64,000 bases of DNA from Phaeobacter inhibens DSM 16374. GTDB lineage: Bacteria > Pseudomonadota > Alphaproteobacteria > Rhodobacterales > Rhodobacteraceae. The position numbers and the translations under genes are program-made. Position 1 is the stretch's first letter, and each line of letters starts with the position of its first letter. The notes beneath the pieces are model-generated. The model saw only the letters and a program-made list of their open reading frames with translations, searched no databases and was not told the origin of the DNA. Below are positions 1 through 64,000 of this stretch, piece by piece. The stretch spans positions 124,001 to 188,000 of the forward strand of contig NZ_AXBB01000005.1 of the NCBI RefSeq assembly GCF_000473105.1. Direction: 5' to 3'.

Positions 1-474
1 GCAATGCGACGTTGTCAGGGCGCTTCGGTAAAACTGCACCGGACGATGGAACAGGCCGCAGACAGTGTCGCTTGCCAGGATGGAGCGGTTTTGGTTGGCG
101 TGGTGGCTTACCCGCATCTGCACTCAATCATCTACGCGCATATCCAGAAGATGAAACTGCTGGATGTGTTCATCATGAATACAGACAATATGGTCCTCGC
201 CTCCCGCACCGGAGCGGAGCCCAAGATCTGCGCGACCCATCCTGCACCTGAAAAGCTGCTGCCGATCACGGTTGAGCGGCGCTTTGTCTCCAGCAACGTC
301 ATAGCCGCACGCGACTGTGCCGAGGGTCACGCCGACGGCTGTATCACCACGCTCTGCGCGGCCGAGAAATTCGGGCTGCCAATTCTGCGCAAATTCGGTC
401 CCGTTCCGATGGGATTTACCATCCATGGTCCGCTGGAAAAGCGCGCCTGCCAGGACTGCACCCAGCACGCCTGA
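1..474 (+). CDS. tdaC: TdaC, prephenate dehydratase-like protein of TDA biosynthesis (5' end probably cut)
   Basis: The reading frame is open from base 1 with an ATG at 4, so the true start may lie left of the window. The protein aligns by eye with the ligand-binding part of prephenate dehydratase: a stretch like the EAVxxGxxDYGVVPIENS region near the N-terminus, then at about residues 94-140 a run (SSNVIAARDCAEG, then AAEKFGLPIL) like the STAAAAKLV/AAELYGLEIL segment of the family. The family identity comes from homology to TdaC of known TDA producers, which is required for the antibiotic; its reaction is not settled. It is shorter than a stand-alone prephenate dehydratase (about 280 aa) and is unlikely to make phenylpyruvate. 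First gene of the tdaC-D-E run; 37 bases separate it from tdaD. Confidence 0.8.
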   Translation, partial: AMRRCQGASVKLHRTMEQAADSVACQDGAVLVGVVAYPHLHSIIYAHIQKMKLLDVFIMNTDNMVLASRTGAEPKICATHPAPEKLLPITVERRFVSSNVIAARDCAEGHADGCITTLCAAEKFGLPILRKFGPVPMGFTIHGPLEKRACQDCTQHA

Positions 475-511
475 GCCTGCCCCGACAATCTACACCAACA
501 GGAGAGACACC

Positions 512-928
512 ATGTCCAACAAAGCCTTCGAAACCCCGGTCGAAATCCGTTATCGCGATACCGATTCCATGGGCCATGTCAGCAGCCCCGTCTATTACGA
601 CTACATGCAGTCTGCCTATCTGGAATACATGCATGACCTTCTTGAGCTGCCAAAGTCCGAGAAGCTGCCCCATATCATGGTCAAAACCTCCTGCGATTAC
701 ATTTCTCAGGCGTTGTATGGCGACAACCTCGTCGTTTGCAGCCGGGTGATCAGCTTCGGCGGTAAGAGCTTCGAGATGGAGCATGTGATGCATATCGACG
801 ATGACGATCGCCGCGTCGTAGCCAATGCCAAATCGGTGCATGTGATGTTCGACTACGACAAACAGGCCACCTATCCGGTGCCGGATGCCTTCAAAGAAAG
901 CGTTGCAGCTTTTCAGGAAACCGCCTGA
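512..928 (+). CDS. tdaD: TdaD, hotdog-fold acyl-CoA thioesterase
   Basis: A 138-aa protein of the 4-hydroxybenzoyl-CoA thioesterase/YbgC type. The N-terminal signature RYRDTDSMGHVSSPVYYDYMQ shows the family's Asp (RDTD, usually RYxDxDxxGHVNN) with the helix that follows. ATG at 512 is preceded by AGGAGAG at about 499-505. The role known from homologues is in TDA biosynthesis, probably hydrolysis of a CoA-ester intermediate or removal of side products; the substrate cannot be read from sequence. It lies between tdaC and tdaE on the same strand (23 bases to tdaE), so the three are likely co-transcribed. Confidence 0.88.
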   Translation: MSNKAFETPVEIRYRDTDSMGHVSSPVYYDYMQSAYLEYMHDLLELPKSEKLPHIMVKTSCDYISQALYGDNLVVCSRVISFGGKSFEMEHVMHIDDDDRRVVANAKSVHVMFDYDKQATYPVPDAFKESVAAFQETA

Positions 929-951
929 TCCCTGTTTGCGAGGACGAAGAC

Positions 952-2145
952 ATGCAATTGAACTGGACAGCTGAGCAGCAGCAGACCCGCACCGCCTTTG
1001 CGGCGATTGGGAAAATGGCCGACCCGGATGAGCTGCACCTGGGGCGTCGGGCTTTTGATCAGCGCACTTGGGATTGTCTGACCGCCGCTGGTTTGTGGCG
1101 GATGATCGTGCCGCGCGAATTCGGCGGTGATGGCCGGGATTGGTGGGGCTTTACTGCCGCGTTGGAAGGTCTTGCGGCCACCTTGCGTACCCCCGGAATG
1201 TTGCTGTCGGTGATCGCGCAGGCTGGTATGGTTCGCGCATTGGACCTGTATGGCAGTGACAGTCAGAAACGCGAATATCTGGGCCGGATCCTCAATGGTG
1301 AGCTGAGTGCAACTGCAATCGCGGATCCCGACACCGGCACCGATGTGCGCGCAACATCGTCGCTGTTGACCCCTGGTCCCAATGAGACCTTCCGTTTGAG
1401 CGGCGCGAAATACAACATCGCCCATGCCCCGGTCGCCAGCTTCATTCTTGTTGTCTGTAAGCTGAGTGACCACGGGCGCGAAGGCATTTCACTCGTATTG
1501 CTTGATGCCGATAGCCCCGGTCTTACGATTGGCGCGCAGGATCGCAAGCTGGGTAATCTGGACCTACCGACTGGCCAAATGCGATTTGATGATGTGCCGC
1601 TCCACTACGGCCATCTTCTGGGCGAACCGGGGGCAGGCCTTCGGAACCTCGTGAACATCGTCTCCATGGGGCGTCTGTACTATGGTCTGGCGGCGGCTTG
1701 GCTGATTGAACCTATGCTTACTGAGGCATTTGATTTCTCCAAGAAACGGACAACGTTTGATGTCCCGATCATTGAGCATCAGTATATTCAGAAAAAGCTG
1801 ACCGATATTCGCATCGGTTCCGAAAGCGCAAAGTGGGTATCCTACGGCGCTCTGCACCAGTTGCTTAGCGGTGCGCCGGAAGCCGCGATGACCTGTTCGA
1901 TTTCCAAACTCGTCGGAGCCGAAACCATCGTCGAGGGTGCTATGGACCTGATGAAGCTTTACGGCAGCAAGGGCTACCACGAGGGGCAGATTACCACCTT
2001 TCTTCGGGATGCTCTGGCGTTCTGCAGCGTGGGCGGCACCGAGGAAATGCACCGCCGCAATATTTTCGGCCAGATGGCCCGGTTGCACGCTAAGGCCAAG
2101 AAAGCCACCGATCCCGCAACGGAAAAAACGCTGGAACCCGCCTAG
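952..2145 (+). CDS. tdaE: TdaE, acyl-CoA dehydrogenase-fold flavoprotein oxygenase
   Basis: A 397-aa protein with the full acyl-CoA dehydrogenase layout: N-terminal helical domain (about 1-120), beta domain with the ATAIADPDTGTD stretch (about 120-230), and C-terminal helical domain. Established work on TdaE homologues describes a flavin-dependent dioxygenase that removes CoA oxygenolytically and epoxidises the seven-membered ring on the way to the tropone. The C-terminal segment YGSKGYHEG (about residues 345-353) resembles the YGGxGYxxE loop that carries the dehydrogenase base, but its Glu is one residue nearer to the Gly-Tyr, in keeping with a changed chemistry. ATG at 952 follows GAGGACGAAGAC. 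The next gene starts 40 bases downstream. Confidence 0.9.
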   Translation: MQLNWTAEQQQTRTAFAAIGKMADPDELHLGRRAFDQRTWDCLTAAGLWRMIVPREFGGDGRDWWGFTAALEGLAATLRTPGMLLSVIAQAGMVRALDLYGSDSQKREYLGRILNGELSATAIADPDTGTDVRATSSLLTPGPNETFRLSGAKYNIAHAPVASFILVVCKLSDHGREGISLVLLDADSPGLTIGAQDRKLGNLDLPTGQMRFDDVPLHYGHLLGEPGAGLRNLVNIVSMGRLYYGLAAAWLIEPMLTEAFDFSKKRTTFDVPIIEHQYIQKKLTDIRIGSESAKWVSYGALHQLLSGAPEAAMTCSISKLVGAETIVEGAMDLMKLYGSKGYHEGQITTFLRDALAFCSVGGTEEMHRRNIFGQMARLHAKAKKATDPATEKTLEPA

Positions 2146-2185
2146 AGCGGAGCAAACTTCAATAGACGAAGACTGGAGAGAGACG

Positions 2186-2767
2186 ATGACCTCATCCCCC
2201 TGTGCCAAAGCTGCCGGAGCGATCGTGGCTACAGCTGCGGCGCTTACGCTGATGGCACTCCCCGCCCTTGCGATCGATAAACCCTCCGGGGAACCCGCTA
2301 CACGCGCCGTGAGCAGCATTGACTGGGCGGCCGCCACATCCGCATTTCACGAGGCAAGTGCGGACGACCGGACCCTTACGGCTGCGTTTCTTGCAACCGA
2401 GCCTGACGGTTTTGATGATATGGCTATGGCTGTCATGATCCTCGGGACCAATACTGCGGCCGGTCTCCCAGCGTTTCGAGGGCAGCGAGATGCCTACACC
2501 GCCTACTACCAGTTGGAGGGCGCCCAAGTGAGTGTCATGGGGAGCCGAACGCATCTTGTAGACGTGCCCGGACTGACCTTCAAACATGAAGCCCGATCCT
2601 ATGAGTCCATCGGCGACGGGGCTGATCATATGCTTAGCCGCTTTGGCGGGAGCTACACGTTGCGGATCACCTGTGATGCGCCAACCGAGGATACGCGCTG
2701 TATTAAGCCAGACTATCTTGCCGAACTGGCACACTCCCTCACGGTAGTGAAAGGAGCGGATCAATGA
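2186..2767 (+). CDS. tdaR1: Secreted protein of unknown fold, probable TDA resistance protein TdaR1
   Basis: A 193-aa product with an evident Sec signal peptide (about residues 1-29, hydrophobic AAALTLMALPALA then AIDKP). The mature part has no motif I recognise, apart from two Cys near the C-terminus (CDAPTEDTRC) that could form a disulfide in the periplasm. ATG at 2186 was chosen because the purine-rich GGAGAGAGACG precedes it and the signal peptide starts there. It overlaps the next gene by ATGA (2764-2767), so the two are translationally coupled. The symbol rests on position directly after tdaE and next to a gamma-glutamylcyclotransferase, matching the reported tdaR1-R3 resistance set in Phaeobacter; no biochemical function can be assigned. 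Confidence 0.6.
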   Translation: MTSSPCAKAAGAIVATAAALTLMALPALAIDKPSGEPATRAVSSIDWAAATSAFHEASADDRTLTAAFLATEPDGFDDMAMAVMILGTNTAAGLPAFRGQRDAYTAYYQLEGAQVSVMGSRTHLVDVPGLTFKHEARSYESIGDGADHMLSRFGGSYTLRITCDAPTEDTRCIKPDYLAELAHSLTVVKGADQ

Positions 2768-3450
2768 CGCCACGCGCAACAAGCCTCTTTTGCGGCGCTC
2801 TCGCCCTCTCGGCACTGATTATCGCCGCTCCAGCAAATGCAGATGACCGCTTCAAGGCGCCCGGTGACCTGATCAAAGATACCGGTATTGGTCTCTCGAT
2901 CGGGACGGTTCTCTATCCCGATATGCGTTTCCCTCTGGAAAGTGGACCAGCCTATGCGAACTCCCACGTTTATGCGCCCGGCGGGTTCAAGGGGAATGGC
3001 GGAAGCCAGTGTGACACCGTCAATTACAGCTATCCGTGGCGCGACAATTTCTGCGAGCTGCGCCGTTCAGACCTGCCGGTCTGTGCATCCGGCGGCCATC
3101 AAGGACAAGATATTCGCCCCGCAACCTGCCAGAGCGACACCCATTGGGCGGTTGCCGTAGAGGACGGCGTGATTGCACATGTAGGACGCTTTGCCCTGAC
3201 CTTGCAGACGCCCTCTGGCACGCTTTATCGCTATGTTCACATGAATATGGACGATCTCGCCGTTGCCCCGCTGGACAAGGTGTCCAAAGGCGATCGCCTT
3301 GGCAAAGTGTCGAATTCCTGGATCTCGGAACTGCCGGTTCATTTGCATTTCGACGTCAAGGAAACGGTCCAGATCGGCGACGAAACGCGTTCAGTCTTTG
3401 TGCCCCCTTACAGCAGTCTGGTGACCTCCTATCGCCAGCTGACAGACTGA
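2764..3450 (+). CDS. tdaR2: Periplasmic M23 (LytM-type) metallopeptidase, probable TDA resistance protein TdaR2
   Basis: A 228-aa exported protein with a signal peptide cut after about residue 26 (APANA-DD). The M23 zinc ligands are visible: HxxxD in GGHQGQDIRP (about 110-120) and HxH in PVHLHFDV (about 192-199); YRYVHMN supplies the extra catalytic His region. Such enzymes cut peptide bonds in peptidoglycan or related peptides. It overlaps the previous gene by four bases and is followed eight bases later by a strong terminator, so tdaC-tdaR2 may form one transcript. The link to TDA resistance comes from position and from homologues; how a cell-wall-type peptidase would help against a protonophore is unclear. 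Confidence 0.7.
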   Translation: MTPRATSLFCGALALSALIIAAPANADDRFKAPGDLIKDTGIGLSIGTVLYPDMRFPLESGPAYANSHVYAPGGFKGNGGSQCDTVNYSYPWRDNFCELRRSDLPVCASGGHQGQDIRPATCQSDTHWAVAVEDGVIAHVGRFALTLQTPSGTLYRYVHMNMDDLAVAPLDKVSKGDRLGKVSNSWISELPVHLHFDVKETVQIGDETRSVFVPPYSSLVTSYRQLTD

Positions 3451-3457
3451 TCTGCCT

Positions 3458-3494
3458 GGCGGAGGAGGGGCCCCTGACCTCCTCCGCCTTTTTT
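3458..3494 (+). terminator. Rho-independent terminator after tdaR2
   Basis: A perfect 11-bp stem, GGCGGAGGAGG (3458-3468) with CCTCCTCCGCC (3478-3488), a 9-base loop and six T (3489-3494). It should end the tdaC-tdaR2 transcript, so tdaR3 either has its own promoter or depends on read-through. Confidence 0.9.
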
Positions 3495-3533
3495 CGACAG
3501 GGGCGCATCCTCGCCGCATCAAGGAACTGCATA

Positions 3534-4091
3534 ATGTCCGACACACTTTGGGTTTTTGCTTATGGGTCATTAATCTGGGATCCCGGGTTTGAACCAGCCG
3601 AGCAGCTGCCCGCTCAACTCAGCGGCTATCAGCGCCGGTTCTGCCTGAATTCTCTGCGCTATCGCGGCACATTTGCGCAGCCTGGCCTGGTGCTTGCATT
3701 AGACGCCGCAGAAGACGCGATCTGCAACGGCGTCGCCTTGGCGGTGCCATCCGGTCAGGAGCCAGAGGTCCTGAAAGACCTGCGCGCGCGCGAGCTGTTC
3801 AATCCCGCATACCGTGAGATCAAGACGCCGCTTGCCCTCGCGGATGGCCGCATGGTCGAGGGGCTGACCTATGTCGTCAATCGAGATCACGAGCAGTATG
3901 ACAACCACAGCCTGCCCCGGCAGGCGGAGATCATCGCCCATGCAGCGGGTGAACGCGGCCCCAATTGTGACTATCTGTGGAATACGGCCGATCATCTGCG
4001 CGATCTTGGGATCGCGGATGACAACCTTGATTGGCTTTCAGCAGAGGTACGTGCGCTGCAGGCAGCACAGAATGAAGCCAATCGCCACTAA
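3534..4091 (+). CDS. tdaR3: ChaC-family gamma-glutamylcyclotransferase, probable TdaR3
   Basis: A 185-aa cytosolic protein with the N-terminal ChaC signature FAYGSLIW (residues 8-15), which binds the gamma-glutamyl moiety, and the LRARE segment (about 88-92) of the acidic catalytic region. ChaC enzymes split glutathione to 5-oxoproline and Cys-Gly. In Phaeobacter a gamma-glutamylcyclotransferase called TdaR3 contributes to TDA self-resistance, with the gamma-glutamyl cycle proposed as a proton sink; gene order here matches. ATG at 3534 lies 40 bases after the terminator of the upstream transcript. The 3' end overlaps the convergent ABC ATPase gene by four bases. Confidence 0.8.
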   Translation: MSDTLWVFAYGSLIWDPGFEPAEQLPAQLSGYQRRFCLNSLRYRGTFAQPGLVLALDAAEDAICNGVALAVPSGQEPEVLKDLRARELFNPAYREIKTPLALADGRMVEGLTYVVNRDHEQYDNHSLPRQAEIIAHAAGERGPNCDYLWNTADHLRDLGIADDNLDWLSAEVRALQAAQNEANRH

Positions 4092-5584
4092 GCTGCAACG
4101 CCAGAAGGACTCAGGCGCAGCTGCCCCTCCGAGAGAAACCGGATATCATGACCCAAGGCCTCTGCCACCTTCGGGTCATGAGTAAACACGATCAGGGCCA
4201 ACTCTTCCTGTGCCATAAGACGCCTGAACAGTTTGAGAATGGTATCGCGAGTATCGCTGTCCAGCGATGCCGTCGGTTCATCCGCAATGATGCAGCGCGG
4301 CCGCGACACCAAGGCACGCGCAATGGTCAGACGCTGCGCCTCGCCTCCGGACAGGTCTGCTGCGCGCCTTGACAAAAAGGCGCCCGAATGCGGCAGGTCA
4401 ACTCTCTGCATCAGCCCTGCAATATCGACATCGTGGCCCGCGCGACCTATGCGGCGACACAGCCGCATCGCATCGCTCAGCACATCACGCACACTCATAT
4501 GTCGCGCCATTGCCCGATGGGGATGCTGCGAGACCAAAGCCAGCTCCTGTGGGTGGCATATCCGAGGCTGGGCTTCATCGCGGGCCCGCCACAAAATACG
4601 GCCCGTCTGCAAGCGCTCGTATCCGCAGAGTAAGCGGGCCAGCGTAGACTTACCGCCGCCACTCGGGCCAAAGATCGCCAGACACCGACCTGGCCTGACG
4701 GCGGCTGAAATGTCACGCAACACCAGCGTTCCGGTCTGTTGGTGCGACAGCCTCTGGATCACCAGCCCTGACGGGCTCGTCGGCAGCGGTTCGGGCCCTG
4801 GAACCAACGGGACTATGCCCCGTTGCGCCGTAGCACGCGTGCGGTGGACCACGGCGCGCCCGCCCGGCTGCATCAGCATCTCAACCGCAGGACCGCGATC
4901 CACCAGATGTTTGTCATGCAGGATCACCATGCGATCTGCCATCTGCGCTGCCAGATCAAAATCATGGGTGATCAGCAATTGGCTGCGCTGCGCCTGCCCC
5001 GCGCTGAGTGCAGCAACCGCCAGTGCGCGATTGCCGTGATCCAGCGCAGCGGTCGGTTCGTCAAGGATCAGAACCTGCGGATCACGCGCCAAAGCCAACG
5101 CCGTCAAAACCCGCTGGATTTCGCCACCGCTAAGGGTCGCAGGATATCTATGCAGGGTGCGCTCTGGAATATTGAACCGCTTGCACAATGCCAAAGCCAG
5201 TGAGGTCCGGCGGCGGCTGTGCGGGAGCAGCTCTGCCACATGTTGAAAAACGGTCTGATGCGGGTTTAACGCGTCCGACAGGGCCTGCACGATCAGGCTC
5301 AGGTCCGTTCGCCGCAGTTTGCGCTGCTCTGCAAGCGGAGCACGCAGCATATCGACGCCCAGCACCTCCGCGCGCCCTGACCATCTGAAGCCATCCCCGT
5401 TCTGATCAGCTGTCTTCACATGACGGCCAGGCAACACTCCGAGCAATAGCCGCGCCAGCGAAGTCTTACCGCTACCGGACGCTCCCAGCAGTGCCAGTGT
5501 CTGCCCTTTGGGTACCTCAAACGAGACATCCCGAAAGATCGTGCGGGGCCCATGCCAGAGACAGAGATGATCGACCCGGATCAA
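4088..5584 (-). CDS. ABC transporter ATPase, two fused nucleotide-binding domains (peptide/nickel type)
   Basis: A 498-aa protein with two complete ABC cassettes. NBD1 has Walker A GASGSGKTS (about 33-41), signature LSGGEIQRV and Walker B VLILDEPTAALD. NBD2 (from about residue 275) has GPSGGGKST, LSGGEAQRL and CIIADEPTASLD. It fuses what are separate DppD/DppF or NikD/NikE proteins in other bacteria. It energises the importer formed with the two permeases upstream; its start overlaps the permease stop by four bases (ATGA). It ends four bases inside convergent tdaR3. Substrate unknown; the family imports oligopeptides, Ni2+ or metallophore complexes. Confidence 0.92.
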   Translation of the reverse strand: MIRVDHLCLWHGPRTIFRDVSFEVPKGQTLALLGASGSGKTSLARLLLGVLPGRHVKTADQNGDGFRWSGRAEVLGVDMLRAPLAEQRKLRRTDLSLIVQALSDALNPHQTVFQHVAELLPHSRRRTSLALALCKRFNIPERTLHRYPATLSGGEIQRVLTALALARDPQVLILDEPTAALDHGNRALAVAALSAGQAQRSQLLITHDFDLAAQMADRMVILHDKHLVDRGPAVEMLMQPGGRAVVHRTRATAQRGIVPLVPGPEPLPTSPSGLVIQRLSHQQTGTLVLRDISAAVRPGRCLAIFGPSGGGKSTLARLLCGYERLQTGRILWRARDEAQPRICHPQELALVSQHPHRAMARHMSVRDVLSDAMRLCRRIGRAGHDVDIAGLMQRVDLPHSGAFLSRRAADLSGGEAQRLTIARALVSRPRCIIADEPTASLDSDTRDTILKLFRRLMAQEELALIVFTHDPKVAEALGHDIRFLSEGQLRLSPSGVAA

Positions 5585-6390
5585 AACACAGGCCCTAAAA
5601 CCGCACCAGAGCGCAAGCGCCGGTCACCTAATTTCAGTGTCGTATGCAACAACAGCGACAAAAGCGCCGCCGGCGGCAACAGGAGCCACATCCACGCGCC
5701 GGTATAGAGCTGATCCATCGCCGATTGCATCATGCTTCCCCAGGTTAACAAACGTGGATCAGTCAGGCCCAGAAACCCCAGACCCGCAGACTTCAGCGCG
5801 GCCTGTCTGATATTTTGAACCATCAGTGCGCCCAAAAGCGGGCGCAGCGCTGCAAAAAGGTGCCAGCGCCAGCAATAGAACCACCCTGCCCCCATCACGC
5901 GGGCATATTGGACATTTTCGCGCAGAGCCTCTCGCCGCAACACCGCCGCCGCCACCCGCACGTCATCGCTCCAACCTGTCAGCACCAACAATAGGAACAA
6001 CGCCGTGAAACCGGGACTTACCAAGGCCGCGACAAGCAGGAGAAGCAGCATGGTCGGAACAACTTGCAACACATCCACGCACCGCAACATAAGCGCAGAT
6101 AAAAATGGGCCGCCAAACACCACAAGGCTTGCGGCCCCCACAGCAAGGCTCACCGTCACCACCGCAGTTGCCATGGCCAACGTCAGTGTGGTCGGCGTGG
6201 CAAGTATCAGCCCGATCAGCACATCCTGCCCAATCTCATTTGTACCCAGCCAATGCCCCAGCCCCGGCGGCGCCAGCACCGCTCTGCTGCTGTGATATTC
6301 GAGCCATCCACCCGCCCCAGCCAGCCAGATGGCCAGGCACAGCAGGATGACTGCGGCGAAAAGCAGATTCCGTCGGGATGCCAGCTGCAT
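5581..6390 (-). CDS. ABC transporter permease, DppC/NikC type
   Basis: A 269-aa integral membrane protein of the binding-protein-dependent transport family with about six membrane segments. HWLGTNEIGQDVL (about 47-59) is the mark of DppC/NikC-type subunits, and the EAA-loop region lies around AALRREALRENVQYARVMGAG. It abuts the upstream permease (stop at 6391-6393) without any gap and overlaps the ATPase gene downstream by four bases, so the set is one operon. Confidence 0.9.
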   Translation of the reverse strand: MQLASRRNLLFAAVILLCLAIWLAGAGGWLEYHSSRAVLAPPGLGHWLGTNEIGQDVLIGLILATPTTLTLAMATAVVTVSLAVGAASLVVFGGPFLSALMLRCVDVLQVVPTMLLLLLVAALVSPGFTALFLLLVLTGWSDDVRVAAAVLRREALRENVQYARVMGAGWFYCWRWHLFAALRPLLGALMVQNIRQAALKSAGLGFLGLTDPRLLTWGSMMQSAMDQLYTGAWMWLLLPPAALLSLLLHTTLKLGDRRLRSGAVLGPVF

Positions 6391-7434
6391 CTAGCCACGC
6401 CTCGCAAGATGCCCGGACAGGCCATCAACCAACCAGTTCATGAGCAGGACAACGCCTGCCATAAATACGACCGCTCCCTGCAACAGATCATAGTCCCGAT
6501 CAAGGATGGCGCTGTAGATCAGATAACCAGTGCCCGGGTAGGAAAAAACGATTTCCACAAAGAACACGGCACTGACCAGCCCGGTCAACGTATCGCTTAG
6601 CCGTGACAGGCAAGCGGGTATCAGGCTGCGCCCGATATAGGCCCATCGAAGGCGCCAGGGTGAGATTCCGCGTGCCCGTGCATTCACTATGAAATCACGT
6701 TGGGCCAGATTGAGCGTTTCAGCGCGCGCTAGAAAGTAGAACCGCGCCAACTCATGCAGCGCCAACGCCAGCATTGGCAGGATCGCGTGACGCAGAACGC
6801 CCACTGCCCGTCCCAGCTGGTCCATCGCGGGAAAAAGTGGCTCTGCCCCACCAGTAGGCAGAACGGGCCACAGAATGCCAAACACAAGAAGCAGCAATAC
6901 TGCCCCGGTGAATGGTGGTAGGCTTGCCAGCATGGTAACGACAGGCGTGACCCAACGATCCACAGATCCGCCCGGCAGCTGCCCGGCCTCAATCCCCGCC
7001 AGAGCGCCACCAATGAGGAAGACCGGCATAGCGCCTAGGATCAACAACCCAGTCCAGGGCAAGGCAGTCAGTAACAGCTGCAGAACTGGCGCCGCGTGGG
7101 GGATTGAGTAGCCCAGATCGCCAGCGAGCAGCCTAGACAGGTAAGCCCAGACCTGAGAGGCGATCCCACCGCCCAGCCCCATCGTCTCCTGCAATTGCTG
7201 CACCTCGCCGGTCCCAAGGCCCCGTGCGAGATCCGTTGACAGCATGACCTGCAGCGTATCGCCCGGCATCATGCGCGAGAGCATAGCGCAGAGCACAATA
7301 ACAAAGCAGAAGATCAGTAGCCGCAGAACGAACCCGCCGATAAGGCCCGCAAACCTCCCAACAGCTGGTGATCCTGCGCCTGTAATCTCCGTCGGCACCG
7401 GGTGATCCAGCAACGAGGGGGAGGCATTGTCCAC
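6391..7434 (-). CDS. ABC transporter permease, DppB/NikB type
   Basis: A 347-aa membrane protein of the DppB/NikB family: N-terminal segment around residues 28-50, MMPGD (about 57-61) typical of the periplasmic stretch after TM1, and an EAA loop at RDFIVNARARGISPWRLRW. A longer open frame reaches 7524 but would overlap the binding-protein gene by 86 bases. GTG at 7434 was chosen because GGAG sits seven bases upstream, inside the 3' end of the binding-protein gene, which leaves a four-base gap. Partner of the permease and ATPase downstream. Confidence 0.88.
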   Translation of the reverse strand: MDNASPSLLDHPVPTEITGAGSPAVGRFAGLIGGFVLRLLIFCFVIVLCAMLSRMMPGDTLQVMLSTDLARGLGTGEVQQLQETMGLGGGIASQVWAYLSRLLAGDLGYSIPHAAPVLQLLLTALPWTGLLILGAMPVFLIGGALAGIEAGQLPGGSVDRWVTPVVTMLASLPPFTGAVLLLLVFGILWPVLPTGGAEPLFPAMDQLGRAVGVLRHAILPMLALALHELARFYFLARAETLNLAQRDFIVNARARGISPWRLRWAYIGRSLIPACLSRLSDTLTGLVSAVFFVEIVFSYPGTGYLIYSAILDRDYDLLQGAVVFMAGVVLLMNWLVDGLSGHLARRG

Positions 7435-7438
7435 CGGT

Positions 7439-9040
7439 TCACTCCAGGAATATGGATTTGTGAAGCGCTGACGGAATGCCAATGGCCACCCCGCCCGGCA
7501 TGAATGGCGCCGACAGTTTGTCATTGAATACGGTTGCCATCAGCGGGTTGACCAACATGTAGGACGGAAGGTTCTCTGCATAAAGCTGCTGAAATCTGGC
7601 CAGTATCTCCTGGCGTTCGGCCTGACTCTGAGCAACGGCCTGCGCCTTGATCAGGCCTGCCATCTTAGGGTCCGCAGGGAAACGGTCGCTGTTCCAGCCG
7701 CGCCCGAAGACCCTGCGCCGGATATTGCCCGGATCGCCCAACGTGCTGGATGAGAACAACGTCAGATCATAGTCGCCGTCAGCCACCAGACTGCGCAGCG
7801 CGGCGACCTCCATGACCCGAAGATCAACCGCAAATCCAAACGCTTCCAACTGTTCAGCGATCACTCTGGCGGGCTTCACCTCACGACCATCCGTGAGGAG
7901 CCGCAGGCGGATTTCCTCCCCCTGCGTTTGCCAGCGGCCAGCGCGGTTCTGGGTCCACCCTGCAGCCAGTAGCAGGTCGCGCGCCTGAGCCGGGTCGTAG
8001 GCGTAACCCTCCGTTGCCTCGTCACTTTGCCACTTGGAGCCGGGCTGAAAGTAGCCTGTCTCAGCAAGCTCAGCGACCCCGGGAAATGCAATTGCCAGCA
8101 ACGCAGAACGATCAACGGCATAGGCAATGGCTTGGCGCAATTCTATCTTTTGAAACTGTCCACGATGATTGAAGCCCAGCCGCAACACATGGTCACTTGG
8201 CGAGGTTTCGACAGCAAAGCCAGCGTCCAAAGCCTCAGGAAGGCGATCCGGGGGGAGGTATGAAATCACGTCCACCTCTCCGGCGCTCATCGCCTGAAGG
8301 GCGGCATCTGGACCCATTTTTACAATCCAGATCTGGTCAAACCGCGGCCGCCCGAGAGGGTGATCTTCCGTCGCCTCCAACCTGTAACGTCCCTGCGCCT
8401 TGTCGTAGGCGGCCAATCGATAGGGGCCACTGCCAACTGCGGCTTCCGGCGTGGCAAATCGAAAAGGATCTTTCACGCCCTCATAGATATGCCGTGGCAG
8501 GATAGGAATTGCGGAAAACAAACCCTCGACCAAGCCGTATTCCGCGCGTTTGATATGGATGCGCAGATCATGCACCCCCTCGATCTCAATCCCGGCAAGC
8601 GCTTTGACAGATCCAAAAACATAAGGATGCTCAGCCATATAGCGCAGAGTAAAGGTGACATCATCTGCGGTGACCGGGGTTCCGTCATGCCATTTCGCAT
8701 CCCGTTGCAGTTCAAGAGCGTAACTCAAACCGTCCTGAGATCGCGTCCAAGTCCGCGCCAGCCCCGGCACCGAATTGCCATCTGCATCCTGGCTGACAAG
8801 CGTATCAAAGATGTAACTGGTATAAAGATAGGCGATCCCGTTTTTGCGATGAACATAAGGCGCAAGCATGCCACGGTCGCCCTTGCTGTCAGTGATCACC
8901 AACGGCCTCTGGCGATCCGGTTCTGCCGCCATGAGCGCCTCAGCACCCAAACCAAAATACTGCGCAGCGCCAAGCGCCAGTCCGGCAGCCGCAGCATGGG
9001 CAAGGAAACGAGGGCGAATAAACCGGTGAACGAACGACAT
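7439..9040 (-). CDS. Periplasmic solute-binding protein of the peptide/nickel ABC importer (SBP_bac_5)
   Basis: A 533-aa protein with an N-terminal export signal (residues 1 to about 39) and the DppA/OppA/NikA fold: FDTLVSQDADGNSVPGLARTWTRSQDGLSYALELQRDAKWHDGTPVTADDV-like text near residues 78-125 is diagnostic. It captures substrate outside the inner membrane and hands it to the two permeases. It is the first transport gene of the operon, 42 bases after trmO. The ligand is not readable from sequence. Placement inside the TDA locus makes a precursor, a metal or a TDA-metal complex worth testing, but this is conjecture. Confidence 0.9.
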   Translation of the reverse strand: MSFVHRFIRPRFLAHAAAAGLALGAAQYFGLGAEALMAAEPDRQRPLVITDSKGDRGMLAPYVHRKNGIAYLYTSYIFDTLVSQDADGNSVPGLARTWTRSQDGLSYALELQRDAKWHDGTPVTADDVTFTLRYMAEHPYVFGSVKALAGIEIEGVHDLRIHIKRAEYGLVEGLFSAIPILPRHIYEGVKDPFRFATPEAAVGSGPYRLAAYDKAQGRYRLEATEDHPLGRPRFDQIWIVKMGPDAALQAMSAGEVDVISYLPPDRLPEALDAGFAVETSPSDHVLRLGFNHRGQFQKIELRQAIAYAVDRSALLAIAFPGVAELAETGYFQPGSKWQSDEATEGYAYDPAQARDLLLAAGWTQNRAGRWQTQGEEIRLRLLTDGREVKPARVIAEQLEAFGFAVDLRVMEVAALRSLVADGDYDLTLFSSSTLGDPGNIRRRVFGRGWNSDRFPADPKMAGLIKAQAVAQSQAERQEILARFQQLYAENLPSYMLVNPLMATVFNDKLSAPFMPGGVAIGIPSALHKSIFLE

Positions 9041-9082
9041 GAGCCTACTTTCTTTGTGGCTGAAGCACTGTGATTGGCTGCG

Positions 9083-9541
9083 CTACCAGCCGATAGTGGC
9101 TTCGGGGCGGGCATCTTCCTGTGGGACAACGGGTTTCAGATCCACAACCGGGGTGCCGTCAATGCAATCCAGCCCACTGATCGTCAGAACCCCATCGGAG
9201 TGGTTCAGCAATTGAACCGCGCTCAGGCCGATGGGGTTAGGGCGGTTTGGCGCCCGGCTGGCAAAAACCCCGCGGGCAACCTGGCTCCCACGTGCCTGCC
9301 GTATCCGCGCGGTGCGGTCGGATTTATGCAGCCAGTAGAGCACCCACAGATGCGAGGCCAATTCGATATTCTGTAGCGCGCCATGGTATTCAGGGGCCAA
9401 TTCAATCCGACTGGTGGCTGGATTGCGGCGTCCAGACATCGGGCAGTCTCTGACTTCTTCAAACCCGGTGCGAACTACACCAATTGGCCTGATTTCAAAC
9501 GCCTCGGTGGGCACTTTCAGAAGTTGCATCGCATCGGTCAT
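9083..9541 (-). CDS. TrmO/TsaA-family protein (tRNA t6A37 N6-methyltransferase fold)
   Basis: A 152-aa protein with the family signature RAPNRPNPIGLS at about residues 103-114 and the conserved N-terminal IRPIGVVRTGFEE. In E. coli, TrmO methylates N6 of t6A37 in tRNA using S-adenosylmethionine, but TrmO-like single-domain proteins are also found beside metal transport and methyl-transfer genes. A TTG four codons upstream (9553) is possible; ATG at 9541 was preferred. It is the first gene of an operon that continues into a peptide/nickel ABC importer, an unusual setting for a tRNA modification gene. The composite palindrome element lies about 140 bases upstream. Confidence 0.85.
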   Translation of the reverse strand: MTDAMQLLKVPTEAFEIRPIGVVRTGFEEVRDCPMSGRRNPATSRIELAPEYHGALQNIELASHLWVLYWLHKSDRTARIRQARGSQVARGVFASRAPNRPNPIGLSAVQLLNHSDGVLTISGLDCIDGTPVVDLKPVVPQEDARPEATIGW

Positions 9542-9656
9542 GGTGTCTCGCAAACGGTATGTGGGAGGGAATGGGCTGGCTCACCTGTCAAAACAGGTTT
9601 GGGCGGGCCACCGTCGAACGGTTGCCCCCTGATATTGCGCAGGCCAGCCATCGTAA

Positions 9657-9710
9657 AATCGGAAATCCGGAGCGTTAACCTCAGAATTTCTGAGGTCTTG
9701 AGACTCATAG
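9657..9710. promoter_or_regulatory. Composite operator: LysR-like T-N11-A palindrome, copy 1
   Basis: The divergent trmO/DASS intergenic region (9542-9838) holds a perfect 17-bp palindrome CCTCAGAATTTCTGAGG at 9679-9695, which contains TCAGAATTTCTGA (T-N11-A, the LysR-type half-site geometry). AATCG lies 17 bases before it (9657-9661) and GACTCATAG overlaps the tail (CATAG at 9706-9710, 10 bases after). The same three blocks with the same spacings recur at 17286-17339. It sits 138 bases from the trmO start and 144 from the DASS start. Binding by TdaA is an inference. Confidence 0.7.
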
Positions 9711-9838
9711 CATTGAAACCTGACGCTAGCGGAGGGTTTGGATTTTATGAGGCCCCGTCTCTGATAAATCGATTGGCATCAGGCCCCTAACGGGCGGCAT
9801 ATCGGGACCTGACCCCGGATCAGAGGACCTTCAGACGC

Positions 9839-11296
9839 ATGACCGACCAAAGCAACTCAGCCCCGCCAACATCCGCACATCAATTGACCGGCGCAGGCCG
9901 GTCTCTGTCACAAATGCTGCGAAACAAGCGCTCCCTTTGGACAGTGGTTCTGATCCTAACCTGCGCCGGACTGTCAGCTTTCGCGACCTCAATATACCTG
10001 TCCCCCGATCTGATGGGTGTTGCCGCCCTTTCGGTTGGGGCGATTGGTCTTTGGGCAACCGGTCTTGTGCCTGAGTATTGGACGGCCTTGGCCTTTTTTC
10101 TGGTCGCCGTGATATTCAGCGTCGCAGCGCCTGAAACCATATTCTCTGGCTTTCACTCATCAACGTTTTGGCTTTTGTTCAGTGGCTTGGTCCTAGGCGC
10201 TGCCATCAAGCACACCACCCTCGACAAACGGGCTGCCGGTATACTCGCGTTGCTGCCGCTACGCAGTTACGGCGGCCTGCTGACCGGCATCGTGGTCTTT
10301 TCGGTGGCTCTGGCCTTTGTGATGCCATCGTCCATAGGGCGGATCATGATCCTGCTGCCGGTGATCTCTGCGCTGGCGGAGCGCGTCGGCTTTGGCGCTG
10401 CCTCAAATGGTCGGACCGGAATGTTGGCAGTTGCCACCTTTGGCACCTTTGCCCCGGCTTTCACCATTCTGCCGGCGAATGCGCCAAATATGATCCTCGT
10501 GGGGATGTCAGAAACCATCTACGGAATCAATATCTCCTATTTCGACTATCTCCTGCTACATTTTCCCGTGCTTGGCGTTGTGAAATCCGCAGTGCTGGTC
10601 GGGTTGGCCATGGTGATGTTTCCAGACCGCATTCCAACGCATAGCATCAAGGCAGCACCCTCCGCCGCGCCATTCAGCCGCCAGGAACGGATTTTGAGCC
10701 TCGTTTTGGCGTTGTGCCTATTGCTGTGGCTAACCGACCAGATCCATATGGTCTCCCCCGCATGGGTGGGTATGGCAGCAGCATTGATCTGCTTACTGCC
10801 AGGAGCAGATCTCACCCGCAAAGGCTGCATCAACACCGATCTCAGCTACGGAGCCCTGTTGTTTGTGGCTGGCATCATGGGCCTCGGCGCCGTCATATCT
10901 TCCGCTGGGCTTGGCGAAGCTGTAGTGGGGGCCATCACCGGAACCGTCGCCTTCGCTGTGGAGTGGCCGGTATGGAACACGTCGATTCTGATTGGGCTGT
11001 CAACGCTGGTGGCGATGATCACAAATCTACCCGGTGTGCCAGCCGTGATGACCCCACTTGCAGGCGAGTTATCTGACGCAACTGGCTTGCCGCTCGAAAC
11101 GGTCTTGATGACGCAGGTCGTGGCGTTCTCCAATGTCTTCCTCCCGTTCCAGGCACCTCCATTGATCGCAGCCATTCAGGCCGGGAACCTACCCGCGGGG
11201 GCGGTAATCCGACTGTGTCTCAGCCTCTTCCTGATTAGCCTTCTGCTTTTGGCACCGCTGGATCTGCTGTGGTGGCATCTCCTTGGAATGTTCTGA
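9839..11296 (+). CDS. DASS (SLC13/CitT-like) sodium-coupled anion transporter
   Basis: A 485-aa membrane protein with 11-12 hydrophobic segments after a polar N-terminus of about 35 residues. Two inverted halves carry the substrate/Na+ signatures of the family: MPSSIGRIMILLPV (about 161-174) with LPANAPNMILVG (about 213-224), and ITNLPGVPAVMTPL (about 397-410) with a Pro-rich loop near PFQAPPL. Family members move sulfate, di- or tricarboxylates with Na+. The usual SNT motifs are altered (PSS, LPA, TNL), so the substrate is uncertain. ATG at 9839 follows AGAGGACC. It is transcribed away from trmO with the shared palindrome between them; sulfate uptake for a sulfur-rich antibiotic is a possible role. 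Confidence 0.85.
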   Translation: MTDQSNSAPPTSAHQLTGAGRSLSQMLRNKRSLWTVVLILTCAGLSAFATSIYLSPDLMGVAALSVGAIGLWATGLVPEYWTALAFFLVAVIFSVAAPETIFSGFHSSTFWLLFSGLVLGAAIKHTTLDKRAAGILALLPLRSYGGLLTGIVVFSVALAFVMPSSIGRIMILLPVISALAERVGFGAASNGRTGMLAVATFGTFAPAFTILPANAPNMILVGMSETIYGINISYFDYLLLHFPVLGVVKSAVLVGLAMVMFPDRIPTHSIKAAPSAAPFSRQERILSLVLALCLLLWLTDQIHMVSPAWVGMAAALICLLPGADLTRKGCINTDLSYGALLFVAGIMGLGAVISSAGLGEAVVGAITGTVAFAVEWPVWNTSILIGLSTLVAMITNLPGVPAVMTPLAGELSDATGLPLETVLMTQVVAFSNVFLPFQAPPLIAAIQAGNLPAGAVIRLCLSLFLISLLLLAPLDLLWWHLLGMF

Positions 11297-11317
11297 TCCC
11301 GTTGTTTTTACCACGAC

Positions 11318-11353
11318 GAAGGCGCTCCAGAAGAAATACTGAGGGGCGCCTTC
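11318..11353. terminator. Hairpin between the DASS transporter and haloperoxidase-like gene
   Basis: Arms GAAGGCGC (11318-11325) and GCGCCTTC (11346-11353) can pair over a 20-base loop. No T-run follows, so this could be a factor-dependent terminator, an mRNA stability element or chance. Confidence 0.3.
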
Positions 11354-11426
11354 CGGACTTTCGATTTGTGCGAACGGCCAAAGCGTTTCTACCTGTAGCT
11401 GCACTTTTTACGGACGAGGTACTCCG

Positions 11427-12752
11427 ATGTTGACCCTGACCCCATGGCGCCGCCAGCTGCTCTCGCACACCTGTATCACCGGTCTGGCCACCGCGCTCTT
11501 TTTTACCGCCAGCGGATCGGCTCAGGCTGAATTGGCCGCAGACTGGCAGGAAACCGCAATGCGGTTTGTTGTTGAGGAGAAATGGCCCGGCGCGCAACGC
11601 CAGCGCACGCTGGCATTGCTGCATGCTGCGATGTTTGATGCTGCGAATGCCATTGATGGCAGCTATCATGCCTATGCATATGATGGCCCCCAGCAACCCA
11701 GCGCCGATCGACGTGCTGCGGTAACGCAGGCGGCCCTGGTTGTCATGCAGACCCTTATGCCAGAGCGTGAGGCAGACCTGACTGCCGCTGCCGAAGCAAT
11801 CCTGGGCGACATCACAGATGATGAGGCGCGGGAGGCAGGCGTGCAGCTCGGCGCGCTTGCCGCAGAGGCGGTGCTCGAAAAACGGGCAGCGGACGGCGCT
11901 GACTTCGCAAGCGATTTTACCCCTGGTCAGGCAGATAACGGCGTCTATCAGCCCACCTCTGAGCGGCCCATGGTTGCACCCAAAATCCGCAACATGCAGC
12001 CCTTTGCTCTTACCTCCGCCAAGCAGTTCGACGTCCCTCCGCCACCGGAGCTCAACAGTTTTCAGTTTCAGCGTGATCTGGCGGAGGTCGCAAAACTCGG
12101 CGGCGCGGTGTCGCAGAGCAATCCTGAGCTGATCGCTATCGCAAAACTTCATGCCGGGTCCGGGTCGGGAGCTTGGAACCAGATTGCACGCGACAGCAGC
12201 CGCGCCTGCGCGCTCCCACTGGTTGAGGAAGCCCGGACACTTGCACTGCTGAATATTGCTCTGACCGACGCACTGGTCGCCGGGTTCAATGCTAAATACA
12301 CCTATCAGTTCTGGCGGCCGGAAACTGCGATTGCCGCCCTGGGCAAAGGCTATGACCACCCGACACTGGACAAGATAGACGGCTGGTCCCCCTTAGTCGC
12401 TGCCCCCATGCATCCGGAATATCCCTGCCAACACTGCACCAGTGGAAGCGCCGCTCAGCAGGTCATGGAAACTGTCTTTGGTGCAGATGAGTTTACCTTC
12501 AGCTTTGAGGGAAAAGACGGCTACAGCCGCAACTATCAGACCTTCGCGCAATTCGCTGAAGAGGAAGCAGAATCGCGTGTCATCGGCGGCGTACACTATC
12601 GTCGCTCAAACACGGTCGGCGACATGCTCGGCTATCAGATCGGCAGCCACATCAGCGCTGAATTTCTGACACCTGCGGACGCCGGTCCTGGCAGCGATAG
12701 CGCGGCAGCGACGGAGTGCGCGGGCGTTCTGACCTCCAAACTGTCGCAATAA
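11427..12752 (+). CDS. Secreted vanadium-dependent haloperoxidase/PAP2-like protein
   Basis: A 441-aa protein with a signal peptide (cut near ASGSAQA-EL, about residue 36). Helical VHPO/PAP2 core with oxyanion-binding motifs in order: KYTYQFWRPETAI (about 290-302, Lys and Arg), HPEYPCQHCTSGSA (about 331-344, where classical enzymes read PSGHA; a His is present three residues earlier than usual spacing), and RVIGGVHYRRSNTVG (about 379-393, Arg and His). Such proteins bind vanadate and oxidise halide, or act as phosphatases. The altered middle motif makes the activity uncertain. ATG at 11427 follows a GAGGT. It heads a same-strand group with the DoxX-like gene (91 bases downstream). Confidence 0.78.
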   Translation: MLTLTPWRRQLLSHTCITGLATALFFTASGSAQAELAADWQETAMRFVVEEKWPGAQRQRTLALLHAAMFDAANAIDGSYHAYAYDGPQQPSADRRAAVTQAALVVMQTLMPEREADLTAAAEAILGDITDDEAREAGVQLGALAAEAVLEKRAADGADFASDFTPGQADNGVYQPTSERPMVAPKIRNMQPFALTSAKQFDVPPPPELNSFQFQRDLAEVAKLGGAVSQSNPELIAIAKLHAGSGSGAWNQIARDSSRACALPLVEEARTLALLNIALTDALVAGFNAKYTYQFWRPETAIAALGKGYDHPTLDKIDGWSPLVAAPMHPEYPCQHCTSGSAAQQVMETVFGADEFTFSFEGKDGYSRNYQTFAQFAEEEAESRVIGGVHYRRSNTVGDMLGYQIGSHISAEFLTPADAGPGSDSAAATECAGVLTSKLSQ

Positions 12753-12843
12753 CACAGTCAGGATAACGTAATCCCCACAGCAGGTTGCACCTGTTGCGGG
12801 GACCTGCTGCGAATGTGCTCGCCACTAGCCAAGGAGCCAGACT

Positions 12844-13905
12844 ATGGCGCAGCCTGTCTCTGCCCGTATAGTTCTCAGTCTGGGTCTCGGCCTGATCCTG
12901 ATCAGCGGATCTGCGGCAGCACATGAACCATGGCTGCTGACGCCCCAAGAGGTTCAAACCCTGTCACAGCGCAGCGTGCCCGAGCTGTTTCGCAGCCCTG
13001 GCCTATTGCTTGTCTTCGCCCTTTTCGCAACGCTCGCCGTATTCGCAGCCGTTCTCGCGGGGCAACTCTTGCGCCCAAAGGAGGACCGGCTTTTCAGAAG
13101 CTTGAATCATCGCAGTCACGACTGGGGTCCGTTGTGCCTGCGTCTTGGTCTGGGGACAACTGTGGGCATGAATGCTATGGGCGGACTGCCCCGGCACGGC
13201 ACTGAAACATGGAGCACCCCAACACTGTTTGTCCCCGATATGCAGCTGGCTCTTATCCCCGGCTGGGACTGGCTTGCGTTGCCTGCGCTGATCACATCTG
13301 TGTTGCTGGTATTGGGGCTTGGTACACGGCTGGCCGCTCTCGGCATCCTTGGTCTTGTTGCGTTTGGCAGCTGCCTGTTCTCCCTCGACTTCATCGCCTA
13401 CTACGGCTTCCATTTTGCCGCGCCGGCGTTTCTGCTCCTGCATGTTGGTAGTGGCTCACTCAGCCTTGATCGCCTGCTGCCGCCAAGCCTCCCACCGCTT
13501 TTGCCCAATGCGCCTTCGTTGGTCTGGAGCTTGGTTCAAATAACCATGGGCGGAACCTTTGCAGTGATCGCTGTCTTGGTGAAATTTCTGCAACCCACCC
13601 TGCTGATCGCAATTCTGGAGCACGGGAACATATGGTTCTTCGGCCTGCCGCTATCGGTTGTTGCACTGACGATGATGGCGATTGAGCTGATGGCCGGCAT
13701 TCTCCTAGCCCTTGGGCAATTGATACGGCCCATCTCGCTGTTTCTGCTCTGTGCTTTCACCTTCTTCGCAATCAGCCTGCAGGAAACGCCCCTGCTGCAT
13801 GGCAATCTATATGGGGTTTTTCTATTCTTCCTGCTGCACGGCGGCGCCCCTATTGATCTGTTGCAGCGACCGCAGGCCGCCCTTTCCGAAGCCCAAAGGG
13901 CCTAG
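12844..13905 (+). CDS. DoxX-like polytopic membrane protein
   Basis: A 353-aa protein with a signal-like first segment ending in SGSAAAHEPWLL, then about eight further hydrophobic segments. Two DoxX-type four-helix units can be made out: LRLGLGTTVGMNAMGGLP onward (about 99-215) and WSLVQITMGGTFAVIAVLVKFLQP onward (about 228-345). DoxX-family proteins are membrane subunits linked to quinone, thiosulfate or redox stress functions; the exact role is unknown here. It is preceded by a haloperoxidase-like gene and followed after four bases by a small His-rich exported protein gene, so it is probably in an operon with it. Confidence 0.65.
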   Translation: MAQPVSARIVLSLGLGLILISGSAAAHEPWLLTPQEVQTLSQRSVPELFRSPGLLLVFALFATLAVFAAVLAGQLLRPKEDRLFRSLNHRSHDWGPLCLRLGLGTTVGMNAMGGLPRHGTETWSTPTLFVPDMQLALIPGWDWLALPALITSVLLVLGLGTRLAALGILGLVAFGSCLFSLDFIAYYGFHFAAPAFLLLHVGSGSLSLDRLLPPSLPPLLPNAPSLVWSLVQITMGGTFAVIAVLVKFLQPTLLIAILEHGNIWFFGLPLSVVALTMMAIELMAGILLALGQLIRPISLFLLCAFTFFAISLQETPLLHGNLYGVFLFFLLHGGAPIDLLQRPQAALSEAQRA

Positions 13906-13909
13906 CGGG

Positions 13910-14351
13910 ATGCTGCAAAGAGTGTTCTGCATCAGCATGCTTGCCGCGACCCCGCTCATTGCCATCTGTGCCTGCCTGCCGCAGATCAAACAGGTGGACG
14001 CCCTGCCCGCTGCACTTTTTGTCACGCTTCCGGCTCACCAACCGCAGCCAGACCTTCGGGTCAGCAGCGTCTACAACGCGGCGGATGGTTGGCGCCTGCG
14101 GATCGAGGTCGCGAATTTCGTCTTCACCGACCTTTGCGTCAGCAATGCCACCGACCTGGCCGCGGGGGCATGCCCATGTTCATCTTGGTGACAAAAAACT
14201 CGCTACTGCCTATCAGCCAAATGTCGTGCTCGGACATCTACCAACCGGGCGGCATCGCGTTACGGTGTCCCTTCGTGCACAGGATCATCGGGTTCTTGGA
14301 CGGGAAAGGGGCGGGATATTCGCAGCTACGGTCATCATTGACGCACTCTGA
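13910..14351 (+). pseudogene. Exported His-motif protein gene interrupted by a single-base frameshift
   Basis: From ATG 13910 the frame encodes a lipoprotein-like signal (ATPLIAICAC) and a domain reading LRIEVANFVFTDLC, then stops at 14191 after an out-of-place tail. Removing one G from the G5 run at 14164-14168 joins it to the next frame, which continues GHAHVHLGDKKL through LPTGRHRVTVSL and DHRVLGRE to a stop at 14349-14351, giving a coherent protein of about 146 aa. The GHAHVH motif followed by a YxP-GxLPxGxH pattern resembles small metal-binding exported proteins seen with DoxX or copper genes. It could be a real null allele, phase variation in the G-run, or a sequence error. It starts four bases after the DoxX-like gene. 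Confidence 0.75.
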
Positions 14352-14359
14352 CGCAGAGT

Positions 14360-14387
14360 AAAACCGGCGCAGCTGCATCTGCGCCGG
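14360..14387 (-). terminator. Rho-independent terminator for paaZ2-tdaF
   Basis: On the reverse strand, CCGGCGCAG and CTGCGCCGG (plus-strand 14364-14387) form a 9-bp stem with a 6-base loop followed by TTTT. It lies 28 bases beyond the tdaF stop. Confidence 0.8.
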
Positions 14388-14414
14388 ATAGTATCAGATC
14401 CCTATTGGCCGATA

Positions 14415-14984
14415 TCAGCGAGCTGTGGGCAAACGATTTTGCAGAATCTGCACAACCTTCTCCGGATCGGGCAGCGAGTGATGCCCGTGCTGGATCTTCA
14501 GCAACGGATCGTAGTTCTCGCGCCAAACCGGTTCAAACACCTCATAGCCGTCTTCGCGCAGCTGGGAGACGTTGCGACGCACCGCCGGCTTTTCCCACAT
14601 CGGACCGCCCATGACAGGGAACAGCAACACCGGAAAGGTCGCGGCCAGAATCACAGTGGTCAGTCGGTTTTGCGAGGATCCATGCGCTATCGCAGACAGC
14701 GTATTCGCCGTCGTAGGCAGAATGGCCAGAATATCGTGATCCGCAACAATGCGGCCCGGTTTATCGGTCGGCCAATCCTTGGGGTTATCACCGCTGATCA
14801 CCCGATCCAGAAACAACGCGACCGCGTCCATATTAACGAATTTCGTTGCAGTTGGTGTAAACAGCGCGGTGAGTTCACAGTCGATCTCATTCTTGATCGC
14901 CCGAAGGTACAGCGGCAGCATCGTGGCATCCAGTGAGCCCGTAACCCCAATGAGAATACGCGGGCGCGAAGCAGTGTCAGTCAT
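14415..14984 (-). CDS. tdaF: TdaF, flavin-dependent decarboxylase-family (HFCD) protein
   Basis: A 189-aa flavoprotein related to phosphopantothenoylcysteine decarboxylase and EpiD. GVTGSLDATMLPLYLRAIK (about 12-30) is the flavin phosphate-binding stretch, ILPTTANTLSAIAHG (about 94-108) matches the AP-ATANT(I)AK-G motif, and PVMGGPMWEKPAV (about 127-139) replaces the usual PAMN-x2-MW-x2-P. The family oxidatively decarboxylates C-terminal or cysteine thiols; TdaF is required for TDA and is thought to take part in sulfur incorporation. ATG at 14984 follows AGGA, placing it 34 bases after the paaZ2 stop, in one operon. Confidence 0.9.
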   Translation of the reverse strand: MTDTASRPRILIGVTGSLDATMLPLYLRAIKNEIDCELTALFTPTATKFVNMDAVALFLDRVISGDNPKDWPTDKPGRIVADHDILAILPTTANTLSAIAHGSSQNRLTTVILAATFPVLLFPVMGGPMWEKPAVRRNVSQLREDGYEVFEPVWRENYDPLLKIQHGHHSLPDPEKVVQILQNRLPTAR

Positions 14985-15018
14985 TGAAAATGTCCTGTAA
15001 TCAGTTTGTTGAAATACT

Positions 15019-17151
15019 CTATTCAGCCGGTTGCTGAACCGGATCCTGTGCCCTGTGAGGGGTGGCTGCCGTATGCGGCGCAGCTTTATGTTCACTCACG
15101 TTGTGCTGAGGAACCGGCGGCCAACTCTTCATCACCAGGGTCAGCAGATCGAACCGAGCGACCACCGCACCACAGGCATTCAGAACGCAACAGTCCCAAC
15201 GCACATCTCCAAAGGGAGCAGAGGCGCGCGGTGTGATTTCCTTGCAGGTCACGCGCACATGCAAGGAATCGCCAAAATACACCGGTGCGTGAAAACGCAA
15301 ATTATCGGAGCCGATATTGGCCAGAACAGGGCCTGGCGCAGGATCAACCAGAAGCCCGTTCGCAAAGGACACCACCAATTGCCCATGCGCGACACGGTCA
15401 TCAAAAAACGGGTGTGAGCGTGCTGCTTCACGGTCCATATGGGCGTAGAATACATCCCCCGTAAAATGGGCAAATTGCTCTACATCCTGTTCAGTAATCT
15501 GTCGCGTTTCAGTGATGAGCTGATCCCCAATCCGCAATGTTTCCAGAGATTTACGAAACGGGTGCCCGTTGTGCCTGGTCTCCGCCCCTTCAACCCATCG
15601 GCCCGTGAGTGCGGTCAGCAACTGCGGCGGCGCGTGTATCTCCGTGCGCATCATATAGGCGGCGACGGCATGGCGGATGTCTTCTGCGCCACAGACCTGT
15701 GCATGGTGTGTCGCAGCGAATAGCCGCGGCACTGATGGATCCGGCGACAACTCCAAGGCCTGACGTGCCATTTCACTTCCGCAAATCCGGATTTGACCTT
15801 CCGCTGATGTCAGGCAGGCCGCTGCTTCCTGTGCCAGTGGGCTATCGTTGGTAAAAACATTTGAGTAGCGCGAGCAGGGCGCCAGATTGGCAAGCGCGAT
15901 CGCGTCACACAGGCTGTCGTAGGCCATAGCCGTCGCCACGGGCCCCTGAACGAAGGTATGGTGAACATCAGGGGTGTTGGCAGGCTTGGCGCAGTGCAAT
16001 AGCACTGGCGACAGAAAAGCCCCGCCCGTCTCACCCGGTGTAATAATCGGTTCGGATACGAACTCTGCCACATGACGTAACTCATCCAGTGCCTTCTGCA
16101 CTGTCTCAAGATGCCCGCGTGAGACCAATGCCCCCATCTGGGTGGCTGCATCATCCGGCACTCCGAGAATAGTATCCGCTAGGGTCGCGGACAGATCTGC
16201 GAGTACTTCGGCCTCGCGGTGGCGGGGCAGAAGAATACGGCGCACTGCATGACGCCGCTGGCCGGCCCTCAGGATCAATTCACTGCGGATCTCCCGCAGG
16301 AAAAACTGATATTCTTGGCTGCCCGGGGCCACGTCGCTGCCGAGGATCGCTGCAGACAGGCCCGTCTCGCAGGATTGCAGCCGCACCAGACCGGCAGCCA
16401 CCGCGGGGTGCTGCCGTAATTTCTGGGCCGTACTGCGGGAGCCGGCAAAGCTGATTGCGTCTCCGGCGGACAGGTTGTCCACAAGCCCCAGAGGCGGGTT
16501 GTATATCAGTTGCAAGGCCCCGGTTGGCAGGATCTGACTGTCGTGAATCAGCTTCACCAAGCGTTCGCTCACACAGGCGGTGACTGGATCCGGGCAGACG
16601 ATGCATGGCACGCCAGCGATGAGTGCGGGCGCTATTTGCTCCAGAAGCCCCGAAACCGGATTATCCAGCGCAGTAACATGCAGCGCAACACCGGACAGCG
16701 GGGCGAGGATCTGCTGGCGGCCGGTGGTGCTGCCCGGTCCGATACCATCCTCAAGGTGCAGGACTGGCGCATTGGGCAGTGACTTCAACGCCTGCCCGGC
16801 CAGAGCCGACAGGCGCGCAATACCGCCGTCCACATCCAGTTCACAGTCATGCCGCGTCGCACCAATGGTCAGGCTCTCACGATAGAGTGCAGCGCGATTG
16901 TCCTTCAAAATACGTGCAACAGCCCGCAGTTGCTGCGCACGATCCTGAAACCCCATAGCGCGCAATGCAGGCCCTCCGACCGCTCGGGCAAAGTCAACGG
17001 CCTGGATCCCGTCATCACTACCGTAAGCAAGCACAGCATTAGGTTGGTTGGTTGCCGCATCGGCAAACACCTGGGTCTGCGCGCCGCAGTGATCCCATCT
17101 TTCTGCAATCAAACTTTGAAGAAAACGGGGTCGTTTTACATGATCAGTCAC
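15019..17151 (-). CDS. paaZ2: PaaZ2, oxepin-CoA hydrolase with an inactive aldehyde dehydrogenase domain
   Basis: A 710-aa PaaZ homologue: ALDH domain (about 1-520) and MaoC-like hydratase domain (about 540-675). In standard PaaZ, Glu256 and Cys295 drive aldehyde oxidation. Here the aligned positions (+5) are Cys261 (QSCETGLS, normally NVEADSLN) and Arg300 (GQRRHAVRR, normally GQKCTAIRR), so oxidation should be lost. The hydratase pair is intact: Asp566 and His571 in HFTGDVFYAHMD, with VAHGQLV following. Ring opening of oxepin-CoA would leave the free aldehyde, which can recyclise to the seven-membered TDA precursor; this matches what is described for the second PaaZ of TDA producers. GTG at 17151 follows AGAGGG. 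First gene of the paaZ2-tdaF operon. Confidence 0.92.
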   Translation of the reverse strand: MTDHVKRPRFLQSLIAERWDHCGAQTQVFADAATNQPNAVLAYGSDDGIQAVDFARAVGGPALRAMGFQDRAQQLRAVARILKDNRAALYRESLTIGATRHDCELDVDGGIARLSALAGQALKSLPNAPVLHLEDGIGPGSTTGRQQILAPLSGVALHVTALDNPVSGLLEQIAPALIAGVPCIVCPDPVTACVSERLVKLIHDSQILPTGALQLIYNPPLGLVDNLSAGDAISFAGSRSTAQKLRQHPAVAAGLVRLQSCETGLSAAILGSDVAPGSQEYQFFLREIRSELILRAGQRRHAVRRILLPRHREAEVLADLSATLADTILGVPDDAATQMGALVSRGHLETVQKALDELRHVAEFVSEPIITPGETGGAFLSPVLLHCAKPANTPDVHHTFVQGPVATAMAYDSLCDAIALANLAPCSRYSNVFTNDSPLAQEAAACLTSAEGQIRICGSEMARQALELSPDPSVPRLFAATHHAQVCGAEDIRHAVAAYMMRTEIHAPPQLLTALTGRWVEGAETRHNGHPFRKSLETLRIGDQLITETRQITEQDVEQFAHFTGDVFYAHMDREAARSHPFFDDRVAHGQLVVSFANGLLVDPAPGPVLANIGSDNLRFHAPVYFGDSLHVRVTCKEITPRASAPFGDVRWDCCVLNACGAVVARFDLLTLVMKSWPPVPQHNVSEHKAAPHTAATPHRAQDPVQQPAE

Positions 17152-17285
17152 TTCAAAGCCCTCTTGCTGTGCAATCGCCGGATGATGCGGTGTCCTGATA
17201 ACCGGACCCCTGTTCGGCGGCCTAGTTCACCAGAAAGATCCAGTCATTCAGCTGCTAGGGTTCATGCAAAGCGTGCGTTACATCC

Positions 17286-17339
17286 AATCGAAACTTTGAA
17301 ATCTGCGCCTCAGAATTTCTGAGGCTGACGGACGCATAG
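17286..17339. promoter_or_regulatory. Composite operator: LysR-like T-N11-A palindrome, copy 2
   Basis: In the 332-base gap between divergent paaZ2 and the SDR gene (17152-17483) the palindrome CCTCAGAATTTCTGAGG recurs at 17308-17324. AATCG (17286-17290) again lies 17 bases before it, and GACGCATAG again places CATAG (17335-17339) 10 bases after it. It is 157 bases from the paaZ2 start and 160 from the SDR start. Identical core and spacing to 9657-9710 argue for one regulator; the rest of the gap shows nothing else I can name. Confidence 0.72.
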
Positions 17340-17483
17340 ACCATCAGACATCGCTGATGCCCTACCTCAAGATTTTCGATGTGCAATTTTTGTCTGCCGC
17401 TGCGAGCTTGCCTGCGGATGGAGGGCACCCTGCGTGTCAATCCTCCCAGGTTGAACGTATCGCTCTAAGAAGGGGACAATGCC

Positions 17484-18593
17484 ATGACCGGTGCCACCTC
17501 GTCGCAAAACCTGAGACAGGCCTCCTTTGGCGGCACTGAACACACGGCTCGGCATATCTGCGTGGCGGGTGTTTCCGGGCTTGCGGGCGCACATATCGCC
17601 CGCGCCGCCCTCGCGTTGGGATGGCGTGTCACCGGCACATTGCGGGACGCGACAGATACCTCGAAAACTGTTCCGCTCATGGCCTTGCCCGGTGCCCGCG
17701 ACAGGCTCCGTCTAATATCCGCAGACACGGCCCAACCCGAAAGTTTCGCCGATGCGTTGAAGGGTAGCGATGCATTGGTCATCGCCTGCCTGCCGTCTAT
17801 TCGCAGCGCCCCGGACGGGACCCCCGCAAACGATCTGGATCCGCGCGCCGGGATGGCGCATTGCATAAACCCTACAAAAACAGCCTGCCGCAACCTGATC
17901 ACAGCGGCGGATCGCAACGGAATTGGCGATATCGTGCTTCTGTCGAGCACCGCTTCCACAGATCCGAACCCGCCCCCAGCGATCAAGAATGAACTGCGGC
18001 ACCATTCTGACCTTGAACACCAGATTGAGCAGAAGAAGTTCATAGCGGCGCAGAAAACCGCGATGGAAATTGCCGCGACACGTCTGGCACAGGACCGTGA
18101 CTTGCGTCTGGTTATTCTGCTCTCGGGCATGATCCTTGGCCCTGGGATACTGCCCTGCCATCATCAGGGTCATGTGCTGAGCCGTCTTCGCGATATGGCA
18201 GTCAATGCACGTCCGTGGCATCGCAACACGCCAAATGGGTCAATGTCGCTGATCCATCCGGCAGATTTGGCCAGGCAATGTCTGGCCGCTCTGCAAAAAC
18301 CCGAAGCGGAAGGCCGCTACTTTGCCGTCACAAAAAGTTGGCAATGGTCTGATATATATCAAGAGATATCAAATTTCGCACCCGAAAACGCCTTGCCCGC
18401 AGTTGTCCCCAAGGGGACAACTGCCGTAGCCACCACTGAGTTTGATTTCACCAGACGAGACAGCCTTGCACCGCCCCGTCACGGGTTGCCCGAGATGGTT
18501 TCCGGCTTTTATCACTGGCTGGATGATTGCAACGACGCAAAGCTGGACCATCCGGAAATTGGTGCTGAACCGGCAGGCGCCGTGTCCAGATAG
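17484..18593 (+). CDS. SDR-like NAD(P)-binding protein lacking the catalytic Tyr
   Basis: A 369-aa protein of the extended/atypical short-chain dehydrogenase superfamily. The nucleotide-binding glycines G29-x2-G32-x2-G35 (CVAGVSGLAGAHIAR) are present. The usual YxxxK becomes I187-A-A-Q-K191 (FIAAQKTAMEIAA), so the Lys is kept and the Tyr is not; LLSSTAS (about 152-158) supplies the Ser region. It is more likely a cofactor-binding regulator or chaperone, or uses another acid, than a standard reductase. ATG at 17484 follows AAGGGGACA. It diverges from paaZ2 across the shared palindrome, and its end lies four bases from the convergent transglycosylase gene. Confidence 0.72.
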   Translation: MTGATSSQNLRQASFGGTEHTARHICVAGVSGLAGAHIARAALALGWRVTGTLRDATDTSKTVPLMALPGARDRLRLISADTAQPESFADALKGSDALVIACLPSIRSAPDGTPANDLDPRAGMAHCINPTKTACRNLITAADRNGIGDIVLLSSTASTDPNPPPAIKNELRHHSDLEHQIEQKKFIAAQKTAMEIAATRLAQDRDLRLVILLSGMILGPGILPCHHQGHVLSRLRDMAVNARPWHRNTPNGSMSLIHPADLARQCLAALQKPEAEGRYFAVTKSWQWSDIYQEISNFAPENALPAVVPKGTTAVATTEFDFTRRDSLAPPRHGLPEMVSGFYHWLDDCNDAKLDHPEIGAEPAGAVSR

Positions 18594-18597
18594 TAGC

Positions 18598-19842
18598 TTA
18601 TCTGGACAGGTCGGCCTTCATTGCGGCACTTGGGAAGCAGGTTGCCTGTTGTCCGGTCGCCTCCTGCCAACGGCCGATCGAGCGGCGGGTCTTGAACCCC
18701 GCAAGCCCATCTGCGCCGCCAACATCGTAGTCGCGCCGTTCCAGTCCACGCTGCATGGCCGCCACGTCGGAACGCAGCATACTGTCCACCCGGCCCCAAG
18801 CGCCTCGAAAATCCTGCACACCAAACTGAATACGATCCCCGACATGCCCGACAAACAGCGCATAGAGATCGCTCTTGTTGTACTCTTTCAGCACATAGAA
18901 ATTCGGTGTCACAAGAAATGCCGGCCCGTTGCGCCCTGCCGGCATCATCAGATAGGCCACGCCATCACGTTCATGCGCGGGAAAGGCGCGGCCAGAACCG
19001 CGGTGAATGCCTAGCGCCTCCCACTCGCGAATGCTCTGCCCTTGATCAGGTCCTTCCAGAGCACAGGATACCGAGGCGGGCACTGAAACCTCAAAGCCCC
19101 AATCGCGAGTCTTGTCCCAGCCGTGTCGCGCCAAATATCCCCCGATTGAGGCGATCGTATCCGCTTCTGAGCGCCAAATATCGGCGCGCCCATCCCCATC
19201 GCCGTCTTCGGCAAACTTGAGGAAACTGGACGGCATGAACTGCGGCTGTCCCAGCGCGCCCGCCCAACTGCTCCGCATAGCCTGTTCCGGCGCATGACCT
19301 GCCTCAGCGATCTGCAGCGCGGCAATCAATTCTTGGCGGAAATAGTCAGCGCGGCGACTCATAAACCCCTTCGTGCCCAGAACTTCAAAGACGTTGTGAG
19401 GGATCTTTACCTGACCATACCCGCTCTCGCGGCCCCAGATCGCCAGAATGATCCGTCCCGGCACGCCGGTCCTGCGTTCGGTTTGTTGCAAGGCGGACGC
19501 GTGCCGCTTAGCCATCCGGCGCCCCATCGAGGTTGCGCCATCAACGGAACCGCGGTTGAAATATCGTCCCGGCGCGCCAAATTCCGCCTGACGCTGGCGG
19601 CGGGGCAAGGTCGCTTTGCTGCCGGGCGGCACCAGATCCGGCAAGTCCCAGTTCAATCTCACTTTGGAGAAGGCCGCATCAAATGTCGGGCGCCGTACCC
19701 CGGCCGCCCGCGCCTCGGGCCAAACCTCCTGCGCCAACCACTGCTGAAACTGCCTCTCGACCTTTGCGCGATCCACAGCCCACGCAGGCCCATATGGCAA
19801 CGCCAATAGGATCATCAGAAGTGATAGCAAACGAAACAACAT
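18598..19842 (-). CDS. Lytic murein transglycosylase, MltB family, with peptidoglycan-binding domain
   Basis: A 414-aa exported protein: signal peptide to about residue 23 (GPAWA-VD), SLT_2 domain with the catalytic Glu139 in AIWGRESGYG, the family's SSWAGALGQPQFMPSSF, a DGDGDGRADIW loop, and a C-terminal peptidoglycan-binding segment (QRGLERRDYDVGGADGLAGFKTRRSI). It cleaves glycan strands to 1,6-anhydro products in the periplasm. ATG at 19842 with GGAG eight bases upstream was chosen over a start at 19893. It is convergent with the SDR gene and 69 bases downstream of the lrp-type gene on the same strand. Confidence 0.92.
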   Translation of the reverse strand: MLFRLLSLLMILLALPYGPAWAVDRAKVERQFQQWLAQEVWPEARAAGVRRPTFDAAFSKVRLNWDLPDLVPPGSKATLPRRQRQAEFGAPGRYFNRGSVDGATSMGRRMAKRHASALQQTERRTGVPGRIILAIWGRESGYGQVKIPHNVFEVLGTKGFMSRRADYFRQELIAALQIAEAGHAPEQAMRSSWAGALGQPQFMPSSFLKFAEDGDGDGRADIWRSEADTIASIGGYLARHGWDKTRDWGFEVSVPASVSCALEGPDQGQSIREWEALGIHRGSGRAFPAHERDGVAYLMMPAGRNGPAFLVTPNFYVLKEYNKSDLYALFVGHVGDRIQFGVQDFRGAWGRVDSMLRSDVAAMQRGLERRDYDVGGADGLAGFKTRRSIGRWQEATGQQATCFPSAAMKADLSR

Positions 19843-19911
19843 CTCAGACACTCCATCCGGTTGATAACTGGGGCCGACGTGGCAACAAGGCATCGCCCTG
19901 CCAGTCTGATG

Positions 19912-20385
19912 TCATCCCGCGGAGACCGGAATTTCAAGGCTGACTTTCTTGCGCCCCATCACCACAGAGGTCCGGAAGCGACGCACATTTGAGTCCTCGA
20001 AAAACAACCGCTTGGTCAACTCTTCAAAGGCCTCCATATCCGACGCGGTGCAGATCAGACAGAAATCCGCCTCACCTGTCAGATAGTAGCACTGCTGAAC
20101 CATCGGTTCGGACCCTGCCCGGCGGGTGAAGGCGTCGATCTGATCCAACCGCTCCCGTTCCAGTTCCACCATCACCACAAATGTCATTGGCATACCGACC
20201 TTGGCCGGGTCAACCAATGCAATTTCATCCGTGATTACCTTGCGTTGGCGCAGCGATTTCAGGCGCCGCTGTACGGAGGCAGCCGACAACCCCGCCTGAG
20301 CCGCCATAGCCTCAAGCCCAAGCCGCGTATTGCGTTGCAGAAGCGTTAGAAGCGTCACATCCGCCTTATCGAGTTTTTCACCCAT
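19912..20385 (-). CDS. Lrp/AsnC-family transcriptional regulator
   Basis: A 157-aa protein: N-terminal helix-turn-helix (LLQRNTRLGLEAMAAQAGLSAASVQRRLKSLRQRKVI, about 13-50) and a C-terminal RAM ligand-binding domain (about 70-150). It diverges across 84 bases from the PLP lyase/amidohydrolase pair, which it most likely controls in response to an amino acid. The shared gap is AT-rich, with the promoter text TTGACCAGAACATAGCAATACTC near 20430-20453. Confidence 0.92.
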   Translation of the reverse strand: MGEKLDKADVTLLTLLQRNTRLGLEAMAAQAGLSAASVQRRLKSLRQRKVITDEIALVDPAKVGMPMTFVVMVELERERLDQIDAFTRRAGSEPMVQQCYYLTGEADFCLICTASDMEAFEELTKRLFFEDSNVRRFRTSVVMGRKKVSLEIPVSAG

Positions 20386-20469
20386 AGAACCTCATCAGAG
20401 TGCAATATTTTTTCGCATTTAGTCTAACTTTGACCAGAACATAGCAATACTCTTGCCTAGACTGATGAC

Positions 20470-21495
20470 ATGAACAAGATCAATGTCACGCTCGACCCCG
20501 CCAAGCCCCAACAGATGCTACACGCCTGCCCTGCGTATCGTCCCTCCCCGTTGGCCTTGCATGAGGTGGCCGGCCAGCAGGTCTGGATCAAGGATGAGAC
20601 CAATCGGATGGGCCTTGGGGCATTCAAGGCGATGGGCGGTGTCTATGCTGTCGCCGAGTTGTTGATGCGCGCAACCGGATTGACAGAGAATGACCTGACC
20701 AGTGACACCGGGCGGGCTGCAGCATCGAATGTGACCTTTGTCTGTGCGAGTGCTGGGAACCATGGCATGGCCGTTGCCGCCGGGGCACGGCTTTTTGGAG
20801 CGGCTTGCCGCATCCATCTCGCCGATACCGTACCTGAGGATTTTGTCCAGCGGCTGCGTGCCAAGGGCTCCGAAGTCGTCCGCTCCGGTGCGACCTATGA
20901 GGAGAGCATCGCCGCCGCCATCAAGGATGCAGAGGAAAGCGGCGCAGTTCACCTGGCCGATGGGTCCTGGCCCGGCTACACAGAGCCACCCCGTCTGGTG
21001 ATGGAAGGTTACACGGTGATCGCACAGGAAATGCGCGACAGTTTCGCAAGCTCGGGCCAATGGCCGACCCATGTCTACCTGCAGGCCGGTGTCGGCGGTC
21101 TGGCTGGAGCGATGGCCTATATGATCCGTGCCAATTGGACTGTTCAGCCCGAAATCATCGTGGTTGAACCCGACGCGGCTCCTTGCCTTCAGCAGAGCGC
21201 ACGCGCAGGTGAAATGGTGACGGTAGAAGGCCCGGTCTCCAATATGGGGCGTCTGGATTGCAAGACACCCTCGATGCTTGCCTACGAAATATTGTCCAAG
21301 GCAGCCGACCGATATGTGACGATCTCTGACTCAGCGGCGCTCAGAGGGGCTGAGATCTCCGCCACGCTTGGGATCGCAAGTACCCCATCCGGCGCTGCCG
21401 GGCTGACGGCTTTGGTTCAGGATCTGGAAGCAGGCACATCTCCTGACATGCGGCCACTGGTGATCCTTTCAGAAGGGGGCGTTGACGATGTCTGA
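20470..21495 (+). CDS. PLP-dependent fold-II ammonia-lyase, diaminopropionate ammonia-lyase-like
   Basis: A 341-aa enzyme. The PLP Lys lies in NRMGLGAFKAMGG (Lys about 55), the cofactor-ring Asn in CASAGNHGMAVA (about 94-105), and ATLGIASTPSGAAG is close to the C-terminal phosphate-side motif of diaminopropionate ammonia-lyases. Those enzymes turn 2,3-diaminopropionate into pyruvate and ammonia, and are about 400 aa, so this one is short and may act on another amino acid (threonine or hydroxyaspartate type). ATG at 20470. It overlaps the following amidohydrolase gene by eight bases, suggesting N-acyl amino acid hydrolysis followed by deamination. Confidence 0.82.
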   Translation: MNKINVTLDPAKPQQMLHACPAYRPSPLALHEVAGQQVWIKDETNRMGLGAFKAMGGVYAVAELLMRATGLTENDLTSDTGRAAASNVTFVCASAGNHGMAVAAGARLFGAACRIHLADTVPEDFVQRLRAKGSEVVRSGATYEESIAAAIKDAEESGAVHLADGSWPGYTEPPRLVMEGYTVIAQEMRDSFASSGQWPTHVYLQAGVGGLAGAMAYMIRANWTVQPEIIVVEPDAAPCLQQSARAGEMVTVEGPVSNMGRLDCKTPSMLAYEILSKAADRYVTISDSAALRGAEISATLGIASTPSGAAGLTALVQDLEAGTSPDMRPLVILSEGGVDDV

Positions 21496-22615
21496 GTTGG
21501 ATCTCGTCGCCTTTCGGCGTGATTTACATGCACATCCGGAAACAGGTTTTGACCTCACACGTACCTCAGATGCCATTGCCACAGAACTGGAGCAGGCCGG
21601 GCTGACGGTGACCCGCGGAATTGGTGGCACTGGTCTCGTGGCTACATTGACACGGGGTGAGTCCACCGCTGGGGTTGCGTTGCGCGCCGATATGGACGCG
21701 CTGCCGATTGAGGAAGCCACCAACCTCTCCTATCGCTCACGCCATCCCGGCCAGTTTCATGGCTGCGGTCACGACGGACACAGCACCATGCTACTGGGCG
21801 CTGCACTGCGTCTGGCGCATGATCCTGACTTCAACCAGACCGTCCATTTTCTCTTTCAACCGGACGAGGAAAACGGCACTGGCGCTGCGGCGATGATTGC
21901 CGATGGGCTGTTTGATCGCTTTGATATCACCCGGATCTATGGTCTTCACAACATGCCGGGGATGCCGCTTGGCCATTTCGCGACTGAAACCGGTGCGTTC
22001 TGTGCCTTTGAGGATAATTTCGAGATCCGCATCACCGGACGAGGCGGCCATGCCTCCATGCCAGAGAAAGCGATTGATCCAATCGTGACAGGCGCTGCGA
22101 TCGTCAGTCAACTGCAGACGATCACAGCGCGCTCCGTGTCAGCACGGGATCATTGCGTTGTTTCAGTCACGAATTTCGAAACCGACGGCGCGCGTAATAT
22201 TCTGGCCAGCAACGTATTGATTTCCGGAGACTGTCGGGGATTTGACGCCCATGTCTCCCACACGATCGAACAGCGCATACGCGACATCGCCAGTGGCATC
22301 TGCGCCGCACAAGGTGCCAACTGCGAGGTCACCTATTCAACATCGTTCCAGCCATTGGTGAATGACGCAGACGCAACCGCATTGGCCGTTGCTGCAGCAG
22401 GGTCCGCTGGCAGCATTGATGCGCAGTACGGGCGTGTGGGATTCTCAGAGGATTTTGCAGCCTTCCTCCAGCACCGCCCGGGCGCATTTATGTTGATGGG
22501 CAATGGCACAGAAGGCGCGCATGCCATGCAACTGCATAATCCGGGTTATGATTTTAATGACGACGCCATCGACCACGGCATCGCTTACTGGTGCGCCTTG
22601 GCTCGATCAGGCTGA
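21488..22615 (+). CDS. M20D-family amidohydrolase (hippurate hydrolase/IAA-amino acid hydrolase type)
   Basis: A 375-aa metal-dependent amidohydrolase. Visible M20D motifs: RADMDALP (about 61-68), GCGHDGHS (about 91-98) with the Cys and His ligands, PDEENGTGA (about 122-130) with the catalytic and ligand Glu, GLHNMPG, and a late LHNPGYDFND. These enzymes release amino acids from N-acyl conjugates. ATG at 21488, inside the end of the lyase gene, was preferred to the TTG at 21482; AAGGGGG lies before it. The 3' end overlaps the convergent kinase gene by nine bases. Confidence 0.92.
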   Translation: MSELDLVAFRRDLHAHPETGFDLTRTSDAIATELEQAGLTVTRGIGGTGLVATLTRGESTAGVALRADMDALPIEEATNLSYRSRHPGQFHGCGHDGHSTMLLGAALRLAHDPDFNQTVHFLFQPDEENGTGAAAMIADGLFDRFDITRIYGLHNMPGMPLGHFATETGAFCAFEDNFEIRITGRGGHASMPEKAIDPIVTGAAIVSQLQTITARSVSARDHCVVSVTNFETDGARNILASNVLISGDCRGFDAHVSHTIEQRIRDIASGICAAQGANCEVTYSTSFQPLVNDADATALAVAAAGSAGSIDAQYGRVGFSEDFAAFLQHRPGAFMLMGNGTEGAHAMQLHNPGYDFNDDAIDHGIAYWCALARSG

Positions 22616-23767
22616 CTTGTCGGTATGTTCGCGGGCGAACGGCAGGGTAAATTGCACCCGCATGCCATTGGAGCCATCCACCTCGGTTGTGCCTGCATAT
22701 TTTCCGACCATACTGCGGATCATGCGCCAGCCGAGAGAACCGGAACGTTCAGGTCGGGCATCGCCCTCGGCCAGGCCGTGCCCGTCATCCGCGATCACAA
22801 GTTGCAATGCGTCATCCTGTTCGGTCAACTCAACCAGAATATTCCCCTGCTCACGCCCGACAAAGGCGTGCTTGTAAGCGTTCGTCAGCAGCTCACCTGT
22901 CAGAAGGCCCAGATCAATCGCCATTGAGCTTGGGATCTCAATGTCATCGCCGCGCACCGATACCGCCACTTTGAGGATCTCGGAGCTGAACGCCCCCTCG
23001 GCATTGGCGGCGACCTCCTGCAGGAAGGGCAGCGCCTGCAGATGATCAACCCGCGCAGAACGCTGCAATTGTTCGTGCACACGGATCACCGATTGAACCC
23101 GCGCCTCCAGATCCGACAGCACAGAAACGGTTTCCGGTGCCTCAGCTCCTCTTCGGCTCATCCGGATCAGCGCGCCGATCAGAGCCAGATTGTTGCCGGT
23201 CCTATGATGGACCTCCTTCATCAGAAGATCCCGTTCCGTCAACGCTTCGAGCAGCACCCGATTCTGTTCAGCAAGTTCCGCAACGGGGTCAGCATCCCGG
23301 ATCTTGCTGATAGCGTCAGTCGCGGCCTGAGCGGCGGCGATCATTCCATCGCTTTTGACCGGACTCAGGAACAGAAGTTCGATCTCTGTGCCCTCCGGTC
23401 CGCTGCGTATCGCATGATGATCCGAAAGACGGGACAGCCCGCGCAACCCCAGCCCCAACCCCGGACCAGGCGCGACTCCGCCCCTACGGCCCCGCAAAAT
23501 ATCGTCGAGCCCATCAATCCCAGGCCCCTGATCTGTGATGATGGCCCGCATGGCCACCTTGTTGCCATGCTCCTGCAGGCTCAACCGGACCCGCCCGACA
23601 CTGGCATGCTGCTGGGCATTTCGAGCCGCCTCAAGCAATGCCGTCACCGCCCGCGTCTGGGAAAACGTCCCGAACTGCAAGGCCTTGGTAATCGCCATCG
23701 CGATAAAGCGTAACCTCAGAACATCTTGTTCTGTATCAATTTTCAAAGTGATCAGGGCGGTCGACAC
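22607..23767 (-). CDS. Hybrid sensor kinase: RsbT-like GHKL domain fused to a HisKA_2 histidine kinase
   Basis: A 386-aa soluble protein with two ATP-binding modules. Residues 1 to about 135 are an RsbT/RsbW-like GHKL domain (N-box EAARNAQQHA, DQGPGI at about 79-84, GLGLGLRG). A short coiled coil follows (about 158-180), then a HisKA_2 dimerisation region with the likely phosphoacceptor His187 in MKEVHHRTGNNLALI, and a second ATPase domain (ELLTNAYKHAF, DDGHG). It starts with GTG at 23767, four bases after the PP2C gene. As last gene of the rsbRST operon it is a candidate output that turns stressosome state into phosphotransfer; no response regulator lies nearby. Confidence 0.85.
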   Translation of the reverse strand: MSTALITLKIDTEQDVLRLRFIAMAITKALQFGTFSQTRAVTALLEAARNAQQHASVGRVRLSLQEHGNKVAMRAIITDQGPGIDGLDDILRGRRGGVAPGPGLGLGLRGLSRLSDHHAIRSGPEGTEIELLFLSPVKSDGMIAAAQAATDAISKIRDADPVAELAEQNRVLLEALTERDLLMKEVHHRTGNNLALIGALIRMSRRGAEAPETVSVLSDLEARVQSVIRVHEQLQRSARVDHLQALPFLQEVAANAEGAFSSEILKVAVSVRGDDIEIPSSMAIDLGLLTGELLTNAYKHAFVGREQGNILVELTEQDDALQLVIADDGHGLAEGDARPERSGSLGWRMIRSMVGKYAGTTEVDGSNGMRVQFTLPFAREHTDKSA

Positions 23768-23771
23768 GGGT

Positions 23772-24785
23772 CTACATCTCTTTCGCGATTTTAATGACAG
23801 CTAGACTGGCGTCGTCGCGACCCCTGAAATTCTCGGCCATGAGTTTTCCCGCAATCAACAGCGCCGAACGCATCAGCAGAGCGGGTTTCTCGTGGAGGTC
23901 CCGTAACGTCAGCAGACCATCGCTGTGCAGAATAACGGTATCACCGGGTTGCAGATCGACCTCATCCGAATACGGAGAAAGTGCGGGTCCTCCGAGATGG
24001 CCATCGCGGGTCGCAAATCTCTTCGTCTCGCCCAGCCGGGCGCGGATCGTCGCAATATTGCCAACGGAGGCATAGGACATGCGTCGCCCATCCGCAGCCA
24101 CAGCCACACAGGCCGCGACAGCACCACGTGTATCCGCAATATCGACAGAAATATCTGCCAAGGCCGCAGCAGGGGTACGACCCGGCTTGTGCCCAAAGGC
24201 GTGCAGAACCCGTTCAGCAGCATCCGCCGCCCGGTGACCATGGCCAAGCCCATCGCAGAGGATCAGATCCAGTCTGCCATCAGGGGTCGCATTGGGTGTC
24301 ACACATATCATATCCCAAGCGTCGCCACAGCGGGTTTCTCCGGGGTGGGTCACCAAAAGACCCGCGACCTCCATTGCGGTCGGCCGGTATGGGCGCAGTT
24401 GGAATTCACACGCAACAACTGTGCCCTCATCACGGTTTGAATAGATATCAAACTGATCCGACAACCGTTGCATCGCACCCAAACCCAGCCCTGCCGAGCC
24501 TTCGCTGCTGCTCCCGTCCCGCATCATTTTGTCGAGCGCATCGATCCCGGGTCCCTGATCCACGACGATCACCGCCAAACGCGGGCCACCGATGCCCGGC
24601 ATTCGCTGTAACAGACAACGCCCCCGTTTGGCATATCGCAGAACATTGGTCGCCGCCTCGCTGACAACGATGGCGATTTCTTCGGTCCGGGCCTGTGAAA
24701 ACCCCGCGACCTGCGCCAGCTGGCGCGCGTTGCGGCGACAGACCGAAACGTCGCTGGGGTCTGAAATGGGCAACCAATGGGTCAT
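23772..24785 (-). CDS. RsbX-like PP2C (SpoIIE-type) phosphatase with N-terminal GHKL domain
   Basis: A 337-aa protein: residues 1 to about 130 form an RsbT/RsbW-like ATPase (EAATNVLRYA N-box, DQGPGI, GSAGLGLGAMQ). Residues from about 150 form a SpoIIE-type PP2C with ILCDGLGHGHRAADAA (metal-binding Asp), ISYASVGN-like text (MSYASVGNIATI) and HSDGLL. RsbX resets stressosomes by dephosphorylating RsbS and RsbR. The fusion to a kinase-like domain means it could act in both directions or sense nucleotide state. It overlaps rsbT by four bases (ATGA). Confidence 0.88.
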   Translation of the reverse strand: MTHWLPISDPSDVSVCRRNARQLAQVAGFSQARTEEIAIVVSEAATNVLRYAKRGRCLLQRMPGIGGPRLAVIVVDQGPGIDALDKMMRDGSSSEGSAGLGLGAMQRLSDQFDIYSNRDEGTVVACEFQLRPYRPTAMEVAGLLVTHPGETRCGDAWDMICVTPNATPDGRLDLILCDGLGHGHRAADAAERVLHAFGHKPGRTPAAALADISVDIADTRGAVAACVAVAADGRRMSYASVGNIATIRARLGETKRFATRDGHLGGPALSPYSDEVDLQPGDTVILHSDGLLTLRDLHEKPALLMRSALLIAGKLMAENFRGRDDASLAVIKIAKEM

Positions 24786-25189
24786 ATCCGGGCCATCATC
24801 GTCACGCGTGTTCCTTTGCCTTCTTCGGTTTCGACCTCCAGCGCATCGCTCAGGCGTTTCGCGCCGCCCAGGCCGCGCCCCATGCTCCCTGCAGTGCTGA
24901 AACCATCGCTGAACGCAGCGTCCAGATCCGCAATCCCGGGCCCATTGTCGACACAGACCACGCTGATTGCGGACGGTTCACTGTGCATATAGATACGCGC
25001 TTCGCCTCCGCCACCATGCATCACCACATTTCTTGCAATTTCACTGACCGCAGTGACAAAGCGGGTTTTTTGAACGGTGCGCGTACCGCGCTGAGCCATT
25101 TCACGGCCAGCGATCCTGCGCACCTGAATAACATCGCGATCTCCGATCAGTGCATAAATACCGATCAGAACACCATCCGTGGGTATCAT
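24782..25189 (-). CDS. rsbT: RsbT-like serine/threonine kinase of the stressosome
   Basis: A 135-aa GHKL protein: N-box around SEIARNVVMHGGGG (about 50-63), G1 box VDNGPGI (about 80-86), G2 box GSMGRGLGGAKRLSD (about 100-114) and GKGTRVTM. RsbT binds the STAS scaffold, phosphorylates RsbS/RsbR upon stress and leaves to activate its target. ATG at 25189 overlaps the rsbS stop (ATGA), and its own end overlaps the phosphatase gene, so dosage is tightly coupled. Confidence 0.9.
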   Translation of the reverse strand: MIPTDGVLIGIYALIGDRDVIQVRRIAGREMAQRGTRTVQKTRFVTAVSEIARNVVMHGGGGEARIYMHSEPSAISVVCVDNGPGIADLDAAFSDGFSTAGSMGRGLGGAKRLSDALEVETEEGKGTRVTMMARI

Positions 25190-25548
25190 CCCCGACGTTC
25201 ACCGCGCAGATCGCGCAACGCATGTGTCAGGCTGAGAGCCGTTTTACTCTCGGGCAGGTCCATGCCCAATTCCACCAGTGTCATTGCCACTGCCGGGCGC
25301 ATGCCAACCACGTAGGTCTGGGCATCCAGCAGTTTTGATACGCTGGCCAACTGCGCCAGGATGCGACCAACGAAGGTATCGACAATCTCCAATGCGCTGA
25401 TATCCATGACCACCGCCCGGGCCGCTTCATCCACCACACGCTCGGAGAGGGCCTCCTGCAAATCCAGAATATCAGTGTCAGAAATGTCTTCCTGGATCGC
25501 CACCAACAGAACGCCTTCGACAAAGTAAATGGCCGACGCGCTGGACAT
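25186..25548 (-). CDS. rsbS: RsbS-like STAS-domain stressosome scaffold
   Basis: A 120-aa single STAS domain. The phosphorylation site region reads MDISALEIVDTFVGRIL; Thr58 takes the place of the Ser59 of Bacillus RsbS, so it can still be phosphorylated. VGMRPAVAMTLVELG matches the conserved second STAS face. ATG at 25548 was chosen; it lies one base after rsbR. With RsbR it should build the stressosome shell that holds RsbT. Confidence 0.9.
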   Translation of the reverse strand: MSSASAIYFVEGVLLVAIQEDISDTDILDLQEALSERVVDEAARAVVMDISALEIVDTFVGRILAQLASVSKLLDAQTYVVGMRPAVAMTLVELGMDLPESKTALSLTHALRDLRGERRG

Positions 25549-25549
25549 G

Positions 25550-26425
25550 TCAGTGATCCTTCTTCTTGGTGATTTCATAACCGACGCGGTTCAACGCATC
25601 TGCCAGACCACTGCGGATGGTAGACCGGGTTGTTACCTCGCCGACATCCACACCCAATTGCACCATCGTCTGCGCGATGGTCGGGCTGATACCGCTGATA
25701 ATACACTGCGCGCCCATCAGGCGCACAGCCGCAGCCATCCGCAACATATGCTGGGCCACCTGGGTGTCTACAGTCTGCACGCCAGTCAGGTCGACGATAA
25801 CCACCTCTGCCTGACGGCGCAGAATGGTTTCCAGCAGGTTTTCCATCACCTCCTGCGCGCGTGCTGAATCCATCGTACCGATCAGAGGCAGGGTCAGTAC
25901 TTTGTCCCATAGCTCAACCACCGGTGTGGACAGTTCCTGCATCTGGTCACGCTGCTGTTCGATAATGCGGTCCCGTTCGGCAATAAAAACCTCTGCACAA
26001 TAGACTGCAAATGCGTCGATCACCCGGCTGAAGAACCAGATTTCCTCCACCAGGTTGGTCGGGTATTTTGCCAGTTTGTCTTTGAGGCGATAGAACACTG
26101 GCGCCTTCAGCGCCAACACGAAGGAAGCCATATCGCTGGGGCTCACACCGCGTGAACTGCGTTCCTTGGTGACGTCAACCAACACGCTGCGCAAATCCAC
26201 CCAAGCGTCACTGGACAAATCAAAACGATCGCCTGTCGCACCCTTTTCGATCCCAGAAATAAGCGCGCGCAACAAGCCACTGGTCTGCTCCCGCCCCTCT
26301 TTGTGACTGAAAAGATCAATCCGTTGCACACCTTCGTCGCTTTGGGTCGAAATCCAGGACGCAACAATCTCTTCGAAATCATTCTGCAAAATCGTGAGCA
26401 CAGTTTCAGTGGCGGTTTCTGACAT
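25550..26425 (-). CDS. rsbR: RsbR-like stressosome protein with helical N-terminal sensor domain
   Basis: A 291-aa protein: N-terminal all-helical domain (about 1-160, resembling the non-haem-globin RsbR N-domains, containing no obvious cofactor ligand) and a C-terminal STAS domain (about 170-285). Candidate phosphosites are Thr221 (VQTVDTQVA) and Thr253 (TIAQTMVQLG), matching the two Thr of Bacillus RsbRA. GAGG lies six bases before ATG at 26425. First gene of the rsbRST-phosphatase-kinase operon; the promoter should be in 26426-26580, a 219-base gap shared with the divergent mgtC-like gene. Confidence 0.88.
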   Translation of the reverse strand: MSETATETVLTILQNDFEEIVASWISTQSDEGVQRIDLFSHKEGREQTSGLLRALISGIEKGATGDRFDLSSDAWVDLRSVLVDVTKERSSRGVSPSDMASFVLALKAPVFYRLKDKLAKYPTNLVEEIWFFSRVIDAFAVYCAEVFIAERDRIIEQQRDQMQELSTPVVELWDKVLTLPLIGTMDSARAQEVMENLLETILRRQAEVVIVDLTGVQTVDTQVAQHMLRMAAAVRLMGAQCIISGISPTIAQTMVQLGVDVGEVTTRSTIRSGLADALNRVGYEITKKKDH

Positions 26426-26644
26426 CTCTACCTCATTTGGGCTGGAGATCCGGCGTCGGGCGCGCCGGAGTGCTCTGTGGAATGATCGATTTGATAGCGC
26501 TCCGCGACCCCGACTGTAAACAGCGAGTTTTGAAATCACACATAGAGCAGTAGAAATTTTCCTTTTTTCTTGCAAGGATAGGCTACGATGGCCGTATCGC
26601 GACACTCGCTGTGCATTTCGGCTGCTCCCTTGGAAAGGTCCACG

Positions 26645-27142
26645 ATGTCCGCATCCCAGACAGCCGCCATGATCGCCTATGACAGTTTTCTTCTGCGCTG
26701 CTGTCTCGCTGTTGCTTTGGGCCTGTTGATCGGTCTCGACCGCGAAATCAAAAAAAAGCCACTGGGCGCGCGCGCCTATATGCTGATCTGTCTTGGCTGT
26801 TGTGCGCTGACGATGCTCACTCTTAATCTTGCGGCTACTGCGCAGGAGGGAACCGCTGCCGTTGATCCATCCCGGACGATACAAGGTATCGTGGGCGGCA
26901 TCGGATTTCTGGGTGCCGGGGCGATCATGTCGACTACCGAAACCGGCAAACTGCGTGGGGTTGGCAGCGGTGCAGCCATCTGGGTTGTGGGTGTGGTTGG
27001 CATTGCCGTCGGATTCGGTTTCATTGCCGAGGCCGCCTCGGTGGCCTTGCTGGCATTTCTGATCCTCACCATCGTTGATTGGGCACAACAACATAGACCG
27101 GATCTCGACAACGGCCGGGATACGTCCGACGGCGAGGATTAG
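26645..27142 (+). CDS. MgtC/SapB-family membrane protein
   Basis: A 165-aa inner-membrane protein with four hydrophobic segments; the family's GLLIGLDREIKKKPLGARAYMLICLG (about 25-50) and the Gly-rich IVGGIGFLGAGAIM (about 85-98) are clear. MgtC-like proteins are tied to Mg2+ limitation, acid tolerance and ATP-synthase control, not to Mg2+ transport itself. ATG at 26645 with GGAAAGG upstream was preferred to one at 26588, since family members begin near the first hydrophobic segment. Divergent from the stressosome operon. Confidence 0.9.
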   Translation: MSASQTAAMIAYDSFLLRCCLAVALGLLIGLDREIKKKPLGARAYMLICLGCCALTMLTLNLAATAQEGTAAVDPSRTIQGIVGGIGFLGAGAIMSTTETGKLRGVGSGAAIWVVGVVGIAVGFGFIAEAASVALLAFLILTIVDWAQQHRPDLDNGRDTSDGED

Positions 27143-27250
27143 TCCCAGTCCCAACGCAAATAGAGCGGCAATTCACCAGCGTTGCGACAGCAGCGATTGC
27201 ATCTGCCCCTACGCGTCATATCTTGGGACGAGCAACAAGGAGCATCGCGC

Positions 27251-28591
27251 ATGACCACCAAACCCAGCGGTCAGCACTCAGATCGTGCCCCCGGATCCGC
27301 CTCCGGGTTGAGCCGGAGCGAAGCCCGCGCCGCGCAGAACGCCCGCGATCTGGAGGACCACCTCAGCTGGCTTGATAGCATCACAGGTACTGCGCTTGGC
27401 GTTCTGGCCGTCGCCTCGGGGATCTACACGTATCTTGGCGTCTCGTCTCTGTTGGATGATACCGGCGCATTTTCGGTGATCGCAGCCTTGGCGTATTCGG
27501 TGGCCGTTTCAGTCGGGATTTTTGTGTTCTGGTCTTATATGATGCGCCTGGTACCGACCGTGCGGACAGCCGCTGCGCGCATTGGTCTTGTGCTGTCGAT
27601 GGCGCTGGGATCGGTTGCGATTATCGCAATGTCGTCCTGGCTGAATGCCGCTGCCTTGGCCGGCGCTGCCGCTGTTGAACAGCATCTGGCTGTGACGGTG
27701 CAGGATTATCAGACCGCATTGGAACGCGCGGATGAAATCACCCAGAGTGGTCAGAGCCTGGCGCGGGACGTCGCACGGGTGCGACAGACCTTTGTTGACC
27801 TCTCAGAGCAGGAGGCAACCGGTCAATTATCCGGTTTCGCCGGTCAGGGCGCAGTATTCCGATTGCTGCGCCAGAAATCGGATGAGCTGGCGGCGTTGGA
27901 AACTCAGATCACCAGCCAACAACCGCTGGTGGAGGCTGCCTTTGACGAGGGTAATGTCATCCTATCGCGCATGCGGGCGCTCACTGTCGAACAAGGTCCG
28001 GTCGCCCAGCGGTCGGTCCTCTTTTCAGAAGAGGCCGTACGCCTGGCCAATGTGATCACCCAGTTGCGCCAACTGTCGGTCGCCCCACTGGTCCAAAGGG
28101 CGGCGCGCGACCTTTCCGACAGCGTCGTCACGCCAGAACTGGACGGTTCAGATGCGGCCACCCGACAAGGCCAGCAGGCCACTATCGACAGTGTTCGGCG
28201 CGTTCTGGCGCAACGCGCCGATGGGCTAGGCGCGGCGGCCAGCGCAGTGCTGAGCATGACTCCGCCACGTGATACCACCTACACTCCTGTTTCTGCTGCG
28301 GATGCTGTTATTCTCTATGCTGGCAATTTCGTGCCGTCTTGGGCAGGCGCGATTGCGATTGACCTCCTGCCGGCGGTGCTGGTGTTGATTGTCGCCATTA
28401 CACAAGCGGCAATCCGCGCCGGCCGTGAAGGGGCCGCCACCGAGGACACAATGACGCTGGCGGAGCTGCGCGCCGCCGTGGCCGCCATCCGGGATATTGA
28501 CACGTCTCTGGAACGCGCAGGCCCCTTCGCCGCACCCGGCAGCCAGCCGCCGGATATCGCCAGTCTGGACGATAAACGCCGTGCCGATTGA
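27251..28591 (+). CDS. Membrane protein with long periplasmic helical region, function unknown
   Basis: A 446-aa protein I do not recognise. After a polar, Ser/Ala-rich N-terminus (1-40) come three hydrophobic segments (about 48-70, 75-100, 112-150), then a 200-residue helix-rich, Gln/Glu/Arg-rich stretch (about 155-350) likely to be coiled coil outside the membrane, then one more segment (about 362-388) and a cytosolic tail. AAGGAG lies before ATG at 27251. It overlaps the next gene, a membrane-anchored ClpP-fold protein, by 11 bases, so the two probably act together. Confidence 0.7.
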   Translation: MTTKPSGQHSDRAPGSASGLSRSEARAAQNARDLEDHLSWLDSITGTALGVLAVASGIYTYLGVSSLLDDTGAFSVIAALAYSVAVSVGIFVFWSYMMRLVPTVRTAAARIGLVLSMALGSVAIIAMSSWLNAAALAGAAAVEQHLAVTVQDYQTALERADEITQSGQSLARDVARVRQTFVDLSEQEATGQLSGFAGQGAVFRLLRQKSDELAALETQITSQQPLVEAAFDEGNVILSRMRALTVEQGPVAQRSVLFSEEAVRLANVITQLRQLSVAPLVQRAARDLSDSVVTPELDGSDAATRQGQQATIDSVRRVLAQRADGLGAAASAVLSMTPPRDTTYTPVSAADAVILYAGNFVPSWAGAIAIDLLPAVLVLIVAITQAAIRAGREGAATEDTMTLAELRAAVAAIRDIDTSLERAGPFAAPGSQPPDIASLDDKRRAD

Positions 28592-29402
28592 TCGCGACGA
28601 CCCCCAGCCGATAGCTGTCGCGCGCCGTCGAAAAAGGCCAGATACCTGGCGCGTATTGCGATGGGTATTTGCAGCGCAGCTCGGGTTTGCGGCTGTCTTG
28701 CTCGGAACGGATCTTGCAAAGCTTATTCCGCAACTGGCTTGGCCCTCTACCGCACCGGAGCTGACAGCACCGATTGGTCCTGGCGATCAGACCAGGCGAT
28801 ACACTCCCACACAGCTGCCAGATCGCCCGCCTGCCCCTGGCAGCCGACCATTGCCCAGCACTGAGAATATGCCCGACAGGCTGACCTTCGCCACACCTCA
28901 GTGGCAGGGCGAAACCGTGTTGACCTTGACGGGCCGGATCGCCGAGGGCGACGCGATGCGCTTTAGCGACTATCTGGAGACGCTGGAAACCCTGCCGTCA
29001 CGAGCCTACCTCAACAGCCCGGGCGGCTCCGTCTCTGACGCTTTGACCATTGGTCGCGCCCTGCGCGCACGAGATATGAACACTGTGATGAGTGCCAGTG
29101 ACATCTGCCTGTCCGCGTGCCCCTATATTTTGGCCGCCGGGGTCAGCAGAATTGCAGATGCAGACGCCATGATCGGCGTACATCAGCATTATTTCGGTCA
29201 GAATACCGTGCTGCCCGCCTTTGTCGCCGTAGAGCAGATCCAGCGCGGTCAGGGTGAGGTCATGAGCTATCTTCAGGAAATGGGCGTGGATCCGCTGATG
29301 ATGCAACCCGCGCTGATGACCCCATCCGATGAAATCTACCTCCTGACGCCCGCCGAGCGGAGCACCTATCGCCTCACCACCACGGACGGTGATCCAGAGT
29401 AG
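28581..29402 (+). CDS. Membrane-anchored ClpP/crotonase-fold periplasmic protein (COG3904-like)
   Basis: A 273-aa protein: one N-terminal membrane anchor (about residues 24-46, WVFAAQLGFAAVLLGTDLA), a Pro-rich linker, then a ClpP-like domain with AYLNSPGGSVSDAL (about 145-158) and the probable nucleophile region SDICLSACPYILAAG (about 170-184, Ser in SAC), followed by GVHQHYFG. Predicted serine hydrolase or scaffold facing the periplasm. GTG at 28581 inside the upstream gene was chosen since translation-coupled overlap fits; no strong ribosome site is seen. Substrate unknown. Confidence 0.75.
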   Translation: MPIDRDDPQPIAVARRRKRPDTWRVLRWVFAAQLGFAAVLLGTDLAKLIPQLAWPSTAPELTAPIGPGDQTRRYTPTQLPDRPPAPGSRPLPSTENMPDRLTFATPQWQGETVLTLTGRIAEGDAMRFSDYLETLETLPSRAYLNSPGGSVSDALTIGRALRARDMNTVMSASDICLSACPYILAAGVSRIADADAMIGVHQHYFGQNTVLPAFVAVEQIQRGQGEVMSYLQEMGVDPLMMQPALMTPSDEIYLLTPAERSTYRLTTTDGDPE

Positions 29403-29513
29403 GCGCGCTGACACCTCTCCATTATGACAGGCGAATAATCGCCAGCCAAAGCCTTGCAGCACCGCAGTGATCCGATAGGATTGTCGTGACAAAAACAAAT
29501 GGCAGGCAGGCAG

Positions 29514-30662
29514 ATGAGCATTTCACGACGCAGCTTCGGATTCGGACTGATGGCGCTTGGCCTCGGGGCCTGCAGCCAAGGGGTAACCAGGACATCGGCA
29601 CCGCGCACTGTCGGCGGGTTACCGGCCGATCTGCGCCCGGTGCCAAACGCGGCCTATGATGCTTGGGTTGCCGGGTTTCGCCAACGCGCAAGCACCGCCG
29701 GGATCAACAACAGCACTCTCAATGCCGCGTTTCGTGGCGCAGGCTACCTACCGGGTGTGATCAAACGCGATCGCAATCAGACGGAGTTCAAACGCAGCCT
29801 TGAGGATTATCTCTCTATTGCCGCTTCCGACGAACGCGTCAGCAAAGGGCGCGCGGCCTATGCCCGCTATCGCGGCACTCTCAACGCGCTTGAGCAGACC
29901 TATGGTGTTGATGCCGAAATCATCACTGCAATCTGGGGTCTTGAAAGTTTTTTCGGCGAACGCCGCGGTGACGTGCCAGTCATCTCAGCCACATCGACCC
30001 TCGCTTTTGATGGCCGCCGCGGCGCCTTCTTTGAAAAGCAACTGATCGCAGCCCTTAAAATTCTGCAGAATGGCGACATTTCCGCCGCACGCATGACTGG
30101 CAGCTGGGCTGGCGCGATGGGGCATACACAGTTTATCCCTACCTCCTATCAGGCGTTTGCCGTTGATTTCACCGGCGATGGTCGTCGCGACATCTGGTCC
30201 GAAGACCCCAGCGACGCGCTGGCTTCGACCGCCGCCTATCTGGCACGCAACGGCTGGACCCGCGGGTTGCGCTGGGGTCGAGAGGTGACCGGAACAGCAG
30301 CTGTCAGTGGGACCCTTATCCAACCCCAGGCAGGCGGTCCGAAGTTTGCAGTCACAAGCAATTTCCGCGCCATCAAGCGCTATAACAACTCTGACGCCTA
30401 TGCGATCGGAGTCGGTCATCTCGCGGACCGTATTGGTGGGGGCGGCCCCCTGCGCAGCAGCTTTCCGCCAGACGCAAATGGTCTGACTAAAGATGATCGT
30501 ATCCTGTTGCAGAAACGCCTGACAGCGAAGGGCTTTGACACCGGCGGTGCAGATGGCGTTATCGGACCAAACAGCGAAACCGCCATCCGCGCCTATCAGC
30601 AAAGCCGTGGCCTACCTGCCACCGGAACTCCGTCACCGGCCCTGCTCCGCGAATTGGGCTAG
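29514..30662 (+). CDS. Lytic murein transglycosylase B-like lipoprotein
   Basis: A 382-aa protein. The N-terminus (SISRRSFGFGLMALGLGAC) combines a twin-Arg-like pair with a lipobox, Cys20 being the lipid site. The SLT_2 domain has catalytic Glu144 in AIWGLESFFG and GSWAGAMGHTQFIPTSYQ; a C-terminal peptidoglycan-binding repeat (LLQKRLTAKGFDTGGADGVIGPNSETAIRAYQ) follows. Second MltB-type enzyme in the window, only about 35% like the one at 18598 by eye, so not a recent duplicate. ATG at 29514 lies after GGCAGGCAGGCAG. Confidence 0.92.
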   Translation: MSISRRSFGFGLMALGLGACSQGVTRTSAPRTVGGLPADLRPVPNAAYDAWVAGFRQRASTAGINNSTLNAAFRGAGYLPGVIKRDRNQTEFKRSLEDYLSIAASDERVSKGRAAYARYRGTLNALEQTYGVDAEIITAIWGLESFFGERRGDVPVISATSTLAFDGRRGAFFEKQLIAALKILQNGDISAARMTGSWAGAMGHTQFIPTSYQAFAVDFTGDGRRDIWSEDPSDALASTAAYLARNGWTRGLRWGREVTGTAAVSGTLIQPQAGGPKFAVTSNFRAIKRYNNSDAYAIGVGHLADRIGGGGPLRSSFPPDANGLTKDDRILLQKRLTAKGFDTGGADGVIGPNSETAIRAYQQSRGLPATGTPSPALLRELG

Positions 30663-30717
30663 GTACATGGGAGCGAAACGGCTGACACGTTAACTATGCG
30701 CCCCTTAAACGACCATA

Positions 30718-30746
30718 TTAGCGGTGCATATCTATTGCACCGCTAA
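30718..30746. terminator. Bidirectional hairpin between transglycosylase and RTX genes
   Basis: TTAGCGGTGCA (30718-30728) and TGCACCGCTAA (30736-30746) form a perfect 11-bp stem with a 7-base loop between two convergent genes. There is no long T-run, but position fits shared termination. Confidence 0.6.
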
Positions 30747-30758
30747 ATCTGGCTGCGA

Positions 30759-31838
30759 TTAGAAGATGAAGTCACCTGCATCGAGATCATTGATATCAAC
30801 ACCAAGCAGCGTGATCGTATTACCTAGACCATCCGCAATAATTGCGTTGCTGCCGTCCTGTGTCAGATGATTATCGCGCAAGTCACTGAGGTCAGAAATT
30901 TCTGAGACGCCCCGCAGGTCAATTTTCTCCGCATCACTGAGCGCCGCAAACCCGCGAATGGTGTCGTCGCCAAAATTACCCCGGAAAATGAAATAATCCG
31001 CCTGCGCGCCACCAACCAAACTGTCGTTACCATTTCCGCCAAACAACCTGTCGATCCCTGCTCCGCCCAGGATTGTGTCATGGCCCGAACCGCCGACCAG
31101 ACGATCGTTGCCTGAACCACCATCCAAACGATCGGCCCCGCCTTCTCCATAGACCGTGTCATGGCCTTGGGCACCGATAAGGACGTCTGCCTGTCGGCCA
31201 CCCTTCATGAGGTCGGAACCCCACCCCCCACGTAGCAAGTCTTCACCACTGCCGCCGAAGAGAACATCCTGACCCGATCCGCCATTGATGGTGTCATTTC
31301 CGGAACCTCCGCGAATAGTATCGTCGCCGATGTCCCCCTGCCCCGCGGCAAAAGCGTCATCTCCGTTCATCAAGCGAACGTCATCACTGCCTACGGTGCC
31401 CGCCAGTACGTCATTTCCGTCAGTACCAACCGGCGTTTCTTGGCCTGCGATATTCATGGCATCAACGACCAGCGTTCCGGTTGAAATCCCGGCAAATTCA
31501 GCCCGGAGCAAATCAAACCCTTCAGTTATGTCAGACGGTTCGATCATCGAAAGCGAATCGAGGATAGTTTGTTTTTCAGCCGCTGTAAGCTGCTCTGAAA
31601 TGAATGGCGTGTTCAGCAATTCTGCAACCTGATCAACAAGGTCTTGCCAGTTGATCGACAAAATTGCCTGCTCGGCAGCGTCGATGATGGAGAGGAATTC
31701 TCCAACGGTCAGCTGTGTTACATTGCTTGCATTGAAGGCCGCGAGCAAATCGGTGTTACCACTATAGGATACCACGCCCCCGATGTATTCGAGCCACTCT
31801 TCCAGTTCCAAAATATCGTTCAATACTGCATTTGGCAT
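30759..31838 (-). CDS. RTX calcium-binding repeat protein, probably secreted by type I system
   Basis: A 359-aa acidic protein without an N-terminal signal peptide. Residues 1 to about 135 are helical and unlike anything I know; from about residue 140 to 320 there are roughly ten nonapeptide GGxGxDxLx repeats (for example GGSGNDTINGGSGQDVLFGG), the calcium beta-roll of RTX proteins. The last 40 residues, ending in GDFIF, are hydrophobic/acidic as in type I secretion signals. No type I exporter genes lie nearby. ATG at 31838 was chosen over TTG 31847, whose GGAG would be only three bases away. Confidence 0.88.
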   Translation of the reverse strand: MPNAVLNDILELEEWLEYIGGVVSYSGNTDLLAAFNASNVTQLTVGEFLSIIDAAEQAILSINWQDLVDQVAELLNTPFISEQLTAAEKQTILDSLSMIEPSDITEGFDLLRAEFAGISTGTLVVDAMNIAGQETPVGTDGNDVLAGTVGSDDVRLMNGDDAFAAGQGDIGDDTIRGGSGNDTINGGSGQDVLFGGSGEDLLRGGWGSDLMKGGRQADVLIGAQGHDTVYGEGGADRLDGGSGNDRLVGGSGHDTILGGAGIDRLFGGNGNDSLVGGAQADYFIFRGNFGDDTIRGFAALSDAEKIDLRGVSEISDLSDLRDNHLTQDGSNAIIADGLGNTITLLGVDINDLDAGDFIF

Positions 31839-32103
31839 TTTTACCAATCACTCCACTATCGCCAACAAAGCGCGACCCAAACCAGAAACTTCACCGTAAA
31901 CCCACCATGAGTAGACGATACTTCACACGATAAGATGTTGATAAAATTTTAGTCAAGGTTCGATTGGCTGTGGGATCACTCACAGTTCCTTACACTTGCG
32001 CATTCCCTTTTTAAGGTCGTTTCGAAGGCATTGAGCACGCCCCTCAGTCGTAAGCGGGCGAATACCTCGTCTGAACAATTCGGGATTACTCTACCTATTT
32101 GGG
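31839..32103. other. Upstream part of the RTX/DUF418 intergenic region
   Basis: This AT-richer stretch between two divergent genes has no open frame of note. It should carry the RTX promoter on the reverse strand; I see no clear consensus for it. Downstream it joins the promoter/operator at 32104-32146. Confidence 0.4.
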
Positions 32104-32146
32104 TTGAACACAAAGCGACACAGCTCATATAGTGAACGTACGTTCA
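32104..32146 (+). promoter_or_regulatory. Sigma-70-like promoter with TetR-type palindrome over its start site
   Basis: TTGAAC (32104-32109), an 18-base spacer and TATAGT (32128-32133) make a good promoter for the gene at 32163. A perfect 14-bp palindrome TGAACGTACGTTCA (32133-32146) begins at the last base of the -10, a classical repressor position, and its sequence is of the kind bound by TetR/AcrR regulators. No TetR gene is in the window. Confidence 0.65.
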
Positions 32147-32162
32147 TTCGCTTGGAATAGAT

Positions 32163-33212
32163 ATGACCCCCACGCCCTCACCCCGTCTGCAAGGCTTAGA
32201 CCTTGCACGCTATTTCGCTTTTGTCGGAATGGTCATCGTCAATTTCAAGATCGCCATGGGTGCGGAGGGCGGCACTGGTGTTGTGGCGATTTTAAGCACC
32301 GCCCTTGAGGGGCGCGCGGCTGCATGTTTTGTCGTTCTGGCCGGGATCGGGCTTGGCCTTGCATCAAACCGGTCAACAGACAGTATCGCCGCAACGACAG
32401 TCCGGCGTGCTGCATTCCTGATGGGCCTCGGAATGGTCAACATGCTGATCTTTGATGCTGATATCCTACACTACTATGCTGTCTATTTCATGTTCGCGGC
32501 AGTCCTGCTGAGGGCGTCGACACGGCTGCTCGCTTCTCTCACAGTGATGCTAATCCTGATGTTTCCAGTGATGCTATTGATCTTCAACTACGACAGCGGC
32601 TGGGATTGGGAGCTCTATACCTATGCGGACCTCTGGACGATCAGAGGTTTTCTGCGCCACCTTCTGTTCAACGGATGGCACCCTGTTATACCTTGGCTTG
32701 CATTTCTGCTTGCCGGTATCCTCCTGTCTCGGATGCCATTGCAGAGCCGAAGATTCCAAATCGGCCTTATCCTCGCCGGCGCGGTAATTTACGCGGTGAC
32801 CGAAGCAACCAGCGCAATCGCGGTTCAAAGTCTGCGTGAGATAGATCCTGAACTGGCAGACTTGGCGACAACACTGCCAATCCCGCCAATGCCATTCTAC
32901 ATGATCGCCGGGCTCTCCTCCGCCGGCATCGTGATCGGTGGATGCCTGTTGTTGACGCCGACGCTGCAACGGCTCGGCGTCGTGCAGGCACTGGCCCCCG
33001 CGGGCCGGCAGACCCTGACGCTTTATATTGCGCATATTCTCATCGGCATGGGTATTCTGGAAGAAATGAACATGTTGGAAGGTCAGACGCCTGAGGCTGC
33101 CGTCTCGGCAGCCCTGCTGTTCTGCATCTGCGCGACGGGATATGCGTGGACTTGGGCACGTTTTGCCAAAAACGGCCCGATCGAAATGGTCATGCGCAGG
33201 TTGGCTGGGTGA
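32163..33212 (+). CDS. DUF418/DUF1624-like multi-pass membrane protein
   Basis: A 349-aa protein with about nine membrane segments. It opens with LQGLDLARYFAFVGMVIVNF, the GxDxAR(xx)AxxGM start typical of DUF418 and related membrane acyltransferases, and ends with a Thr/Leu-rich segment (RQTLTLYIAHILIGMGILE) seen in the same families. Enzymatic activity is not proven for DUF418. It stands alone under a promoter with a TetR-like operator, which suggests induction by a small molecule, perhaps in envelope modification or efflux. Confidence 0.75.
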   Translation: MTPTPSPRLQGLDLARYFAFVGMVIVNFKIAMGAEGGTGVVAILSTALEGRAAACFVVLAGIGLGLASNRSTDSIAATTVRRAAFLMGLGMVNMLIFDADILHYYAVYFMFAAVLLRASTRLLASLTVMLILMFPVMLLIFNYDSGWDWELYTYADLWTIRGFLRHLLFNGWHPVIPWLAFLLAGILLSRMPLQSRRFQIGLILAGAVIYAVTEATSAIAVQSLREIDPELADLATTLPIPPMPFYMIAGLSSAGIVIGGCLLLTPTLQRLGVVQALAPAGRQTLTLYIAHILIGMGILEEMNMLEGQTPEAAVSAALLFCICATGYAWTWARFAKNGPIEMVMRRLAG

Positions 33213-33293
33213 TGATCCACCTTCCGCGAGGCGTTCGCGAGAGAGACCCCAGCGGAATCCCCGCCACCGGAGATAACCCTCGCTAAAATCCAG

Positions 33294-33947
33294 TCAGGGC
33301 TTGGCCAAAGCATCAACCAGTTCAGACTTGCACATTTCGGAACGGCCGGAAACATCGCGATCCTTCGCGCGTTGGTACAGTTCAGATTTGGATCGGGCAT
33401 TCAGAGCGGCCTTACTGCCCTTGGCACGACCGTTGTCATCGGTCGATTGACGGATGGCGTTCAGCAGGTCCTCCTTGGACATCTTCGAGCGCCCGTCGAT
33501 CCCCAAGTCCTGCGCCCGCTCATACAGCATATCGTAGGTCGGGCCGGTCTCCTTTATCTGCGCAACTTTGTCTTGGACGTCGTCAGGTTGATCCGAAAAC
33601 TGCTCGCTCCCATCATGTGTATCGCTCTGTTTCTTCGCGGTTGAGCGCCGGTATTCGTCTTCAGTCAGAACCATCCGAACGTCCTTGGGGAGGTAGCGCT
33701 CGCCGGTGTCGCTGCTTTTGGCGCCGGATTTGGTTCCCCAATCCTCTTCACTCCATTGATTGAGATCGGTCTCTTCCTGATCGGGGCCCTTATCTGCGTA
33801 GGTCCCGCCACGTCGTTTGTACATTTGCACAGCCAGCTGGGCCTTTCGGGCGGACCATTCCCCCGGCTCACCGCCCTTATCGCTTTGCGTGATCTCTTTC
33901 TTGACCTCCTGCCAGAGCTCCGGATCATTCTTCTTGGCTGTCGTCAT
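33294..33947 (-). CDS. DUF5872 protein with two C-terminal Rho_N-like (SAP-type) motifs
   Basis: A 217-aa hydrophilic protein. Residues 5 to about 80 match DUF5872 (DPELWQEVKKEITQSDKGGEPGEWSARKAQLAVQMYKRRGG and WSEEDWGTKSG). After a charged linker come two short helical motifs of the Rho N-terminal type: YDMLYERAQDLGIDGRSKMSKEDLLNAIR (about 142-170) and KSELYQRAKDRDVSGRSEMCKSELVDALA (about 188-216). Nucleic acid binding is likely; function unknown. ATG at 33947 lies after GAGGAGAGG. Confidence 0.8.
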   Translation of the reverse strand: MTTAKKNDPELWQEVKKEITQSDKGGEPGEWSARKAQLAVQMYKRRGGTYADKGPDQEETDLNQWSEEDWGTKSGAKSSDTGERYLPKDVRMVLTEDEYRRSTAKKQSDTHDGSEQFSDQPDDVQDKVAQIKETGPTYDMLYERAQDLGIDGRSKMSKEDLLNAIRQSTDDNGRAKGSKAALNARSKSELYQRAKDRDVSGRSEMCKSELVDALAKP

Positions 33948-34079
33948 TGACCTCTCCTCCCGATGCCGTTGCAATCAGTAATCAACCTGGCCAAGAAAGG
34001 CGCGCGCCTCTCTCCCCACGCGGGTTTGATGAGGAACGTGCCAGCCGTCTTTCCGTTCCGCGAAATGAGCAGATCCGCA

Positions 34080-34808
34080 TCAAGTCGAGATGAACGTAAC
34101 CTGCCCGCGATCAATCTCTGCCGCCGTCAGACGGCCGGTGGCGAATGCACCGGTATCCAATGCGATCCGCCCCTCGGCGACGGTCGGCTCTTTCACGATC
34201 CAATGGCCGTGCACGACCCAGATATCATCCTCACGACGCAGGCGGCGCGTATCGGGGCGCCCCCACACCAGCGCCTGCCGAAACTGAGCTGTCAACGGCG
34301 CTTCGGGATCGGCACCTGCATGGGCCATGAAGACATTGCCAGACTGGCAACAGGCCGGCAGAGTCTCCAGCCACGTAATCATCTCGGCGCCCATCGCCGC
34401 GCGAAGTGTACGCGCAGCGCTTTCCAGGTCGGCTTCGGAGGATTGTTCCGAAACCCCACCCACACCAAAGCTCGCCAGCGTCTGCAATCCGCCATTACGC
34501 AGCCAGACCTCCGCGTTCGGGATTGGATCCGCCAGAAACTCAAGCAACATCGCCTCATGATTGCCGGTCAAGGCGGTAATATCAGGCCGTGCCATCAGTC
34601 GCTTCAACACCGCTGCACTCTGCTCTCCCCGGTCGATATAATCCCCAAGGCAGACAACAGGCAGATCAGGATCTAGTTGCGTCAGAAGTTTGGCCAGCAG
34701 GTCGTCGCAGCCATGGATATCTCCGATCACATAAAAGCGCAGCTCTGGGTTGAGAGCCACGAAATCTTGCGATTTTCCCTGAACTCCGGTAATTAACTTT
34801 TTGAACAT
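34080..34808 (-). CDS. PPP-family metallophosphatase (serine/threonine phosphatase-like)
   Basis: A 242-aa enzyme with all dinuclear-metal motifs: GDIHGC (about 29-34), GDYIDRG (about 55-61), TGNHE (about 80-84), a late MAHAG (about 170-174) and VHGH (about 203-206). Bacterial members dephosphorylate Ser/Thr, or diadenosine tetraphosphate. ATG at 34808 was chosen because the protein's core begins at once and the longer frame would run into the divergent yjbH-like gene's leader. It diverges from the exopolysaccharide operon (127-base gap). Confidence 0.88.
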   Translation of the reverse strand: MFKKLITGVQGKSQDFVALNPELRFYVIGDIHGCDDLLAKLLTQLDPDLPVVCLGDYIDRGEQSAAVLKRLMARPDITALTGNHEAMLLEFLADPIPNAEVWLRNGGLQTLASFGVGGVSEQSSEADLESAARTLRAAMGAEMITWLETLPACCQSGNVFMAHAGADPEAPLTAQFRQALVWGRPDTRRLRREDDIWVVHGHWIVKEPTVAEGRIALDTGAFATGRLTAAEIDRGQVTFIST

Positions 34809-34935
34809 AATCGCTGCTCCCTGGGGGCCTGACGCTGTTTCAACCGGCAAATCTGCGGGTTTAGTGTTAGGCGGGGTTGGGGGCAGTGTGAAGAAGCACC
34901 ACCAAAAAAGGTGGGCACGACGAGGCTGGGTGGGA

Positions 34936-37065
34936 ATGCGGGTACACGCAATTCTTCTGATTGGCTGTCTGAGCACGCTCAGCGGCCCGCTGGGTGCAAT
35001 CCGTGCACCAGCTCAAACTCTGTCGACTTATGGAACCCCGGGATTGGTTGATATGCCAACTGCGGAGGTTCTGCCAGACGGAACGCTAGCGCTGACAACC
35101 TCGAACTTCGACAACACCAGCCGGAATACCCTGATGTTTCAGATGTTGCCGAATGTCTACGGCAGTTTTCGCTACAGTTTTTTGCGGGACTTTGATGCCG
35201 GGGTGGGCCTCAGCCGCTATGACCGCAGCTTTGACGTTCACTTTCAGCTGCGCCGGGAGACCGCAGCCGGGCCTGCCATCGCCCTTGGCCTGCGCGATTT
35301 CGGAGGCACCGGCGTTTATGCTGGCGAATACCTTGTCGCAACAAAACACGTGACACCAGATGTCACCGTCACCGGCGGGATCGGATGGGGGCGGCTGGCC
35401 GGACGCGGGGGGCAGCGCAATCCGCTGACCGCACTGAATGGGCGGTTTGATACCCGTGAAGATTCAAATGCCGGTGGCATATCGACCACAGGCCAGCTGG
35501 ATTTCGGCAATTGGTTCCGGGGCGACGCTGCCCTCTTCGGTGGGCTGCGCTGGGATGTGACCCCGCAATGGTCTGTGATGGCGGAATATTCCTCCGACAC
35601 CTACTCTGCAGAGGCTCAGCGCGGGCTGAGCGATGTTCGCTCCCCTTTCAATATCGGGGCATCCTATCAGTTCGACAATGGCGTGACCCTGGGCGGGTCA
35701 TATCTGAATGGTTCTGCGCTTGCCCTGCAGCTGAGCTATTCGTTTGACCCGCGCCGCGCCGCAACACCCGGTGGTCAGGGCGCGGCAGCGCCCGCGCTGA
35801 AACCAGCCGAACAGGTGGCGGTGGCGAGTTGGAACCTCGCCCAGGGCGGGCCTGATGAACCACAACCTCCCCGCCTGAACGATGTGCTGAAATCCCAGCT
35901 GGAGGCAGAGGGCCTTCGGTTGATCAGTTTTGAACGCGAAGGCGCCAGCGCGCGCATCACTGTGGAGAATTTGCGCTACGGCGCGGCGGCGCAAGCGGTT
36001 GGGCGCACAACCCGCGTCATGGCCAATACTCTGCCGCGCCATTTGCAGCATTTTGAGGTGACGCTCGCTGAGAACGGGCTGCCCACAACCCGCATCAAAA
36101 GCCGGCGTAGCGACCTCTACGAACTGGAGGGTGATCTGGATGAAGCTTGGCGCAGCCTCGCCCGGACTGAGATTGAAGATGCTCCGGACCGCATCGCTGT
36201 TGATCAGGAGATAGCCGCCTTTCCCCGCTTCACCTATCGCTTTGGGCCCTATACGCAACTCTCCTTCTTTGATCCGGATGAGCCGCTGCGCTACGAGATC
36301 GGCGCGGAGCTGAAAGCCACCTACCAGCCTGCACCCGGCTGGACCTTTGCCGGTCAGTTGCGTCAGCCAGTGATTGGCAACCTTGATGCCTCGGCCCGCC
36401 CTTCGAACTCCGTCTTGCCCCGGGTCCGCTCAGACTGGGCGCGCTATGCCTCTGAATCCGACCTGCGTCTCAGCCATTTGACCGCTGACTACAGTTGGCG
36501 GCCCGGTCAGGATCTGTTTGCCCGCGTCACAGCAGGCTATCTTGAGCAGATGTTTGGCGGCATCTCAGCGGAGCTGCTCTGGTTTCCGGTTGGCAGCAGC
36601 CTCGCGCTTGGAGCGGAGCTGAATTATGCCAGACAGCGGGATTTCGATGTCCAGTTCGGGTTCCAGGACTACGACGTTATGACCGGCCATGCCTCCGTCT
36701 ACTACAAAACCCGCGGCGATTATCATGTTCAGGTCGATATGGGCCGGTATCTTGCCGGCGACTGGGGCACCACGGTTACGGTTGATCGTGAGTTCAACAA
36801 CGGCTTCAAAGTCGGCGCATTTGCAACGCTGACAGACGCGTCTTACGAAGAATTTGGCGAGGGTTCCTTTGACAAAGGCATTCGTGTTGAGGTGCCGGTT
36901 GCCTGGCTCACCGGAAAACCCTCCCGACGCAGTATCACACAGGTCATCCGCCCAGTTCTGCGGGATGGCGGTGCCCGCCTGAACGTACAGACACGCCTCT
37001 ATGACAAGGTCCGCGACAGCCGTGGGCGGGCGCTTGCTGCACAATGGGGGCGCTACGCCAGATGA
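34936..37065 (+). CDS. YjbH-like outer-membrane beta-barrel protein for exopolysaccharide
   Basis: A 709-aa exported protein (signal near MRVHAILLIGCLSTLSGPLGAIRAPAQ). It opens with the YjbH hallmark STYGTPGLVDMPTAEVLPDGTLALT and is rich in alternating aromatic/polar beta-strands to the end, as in an outer-membrane barrel. The middle (about 320-460) is a soluble insert. YjbH proteins act with YjbE-F-G in export or anchoring of an extracellular polysaccharide. ATG at 34936 was chosen over TTG 34801 since the signal peptide starts there; the leader before it is only GGGTGGGA. Its stop overlaps the next start (ATGA). Confidence 0.85.
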   Translation: MRVHAILLIGCLSTLSGPLGAIRAPAQTLSTYGTPGLVDMPTAEVLPDGTLALTTSNFDNTSRNTLMFQMLPNVYGSFRYSFLRDFDAGVGLSRYDRSFDVHFQLRRETAAGPAIALGLRDFGGTGVYAGEYLVATKHVTPDVTVTGGIGWGRLAGRGGQRNPLTALNGRFDTREDSNAGGISTTGQLDFGNWFRGDAALFGGLRWDVTPQWSVMAEYSSDTYSAEAQRGLSDVRSPFNIGASYQFDNGVTLGGSYLNGSALALQLSYSFDPRRAATPGGQGAAAPALKPAEQVAVASWNLAQGGPDEPQPPRLNDVLKSQLEAEGLRLISFEREGASARITVENLRYGAAAQAVGRTTRVMANTLPRHLQHFEVTLAENGLPTTRIKSRRSDLYELEGDLDEAWRSLARTEIEDAPDRIAVDQEIAAFPRFTYRFGPYTQLSFFDPDEPLRYEIGAELKATYQPAPGWTFAGQLRQPVIGNLDASARPSNSVLPRVRSDWARYASESDLRLSHLTADYSWRPGQDLFARVTAGYLEQMFGGISAELLWFPVGSSLALGAELNYARQRDFDVQFGFQDYDVMTGHASVYYKTRGDYHVQVDMGRYLAGDWGTTVTVDREFNNGFKVGAFATLTDASYEEFGEGSFDKGIRVEVPVAWLTGKPSRRSITQVIRPVLRDGGARLNVQTRLYDKVRDSRGRALAAQWGRYAR

Positions 37066-37721
37066 TAAACGCGCGACGCCTCCACCGGATCACCCGTGCC
37101 ATTGCGACCCTCGCCTACCTGAGCACTGGGGCCTGCACGAATGATGAACGCGAGATCCTGACGGCAGAGCAGTTGACACGAGGACTTTCTGAACAGACGA
37201 CAGCCCGCGCCGCCATACTGGCCAACGCGGGTGCGGAGCGGATGCAGGTCCGATTTCTCAAGACCGGAAGAAGCGGTGTAATGCTGCAGGAGACCCGCCG
37301 CGCCGGACTGGTCACCTGGCTGTCTTCCGACGGGGCCAGTCTGCAAACCGATAAGGGGCTGCTGCGCGCGACCCGTGGGTTCGGGGCGGGTTTGATGGCT
37401 GTCGACCTGGAGCAATCTCATCGTCGTATTTTTGCACATGCAGAAGGCCCGGCAGAGCGATTTCACAGCTATCTGACCGGCAATGACGAGACCGAGACCC
37501 GGACTTATCACTGCGACATCAGGGATCGCGGCAACCGCACGCTGACCATTGCCGGCCAGGACATCACGACCCGCCTGATCGCCGAAAGCTGCGTCAACCC
37601 GGACCAGAGCTTTCTGAACCTCTATTGGCTACGAGCAACCGATAACAAGCTCATCCAGAGCCGCCAGTGGACCGGACCGTATCTCGGCACAATGACAACA
37701 CGGCTGCAGGTGACACCATGA
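37062..37721 (+). CDS. YjbF/GfcB-like lipoprotein of the polysaccharide operon
   Basis: A 219-aa exported protein with an N-terminal hydrophobic stretch ending in YLSTGAC (Cys about 25), a probable lipidation site. The rest matches the GfcB/YjbF layout: LTAEQLTRGLSEQTTARAAILANAG, then beta-strands ending in YWLRATDNKLIQSRQWTGPYLGTM. Family members sit in the outer membrane beside group 4 capsule or Yjb exopolysaccharide exporters. ATG at 37062 overlaps the yjbH stop, a coupling signal; ATG at 37044 is an alternative. Confidence 0.8.
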   Translation: MINARRLHRITRAIATLAYLSTGACTNDEREILTAEQLTRGLSEQTTARAAILANAGAERMQVRFLKTGRSGVMLQETRRAGLVTWLSSDGASLQTDKGLLRATRGFGAGLMAVDLEQSHRRIFAHAEGPAERFHSYLTGNDETETRTYHCDIRDRGNRTLTIAGQDITTRLIAESCVNPDQSFLNLYWLRATDNKLIQSRQWTGPYLGTMTTRLQVTP

Positions 37722-37755
37722 CCCGCACCATCCCACCCCGACCGGAGGAAAGACC

Positions 37756-39129
37756 TTGCGCCTGATTTCCATGATCTGCTGCGCCGCCCTTGCGCTGGCA
37801 GGATGTTCAACCGTCTATCGCAGCTCTGATGTCATCCCCGGTGCAGGGGATGGCACACAGGTGCGTGTGGTGCCGCTGACTGGCGAAACCGTAACGCAAG
37901 CCAACCGGGCTGCCTACGCCCCGCAATCCCTTCCGGAGGCCTATGCCCGCACCGCCGGAACCGGCGCGGGTGTGTCTGTTCGCGGCGCGGGACGACTGCC
38001 AGAGGCGCCATCCACTCAGGAGGGCCTGCGCAATCAACGCCTTGCCCTAAAGCGTCCTCCGGCGGTTCCAGAAATGCCCTATCAGATCGGGGTTGGTGAT
38101 GTCGTCATGCTGGCAACGCCCACGACACGCAACACCCTGGAAGAGCTGACCGGATTGCTGGCGGCGCAGAACAGCCGCAATGGCTATACCGTACAGGATG
38201 ACGGATCGGTCAATATTCCCGATGTCGGGCGTGTGCGCATTGCGGGCCTGACGATTGAGGATGCGGAGGAATTGCTGTTCCAGAAACTGGTCGAAGCTCA
38301 GTTCGACCCGACTTTCAGCCTCGAAATCGCAGAATTCAACTCGCGCCGCGTCTCCGTTGGCGGAGCCGTTGGAAAACCCGGTGTTCTGCCGATCACCCTG
38401 ACACCGCTCTACCTCAGCGAAGCGCTGGCCGCTGCGGGCAGCGTGTCCGTAGCGGATATCGACGTGAGCTCTGTCAGGATCTATCGCGACGGTGAACTCT
38501 ATCAGATCCCGCTTACAGATTTCTACGCCAGCCCCGATCTACAAAACACACGCCTCATCTCCGGCGATGCCGTGTTTGTCGATACGGATTTCAATCTCAA
38601 CCGCGCTGAGCGCTTCTTTGAACAACAGATACGCCTGAAGCAGACAACGATCGCTGCCCGCGCACAGGAACTGAGCGAGCTGAACACTGCGATCTCCCTG
38701 CGCCGCAGTGACTATGCAGAACAGCGCAGCACCTTTGAGGCGCGCGAGGTCCTTGGCGCGAATGACCGTGACTATGTCTATCTGACCGGCGAGGTCGATA
38801 AACAGACCCGCTATCCCCTGCCCTATGAACGCCAAGCCTCGCTGGCGGATGCGCTCTATGATGCTGGTGGTGGGATCGCGCGTGAAACCGGTGATGTTTC
38901 GCAAGTCTATGTGCTGCGCGCCTCCAGCGACCCGCGTGAATTCGGCGCGGTGACCGCCTGGCATCTGAATGCCAGCAGTGCGGCCAACCTTACACTTGCA
39001 ACAAAATTCCAGTTGCGACCAGACGATGTGATCTTTGTTGCCGAAAACCCGGTCACCAAATGGGGCCGCACCCTGCGCCAGATCACGCCGTCCCTGATCA
39101 CAACACCCGTCGCGGCGGCGGTAAACTGA
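37756..39129 (+). CDS. Wza/KpsD-type polysaccharide export lipoprotein
   Basis: A 457-aa outer-membrane lipoprotein (lipobox ALAGC, Cys17) of the polysaccharide export family: the export motif PYQIGVGDVVMLATPTTR (about 108-125), PDVGRVRIAGLTIEDAEELL, then SLBB-type repeats with VSVGGAVGKPGVLPITLTPLYLSEAL (about 197-222) and VYLTGEVDKQTRYPLP (about 338-353). It would form the outer-membrane exit channel. A TTG start at 37756 was chosen since GGAGGAA sits just upstream (37744-37750) and a later ATG would leave a very short signal. Confidence 0.88.
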   Translation: MRLISMICCAALALAGCSTVYRSSDVIPGAGDGTQVRVVPLTGETVTQANRAAYAPQSLPEAYARTAGTGAGVSVRGAGRLPEAPSTQEGLRNQRLALKRPPAVPEMPYQIGVGDVVMLATPTTRNTLEELTGLLAAQNSRNGYTVQDDGSVNIPDVGRVRIAGLTIEDAEELLFQKLVEAQFDPTFSLEIAEFNSRRVSVGGAVGKPGVLPITLTPLYLSEALAAAGSVSVADIDVSSVRIYRDGELYQIPLTDFYASPDLQNTRLISGDAVFVDTDFNLNRAERFFEQQIRLKQTTIAARAQELSELNTAISLRRSDYAEQRSTFEAREVLGANDRDYVYLTGEVDKQTRYPLPYERQASLADALYDAGGGIARETGDVSQVYVLRASSDPREFGAVTAWHLNASSAANLTLATKFQLRPDDVIFVAENPVTKWGRTLRQITPSLITTPVAAAVN

Positions 39130-39155
39130 TTGGACACACGGCGAAAGGATATCTC

Positions 39156-39413
39156 ATGCGCACGATCCTGAGCTGCGCCCTTGCCCTCCTGCTTATCGCG
39201 GGCTCCGGTCTGGCGCAGACTGCAAAGACCTCGGATGACCAATTGGACTGCGAGGATGAGCGCAACGCGGAAGAGGACGACTGTCTCTTGTTCATTGAAC
39301 CGGTTGCAGGTCAATTTGCGCCAATGATAGCGCCTGCTATCGGTCTTCTGGGTCTGGCGCTGGTCGCAGGCCTCGGCTCCTCAGGCTCGACCAGCACCAC
39401 AAGCACGGACTAG
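39156..39413 (+). CDS. YjbE-like small secreted protein
   Basis: An 85-aa protein: signal peptide (about 1-20), an acidic Cys-containing stretch (DCEDERNAEEDDC), a hydrophobic Gly-rich segment (about 50-70) and a Ser/Thr tail (SGSTSTTSTD). The small size and Ser/Thr-rich end recall YjbE, which accompanies YjbF and YjbH in enterobacteria. It closes the four-gene operon. AAAGGA lies upstream of ATG 39156. Confidence 0.65.
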   Translation: MRTILSCALALLLIAGSGLAQTAKTSDDQLDCEDERNAEEDDCLLFIEPVAGQFAPMIAPAIGLLGLALVAGLGSSGSTSTTSTD

Positions 39414-39440
39414 GGTCAGGGCCCCTAGCCGCGTCCATCT

Positions 39441-40886
39441 TCAAGGCTCGATCAAGGTCTCGCGCTGCACCAACCAATCTGCCGCCAACCGCAGATCTGC
39501 GCGCAGATCCTCCGTCGCACGCTCGCGCAGGTAGCGATCAGGCACCCGAAGCAGATAAGATGGATGCAAAGTGATCAAAACCGGCGTCCCGTCAACGCGG
39601 CGCTCAATCGTCCCACGCCGTTGCAGGATATCCTTGCCCGACCCAAGCAATGCCTCCGCCGCTGTCGCGCCTAGCGCAAGGATCAGCTTTGGTTGGACCA
39701 GATCCAGTTCAGCCCGGAGCCAAACCTGACAATGGTGGATCTCCGATCCGTTGGGCCGTTGATGCAGTCTCTTGCGGCCTCTGGGCATGAATTTGAAATG
39801 TTTCACCGCATTTGTGATATAGGCCGCCTCCCGCGGCAGCCCGGTCTCAGCCGCCAATTGATCAAACAGCTGCCCGGCGGGCCCCACAAATGGCCGCCCC
39901 ACCAGATCCTCCTGGTCACCGGGTTGTTCGCCGACAATCATCAGATCCGCATCTGTTGGACCTTCACCGGGCACGGCCTGAGTGGCTGGACGATACAAGG
40001 GACAGCGAGTGCAGCTGTTGATCGCGGCGGGCAACTCAGCTGCCGGACCCTGCCAATAGGGGTTTGCCTCTGGCAAGCGGGCCTGCACCCGCGCAGCGCG
40101 TAACGGTGGCAAGGTTGGTGCAGCTTCCGCCATGGCGCGTGCCCGCGCCGGGGCTGTGGCGATCAACTCTGGAATGGCGGCGGCCTCCGGCATATTCTTC
40201 CAGTATTTTTTAGGCATCTCCGACTGCATGGCCTGAACCTTCAGTCGCGCCGGATTGAAGATATTGCGGAAATAGGTGATCCAGAGCTGTTCGCTGGCAT
40301 CCTGCGGCAGTTCAGGCCGGGGATGGCCGGGCTCAAACCGCAACTCTCCCCCCTCAAATATCGCTGCAACATCCGGTGTCAGTATGCGCCAGTCCATATC
40401 GGCAAAGCGCCGGGCAAAGAACGTTGCTGTTGGCTCCACCGTGTGATGTGTCGGCTCGAACCACGCCGCGAAGGACCGGCGCGGCGCATCGGCATCACCC
40501 AGTTCACGAAACCGGACGAAGGCTTTCATCTTGTGTTGGCAGCGCGACACAGCTTTTTCCATCTGCCGCAGCCGGGCCAAATCCACATCACCGCGATCAC
40601 TCATCAGACCACGCGCCCCCCGCAGGCGCCAGAGAAACCCATAGAGCCGGGAAAACCGGCTCGGATCACTGTGCCAGACCACCTTGTCCGCCAGGGCGAC
40701 AAAGCCGCGCGGCACATGGATGTCGCCATTGGGCGGGGGTCGGGCCTGTGAGGCAAACAGATCCGGCGCCGTGCCGTCGTTGTTCCAGAGGATTGCCTCA
40801 GGCGGAATACCCTGCGCCAGAAACCCCCGCGCGGCGCAGCGCCAGGCCTCCGCTGTGCCGATCACAGGCATTTCAGCATGGTACAT
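39441..40886 (-). CDS. UdgX-like uracil-DNA glycosylase fused to an N-terminal DUF4130 domain
   Basis: A 481-aa protein: N-terminal DUF4130 domain (about 1-250, partner of the radical SAM gene upstream) and a C-terminal uracil-DNA glycosylase superfamily domain (about 270-481). Motif 1 reads GEQPGDQEDLVGRPFVGPAG, as in UdgX. The UdgX-specific loop KRRIH appears as KRLH (about 372-375); in UdgX the His attaches covalently to the abasic site. ITLHPSYLLR provides the distal motif. It begins one base inside the radical SAM stop (TGATG) and should share its SOS control. Confidence 0.9.
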   Translation of the reverse strand: MYHAEMPVIGTAEAWRCAARGFLAQGIPPEAILWNNDGTAPDLFASQARPPPNGDIHVPRGFVALADKVVWHSDPSRFSRLYGFLWRLRGARGLMSDRGDVDLARLRQMEKAVSRCQHKMKAFVRFRELGDADAPRRSFAAWFEPTHHTVEPTATFFARRFADMDWRILTPDVAAIFEGGELRFEPGHPRPELPQDASEQLWITYFRNIFNPARLKVQAMQSEMPKKYWKNMPEAAAIPELIATAPARARAMAEAAPTLPPLRAARVQARLPEANPYWQGPAAELPAAINSCTRCPLYRPATQAVPGEGPTDADLMIVGEQPGDQEDLVGRPFVGPAGQLFDQLAAETGLPREAAYITNAVKHFKFMPRGRKRLHQRPNGSEIHHCQVWLRAELDLVQPKLILALGATAAEALLGSGKDILQRRGTIERRVDGTPVLITLHPSYLLRVPDRYLRERATEDLRADLRLAADWLVQRETLIEP

Positions 40887-42121
40887 CAGAACAAGGCCAG
40901 CTGTTCTGGTGGCGGTGCAAACTGCGCCCGCAAATCGACGCTGTCCGTCAGCCGACCCGGTGTCCAGCCACCCGCCACGACAAAGGCCCGTGCCTTCTTC
41001 ATTGAGGCCCCGATGCGCAAAAGATCTTCATATCGCAGCGACCGGTGCCGCCTGGTACTCAGGATGCGGTTCACCGTCTTCACGCCAAACCCCGGCACCC
41101 GCAACAACATCTCCCGGCTGGCACGGTTCACATCCAACGGGTACATTTCACGATGGGCCAGCGCCCAGGCTAATTTGGGGTCTATATGGAGATCCAGATT
41201 GCCATCCGGCGTCACCGAGGTGATCTCATCAAGCTGGAAATCATAAAACCGCAGTAACCAATCCGCCTGATACAAACGGTGCTCGCGCTGCAATGGCGGG
41301 GATATCAACGGCAGCTTGGCCGAGCTGTCGGGGATGGGGGAGAACGCAGAATAATAAACCCGCTTCAGTTTGTAACTGGAATAAAGCCGGGTCGACTGCC
41401 CCAGCACCATCGCATCGTTTGAGCCATCCGCCCCGATGATCATCTGCGTGGACTGCCCTGCCGGGGCAAACCGTGGCGGGCGACGGCCCGTATGGCTCCG
41501 ATCCTTGGCGGCTTCCTTGCGCAAGCGCACATCACCCATTGCCTTGCGGATCTGCCCGGGGTCCTTCTCCGGCGCATGTTCGCGCACTGCCGCATCACTC
41601 GGCATCTCGACGTTGATCGACAGGCGATCCGCCAGCAGGCCTGCCTCTGCAATCAGGTCCGGGGCTGCATCCGGAATGGTCTTGAGGTGGATATAGCCGC
41701 GAAAATTCTCCTCTTGCCGCAGCTTGCGCGCGATCTGAACCATTTCCGACATCGTCGCGTCCGGGGACCGGATGATCCCTGATGACAGAAACAGACCCTC
41801 GATATAGTTGCGCCGGTAGAATTCGATGGTCAGCTTCACAACCTCGTCCACCGTAAACCGTGCGCGCGGTACATTCGAGGACACCCGATTCACACAATAT
41901 GTGCAATCATAGATGCAGAAGTTGGTCATCAGGATCTTCAGCAGACTGATACAGCGCCCGTCCGGCGCATAGGCGTGGCAGATCCCCGTCCCCTCGTTTG
42001 AGCCCAACCCCTTTCCATCGCGTGAGTCGCGTTTGGTTGAGCCTGAAGACGCACAGGAGGCATCATATTTGGCAGCATCACTTAGGATGGCGAGTTTTTG
42101 ATCCAGTGTCTGTCGAGTCAT
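40886..42121 (-). CDS. Radical SAM protein, putative DNA modification/repair partner of the DUF4130-UDG protein
   Basis: A 411-aa protein with the 4Fe-4S motif CIYDCTYC (about 69-76) and, at the C-terminus, a helix-hairpin-helix stretch (LLRVPGFGVKTVNRILSTRRHRSLRYEDLLRIG) for DNA binding. The start QTLDQKLAILSDAAKYDASC is typical of the family found next to DUF4130/UDG genes. ATG at 42121 was chosen; a second ATG at 42142 would read through the LexA box. No Shine-Dalgarno precedes 42121, so the mRNA may be leaderless or short-leadered. Activity unknown. Confidence 0.88.
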   Translation of the reverse strand: MTRQTLDQKLAILSDAAKYDASCASSGSTKRDSRDGKGLGSNEGTGICHAYAPDGRCISLLKILMTNFCIYDCTYCVNRVSSNVPRARFTVDEVVKLTIEFYRRNYIEGLFLSSGIIRSPDATMSEMVQIARKLRQEENFRGYIHLKTIPDAAPDLIAEAGLLADRLSINVEMPSDAAVREHAPEKDPGQIRKAMGDVRLRKEAAKDRSHTGRRPPRFAPAGQSTQMIIGADGSNDAMVLGQSTRLYSSYKLKRVYYSAFSPIPDSSAKLPLISPPLQREHRLYQADWLLRFYDFQLDEITSVTPDGNLDLHIDPKLAWALAHREMYPLDVNRASREMLLRVPGFGVKTVNRILSTRRHRSLRYEDLLRIGASMKKARAFVVAGGWTPGRLTDSVDLRAQFAPPPEQLALF

Positions 42122-42123
42122 TT

Positions 42124-42138
42124 GTTCTATATATGTTC
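42124..42138 (-). promoter_or_regulatory. Alphaproteobacterial LexA (SOS) box
   Basis: GTTCTATATATGTTC is an exact GTTC-N7-GTTC, the LexA site of Rhodobacterales and related groups. It lies three bases upstream of the radical SAM start, so it would cover the transcription start of the radical SAM-UdgX operon. The divergent ALDH gene starts 174 bases away on the other side. Confidence 0.8.
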
Positions 42139-42311
42139 TCATCAGGTGGAAGGCAATCCGAGTTGCAACTCACCCGTCAGCCGATCCGGCAGAAGATCGG
42201 CTGCGACCTCACGTCACTGCGATTGCCGGGAACCCAAACGCCGACGCTACGTTGTGCCTGCAAGAGACAGGCAGAGGCATCCCTCTCTGCCGATAGAACG
42301 AAAGGCCAATC

Positions 42312-43691
42312 ATGTCCGATACAGTCACAACCGTGAATCCCACCACTGGCAAGACACTCGACACCTATAACGTGCTCAGCGGCAAGGCGCTGGAAGACGC
42401 CGTGCAACGCTGCCACGATGCATTTCTGGATTGGCGGCTGACCTCGGTGGAGGATCGCGCAAACACCATCAAAGCAATTGGCGCTGCCCTGCGCGACCGC
42501 AAGGATGAGCTTGCTGAACTGATGACGAAAGAAATGGGCAAACTACTGAAGCAGAGCCACCAGGAAATCGATCTCTGCGCAGCGATCTGTGACTATAGCG
42601 CGGCCGAAGCGCCCGCTGCTTTCGCACCTGAAGAACGCGATATCGAGGGTGGCGAGAAAGGGCATATCTTCTACTCGCCCATCGGCGTTGTATATGGCAT
42701 CCAGCCTTGGAACTTTCCCGCCTATCAAGTTGTCCGCTATTCGATTGCGAGCCTGATTGCTGGGAACGGCGTGCTGCTGAAACATGCCTCCAATGTGACC
42801 GGCTCGGGTCAGATGCTCCAGGAAATCTATGAGGCAGCGGGCCTCCCGAAGGGCTTGTTTCAGGCGCTGGTGATTTCCCATGATCAATCAGATACTTTGA
42901 TCAGCCACGATCTGGTGCGCGGTGTTACCCTGACCGGCAGTGATGGCGCGGGCCGTAAGGTCGGTGCCAAGGCCGCAGAGGCCGTGAAGAAAACGGTTCT
43001 GGAGCTGGGGTCCAACGATGCCTACATCGTGCTGGAGGATGCCGATATCGATGCCGCCGTCCAGACCTGCGTCACTGGCCGGACCTACAACAATGGTGAG
43101 ACCTGTATTGCCGCCAAGCGTTTTATCGTGGTGGATGCCATCTACAACCAGTTCCGCGACGCCTATGTCGCGGCGATGAAGCGGGTCACCCCCGGTGATC
43201 CGATGGGGGAAGATGCCGACATTGGACCGATGGCACGAAAGGATCTGCGGGACGATCTTCATCAACAAGTGAAAGACAGTCTCGAAGGTGGTGCGAAACT
43301 GCTTTGCGGTGGTGAGATGCCCGATACCGATGGGTTCTTCTACCCGGCCACCGTTCTTGAGAATGTGGCCCCCGGTCAACCGGCCTATGATGATGAGCTG
43401 TTCGGCCCAGTCGCCGCATTAATCCGCGCGCAGGATGCAGACGACGCCATGCGCATCGCCAATGACAGCCGCTTTGGCCTCGGGGGCGGCATCATGACGA
43501 AGGACACTGAGAAGGCGCTTGCCCTCGCCCGCGATTACTTCGACACCGGCATGGTATTCATCAACGGGTTTGGTCTCGCGATCCCCAATATGCCCTTTGG
43601 CGGTGTCAAAGATTCCGGTTATGGCCGGGAACACGGTGGCTTCGGCATGAAGGAATTCGTGAACGTGAAATCAGTCATGGTGATGGGCTAA
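42312..43691 (+). CDS. NAD(P)-dependent aldehyde dehydrogenase, succinate-semialdehyde type
   Basis: A 459-aa ALDH, the usual length of GabD-like enzymes. PWNFPAYQVVRY (about 131-142), catalytic Glu in VLELGSND (about 233-240) and catalytic Cys in NNGETCIAAKR (about 262-272) are all present, as is NMPFGGVKDSGYGREHG near the end. It oxidises an aldehyde, probably succinate semialdehyde, to the acid. GAACGAAAGGCC precedes ATG 42312. It stands alone between repair genes, with a hairpin downstream. Confidence 0.92.
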   Translation: MSDTVTTVNPTTGKTLDTYNVLSGKALEDAVQRCHDAFLDWRLTSVEDRANTIKAIGAALRDRKDELAELMTKEMGKLLKQSHQEIDLCAAICDYSAAEAPAAFAPEERDIEGGEKGHIFYSPIGVVYGIQPWNFPAYQVVRYSIASLIAGNGVLLKHASNVTGSGQMLQEIYEAAGLPKGLFQALVISHDQSDTLISHDLVRGVTLTGSDGAGRKVGAKAAEAVKKTVLELGSNDAYIVLEDADIDAAVQTCVTGRTYNNGETCIAAKRFIVVDAIYNQFRDAYVAAMKRVTPGDPMGEDADIGPMARKDLRDDLHQQVKDSLEGGAKLLCGGEMPDTDGFFYPATVLENVAPGQPAYDDELFGPVAALIRAQDADDAMRIANDSRFGLGGGIMTKDTEKALALARDYFDTGMVFINGFGLAIPNMPFGGVKDSGYGREHGGFGMKEFVNVKSVMVMG

Positions 43692-43699
43692 CCACATGA

Positions 43700-43724
43700 G
43701 GGCCGCCTGCCCCCAGGCGGTCCC
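43700..43724 (+). terminator. Hairpin after the ALDH gene
   Basis: GGGCCGCCTG (43700-43709) pairs with CAGGCGGTCC (43714-43723) over a 4-base loop with one G-T pair. T-run absent, so termination is probable but not certain. Confidence 0.55.
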
Positions 43725-43765
43725 TGGCCGCATGGCCCATCTTTGTTGAGACAGGGATCAACTTG

Positions 43766-44743
43766 ATGAAACTGGTCTATTACACGGATGATCAGCCCGG
43801 TATTACCCGCCGCCGTCGAGGCCGCGGGTTTTCCTATTACATGCCCGACGGCAGTCATATCGGCAATGCGACGGAACGGGCCCGGCTGAATGGGTTGGGT
43901 GTCCCACCTGCATATACAGATGTCTGGTTGTGCCCATTGATCAACGGCCACCTTCAAGCCACCGGGCGCGACGCCCGCAATCGGAAACAATATCGCTATC
44001 ATCCAGAATGGCAGGCGCGCCGGGCCGAACAGAAATTTGCTCATCTCGTTGCCTTCGGGGAAAGCCTACCGGCGTTGCGCCGCTGGATCGGCGACAGGCT
44101 GACCGGCACTGTGGGCGACGAAGACACCGCCATCGCAGCCGTACTCGCCCTTCTGGATCGCGGCTCTCTCAGAATTGGAAACCCCCGCTACACCGAGAAG
44201 AACGGCAGCTACGGCGCTACCACGTTGCGCCCGCGTCATGTCGTTTTTTCGGGTCAGGCGATACAGCTGACATATACGGCAAAGGGCGGCCAGACAGTGG
44301 AGAAGTCACTGCGGGGGCCTGCGCTGCAACGCATCCTCGAACGCTCACAGGATCTGGCCGGCCCCGAACTGATCTCTTGGGTCGACGACAACGATGATGT
44401 TCGTGCCGTCCGCTCGGAGCAGGTGCAGGAGGTTTTGGCCAAACTATGCGGCGATGAGGTCTCCGCCAAGACCTTGCGCACCTGGAACGGCAGCCACGCC
44501 GCATTCGCCGCCGCTCTTGATGCCCCAACCCTGACCATCACCGCGATGGCCGAGGCCGCAGCAGAACGGCTGCACAACACCCCAACCATCGCCCGTAACA
44601 GCTATATCCATCCGCAGATCATCGGATTAGCCGACCTGCCTGACCGTCAACGCGTGGCACAGCTGAGCGCGTTGCCGCAGCGACAAGTCAGCGGGCTACG
44701 TCTGGGTGAGGGCAGGTTGATCGACTTTCTGAATGCCGATTGA
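43766..44743 (+). CDS. DNA topoisomerase IB (poxvirus-like)
   Basis: A 325-aa bacterial/viral type IB topoisomerase. N-terminal GLGVPPAYTDVWL (about 45-57) and RYHPEWQARRAEQKF (about 78-92); catalytic residues include RRWIG-region Arg/Lys and the nucleophile Tyr280 in ARNSYIHPQII. It relaxes supercoils through a 3'-phosphotyrosine. ATG at 43766 follows AGGGA; a TTG precedes it. It ends 11 bases from the convergent MATE gene. Confidence 0.93.
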   Translation: MKLVYYTDDQPGITRRRRGRGFSYYMPDGSHIGNATERARLNGLGVPPAYTDVWLCPLINGHLQATGRDARNRKQYRYHPEWQARRAEQKFAHLVAFGESLPALRRWIGDRLTGTVGDEDTAIAAVLALLDRGSLRIGNPRYTEKNGSYGATTLRPRHVVFSGQAIQLTYTAKGGQTVEKSLRGPALQRILERSQDLAGPELISWVDDNDDVRAVRSEQVQEVLAKLCGDEVSAKTLRTWNGSHAAFAAALDAPTLTITAMAEAAAERLHNTPTIARNSYIHPQIIGLADLPDRQRVAQLSALPQRQVSGLRLGEGRLIDFLNAD

Positions 44744-44754
44744 GCGTCACGCTC

Positions 44755-46089
44755 TCAGTGCGCCACCAATCCCGTCCTGCGACCGGTGAAATAAGCTCCT
44801 GGAACAGCTGCCAGATTGGCGATCACCGCAGCGCCAAGGATGCCCGCATAACCAAATATCCAAACACCTAGCCACGCCAGCGGCACGTAGATTGCGAAAA
44901 TCCGCATCAAGCTCAAGCCCATCGCCCACACAGCTTTCGATCGCGCGTTCATAGCGGCGTTGGCGGTCACCAAAACACCATATCCCAGGAAGCTCCAGCT
45001 GACGATCCGCAAATATTGCGCGGTCGTGGCGGCCGCCCCCTGATCCGAGGTAAGGAGGCCAGCGATATCAGACGCAAAGAGCGTCAACACCAAGGCCATC
45101 GCCAGCCCGTATCCTATGCAGAATTGCCAGGATTGCCACACTGCCAGACGCGCCCGCATCTGCTGATCCGCCCCCCAGTTCTGCCCCACAACCGGGCCGA
45201 TACCCGCCGACAGCGCCAACAATGGAACAAGGGCCACCGACTGCACACGCTGCGCAGCACCGAGCCCGGCCACGACGGTATCACCCAGCGTCGCCGCCGC
45301 TGCTGTGACCATCGCCATTCCGGCCGGGTTGATCGCATTTGAAAATGCCGCAGGCAAGCCAACGCGGATAACTTCGCGAACAGAACCGCCAATCCCATCG
45401 GTGAACACCTCCGGCGGGCGAATGACCCCGGTCCGAAGCGCGTAGCCGAAAGCCCCAATCAGCGTCAGAACTCTCGCCAGAGCGGTAGCAAGTGCAGCTC
45501 CGGCTGTCGACATCTCGGGCACCGGGCCGAGGCCGTAGATCAGGACAGGGTCCAGCGCAATATTCAGCGCGGCTGCAACCATCATGATCACCGCTGAGGT
45601 TGCGCCATCACCATGCGCCCGAAACACGGCATTCAAAAGCGCCATACCAACCAAGAACGGGAAAGACAGCGCCCAGAATGGCGCATAGGACTGCGCCTCC
45701 GCCAGCACATCATCCTTCGCCCCCATCACCGAGAACAGAGCGCCCGCACCTAGGTAGAACACCAGTGCAACCAATGTCGCAACCAATGTGCCCAACACGA
45801 TAGCATGGACCGACAGCCTGTTGGTTTCAATCTCACTGTCACCGCGCCCCAGGCTTTGAGATATTGCCGCATTTGCGCCTGCGGATAGACCAATCGACAA
45901 CGATGTCACCGCTGTTGTCACAGGATAGATGAAGCCTACAGCCGCAAGCGGCGCCTCCCCCAATTGACCCAAGAAATAGGCATCAGCCAGACCAACGCTC
46001 AGCACACCCAGAATGCCAAGGGACATTGGTGCAGACACCGCTGCGAGCGCACGCCAGACCGCCCCTTGCGTCAAGTTCTTCTGCGCCAC
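44755..46089 (-). CDS. MATE-family multidrug efflux transporter
   Basis: A 444-aa polytopic protein with 12 membrane segments. Two MatE halves are visible, with LNIALDPVLIYGLG (about 176-189) and YVPLAWLG near the end typical of NorM/DinF-like members. It exports cationic drugs or metabolites against Na+ or H+. GTG at 46089 was chosen since GGAGAA lies six bases upstream and the frame above it is unlike the family. Convergent with topoisomerase IB and divergent from the ligase module. Confidence 0.92.
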   Translation of the reverse strand: MAQKNLTQGAVWRALAAVSAPMSLGILGVLSVGLADAYFLGQLGEAPLAAVGFIYPVTTAVTSLSIGLSAGANAAISQSLGRGDSEIETNRLSVHAIVLGTLVATLVALVFYLGAGALFSVMGAKDDVLAEAQSYAPFWALSFPFLVGMALLNAVFRAHGDGATSAVIMMVAAALNIALDPVLIYGLGPVPEMSTAGAALATALARVLTLIGAFGYALRTGVIRPPEVFTDGIGGSVREVIRVGLPAAFSNAINPAGMAMVTAAAATLGDTVVAGLGAAQRVQSVALVPLLALSAGIGPVVGQNWGADQQMRARLAVWQSWQFCIGYGLAMALVLTLFASDIAGLLTSDQGAAATTAQYLRIVSWSFLGYGVLVTANAAMNARSKAVWAMGLSLMRIFAIYVPLAWLGVWIFGYAGILGAAVIANLAAVPGAYFTGRRTGLVAH

Positions 46090-46282
46090 GGGTATTCTCC
46101 TCAGCTGCTGTTTCGGGATGGCTGCATCACAAGGGGCAAAACGCGTGACTCCGCAGATGGTTCCAGCCCCTGTCATTTGACGCTGAGATTGTCAGCTGGT
46201 GGCGCCACAGCCCTTGCCCAAACATCTGATTGGGTTAGCTTCTTCCCGGTACTCGTTGTTTTGACACGAAGGAGCCGATCCC

Positions 46283-47296
46283 GTGAGCGCAAAACGCCTG
46301 CCGGAGGAGTTGCTGCATCCCCAGCCGGATGGTCTCTACTGCCCGGCCGGGGACTTTTACATCGATCCAATACGCCCGGTGCCCCGCGCGATGATCACCC
46401 ATGGGCATGCCGATCATGCCCGCGCCGGTCACGGCACGGTCTGGGCCAGCCCCCAGACGCTGGATATCATGGCCATACGCTATGGTGAGGACTTCTGCGC
46501 GACTCGAATTGCCGTTGAAGGAAGTACAGAAGTTGACGGGATTGGGGCGCGGTTTACACCAGCCGGCCATGTGTTGGGATCTTGTCAGATCACTGTCGAT
46601 GACAACAGCACAGCGATCACCGTTTCGGGCGATTATGCGCGTGTAGACAACCCCGCCTGCGCATCTTTTCAGCTGGCCCCCTGCGACGTATTTGTAACCG
46701 AAGCCACCTTCGGTCTGCCGGTGTTCAACCACCCCACCCCTCACTCCGAAATCGAAAAACTGCTGCGCTCTGTTGCGGCTCAACCGGAGCGCTGCCATCT
46801 TGTCGGCGCCTATGCATTAGGCAAGGCGCAGCGAGTTATTGCGCTATTGCGGCAGGCGGGCTGGGATCAGCCGATTTATATCCATGGCGCCTTGCAGCGC
46901 TTATGTGACTATCACATTGCGCAGGGGGTCGACCTGGGAGAGCTGCGTCCGGCCACCACCAAGGAAGGCAAAGCAGCATTTAAAGGACAGATCATTCTTG
47001 GCCCGCCTTCCGCCTTTGCCGCGACTTGGGCGCAGCGTTTTCCCGATCCGGTCATCTGTTTTGCCAGCGGCTGGATGCAGGTGCGCGCCCGTGCCCGGCA
47101 GCGGGGCGTCGAACTGCCGCTGATTCTCAGCGACCATGTGGATTGGCCGGATCTGACCCGCACCATCAGGGATCTCAACCCGAAACAAGTATGGGTAACT
47201 CACGGCCGTGAGGACGCGCTGGTTCGCTGGTGCGAGTTGAACCAGATCACCGGGCGCCCCTTGAGGCTTGTCGGCTATGAGGAGGAGGCAGAATAA
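46283..47296 (+). CDS. Ligase-associated metallo-beta-lactamase-fold DNA exonuclease
   Basis: A 337-aa protein of the beta-CASP-like nuclease group. ITHGHADHARAGHG (about 40-53) is the HxHxDH metal motif; VSGDYAR (about 110-116) and SDHVDW and THGRED near the end complete it. The family accompanies the ATP-dependent ligase encoded next and is thought to trim ends in DNA repair. GTG at 46283 follows AAGGAG. The stop and the ligase start share one base (TAATG). Confidence 0.92.
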   Translation: MSAKRLPEELLHPQPDGLYCPAGDFYIDPIRPVPRAMITHGHADHARAGHGTVWASPQTLDIMAIRYGEDFCATRIAVEGSTEVDGIGARFTPAGHVLGSCQITVDDNSTAITVSGDYARVDNPACASFQLAPCDVFVTEATFGLPVFNHPTPHSEIEKLLRSVAAQPERCHLVGAYALGKAQRVIALLRQAGWDQPIYIHGALQRLCDYHIAQGVDLGELRPATTKEGKAAFKGQIILGPPSAFAATWAQRFPDPVICFASGWMQVRARARQRGVELPLILSDHVDWPDLTRTIRDLNPKQVWVTHGREDALVRWCELNQITGRPLRLVGYEEEAE

Positions 47297-48852
47297 TGCA
47301 GGCCTTCGCCGAACTTTTGGAACAACTTGCCTTCACACCGTCGCGCAATGGCAAGATCGCGCATCTGACGACCGCGTTTGCCACCATCCCGGACCCCGAA
47401 CGGGGCTATGCGCTTGCGGCCATCACCGGTGACCTTGCCCTGCGCAACGTAACGCCCTCGCTGCTGCGCGGTCTGGTGGCAGAGGAAACGGACCCAGAGT
47501 TGTTCCGCCTGTCCTATGATTTTGTCGGCGATCTCGCGGAAACCGTAGCCCTTATCTGGCCGCACTCAGACACGGTGATTGATCTGTCGTTAACCGACGC
47601 GGTGCATGAGTTGACCAACACCGCCAAGGCACAGCTCCCCGCACTCATCGCTCGGCGACTGTCCCAGATGACACCGACGCAGCGTTACGCCTATCTGAAA
47701 CTGGCGACAGGTGGTCTGCGCGTTGGGGTCTCTGCCCGGTTGGCACGCAGCGCCTTGGCCCAATTTGGGGATGTTGATGTCACCGAGATAGAAGAGCTCT
47801 GGCACGGGCTGACGCCACCATACCTGCCCCTTTTTGCTTGGTTAGAGGGTGGCGAAAAACCCGTGAACCTTGCGGCAGCCCCCTTCCGCCCGGTCATGCT
47901 ATCCATCGGCACCGATCTGGAAGGCCTCACCAGCCTCTCACCGGCAGACTTTGTCGCGGAATGGAAATGGGACGGCATCCGGGTTCAGGCCGTGAACGAC
48001 AACGGGACAAGACGGCTGTATTCGCGCACCGGTGAAGATATCTCCGGGTCCTTCCCCGATGTGATCGAGGCGTTGAATTTTGACGGGGTGCTGGATGGTG
48101 AGCTGCTGGTAAAGCGCGGAGACAGCGTTGCCCCATTTGGCGATCTGCAGAAACGGCTGGGGCGCAAGAAGGTTGGAAAAGCGATGCTCGCAAGCCATCC
48201 CGCCGCGCTGCGGGTCTACGACGTGCTGTACTGGAATGGCGAAAATCTGAGACCCCGCACCCTGGCTGATCGCCAGATCCATCTGAAAACCTGCGTTTGC
48301 GATCTGCGTGATCCGCGTATTGACCTTTCCCTGCCGCTTGACTTTGAGACTTGGGAAGATCTGGCGAAACTGCGCGCGGATCCACCAAACAGCGTGATAG
48401 AAGGCGTCATGATCAAGCGCCGCGACAGCGCCTATATTGCAGGGCGCAAGCGCGGCTACTGGTTCAAATGGAAACGGGATCCGATGCTTGTGGATGCGGT
48501 CATGCTTTATGCACAGCGCGGGCATGGCAAGCGTTCAGGCTACTACTCCGATTTCACCTTTGGCGTGTGGAATGACGATCAGCTGGTGCCTGTCGGCAAG
48601 GCGTATTTCGGCTTTACCGACGCTGAGCTGAAGGAGCTGGATCGGTTTGTACGCAACAATACCATTGATCGCTTTGGTCCGGTTCGTGCGGTGAAACCTG
48701 AGCTTGTTTTGGAAGTTGCCTTCGAAGGGCTGAATGAATCATCCCGCCACAAAAGTGGTCTAGCCATGAGGTTTCCCCGTATCAATCGCATACGAACCGA
48801 TAAACCAGCGTTAGAAGCAGGAACGTTGGCTGAGCTGAGAGCGTTTCTTTAA
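47296..48852 (+). CDS. ATP-dependent DNA ligase (cisplatin damage response type)
   Basis: A 518-aa ligase: N-terminal helical DNA-binding domain (about 1-190), nucleotidyltransferase domain with adenylation Lys224 in AEWKWDGIRVQ, motif III-like DGVLDGELLV, IEGVMIKRRDS (motif IV) and KWKRDP (motif V), then an OB-fold. It seals nicks with ATP. Together with the exonuclease it forms the core of a repair module which elsewhere also has a DEXH helicase and a phosphoesterase; neither is present here. Confidence 0.94.
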   Translation: MQAFAELLEQLAFTPSRNGKIAHLTTAFATIPDPERGYALAAITGDLALRNVTPSLLRGLVAEETDPELFRLSYDFVGDLAETVALIWPHSDTVIDLSLTDAVHELTNTAKAQLPALIARRLSQMTPTQRYAYLKLATGGLRVGVSARLARSALAQFGDVDVTEIEELWHGLTPPYLPLFAWLEGGEKPVNLAAAPFRPVMLSIGTDLEGLTSLSPADFVAEWKWDGIRVQAVNDNGTRRLYSRTGEDISGSFPDVIEALNFDGVLDGELLVKRGDSVAPFGDLQKRLGRKKVGKAMLASHPAALRVYDVLYWNGENLRPRTLADRQIHLKTCVCDLRDPRIDLSLPLDFETWEDLAKLRADPPNSVIEGVMIKRRDSAYIAGRKRGYWFKWKRDPMLVDAVMLYAQRGHGKRSGYYSDFTFGVWNDDQLVPVGKAYFGFTDAELKELDRFVRNNTIDRFGPVRAVKPELVLEVAFEGLNESSRHKSGLAMRFPRINRIRTDKPALEAGTLAELRAFL

Positions 48853-48929
48853 CCGCATGTAAACAGAGCGTAATATTGAAATGATAGGCTCTCGAACACG
48901 CCGATAGATAATAGCGGGAATTGAAGACA

Positions 48930-49652
48930 ATGAACAAACAGTCGTTGGCCTATGTTACCCTGGCACTTGCCATTGCCTTTGCTGCAGCGCCCTTGGTGAC
49001 GGAACCCTTTACGGGCTATTCCGCCAGTCAACTGCCCTATCCTCAACCTGATCCGGTCATTCAGCCGATCGGGCCCGCGTTTTCCATCTGGATCGTTATC
49101 TATCTCTGGCTCATTGTGGGGGCAGGTTTTGGTGCCCTTCGGGCAGCGGATGGCTCAAGCTGGCATGAGATGCGTAAACCGCTGTCGATCAGCCTCGCCA
49201 TCGGCGTCTGCTGGCTCTGGGTCGCGAACGCTTCGCCAATTTTGGCCACAGTCCTGATCCTTGCCATGACAATCACTGCGATCCTCGCAATGCGCCGCGC
49301 CGGTCGTCGCAAAAGGATCTGGAAACGCGGCCCGATAGGTCTGTATGCTGGGTGGCTAACAGCCGCCTCCGCCGTTTCGATCAGTATCGTTGTTCCGGGA
49401 TACGGGCTGATGAATCCGCAAATTGCGGGGGTGATCTGTCTTGTGGCAGCACTGGCCGTTGCATGGGTGGTTCAATCCCGCCACCCAACGGCTTCAACCT
49501 ACACGATCGCTGTCTGCTGGGCTATCGGCGGGATCGTCATCAATCAGTGGGGCAGCGACAACTGGCTGATCGTTGCTCTCGCGGGACTGGGCTGGATCGC
49601 ACTAGCCCTGCGTGGATTGTCCGGCGCTGGATTGATAAATACTACTCAGTAG
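48930..49652 (+). CDS. TspO/MBR-like tryptophan-rich membrane protein
   Basis: A 240-aa membrane protein with six hydrophobic segments. The text PIGPAFSIWIVIYLWLIVGAG (about 46-66) and later INQWGSDNW resemble TspO-like tryptophan-rich sensory proteins, but true TspO is about 160 aa with five segments, so this is a distant or larger relative. ATG at 48930 was chosen over TTG 48921. No operon partner; the 77-base leader shows no strong promoter. Confidence 0.6.
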   Translation: MNKQSLAYVTLALAIAFAAAPLVTEPFTGYSASQLPYPQPDPVIQPIGPAFSIWIVIYLWLIVGAGFGALRAADGSSWHEMRKPLSISLAIGVCWLWVANASPILATVLILAMTITAILAMRRAGRRKRIWKRGPIGLYAGWLTAASAVSISIVVPGYGLMNPQIAGVICLVAALAVAWVVQSRHPTASTYTIAVCWAIGGIVINQWGSDNWLIVALAGLGWIALALRGLSGAGLINTTQ

Positions 49653-49690
49653 CATAAAATGTGGTCAGGACTCACAGCATCAGGTGCAAA

Positions 49691-49966
49691 ATGAGTGTAA
49701 AATCTTCCATCTCCCTGACCGAAGCGCAGGATGACTTTGCCCGCGCCTTGGTTGCGGAAGGCCGCTATTCGAGCCTAAGCGCCGTGTTGCAACAGGGTCT
49801 TGAACTTCTGCGCCAAGAAACCGAGGCGCGCCGTGCCGATACCGCCGCCCTACGCGCCCTGATCGCAGAGCGGCGCGACGGGGCCTTCGTCAGTGCATCT
49901 GATGGCCGTCAACGCACAGCGGATCTTCTGGCACGGAAACGGATGCAGCATGATCTACCGGGTTGA
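49691..49966 (+). CDS. parD: ParD-family antitoxin
   Basis: A 91-aa protein with a ribbon-helix-helix start (SVKSSISLTEAQDDFARALVAEGRYSSLSAVLQQGLELL, about 2-42) and a charged C-terminal tail that would wrap the toxin. ParD binds ParE and represses the pair's own promoter. It overlaps parE by 17 bases. Such pairs stabilise plasmids and islands. Confidence 0.9.
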   Translation: MSVKSSISLTEAQDDFARALVAEGRYSSLSAVLQQGLELLRQETEARRADTAALRALIAERRDGAFVSASDGRQRTADLLARKRMQHDLPG

Positions 49967-50318
49967 TCGTGCCGAAGCGATCGACCGCGACCTGGAGGCT
50001 ATTTTCGACTTTCTCTTTGAAGCCGCCATCAGCTTTGGTGAGAACACAAAGACCGCGTTCGAGCGCGCGGCCACGCGCTTGGCCGAGATTGACGACGCGA
50101 TTGATACATTGGGGCACGCGCCCCACCAGGGCACGCTGCGCACAGATATTGCACCGGGCCTGCGCAGCGTCACCAAGGGGCGTGCCATCTTCTATTTTGA
50201 TCTCAACGAAGCAGACCAGCAGCTGCGCGTGCTGGCGGTGTTCTTCGGCGGACAGGACCACCAGCGCCGGATGCTGCTGCGTGCGCTTGGCCATGATGAG
50301 GCGCCACCAGAGATTTGA
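49950..50318 (+). CDS. parE: ParE-family toxin (RelE/ParE superfamily)
   Basis: A 122-aa protein, slightly long for ParE (about 100 aa). IYRVDRAEAIDRDLEAIFDFL begins the fold; LRSVTKGRAIFYFDLNEADQQLRVLAVFFGGQDHQRRM is the core strand and C-terminal tail. ParE poisons gyrase. ATG at 49950 lies within the end of parD, as usual. Its stop touches the convergent merR stop (50318/50319). Confidence 0.88.
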   Translation: MIYRVDRAEAIDRDLEAIFDFLFEAAISFGENTKTAFERAATRLAEIDDAIDTLGHAPHQGTLRTDIAPGLRSVTKGRAIFYFDLNEADQQLRVLAVFFGGQDHQRRMLLRALGHDEAPPEI

Positions 50319-50747
50319 TCAGGCCCCGATTTCATTGTGATTGGTCAGGCATTCGGAATGATCCCGCAACACCTCCAGAACGCGACATTCGGCGACTGTA
50401 CCGCCAGCACAATCACAGATCATCCGCTGCAGCTCAGTCTGCAAGGCCTCCAGCCGCGCGATCCGATCCGCCACTTGCTTCAGCTGCCGTTGCGCAATGG
50501 AATCTGCGTTGGAACATGATTGACCGGGGTGATCCGCCAGATCCAACAATTCGCGAATAGCATCCAGTGGAAACCCCAATTGCCGGGCGTGGCGAATGAA
50601 GGCCAGCCTATCCAGCTCCATATGGCCATAGCGGCGTTGCCCGCCCGCAGTTCGGCCCGGTTCCGGCATCAAACCAATCTGCTCATAGTAGCGAATAGTC
50701 TGCACCTTTGTTCCGGTGCGTTTGGCCAATGTCCCAATTGTCAGCAT
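50319..50747 (-). CDS. MerR-family metal-responsive regulator (ZntR/CadR/PbrR-like)
   Basis: A 142-aa protein: winged helix (TIGTLAKRTGTKVQTIRYYEQIGLMPEPGRTAGGQRRYG), a long dimerisation helix, and metal-site Cys in QSCSNADSI (about Cys79), CDC (about 114-116) and ECRVLEVL (about Cys124). The pattern matches Zn/Cd/Pb sensors of the ZntR type more than CueR. GGAGAGGCAGC precedes ATG 50747. No metal pump lies nearby, so the target is elsewhere or the gene is only self-regulated. Confidence 0.88.
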   Translation of the reverse strand: MLTIGTLAKRTGTKVQTIRYYEQIGLMPEPGRTAGGQRRYGHMELDRLAFIRHARQLGFPLDAIRELLDLADHPGQSCSNADSIAQRQLKQVADRIARLEALQTELQRMICDCAGGTVAECRVLEVLRDHSECLTNHNEIGA

Positions 50748-50769
50748 GCTGCCTCTCCAAGCGACATAG

Positions 50770-50790
50770 AATCTACATAAACTGTAGATT
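50770..50790. promoter_or_regulatory. MerR-type dyad operator
   Basis: AATCTAC (50770-50776) and GTAGATT (50784-50790) form a perfect 7-bp inverted repeat around 7 bases, 23 bases upstream of the MerR-type gene. This fits an autoregulatory site between promoter elements. Confidence 0.6.
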
Positions 50791-50823
50791 TTAATTCGAC
50801 GCCCCACAAGCCAAGGCAGACAC

Positions 50824-50849
50824 AAAAAGGGGCCGCCGATGGCAGCCCC
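50824..50849 (-). terminator. Rho-independent terminator of the xylFHG operon
   Basis: On the reverse strand GGGGCTGCC and GGCGGCCCC (plus-strand 50829-50849) pair over 3 bases, followed by TTTTT. It lies 22 bases after the ATPase stop. Confidence 0.88.
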
Positions 50850-50870
50850 ACGCGTCAAAGTCTTATCGCT

Positions 50871-51653
50871 TCAAGCAGCCGCTTCTCCCGGCCGTTTACC
50901 CAGGATGATCATACTCAGCAGATCGTCATCCGTGACATCATCAATATCAACGGTTCCGACAAGCTGGCCGTTCTTCATGACAGAAGCCCGGTCACACAGT
51001 TCCATCACCGCATTGACGTCATGGTCGATCAGGAAAATCCCGATGCCCTGCGCCTTCAGCTGCTGGATCAGCTCTGCCACCATCTGCGTTTCATGCGGAC
51101 CAAGGGCTGCGGTCGGCTCGTCCATGATCAGGATCTTGGCGTTGAAATACACCGCCCGCGCAATGGCCACCGACTGGCGCTGACCACCAGAGAGAGCCGA
51201 CACCGGTTCAGAGAATTTCTGAAAGTTCGGATTTAACCGGTTCATGATCTTGCGGCATTCGGCCTCCATCGCGGAGTCGTCCACCAGACCAAACGGCGTC
51301 ACCAATTCGCGCCCCAGAAACAGGTTTGAGGCCGCATCCAGATTATCCGCCAGCGCCAGCGTCTGATAGATCGTCTCGATATTATGCGACCGCGCGTCCC
51401 GGGGATTGGTGATCTCAACCTTATCGCCATTGACCCGGATCTCGCCGGCATCCATCTGGTAAGCACCGGACAACACCTTGATCAGGGTGGATTTCCCGGC
51501 ACCATTATGACCCAGCAGCCCGACAACCTCACCAGGGTAAAGGTCAACGCTGACGTGATCCACGGCTTTGATGCCGCCAAAGGAGATCGAGATATCCTTC
51601 ATCTCGACCAGTGGGGTGGCGCCTGCGGCGCGCAGTTCTTTTGCGGTGCTCAT
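50871..51653 (-). CDS. xylG: Sugar ABC transporter ATPase, single-domain XylG-like
   Basis: A 260-aa ATPase with Walker [13 protein letters not shown] (about 38-49), signature [14 protein letters not shown] (about 145-158) and Walker [13 protein letters not shown]. Classical XylG is about 510 aa with two cassettes; here only one is encoded, as in several alphaproteobacterial sugar importers, so it should act as a homodimer. It overlaps the permease gene by four bases. Confidence 0.88.
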
Positions 51654-52951
51654 ATCCGGGCCCCCACACGTTTACGATACAGGATATCAATCCAGACGGC
51701 CGCGACCAGTACAGTGCCAACAACAATGTTCTGGAACGGCGCGTCGACGCCAACCATAGCCATACCCGATTGCAGGCTCTGCATGATCAACGCGCCAAGG
51801 ATCGCGCCGTAGATCGTCCCGAAGCCACCAGACAGGGCAGTACCACCGATGACCGCCGCCGCAATGACGCGCAATTCATCCAAAGTGCCGATATCATTGG
51901 AGTGGTTCGCCAGTCGCGCCGACGCCACAACGGCGGAGAGTGCACAGAGGAACCCCATGAGAGCGAAAATCTTCACCGTCAAAAGCCGCGTGTTGATGCC
52001 AGACAGCTCAGCCGCGTCAGGATTGCCGCCGGTTGCGAAGATATACCGCCCCAGACGCGTCCGACGAGCGATGATCGTCATCACCACGGCTGTAGCAATC
52101 AGGATCAATACCGAAATCGGCAGACCATAGCCGACAACAAGCCCCTCGGGCATGGTTTCACCCTGCGCCTCCATCATCCGCTTCAGACGGCGGGCAGGGA
52201 TCTGGTAGGCATTCAGGATGGCAACAAAGCCCAGAATGGACGCGGCAATGCTGCCTGCGATCACAGCTTCTGCCCAAGCGGGTTTCACTGGGAAGCCATG
52301 ACCTTGCTTAGCCCGACGGCTGTTCCACAATGCGGCCAGCGCCAGAAGTGTTGCAACAATCCCGACCACCCAGCTCAGCGTGGTACCCAATGTGCCGGAG
52401 GTGCCACCAAAGACCAGAAAGGTACTGTCGAGCGGGCCAATCGTCTGACCATCGGTCAGATACCAGGCCACGTTGCGCCACACCAGAAATCCGCCCAGCG
52501 TCACGATAAAGGCCGGGATCGTCAGAAAGCCAACCATCCACCCCTGAAAGGCACCGATCAGGGTTCCGATTGCCAGGCCCACGGCCACGGTGATGATCCA
52601 GGTGGCAGGATGGTTGAGGCCAAGGCCCAACATATCTGGCAACACATCGGTCTGCACCACAGCCATCACCGCCGAGCAGGTCGCCAGCAGCGCGCCAACA
52701 CTCAGGTCGATGTGGCGGGTCACGATCACAAACACCATGCCCGTGGCCATGATCGCCACCGACACTGTCTGAATGGTCAGGTTAAAGATATTGCGCGGCG
52801 TTAGGAAACGCCCATCCGTCAGGATGTTGAATCCAATGCACAAGATGACAAAGGCACCGATCATTCCCAATAGGCGGACGTCCAGTTCCAATTGCTGGAA
52901 CAGGCCACGCTTGCTGTGTTCGGGGATCGGCTGAGACGTGGTTTCGGTCAT
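51650..52951 (-). CDS. xylH: Xylose-type ABC transporter permease
   Basis: A 433-aa permease of the ribose/xylose (BPD_transp_2) family with ten or more hydrophobic segments. [20 protein letters not shown] (about 78-97) and [36 protein letters not shown] (about 305-340) are the family's two landmarks. ATG at 52951. It lies 118 bases downstream of xylF, with a strong hairpin between them. Confidence 0.9.
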
Positions 52952-52989
52952 ATCCGAACTCCAGTGATCAGCGGTATTTAAAGGAAGGA

Positions 52990-53029
52990 CGCGCGCCCGA
53001 TCCGATCAGGACCATATTGTGGGCGCGCG
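52990..53029 (-). terminator. Intercistronic hairpin between xylF and xylH
   Basis: CGCGCGCCC (52990-52998) and GGGCGCGCG (53021-53029) can form a 9-bp GC stem with a 22-base loop in the xylF-xylH gap. Without a T-run it may serve as an mRNA stabiliser or partial terminator that keeps binding-protein levels above permease levels. Confidence 0.55.
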
Positions 53030-53069
53030 CCGGTTTGAAACGCAGCAGCTGAGCGTTCTCAGCCGCAGC

Positions 53070-54095
53070 TTAGTTGCAGGGCGCAGGGCCGTTGGTCACG
53101 CCTTGGCATAGCGCCTCTTTGGTGATCCATCCAGCATCCACGACAACCGAAAGGTTGTCGGCGGTTACCGGAATCGGCTCCAGGAAGCGAGCCGTCAGCT
53201 CGGTGCCGGCAGGGGAGGTCCAGGCAGCGCCGCCCGCAACATCACCCATGGCAGCGCCTTCGGCCATTTCGACCGCGATGTTTGCCGCAGCCTTGCCCAG
53301 ATCACGGGCGTCTTTCCAGACAGATACAGTCTGCGTCCCTTTGGCCACACGGTTGAGTGCAGCATGGTCACCATCCTGACCGGAAACCGCGATACCTTCC
53401 ATGCCCTGAGCGGTCAGCGCAGCGACAACACCACCAGCGGTGCCGTCATTGGAAGCGACAACCGCATCAACCTTGTTGTCGTTGGCGGTCAGGATCTGTT
53501 CCATGTTGCGCTGTGCATTGGCCGGCAGCCAGCCATCAGTGTAGGCCTCACCAACGATTTTGATATCACCACTGTCGATTGCGGCCTGAATGATCTCTTG
53601 CTGACCACCGCGCAGGAAATCGGCGTTTGGATCGGTGGGCGAACCCTTGATCATCACGTAGTTGCCGCTCGGCTGGGCTTCCAGCACCGCGCGCGCCTGC
53701 ATCCGGCCCACTTCGACGTTGTCAAAGGTCAGGTAGAACGCGCGGCCGTCTTCGATCAGGCGATCATAGGCAACAACAGGAATGCCTTCGTCAGCAGCTG
53801 CCTGCACGGCCGGACCGATGGCCTGTGCGTCTTGCGCCAGAACGATCAACGCATCGACACCCTGTGCAATCAGGCTTTCGATGTCGGACAGCTGCTTCGC
53901 CGAAGATGACTGCGCATCTGCAGACACATAGGTTGCACCTTTTGCTTCCAGTGCAGCCTTGATCGCGGCTTCGTCGGTTTTCCAGCGTTCTTCCTGAAAG
54001 TTCGACCAGCTGACGCCAACGGTCACATCTTCAGCAAGGGCCATGCTCGCAGTTGCGGCAAAAGCTAGTGCGGATACGCCACTCAAGAATTTCAT
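53070..54095 (-). CDS. xylF: D-xylose-binding periplasmic protein
   Basis: A 341-aa binding protein: signal peptide (1 to about 21, [10 protein letters not shown]), then the periplasmic type I sugar-binding fold with [40 protein letters not shown] (close to XylF), [16 protein letters not shown] and [13 protein letters not shown]. It delivers a pentose, most likely xylose, to XylH/XylG. First gene of the operon, divergent from the ROK regulator. Confidence 0.9.
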
Positions 54096-54174
54096 TGTTT
54101 TCCTCCCTCGGGTCGTTGCGGGCGCTTGCAGCAGTCAGGTCCCCCCTCGCTACATGCCCGTCCTGATATCCCTA

Positions 54175-54209
54175 ACATTATTTTTTTTGAAACTCAAATT
54201 AAATAATGT
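54175..54209. promoter_or_regulatory. AT-rich inverted repeat in the xylF/xylR intergenic region
   Basis: ACATTATTT (54175-54183) and AAATAATGT (54201-54209) form a 9-bp inverted repeat separated by 17 bases, between divergent xylF and the ROK regulator. ROK repressors bind AT-rich dyads, so this is a likely operator for both genes. Confidence 0.65.
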
Positions 54210-54281
54210 ATCATGAGGTCGGATATCTTGTTGGTCGGCCGTTTTCTGCGATAACCCGCCCGACAATAAGGGGGAAATACG

Positions 54282-55496
54282 GTGGTCAAATCGGACAGGC
54301 TTTCACATTCCGGCGAGTTGCGTGAAAGCAGCCGCCTACAGGTATTTGATACCATACGCGCCGCAGGGCAGATCGCCCGAATCGATATTGCCCAGATCAC
54401 CCGGATCAGCCCGGCCACTGTCACCGCAATCACCGCCGAGCTGTTGGCCGCCGGATTGATCGAGGAAGTCAGCCCTGACACGGTGCGCGGTGCGAAACGG
54501 GGCCGTCCGCGGGTTGCCCTCAAAATTCGGGGCAGTGCACATCATATCGCCGGGCTGAAGCTCTCACATCACGCCATCACAACGCTGATCACCGATTTCG
54601 AAGGCACCGAACTGATCAGCCACGAAATGCCCCTGCGGGGCGGCCAGATGTCCCCGGAATCCCTGTGCGAGAAAATTGTCGAGGCTCTGGATCAAAGCTG
54701 CGCCAAGGGTGGGCTGACCCGCACGCAGATCTCCGGCGTCGGTATCGGTATGGCCGGTGTCATGGATGCGGAGCGGAACTTCATCTATTGGTCCTCATCG
54801 CTCAATGTGCGCAACATTGACCTCGGCAGCGCGCTAAAATCGCACCTCAGCATGCCGGTGTTCATCGACAATGACGCCAATCTGGTTGCCAAGGCAGAGC
54901 ATCTGTTCGGCGAGGGCGACACCCGCAGCAACTTTGTTGTTGTCACCGTCGAGCACGGGGTCGGCATGGGCATCGTTATTGATAACCAGATCTATCGCGG
55001 CGCGCGCGGCTGTGGTGCTGAGTTCGGCCATATCAAGGTGCAGCTGGAAGGCGCGCTCTGCCAATGCGGGCAACGTGGCTGTCTGGAGGCCTATGTTGGC
55101 GATTATGCCCTGCTGCGTGAGGCGAATATCACCAGTGGTGTCGAGCGGCACAAGGATCTTGCCTCGCTTTATGCAGCGGTGGCTGAGGGCGACATGATGG
55201 CGCAATCTATCCTCGACCGCGCCGGACGGATGTTTGCCATGGGGCTGGCGAACATCGTCAATATCTTTGATCCTCAGATGATTGTTCTGGCAGGCGCGCA
55301 GCTGGCCTTTGGTTATCTGTCCTCCGACAAGGTGGTCGAAGAAATGCGCCGCTGGGTGGTCCAGGTAGATGGCCCCCTGCCCGAGGTGCGCGTGCATGGC
55401 TGGGGTAACCAGATGTGGGCGAAAGGCGCCGCAGCCTATGCGATTGAAGAAGTCTCGGCTCTCACCATCAGGGAGGTTGCAAGCCATGCGGGTTAG
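54282..55496 (+). CDS. xylR: ROK-family transcriptional regulator (XylR-like)
   Basis: A 404-aa regulator: N-terminal winged helix (AAGQIARIDIAQITRISPATVTAITAELLAAGLI, about 25-60) and a sugar-kinase-like ROK domain with VGIGMAGVMD, IDNDANLVAKAE, VEHGVGMGIVI and the zinc motif CQCGQRGCLE. It likely represses the divergent xylFHG and is relieved by the sugar. GTG at 54282 follows GGGGGA. It overlaps the next gene by 11 bases. Confidence 0.88.
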   Translation: MVKSDRLSHSGELRESSRLQVFDTIRAAGQIARIDIAQITRISPATVTAITAELLAAGLIEEVSPDTVRGAKRGRPRVALKIRGSAHHIAGLKLSHHAITTLITDFEGTELISHEMPLRGGQMSPESLCEKIVEALDQSCAKGGLTRTQISGVGIGMAGVMDAERNFIYWSSSLNVRNIDLGSALKSHLSMPVFIDNDANLVAKAEHLFGEGDTRSNFVVVTVEHGVGMGIVIDNQIYRGARGCGAEFGHIKVQLEGALCQCGQRGCLEAYVGDYALLREANITSGVERHKDLASLYAAVAEGDMMAQSILDRAGRMFAMGLANIVNIFDPQMIVLAGAQLAFGYLSSDKVVEEMRRWVVQVDGPLPEVRVHGWGNQMWAKGAAAYAIEEVSALTIREVASHAG

Positions 55497-57042
55497 GGTC
55501 CACCGACTTCTGGCGCCGCTGTGCCTTCTGCCGCAGATTGCACTCGCCAGCAGTTCTGAGCCGCCGATGTTCACCCCGCGCCCAATCGCCGCGCATATCT
55601 ATGATGGCGGTTGGGAGCATTTCGTCGGCGGCGGTCTGGCTTCGCTGGATTGCAATGACGACAGGTTTCCCGATCTGGTGGCTGCGGGTGGCAGCAATCC
55701 GGTTCAGCTGATGATCAATCGGACCGAGACCCCCGGCGCAGCTTTGCAGTTCACCGCCGATACGCCTACAGCCTTGGCGCAAACCGGGGTCACCGGCATC
55801 TACCCGCTGGATATTGACGGTAACAAGGTTCTGGATCTCGCCGTGTTGCGCGTCGGCGCCGACCAATTGCTGCGTGGAATCGGAGACTGCCAGTTCGAAC
55901 CATTTGATGATCTTGGATTTTCCAGTGGAGATCACTGGACCACCGCCTTCTCCGCCACATGGGAGAAAGGGGCTCAACTGCCCACCCTGGCCTTCGGCAC
56001 CTACGTAGACCGGAGCAACCCGGATGGCCCGTTTGAGGCCTGCGATGACACGCTGCTCTATCGCCCCGAAGGGGACAGATATAGCCCCCCAATCAGGCTC
56101 ACGCCCGGGTATTGCGCCCTGTCCATGCTGTTCACCAACTGGCACCGACGCGCTGACGGGCCTGCACGCGGGCGCGCCGACCTGCGCATCAGCAATGATC
56201 GGCATTACTATGTGCGCGGCGGGCAGGAACAGATGTGGAAGATGACCACGCCGCCGGAGCTGTACCAACAGGATGACGGCTGGGCACCCTACCATCTCTG
56301 GGGCATGGGGATCGCGTCGCGCGATCTCAATGGCGATGGGTTCTCTGATGTTTACCTCACCTCGATGGGGGACCAGAAGCTTCAGCTATTTGATCCGGCT
56401 GGTATCGGCCCGTCCTATCGCGATGTGACCTACAACTACGGAACCACAGCTCACCGCCCAACCAGTGGCGGTGACGGGCGACCCTCCACCGGATGGCACG
56501 CGGATTTTGGTGATGTGAACAACGACGGGCGTGACGATATCTTCGTAACCAAAGGCAATGTCGAACAGATGCCAGACGCCGCCATGCGTGATCCAAATAC
56601 GCTTTTGATCCAAGGTGTTGATGGACGATTTGCGGATGCCGCCGCAGCGGCACAAATCGCCAACATGGCCCGGTCGCGTGGCGCTGTTCTGCGCGACCTC
56701 AATCTGGATGGTCGCCTTGACCTTGCCGTAATCAACCGTCGCGCCCCGATGGAGCTTCATCAGAACGCCACTCAAACCACCGGCAACTGGCTCACCCTGT
56801 CTGTCTACGGCATCGCCCCCAACACCCAGGCCATCGGAGCCTTTGTCGAGCTGGACACCGGAACCCGGATCCATACCCGCGAACTCACGGTTGGCGGAGG
56901 TCACGCAGGCGGTTCCGCCGGGGACCTGCATTTTGGTCTGGGAGAGGCTCAGGACCTGCGATTACGTGTGATCTGGCCGGATGGGGAGGCAACAGAGTGG
57001 CAGGCGGTGTCACCCAACCAGCATATTACAGTGATCCAGTAG
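55486..57042 (+). CDS. Secreted FG-GAP/VCBS repeat protein with ASPIC/UnbV C-terminus (CRTAC1-like)
   Basis: A 518-aa exported protein: signal peptide (about 1-22), then beta-propeller FG-GAP/VCBS repeats with Ca-binding DxNxDxxxD loops (LDCNDDRFPDLV, PLDIDGNKVLDLAV, SRDLNGDGFSDVYL, FGDVNNDGRDDIFV, RDLNLDGRLDLAV) and a C-terminal ASPIC/UnbV domain (about 430-518, with GEAQDLRLRVIWPDG). Likely binds polysaccharide or a surface partner. ATG at 55486 lies inside the regulator gene, so the pair is coupled. It ends 11 bases from the convergent peroxidase gene. Confidence 0.88.
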   Translation: MRVRVHRLLAPLCLLPQIALASSSEPPMFTPRPIAAHIYDGGWEHFVGGGLASLDCNDDRFPDLVAAGGSNPVQLMINRTETPGAALQFTADTPTALAQTGVTGIYPLDIDGNKVLDLAVLRVGADQLLRGIGDCQFEPFDDLGFSSGDHWTTAFSATWEKGAQLPTLAFGTYVDRSNPDGPFEACDDTLLYRPEGDRYSPPIRLTPGYCALSMLFTNWHRRADGPARGRADLRISNDRHYYVRGGQEQMWKMTTPPELYQQDDGWAPYHLWGMGIASRDLNGDGFSDVYLTSMGDQKLQLFDPAGIGPSYRDVTYNYGTTAHRPTSGGDGRPSTGWHADFGDVNNDGRDDIFVTKGNVEQMPDAAMRDPNTLLIQGVDGRFADAAAAAQIANMARSRGAVLRDLNLDGRLDLAVINRRAPMELHQNATQTTGNWLTLSVYGIAPNTQAIGAFVELDTGTRIHTRELTVGGGHAGGSAGDLHFGLGEAQDLRLRVIWPDGEATEWQAVSPNQHITVIQ

Positions 57043-57053
57043 CCCCGTCCGGG

Positions 57054-58406
57054 CTACCGCTCGACAGGCAGCCCGGAGGGCACGGCGTCCGGCACACCAA
57101 GCCGCCCCGCCGCCGCTGTGCTATCGGTCAGGGCCTCGAGAAAGGCGATAAGATCGGCGACCTCATCGTCACTCAACGTGACGGGCACCAGATCATTGGC
57201 GGAGGCGATGCGCTGCACCTCCGCAGGATCATCCATTGCCGCCCAATCGATTGCCCCCTGAAGTGCAGGCAAGACCGCCTGACTGCGATCATATGACATC
57301 AAAGCATCCAGCGGATTTAAGTGATGATGCACAACCGCCTCCAGCGTGGCATAGGCCCCGCTGTGCCCGTAGGGCGCCGTCAACGCCACATTCCGCAGCG
57401 AGGGTGTCCGAAACCTATACGCATCGTCGGCGTTTCCGGTCACGCGCAACCGGCCTTCATCGCGGGCATGGGCCTCAAACCGCGCGGCCTTCCCCGGTCC
57501 AAGCTGAGGCATTGCAATTGCATGAAACCCATTGTCCGTCTGTAACCAGCCGGAATGGCACTGGCTGCATCCCGCCGCGCCATAAAACGCCTCTTGCCCC
57601 CGTGCAGCGGCGGGTAGCAGCGGTTCTCCCTGCATCTGCGCACGATCAAACGGGCTGTCATCGGCCCGCCACTCAAACCGGATAAAGGCCGCAAGCATAT
57701 TCCCGATATCCGTGAACTGAATGGGGGCCCCTTGGCCCAAAACGCGATCAAACCGCTGTCTGTATTCCGGAATATCCGCCACCCGACCTGCAATCAGATC
57801 CCAAGCACCACCCGGATGGCTCAACTGGCCCAGACGCACCGCACGGGACACCTCATTTTCGCCATAGTGGCCTGCCATCTCATCTGCTGAAAGCACCGGA
57901 AACATCGCCTGCGCAGACAACGCTGAGTCAAACCCGGCAACCATATCGCTCTCCAGCGGCGTACGAATACCTGATCCATAGGCCGGATCTGCCTCCAGCC
58001 TACCGTCATGAAACATGACATCCATTCCCCGCGCACCAAGGTTCCAAAGTGCAGGTGCATTGCGCGGGATGCGTTGCTCCGGCAGGTTTTCGGGATCGGC
58101 CTGTCGTTTGGGGCCAAGCCTGCTTGCCCCCTCCCCCAGCGACAGCGACACACCATCACCAGTGCCAAATCGCGGATGGTGACAGCTGGCGCAGCTGATA
58201 TTGCGATTGCCTGACAGGATGGGATCGTAGAACAACAGCTGCCCCAACTCGACCTGTGCCTGATCCATCAGCGCGAAACTCGGACGGGGACCCAGATCCA
58301 AGGGCTGATGCTTGATCTCCGCGATCACCTCGTCAGCATAGGCCCAAAGGCTCAGGCTCGTGACAATAGACCCCAGAAGGCCGCTCCGACGCCAATACTC
58401 AGTCAT
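57054..58406 (-). CDS. Di-haem cytochrome c peroxidase/MauG-like protein
   Basis: A 450-aa exported protein (signal about 1-23). Two c-type haem sites: C72-A-S-C75-H76 (ISCASCHHP) and CSQCH near residue 267. PSLRNVALTAPYGHSGAYATLEAVVHHHL and RNAPALWNLG follow the family pattern. Members reduce H2O2, or mature quinone cofactors as MauG does. ATG at 58406 was chosen; it overlaps the galM stop by eight bases, so the pair is coupled. Linked to the sugar-uptake set through galM. Confidence 0.88.
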   Translation of the reverse strand: MTEYWRRSGLLGSIVTSLSLWAYADEVIAEIKHQPLDLGPRPSFALMDQAQVELGQLLFYDPILSGNRNISCASCHHPRFGTGDGVSLSLGEGASRLGPKRQADPENLPEQRIPRNAPALWNLGARGMDVMFHDGRLEADPAYGSGIRTPLESDMVAGFDSALSAQAMFPVLSADEMAGHYGENEVSRAVRLGQLSHPGGAWDLIAGRVADIPEYRQRFDRVLGQGAPIQFTDIGNMLAAFIRFEWRADDSPFDRAQMQGEPLLPAAARGQEAFYGAAGCSQCHSGWLQTDNGFHAIAMPQLGPGKAARFEAHARDEGRLRVTGNADDAYRFRTPSLRNVALTAPYGHSGAYATLEAVVHHHLNPLDALMSYDRSQAVLPALQGAIDWAAMDDPAEVQRIASANDLVPVTLSDDEVADLIAFLEALTDSTAAAGRLGVPDAVPSGLPVER

Positions 58407-59457
58407 CCCGGTCTGCCTCATTTGTTGAGAAATCCAACGACAGCCTCTGGTGATAAGGCCGCCCCGGGTGCAAAATAACGCTTGGAAAATCAGGTTGATT
58501 GACCGCATCCGGGAACCCCTGTGGCTCAATACAGACAGCGGCGAAAGGTGCAAGCTGCTGCCCTTCCTGTGCCGCCGCGCCGCTGCTCAGATGTGTTGCC
58601 GTATAGATCTGCGCCCCCGGCTGATCCGAACAAACCCGCATGGAAACTCCGTTTGGGGAAGTCAACTTCGCGATCTCCGGCATATGCCCCTCGGCACCCT
58701 TGGCAAAGATGACATGATTGTCGGTTCCACGTCGCTGTGGATCCAGCGTTGCAAACGGCTGCCCATCGGTAAAATCGAACGGGGTCCCCGCGACAGGCAC
58801 AATCGCGCCTGTTGGCACCCCGTCCGGGCGCAGCCGCAGATAGGTTGATGCCGGACACTGCAAACGGTGCTCCCAAATGTCACCCATGGCACCCAGCGTG
58901 TAGTAATTGTGCTGCGCCAAGTTGATTGGTGTCGCCTGATCAACACTGGCCCTCATATCGTAGCTGACGCTGCCGCCAGACAATGCGATCCGCAGCTGGA
59001 TTTCGGCGCATCCGGGATAGCCATTCTCACCATCAGCTGAGGTATATCTCAGCTCCACCGCATCATCGGCGACCTGCCGGATATCCCAGAATACCCGCCC
59101 GAGACCCGCCGTCCCTCCATGCAGCTGATTACCACCCTCATTTGCATCCAGTGCAACCCGCCGCCCCGCGAGATCAAAACCAGCACCGCCAACGCGATTG
59201 GCCACCCGACCCACAATAGCCCCCAGATAGAAAGGATCCCCGAGATAGGCGGCCATATCGCGATAGCCCAGAACCATTGGCAACCATCCATCACCGGCGC
59301 GCAGATCCAGACGTGCCGTAATTGCGCCGAAGTTGAGGATCCGAAGCCGCAGATGATCATTTTCCAGATCCAGCCATTGCAGCTGACCAGCCGCAGTCTC
59401 CGGCAGATGCGCGTGCGGCGGATATGATCCAAAAGATGACAGGCTGGCTGGCGGCAT
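58399..59457 (-). CDS. galM: Aldose 1-epimerase
   Basis: A 352-aa mutarotase: NFGAITARLDL (about 39-49), GAIVGRVANRV (about 77-87), NEGGNQLHGGTAGLGRVFWD (about 110-129), an INLAQHNYYTLG catalytic-His stretch (about 177-188), and the C-terminal acidic signature CIEPQGFPDAVNQPDFPSVILHPG. It interconverts alpha and beta anomers of aldoses such as xylose or glucose, which suits the adjoining xylose importer. It is the first gene of the galM-peroxidase pair. Confidence 0.9.
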   Translation of the reverse strand: MPPASLSSFGSYPPHAHLPETAAGQLQWLDLENDHLRLRILNFGAITARLDLRAGDGWLPMVLGYRDMAAYLGDPFYLGAIVGRVANRVGGAGFDLAGRRVALDANEGGNQLHGGTAGLGRVFWDIRQVADDAVELRYTSADGENGYPGCAEIQLRIALSGGSVSYDMRASVDQATPINLAQHNYYTLGAMGDIWEHRLQCPASTYLRLRPDGVPTGAIVPVAGTPFDFTDGQPFATLDPQRRGTDNHVIFAKGAEGHMPEIAKLTSPNGVSMRVCSDQPGAQIYTATHLSSGAAAQEGQQLAPFAAVCIEPQGFPDAVNQPDFPSVILHPGRPYHQRLSLDFSTNEADRDD

Positions 59458-59810
59458 TAAAGGATATCCCTGGTTGCAGAACCCCGGCTAGTCCTGATGC
59501 GGCAATTTATTTCGATTACAAAATTAATACGATGCACCGGAGCTGTCAATTCAGCTGACACAGGCGACAGAGCAGCGGTCAGCTGAGATACCGGCGATCA
59601 TGTCAGCCACGCAGATCAGTGATTGCGCTGACACCAAACCCACTTCGGACAATCAGACAACGCCCAAGCAATACTCTGTTTAAGACAAATTCTTGCCACG
59701 AATTTGAATCAAATCTTAGGAAAGGCGGATGAGATCGCAGCCACCAAGAGCAAATAGCGATCCTGTCGACATCAACGTTGGCACCGCGAGGCTGAAGATC
59801 GGGGTAAGAC
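59458..59810. other. Intergenic region between galM and the sugar transferase, with an inverted repeat
   Basis: No plausible gene lies here. The galM-proximal part is AT-rich (TTATTTCGATTACAAAATTAAT near 59507-59530), suitable for a promoter on the reverse strand. TCAGCTGAC (59551-59559) and GTCAGCTGA (59578-59586) form a 9-bp inverted repeat 18 bases apart, a possible regulator site or stem-loop in the leader of the sugar-transferase gene. Confidence 0.5.
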
Positions 59811-60494
59811 ATGAGCGACGTTACAAATTTCGACAACCTGCGCTCCCCCGTCGGCTGCGAGCAGGCCGCTCCACGGCGCATGGGACTCTACGCCATGATC
59901 GGAAAGCGCCTACTTGATATCCTCTTGGCTCTGATACTGTTTCCCGTACTATCGCCGGTGATCGCCCTTTTGTGGATGATCAGCCGCCGCGACGGAGGTC
60001 CGGGCTTCTTCGGCCACACGCGTATCGGAAAGGATGGAACCCCGTTCACCTGTTGGAAAATCCGCACCATGATTCATGGTGCCGAGGACGTATTGGCCGA
60101 GCATTTGAAAACCGATGCCAAGGCAGCCCAGGAATGGGCGCGCGACCGAAAGCTGAGCCGCGATCCGCGGATCACCAACCTGGGCCTCTTCCTGCGCCGC
60201 AGCAGCCTGGACGAGCTGCCGCAGATCTGGAACGTGCTGCGCGGTGACATGAGCTTTGTCGGGCCACGGCCGATCGTGCGTTGCGAGTTGAGCAAATACG
60301 GATCCGCTGCGCCGATCTACCTCAGCCAGAAACCGGGAATCACTGGCCTATGGCAGGTGTCCGGGCGCAATGATGTCAGCTATGAGGATCGCGTCTCCTT
60401 TGATATTGATTATCTCGAACGCCGGACATTCAGCTTTGATATCAAACTGATCCTGTTGACGGGTTTGTCGGTGATCGGACGGACAGGACGGTAA
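59811..60494 (+). CDS. Polyprenyl-phosphate sugar-1-phosphate transferase (ExoY/WbaP-like)
   Basis: A 227-aa initiating glycosyltransferase: one N-terminal membrane segment (about 31-58, LLDILLALILFPVLSPVIALLW), the KDGTPFTCWKIRTM stretch, RRSSLDELPQIWNVLRGDMSFVGPRPI (about 130-156) and PGITGLWQVSGRN. It transfers sugar-1-phosphate to undecaprenyl phosphate and starts a polysaccharide repeat. GGGGTAAG precedes ATG 59811. Followed 120 bases later by a flippase gene, so both probably serve one polymer. Confidence 0.92.
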   Translation: MSDVTNFDNLRSPVGCEQAAPRRMGLYAMIGKRLLDILLALILFPVLSPVIALLWMISRRDGGPGFFGHTRIGKDGTPFTCWKIRTMIHGAEDVLAEHLKTDAKAAQEWARDRKLSRDPRITNLGLFLRRSSLDELPQIWNVLRGDMSFVGPRPIVRCELSKYGSAAPIYLSQKPGITGLWQVSGRNDVSYEDRVSFDIDYLERRTFSFDIKLILLTGLSVIGRTGR

Positions 60495-60614
60495 AGACGA
60501 CATTAAGCCCTATGCTGTACTGTCCAGGCGAAAGCAAAAGGGATCACGGCCCGTGTCAGCGGCGGACAGCCGCGCGACATCAGGCGCCCTAACTGCAATA
60601 GCGGGACGACCAGA

Positions 60615-62108
60615 ATGCACGACAGCAACACAGAGGCATCAACACTGAGCCACGTATCCAGAGGCCGCGGCCGTCTGGCGCTTCTTGGGGTGTTCTGGTC
60701 ATTCGTCAATATCATGGTCAGCAACGGTCTCACCGTTGTTGTTTTCCTCGTGACCTCGCTGTTGCTGGAGCCCGCCGACTTTGGGGCAGTAGCCCTTGCG
60801 ACATCCATTGTGATCTGGGTGATGACATTGGTGCCGCTTCCCCTTGGCGACGCTATTATTCAACGCAGCGATCTGAGACAGGCACATCTTGACAGTGCTT
60901 TCTGGCTGACCATGGCAATTGCATTGGCCTCTATCGCGGTCTTGGTTATCTCAGCCCCGCTGATCGCCAGCTGGACCAAACTTGATGTGCTGGCGGTCAT
61001 TTTGCCAGTCTTGTCGCTACGCATCCTCTTCGTATCGCTTGGAAATATCCCCGCTGCTCTAGTGAACCGGCGTATGGAATTTCGTCATATCGCCCTTCGC
61101 ACAACGCTTGCCAACGGGCTTGGCGCTGCGGGTTGCCTGCTGCTCGTCCTACAGGGCTATGCCATCTGGGCTCTGATCATGGCACAGGTCATCACCGCCG
61201 TGGTTGGCTGCGTCGTCTCCTACTGGACCGCAGATTGGCGTCCTGGATTTCAACTTTCCCGCGCGGCGCTGAGAGATTTGCGCGGTTTTACCCTGTTTAC
61301 CATGGGCGGGCGGATGATCGAACCGACCAAGATCAACCAGATCCTTCTGGGGATTGTTGCAGGGCCGGCTGTGCTCGGTATTTTCTTCTTCGCCCGTAGG
61401 ATCTGCGAAATCCTGCAGGAGCTGACCATCGGGACCCTGCTGCCAGTCACAAGGGTCCTGTTCGCCAGCCTGCAGACCGAAAAAGAACAGCGCCGCAAGG
61501 CCTTTATCCTCAGCAGCTTTGCCGCAGCAACAGCTGCCTTTCCCCTGTTCATCGGCTTCATCATCGTGGCACCAACCGCCATCCCCTTTGTCTTTGGCAG
61601 CAAATGGCTGGCGGCAATCTACCCGCTGCAATGTTTTGCCATGCTAAGCCTGATGATGAGCATCGGCGTCATGCAGGCCTCTCTGGTTCGGTTCTCCGGT
61701 CATGCCAGCTGGTGGTTCGGCTTCGAATGTGTGGTCAGCCTTTCGGGATTTGCTGCAATTCTGCTGCTGGCACCCGAAGGCCTGAACCGGATCATGTCCG
61801 CGCTCGTAGGCATTTCCTTCCTGCTGTGGCCAATCGCGACACGCAAAACCCTGAAGATACTCGACATGTCGGCGGCAACATACATATTCGACGCCCTTCG
61901 ACCTGCCCTGATATCCGTGTCCATGATGGCTATTGCCCTGTTTGCCCTACGCGAACTGGGCCCACCAATGTATGGCACGTCACAACTTTTGGCACAGTTT
62001 GCCGTGGCCATCCCCACCTATGTCATCATGATATTCCTAGTTGGGGGCGACCGGCTGCAGCAGATATTAGTCCAGTTCCGCAGCAGACGAAACAATAGCG
62101 CGCAGTGA
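60615..62108 (+). CDS. Polysaccharide flippase (MOP superfamily, Wzx/ExoT-like)
   Basis: A 497-aa membrane protein with about 12-14 hydrophobic segments. The first segment (LALLGVFWSFVNIMVSNGLTVVVFLVTSLLL) and LLEPADFGAVALATSIVIWVMTLVPLPLGDAIIQR are typical of LPS/exopolysaccharide translocases of the Wzx group. It would move the lipid-linked repeat made with the upstream transferase across the inner membrane. No polymerase is visible nearby. Confidence 0.9.
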   Translation: MHDSNTEASTLSHVSRGRGRLALLGVFWSFVNIMVSNGLTVVVFLVTSLLLEPADFGAVALATSIVIWVMTLVPLPLGDAIIQRSDLRQAHLDSAFWLTMAIALASIAVLVISAPLIASWTKLDVLAVILPVLSLRILFVSLGNIPAALVNRRMEFRHIALRTTLANGLGAAGCLLLVLQGYAIWALIMAQVITAVVGCVVSYWTADWRPGFQLSRAALRDLRGFTLFTMGGRMIEPTKINQILLGIVAGPAVLGIFFFARRICEILQELTIGTLLPVTRVLFASLQTEKEQRRKAFILSSFAAATAAFPLFIGFIIVAPTAIPFVFGSKWLAAIYPLQCFAMLSLMMSIGVMQASLVRFSGHASWWFGFECVVSLSGFAAILLLAPEGLNRIMSALVGISFLLWPIATRKTLKILDMSAATYIFDALRPALISVSMMAIALFALRELGPPMYGTSQLLAQFAVAIPTYVIMIFLVGGDRLQQILVQFRSRRNNSAQ

Positions 62109-62236
62109 CTTAGTCCGCTCCAAGGCAGTCTACGAAAGCCGCCGCGGCGCAGGGTGAGCGCACTCTACTCAAGTGCTGCGCCGTTATCGGGGAGCGCCAC
62201 CGGACCAATACGACTCTTTTTTGCCGACCGATGAAA

Positions 62237-62258
62237 GCGGCTGACGTTACTCAGCCGC
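62237..62258 (-). terminator. Hairpin over the end of a candidate micro-ORF
   Basis: GCGGCTGA (62237-62244) and TCAGCCGC (62251-62258) form an 8-bp stem with a 6-base loop; on the reverse strand TTT follows. The stop codon of the small reading frame at 62247-62327 sits in the loop. Confidence 0.45.
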
Positions 62259-62327
62259 CTCTCGCCATTGATCAAATAGCTTGTAATGCGGCGCACCCGA
62301 TCCTAACAGGATGAGCGGCAACGACAC
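62247..62327 (-). CDS. Candidate micro-ORF, 26 aa
   Basis: From GTG 62327 the frame encodes a short peptide starting VSLPLILLGSGAPH and ending FDQWREAAE: a hydrophobic N-terminal half, then a polar amphipathic tail. It may continue the small gene at 62358 as a two-cistron unit (30 bases apart). No homologue is recalled and no strong ribosome site is present; the hairpin over its stop and its regular composition are the only support. Confidence 0.25.
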   Translation of the reverse strand: MSLPLILLGSGAPHYKLFDQWREAAE

Positions 62328-62357
62328 TCCAAATCCGCTCGGCGTGAAAACAGAGGC

Positions 62358-62468
62358 TTAGCGCGTATTCGTGCCCTCTTCGCAAAAATTCAGTTCGTCG
62401 CCCGAGCCCGTGTCACTGCGTTTTGGCAGTAAGGCGACGCCCAGACCCGCCCAGAGACACCTAGACAT
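62358..62468 (-). CDS. Candidate micro-ORF, 36 aa
   Basis: ATG 62468 is preceded by GGTAAGGATCAGTG, a fair ribosome site (AAGGA, seven bases away). The peptide starts MSRCLWAGLGVALLPKRS and has an acidic tail with one more Cys. Too short for any domain; unknown function. It lies on the reverse strand 258 bases beyond the terminator of the chemoreceptor gene. Confidence 0.3.
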   Translation of the reverse strand: MSRCLWAGLGVALLPKRSDTGSGDELNFCEEGTNTR

Positions 62469-62726
62469 CACTGATCCTTACCATGTGCCGCGCCCACCGA
62501 GCGCGCCTCAAAGACCTATCTGGAGACTACGGCTTTCCAAATCTGATCCGCCCGTCGCACACCACGCAGTGTAGCCGTTGCGGCCCCGACAGGCGCCCAA
62601 ACCCTCGCAGTCGCCCCGTGTCAGACGCATCATTATCAGCTCGGCGCCGAGCCATCTAAGGGAACATCAATCATGAAGTAGCTTCAGGGTGAGCGAGGGC
62701 GATATACATCGTCGATTACACTATCA
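62469..62726. other. Gene-poor stretch between flippase and chemoreceptor
   Basis: No reading frame here looks like a gene: the open frames have erratic composition (many Arg/Pro/His, no motif). With the neighbouring 62109-62236 stretch it makes up most of the 812-base gap between two genes. It may hold the promoter of the micro-ORFs, a non-coding RNA or old remnants; I see no transposase or repeat. Confidence 0.4.
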
Positions 62727-62758
62727 CAAAAGGCCACCGCCCCTGACAAGGAGCGGTG
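62727..62758 (-). terminator. Rho-independent terminator downstream of the chemoreceptor gene
   Basis: On the reverse strand CACCGCTCC and GGGGCGGTG (plus-strand 62735-62758) pair with one G-T, loop of six, followed after three bases by TTTT (62727-62731 region). It lies about 160 bases after the stop. Confidence 0.75.
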
Positions 62759-62920
62759 ACCTGTTGTCTCATCGACCTCAAAGGCGGCAAACTATTGACC
62801 GATGCGTTGTTGAAGATAGCGTGTTTTATTTTATCAAACACACCGTCTCACGCTCCTTGATCACCAGGCACCGCACTGCGACTGACTCAGCCACCGAGCG
62901 GATACGCGACCCCCCGAGGA

Positions 62921-64000
62921 TCAGGCGGCGGCAACATAGCCACGCTGGGCCTGCACTTGCCTTGGCTGGGCGCGCTCACCAGTCTGAAACGCCGTGACCA
63001 ACCGAGACAGGTTCGTTGTCTCATGATCGAGAGAACTACAAGCTGCTGCGGTTTCTTCGCACATCGCGGCGTTCTGTTGTTGTGCGGATTCCAACGTGCT
63101 CATGGCCCCGTTCAATTCAGAGATCCCTCTGGACTGCTCATCCGCCTGCTTGGCAATATCGCCAACATGTTCAGAAATGCTGCCGATGGCATTCATAATC
63201 GTGGTCAGGGAGTCGTTCGTCCGACCGACCAGATCAACACCATGAGCCACCTGCGCCTCAGACGCTGTAATCAGTTTCTTGATTTCAAGAGCGGATTCAG
63301 ACGAACGCAGGGCCAGACTGCGGACTTCCGCCGCCACCACTGAGAACCCGCGCCCCGCTTCGCCCGCACGCGCGGCTTCGACGCCGGCATTCAACGCCAA
63401 GAGGTTGGTCTGGAACGCGATGTCATCAATCATACCGGTGATTCGGGTGATCTGCTCTGAGGTCGCAGCGATGGAATCCATTGCGTCCACCGTTTCGCGC
63501 GCGACGGCTGAACTGGTTGCTGCATTCTGGCTCACAGAGGTAACCAAGGCCTCGGTTTCGCGGGCGCCACTGGCGACATGTTTCACATTCTGCGTAAGCT
63601 CGCTCAGCGAGGCGGCCGTCTCTTCCAGTTGCAGCGCTGATTGCTCGGTCCGTTGAGAGAGATCATTGGTTGCAGACGCAATTTCCGTCAGCCCGGTATC
63701 GATAGAGTCAGCGGAATCATTGACCGAGGTGATCAGCTTGCTCAGTTGCTCAACCGTGTTGTTGAAATCCTGACGCAGAGCCTCGTATTGGCGCGGCATC
63801 TCATCATGGATTTTGACATCCAGCCGTCCACCGGCCAATTGCTGGAGCTGCTGTGCAAGCGTTCTGACAACCTCTTCCTGCTGCTGTTTCTCACGCAGCT
63901 GAGTTGCTTCCAGCTCCTCCTTGGAGGCAAGGCCCTGACGCAGAGTTTCGATGGAAGCTGCCATCGCTCCGATCTCATCCTTTCGCTTTGGAATATCAAC
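62921..64000 (-). CDS. Methyl-accepting chemotaxis protein (5' end cut by window edge)
   Basis: The frame stays open to the right edge; its first visible residues [17 protein letters not shown] are the second helix of a HAMP domain, so the sensor and membrane parts lie outside. After a second HAMP-like stretch and coiled coil comes the signalling domain with the hairpin tip [33 protein letters not shown] (about 205-237 of the visible part), which docks CheA/CheW. The end reads [11 protein letters not shown], without the NWxxF-type CheR tether. It controls chemotaxis. Confidence 0.92.

Follow-up and report, generated by a model that had tools for sequence, protein, structure and literature searches.

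Paired palindromes in the TDA island of Phaeobacter inhibens as probable recognition boxes of two-box LysR-type operators at six transcription units

Tropodithietic acid (TDA) serves Phaeobacter as both antibiotic and signal, and the genus has been studied as a probiont of fish larvae (PMC3425499). Two divergent intergenic gaps in the TDA island of P. inhibens DSM 16374 carry the same spaced sequence element, which raises the question of which regulator reads it and which of the flanking genes it serves. The LysR-type protein TdaA is a candidate: its binding has been reported for the tdaC promoter region (PMC6224355, citing Geng and Belas 2011), and tdaR1–R3 are described as co-regulated by it (PMC7497051). 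TDA loci have also been described in Janthinobacterium (PMC13163973). Below, the window denotes the whole 64,000-nt stretch of DNA that we analysed, which belongs to a contig of 226,687 bases; its positions 9000–18000 match plasmid pPGA1_262 of P. inhibens DSM 17395 at 98.8% identity.

A rare palindrome and the larger element around it

The element reads AATCG-N17-CCTCAGAATTTCTGAGG-N10-CATAG at window positions 9657–9710 and 17286–17339, letter for letter as an initial annotation had described it, and GAC-N-CATAG is common to both copies. Its central 17-mer is a perfect odd palindrome that lies about 143–159 bases from the four annotated or orthologous gene starts; the two divergent gaps have no longer word in common. 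With up to three mismatches allowed, the 17-mer occurs at only two places in the window (four matches, counting both strands), against a mean of 0.18 matches in shuffled windows, and none of 100 shuffles reached four. The genome of 4,130,897 bases holds two exact copies, one copy with a single mismatch on contig C1, and otherwise only places with three mismatches. Odd palindromes with 8-bp arms number four in the window, both island copies among them, and a coincidence of flanking 5-mers at equal offsets is only modestly improbable, at least two of them arising in 1.45% of 20,000 shuffles. A relaxed form, CCTCA-N7-TGAGG, has 15 places in the genome, of which three fall in the TDA island; the third of these, CCTCATTATACCTGAGG at G000:C2:123624, lies upstream of tdaC, 377 bp to the left of the window, where the initial annotation had proposed to look. 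The single-mismatch copy, CCTCAGTATTTCTGAGG at G000:C1:150246–150262 (L003 1501–1517), lies some 195 bp upstream of a response-regulator-like ORF, and its surroundings gave no match in plasmid records. Our site models match only its first box (E 0.63 and 0.33), and we set it aside as an unproven operator.

The palindrome proved to be one half of a larger element, in which CCTCAG-N5-CTGAGG, itself of T-N11-A form, is followed 22 bp on by a second T-N11-A box ending in CGATT. In the direction of the target gene, CGATT or a close variant stands at exactly N17 from the palindrome. The initial annotation had included both flanking 5-mers, and the first of these, AATCG, which reads CGATT on the opposite strand, is conserved across species, except that P. 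porticola has TGATT at its TrmO site. CATAG and GAC, considered as further operator parts, were rejected, as neither is conserved in the aligned gaps of P. inhibens, P. gallaeciensis, P. piscinae, P. porticola and Phaeobacter G001 (the last in the SDR|paaZ2 gap only). An ungapped alignment of 60 sites, whose rows represent orthologous groups and not independent events and from which Stappia sites and missing sites are left out, places the box centres 22 bp apart, with G16 and T27 present in all 60 rows. T27 was unscored in the choice of sites, though its flag was printed at choosing; A39, found in 57/60, is not independent, since sites were picked by palindrome and CGATT and many were anchored on CGATT. 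The T and A of the second box occur together in 57/60 sites and those of the first (T5 and A17) in 41/60. The best-kept part of the first box is its right half, CTGAGG, and the left halves are degenerate before the haloperoxidase (VHPO) and DASS genes.

LysR-type operators typically combine a high-affinity T-N11-A palindrome near −65 with a secondary site that extends beyond the −35 box and is required for activation (PMC4834489, PMC11739112). We observed a palindromic T-N11-A primary box at paaZ2, TrmO and tdaC and a downstream second box at fixed spacing, and the palindrome centre would fall near −65 if the −35 box is the hexamer that follows CGATT. The LysR-type geometry that had been read from the T-N11-A of the palindrome is thereby borne out by two such boxes in register. 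The correct unit would be a directional two-box LysR operator before each of six transcription units, with the SDR member the weakest.

Six candidate operators and their predicted target genes

As assigned from annotated relatives and protein family searches, the island comprises a second LysR-type gene, tdaA, tdaB, tdaC-tdaD-tdaE with tdaR1–3, the TrmO-ABC genes, a DASS-family transporter gene, the VHPO gene with two hypothetical genes that follow it on the same strand, paaZ2-tdaF and an SDR gene (Table 1).

Table 1. Candidate operator boxes and predicted target genes of the TDA island (window positions unless a contig is named)
Feature	Position	Strand	Basis or remark
TrmO-ABC, predicted recognition box (CCTCAG-N5-CTGAGG, T-N11-A)	9679–9695	−	palindrome, rarity, model R1
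TrmO-ABC, putative activation box TCCGGATTTCCGA (T-N11-A, 22 bp from palindrome)	9659–9671	−	overlaps first AATCG
paaZ2-tdaF, predicted recognition box (palindrome)	17308–17324	−	within 41-bp stretch conserved in five Phaeobacter species
paaZ2-tdaF, putative activation box TTCAAAGTTTCGA (T-N11-A)	17288–17300	−	overlaps second AATCG
DASS, degenerate predicted recognition box, right half ATGAGG	9736–9752	+	R1 match at 9748–9779
DASS, putative activation box TCTGATAAATCGA	9760–9772	+	very similar stretch before DASS in Pseudovibrio, Tritonibacter, Epibacterium
VHPO (haloperoxidase), degenerate predicted recognition box, right half CTGAGG	11328–11344	+	R1 match at 11332–11368
VHPO, putative activation box TCCGGACTTTCGA (T-N11-A)	11352–11364	+	
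SDR, degenerate predicted recognition box CATCAG...CTGATG, 1 bp too long	17343–17359	+	R1 match at 17344–17386 with 1-nt insert
SDR, putative activation box TCAAGATTTTCGA	17367–17379	+	part CGATGTGCAAT conserved in Phaeobacter and Pseudovibrio
paaZ2 (predicted target)	15019–17151	−	NCBIfam TIGR02278 above cut-off
tdaF, flavoprotein (predicted target)	14415–15095	−	Pfam Flavoprotein; tblastn
SDR/epimerase gene (predicted target)	17484–18593	+	Pfam Epimerase
DASS-family transporter gene (predicted target)	9839–11296	+	Pfam Na_sulph_symp; NCBIfam dass below cut-off
Vanadium-dependent haloperoxidase-like gene (predicted target)	11427–12752	+	named from orthologue annotation; own Pfam match DUF6851 just below cut-off
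TrmO / substrate-binding protein / permeases / ATPase, predicted operon (predicted target)	4088–9529	−	
tdaA, LysR-type regulator gene	G000:C2:121549–122436 (outside window)		

Model R1 was built from 19 sites of Pseudovibrio, Tritonibacter and Epibacterium, picked with the Phaeobacter consensus in mind; it contains no Phaeobacter site and no VHPO site. Its top six places in the 4.13-Mb genome all fall in the TDA island, before paaZ2 (E 2.8e-6), TrmO (5.9e-6), VHPO (3.1e-5), DASS (0.009), tdaC (0.014) and SDR (0.26), and the best place outside the island, on C6, has an E of 0.32. The VHPO site, absent from the initial annotation, is a true prediction, since no VHPO site was in the training set. 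This genome-wide ranking supports the suggestion, made there from the two palindromes, that the regulon may extend to paaZ2-tdaF, SDR, TrmO-ABC and DASS.

A reciprocal model, R2, was built from 14 Phaeobacter sites of paaZ2, TrmO and tdaC. Its best match is the VHPO gap in all three Pseudovibrio genomes searched (E 2.1e-6 to 2.7e-6), and in two of these TrmO ranks next; in Pseudovibrio Ad37 an off-island match (0.044) outranks the tdaC site (0.094). The two best matches in Epibacterium are tdaC and paaZ2, at only 0.028 and 0.040, the best in Tritonibacter (0.0047) lies off the tda contig, with the VHPO gap at 0.40, and R2 gave no match in Stappia. The off-island R2 matches in two Pseudovibrio (L112, L116) were discarded, as by eye they appear to be one corresponding place where a coding stretch ends next to a terminator-like hairpin, and not a promoter.

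Model R3 includes own sites, so that its matches arise partly by construction; at E < 0.01 it finds six sites in each of G000, G001 and G004 and five in each of G002 and G005, 28 in total and all on the tdaA contig. Its best match off the tdaA contig among seven Phaeobacter genomes has an E of 0.084. We rejected this chromosomal match (E 0.084 to 0.092) as a TdaA site, as it recurs in five Phaeobacter genomes including G006, which is without TdaA; that it is the same place in each was judged from equal scores alone. Among the Phaeobacter genomes the SDR site gives no match at E ≤ 1 in G005 and scores 0.16 in G002. The profile searches scored at most 150 first-look candidates (77, under stricter filters, in an 80-genome sample of the family), and weak sites may escape them.

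Conservation of the sites and distribution of TdaA

Across the same five Phaeobacter, identical columns amount to 37/41 at the paaZ2 site (a count reached by 6 of 292 windows of its gap), 36/41 at VHPO (7/90), 33/41 at DASS (2/245) and 33/41 at tdaC (6/482). Taken as a block, the TrmO site is no more conserved than its gap (21/41 columns, reached by 151/245 windows) and the SDR site is unremarkable (18/39, reached by 110/292), its recognition half not being conserved in the alignment. The tdaC copy has counterparts in four further Phaeobacter species, with an outer-arm mismatch in P. gallaeciensis, and in three Pseudovibrio.

Beyond the genus, a site facing paaZ2 or tdaF, with at least 10 of 12 box letters and then CGATT or CAATT, is present in 11/11 gaps (five Phaeobacter, four Pseudovibrio, Tritonibacter and Epibacterium), and a TrmO-facing site followed by CGATT, TGATT or CGAAT in 9/9 gaps of Phaeobacter and Pseudovibrio. 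A tdaC-facing palindrome is found in 8/8 gaps of these two genera, followed by CGAAT or TGAAT, or in three Pseudovibrio by CAGCT or CATCT. The box scan detected no site before TrmO of Epibacterium or before tdaC of Tritonibacter and no full site before DASS of either; weak sites occur before tdaC of Epibacterium (8/12 letters) and in Stappia (9/12 or fewer). Pseudovibrio keeps TdaA, SDR, tdaF, VHPO, DASS, TrmO-ABC and tdaB–E, with paaZ2 unmatched in the stretches searched, and TrmO-ABC is likewise unmatched in the Tritonibacter stretch searched and sits on the other side of SDR in Epibacterium. Pseudovibrio Ad37 and Alg231-02 have separate palindromes for SDR and for tdaF; in two Pseudovibrio the SDR|tdaF gap (L046 9773–10115 and L047 9773–10115) holds two palindromes, one per direction, and paaZ2 is unmatched beside tdaF. 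The Stappia TDA locus is rearranged, with tdaC divergent from DASS (L063 4635–5268, L051 9049–9500), and has boxes of the form CCTCGG...CGAGG with CGAAT or CGACT at N17; the Tritonibacter palindrome is CCTCGG...CTGAAG. Tritonibacter and Stappia fit the site model poorly.

The distribution of TdaA parallels that of the sites. The TdaA proteins of P. inhibens, Pseudovibrio and Tritonibacter carry HTH_1 and LysR_substrate domains, and the tdaA gene is found in every TDA locus whose tdaA side was examined (Pseudovibrio Alg231-02 excluded). Five of seven Phaeobacter genomes encode TdaA, and the same five have a best R1 E of 2.8e-6 or below; the two genomes without it have no strong site (best E 0.19 and 0.585). 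In the 80-genome family sample, scanned for sites only, R1 reaches E < 0.026 only in G000 and G005 (none in the other 78), with five others at 0.027 to 0.099, and at E ≤ 1e-30 TdaF was found in just these two of 394 family genomes. Between Phaeobacter and Pseudovibrio the HTH of TdaA is 90% identical and the remainder 54–56%. In Tritonibacter, Epibacterium and Stappia it is 65–69% identical vs 43–45% for the remainder, and the boxes drift there too; in Stappia, where the HTH is 69% identical, regulator and operator have possibly drifted together.

tdaA itself has no divergent target beside it, and the three gaps scanned hold no site before it, so that the classical arrangement for negative autoregulation is not seen here. 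Such a divergent arrangement is common for LysR-type regulators, not required. The Phaeobacter gaps scanned show no site before tdaA or tdaB, and in Pseudovibrio Ad37 the gap between these two genes has only a weak site (9/12 box letters).

A proposed TdaA operator and its alternatives

We consider it highly probable that the palindromes serve as recognition boxes within a two-box LysR-type operator through which TdaA would bind at six island units. As a pair of dimers, TdaA would bind the palindrome CCTCAG-N5-CTGAGG strongly and would also contact the second T-N11-A box, centred 22 bp downstream and ending in CGATT, beside or over the putative −35 region; in response to an inducer, perhaps TDA or a pathway intermediate, it would then activate transcription. 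The six directional copies would face tdaC–E/tdaR1–3, DASS, the haloperoxidase gene and its followers, TrmO-ABC, paaZ2-tdaF and SDR. Because strong sites track TdaA across Phaeobacter genomes and the tdaC copy contains a predicted TdaA site, the guess of TdaA in the initial annotation is probably correct.

That annotation had also supposed one symmetric operator per gap controlling both divergent genes, with AATCG and CATAG as side elements. The symmetry and mid-gap position of the palindrome, the weakness of the Phaeobacter SDR site and the precedent of ThnR, a LysR-type activator that can couple divergent promoters (PMC4834489), all speak for such sharing. Yet the palindromes point to TrmO-ABC and paaZ2-tdaF, separate sites with equal box spacing, degenerate in their first boxes, face DASS and SDR, CATAG is unconserved, and the two directions have distinct palindromes in Pseudovibrio Ad37 and Alg231-02, which makes a shared operator unlikely. 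A different reader of the same sites is less likely still, the candidates being the second LysR protein, the LuxR-type PgaR, or an Lrp/AsnC regulator encoded at 19912–20385. Quorum sensing does control tdaA–F, which are down in pgaI and pgaR mutants (PMC5429656), and the second LysR and AsnC genes lie close by, the former directly upstream of tdaA in Phaeobacter (L017 6357–7280; 94% identical in G001). Against this, the second LysR gene is matched only in Phaeobacter and not in the Pseudovibrio or Tritonibacter stretches searched, yet Pseudovibrio has sites; its HTH shares 34% identity with the HTH of TdaA; T-N11-A boxes in tandem are characteristic of LysR-type regulators (PMC4834489, PMC11739112); and the two Phaeobacter genomes without TdaA lack a strong site. 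We give hardly any credence to the palindromes being terminator hairpins in RNA or copies of a small dispersed repeat: short inverted repeats with GC ends can fold into hairpins and a one-mismatch copy does exist on C1, but the palindromes lie between divergent starts with no T run after copies 1 and 2, only two exact copies occur, the 17-mer is the longest word common to the gaps, and a second DNA box stands at fixed spacing across genera.

The proposed two-box TdaA operator agrees with published work on tdaC. A TdaA site has been predicted there at −223 to −211, TCAGGTTTTTTGAA (PMC6224355), which coincides with our second box, at −224 to −212 in this strain; to this our analysis adds a palindromic first box lying 22 bp upstream, a further five candidate promoters and conservation across genera. 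In the TDA-negative variant NCV12a1 of P. inhibens 2.10, one base is inserted within this predicted site, at pPGA2_239:106349 (PMC6224355). In plasmid pPGA2_239 the 14-mer at 106347–106360 is the second box of the tdaC element and the palindrome lies at 106368–106384, so the insertion would break the second box; as NCV12a1 also carries an anmK mutation (PMC6224355), we make no firm causal claim. Deletion of tdaB in P. piscinae lowers paaZ2, paaK2 and tdaF transcripts and the TdaC, TdaD, TdaR3, PaaZ2 and TdaF proteins (PMC9942592), which fits one feedback-controlled regulon, although the mutant there is in tdaB and not tdaA.

By analogy, ThnR is one LysR-type activator of at least four promoters, with a primary and a secondary site per direction in a divergent gap (PMC4834489). 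It differs in serving a catabolic pathway, in needing the co-activator ThnY and in having one primary site at −75; typical secondary sites are termed non-conserved in that paper, whereas the second box here is well conserved, and cooperation, demonstrated for ThnR, may also occur in the TDA island. The lys box of PltR in pyoluteorin synthesis is a 22-bp box with a 4-bp gap serving one operon (PMC3382589), in contrast to the 17-bp palindromes, conserved second box and six promoters described here, for which TDA or an intermediate is a presumed inducer.

On balance we favour a broader proposal in which TdaA alone would switch the whole TDA island, acting through six directional two-box operators, with HTH and operators inherited and drifted together in Phaeobacter, Tritonibacter, Epibacterium, Stappia and Pseudovibrio; paired sites in a gap may cooperate. 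If TdaA is such a switch, haloperoxidase, DASS, SDR and TrmO-ABC would be part of TDA production, export or self-protection. The type of control was already known; what appears to be new is how far it extends, its haloperoxidase target and its conservation across genera, as the open literature on TDA regulation, key 2011 paper not included, yielded no list of TdaA-type sites at further promoters. The common operator would place ten neighbour genes of unclear role under the same switch (SDR, DASS, haloperoxidase with its two followers, and five of TrmO-ABC) and make these testable as members of the TDA pathway. It also gives exact bases for mutation and suggests how a known TDA-negative mutation may act, and the site model can serve as a genome-wide search tool for TDA loci.

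Further along the window, at 22607–25578, adjoining genes whose products have histidine-kinase (HisKA_2/HWE), SpoIIE, anti-sigma-like ATPase and STAS domains resemble a partner-switching signalling module.
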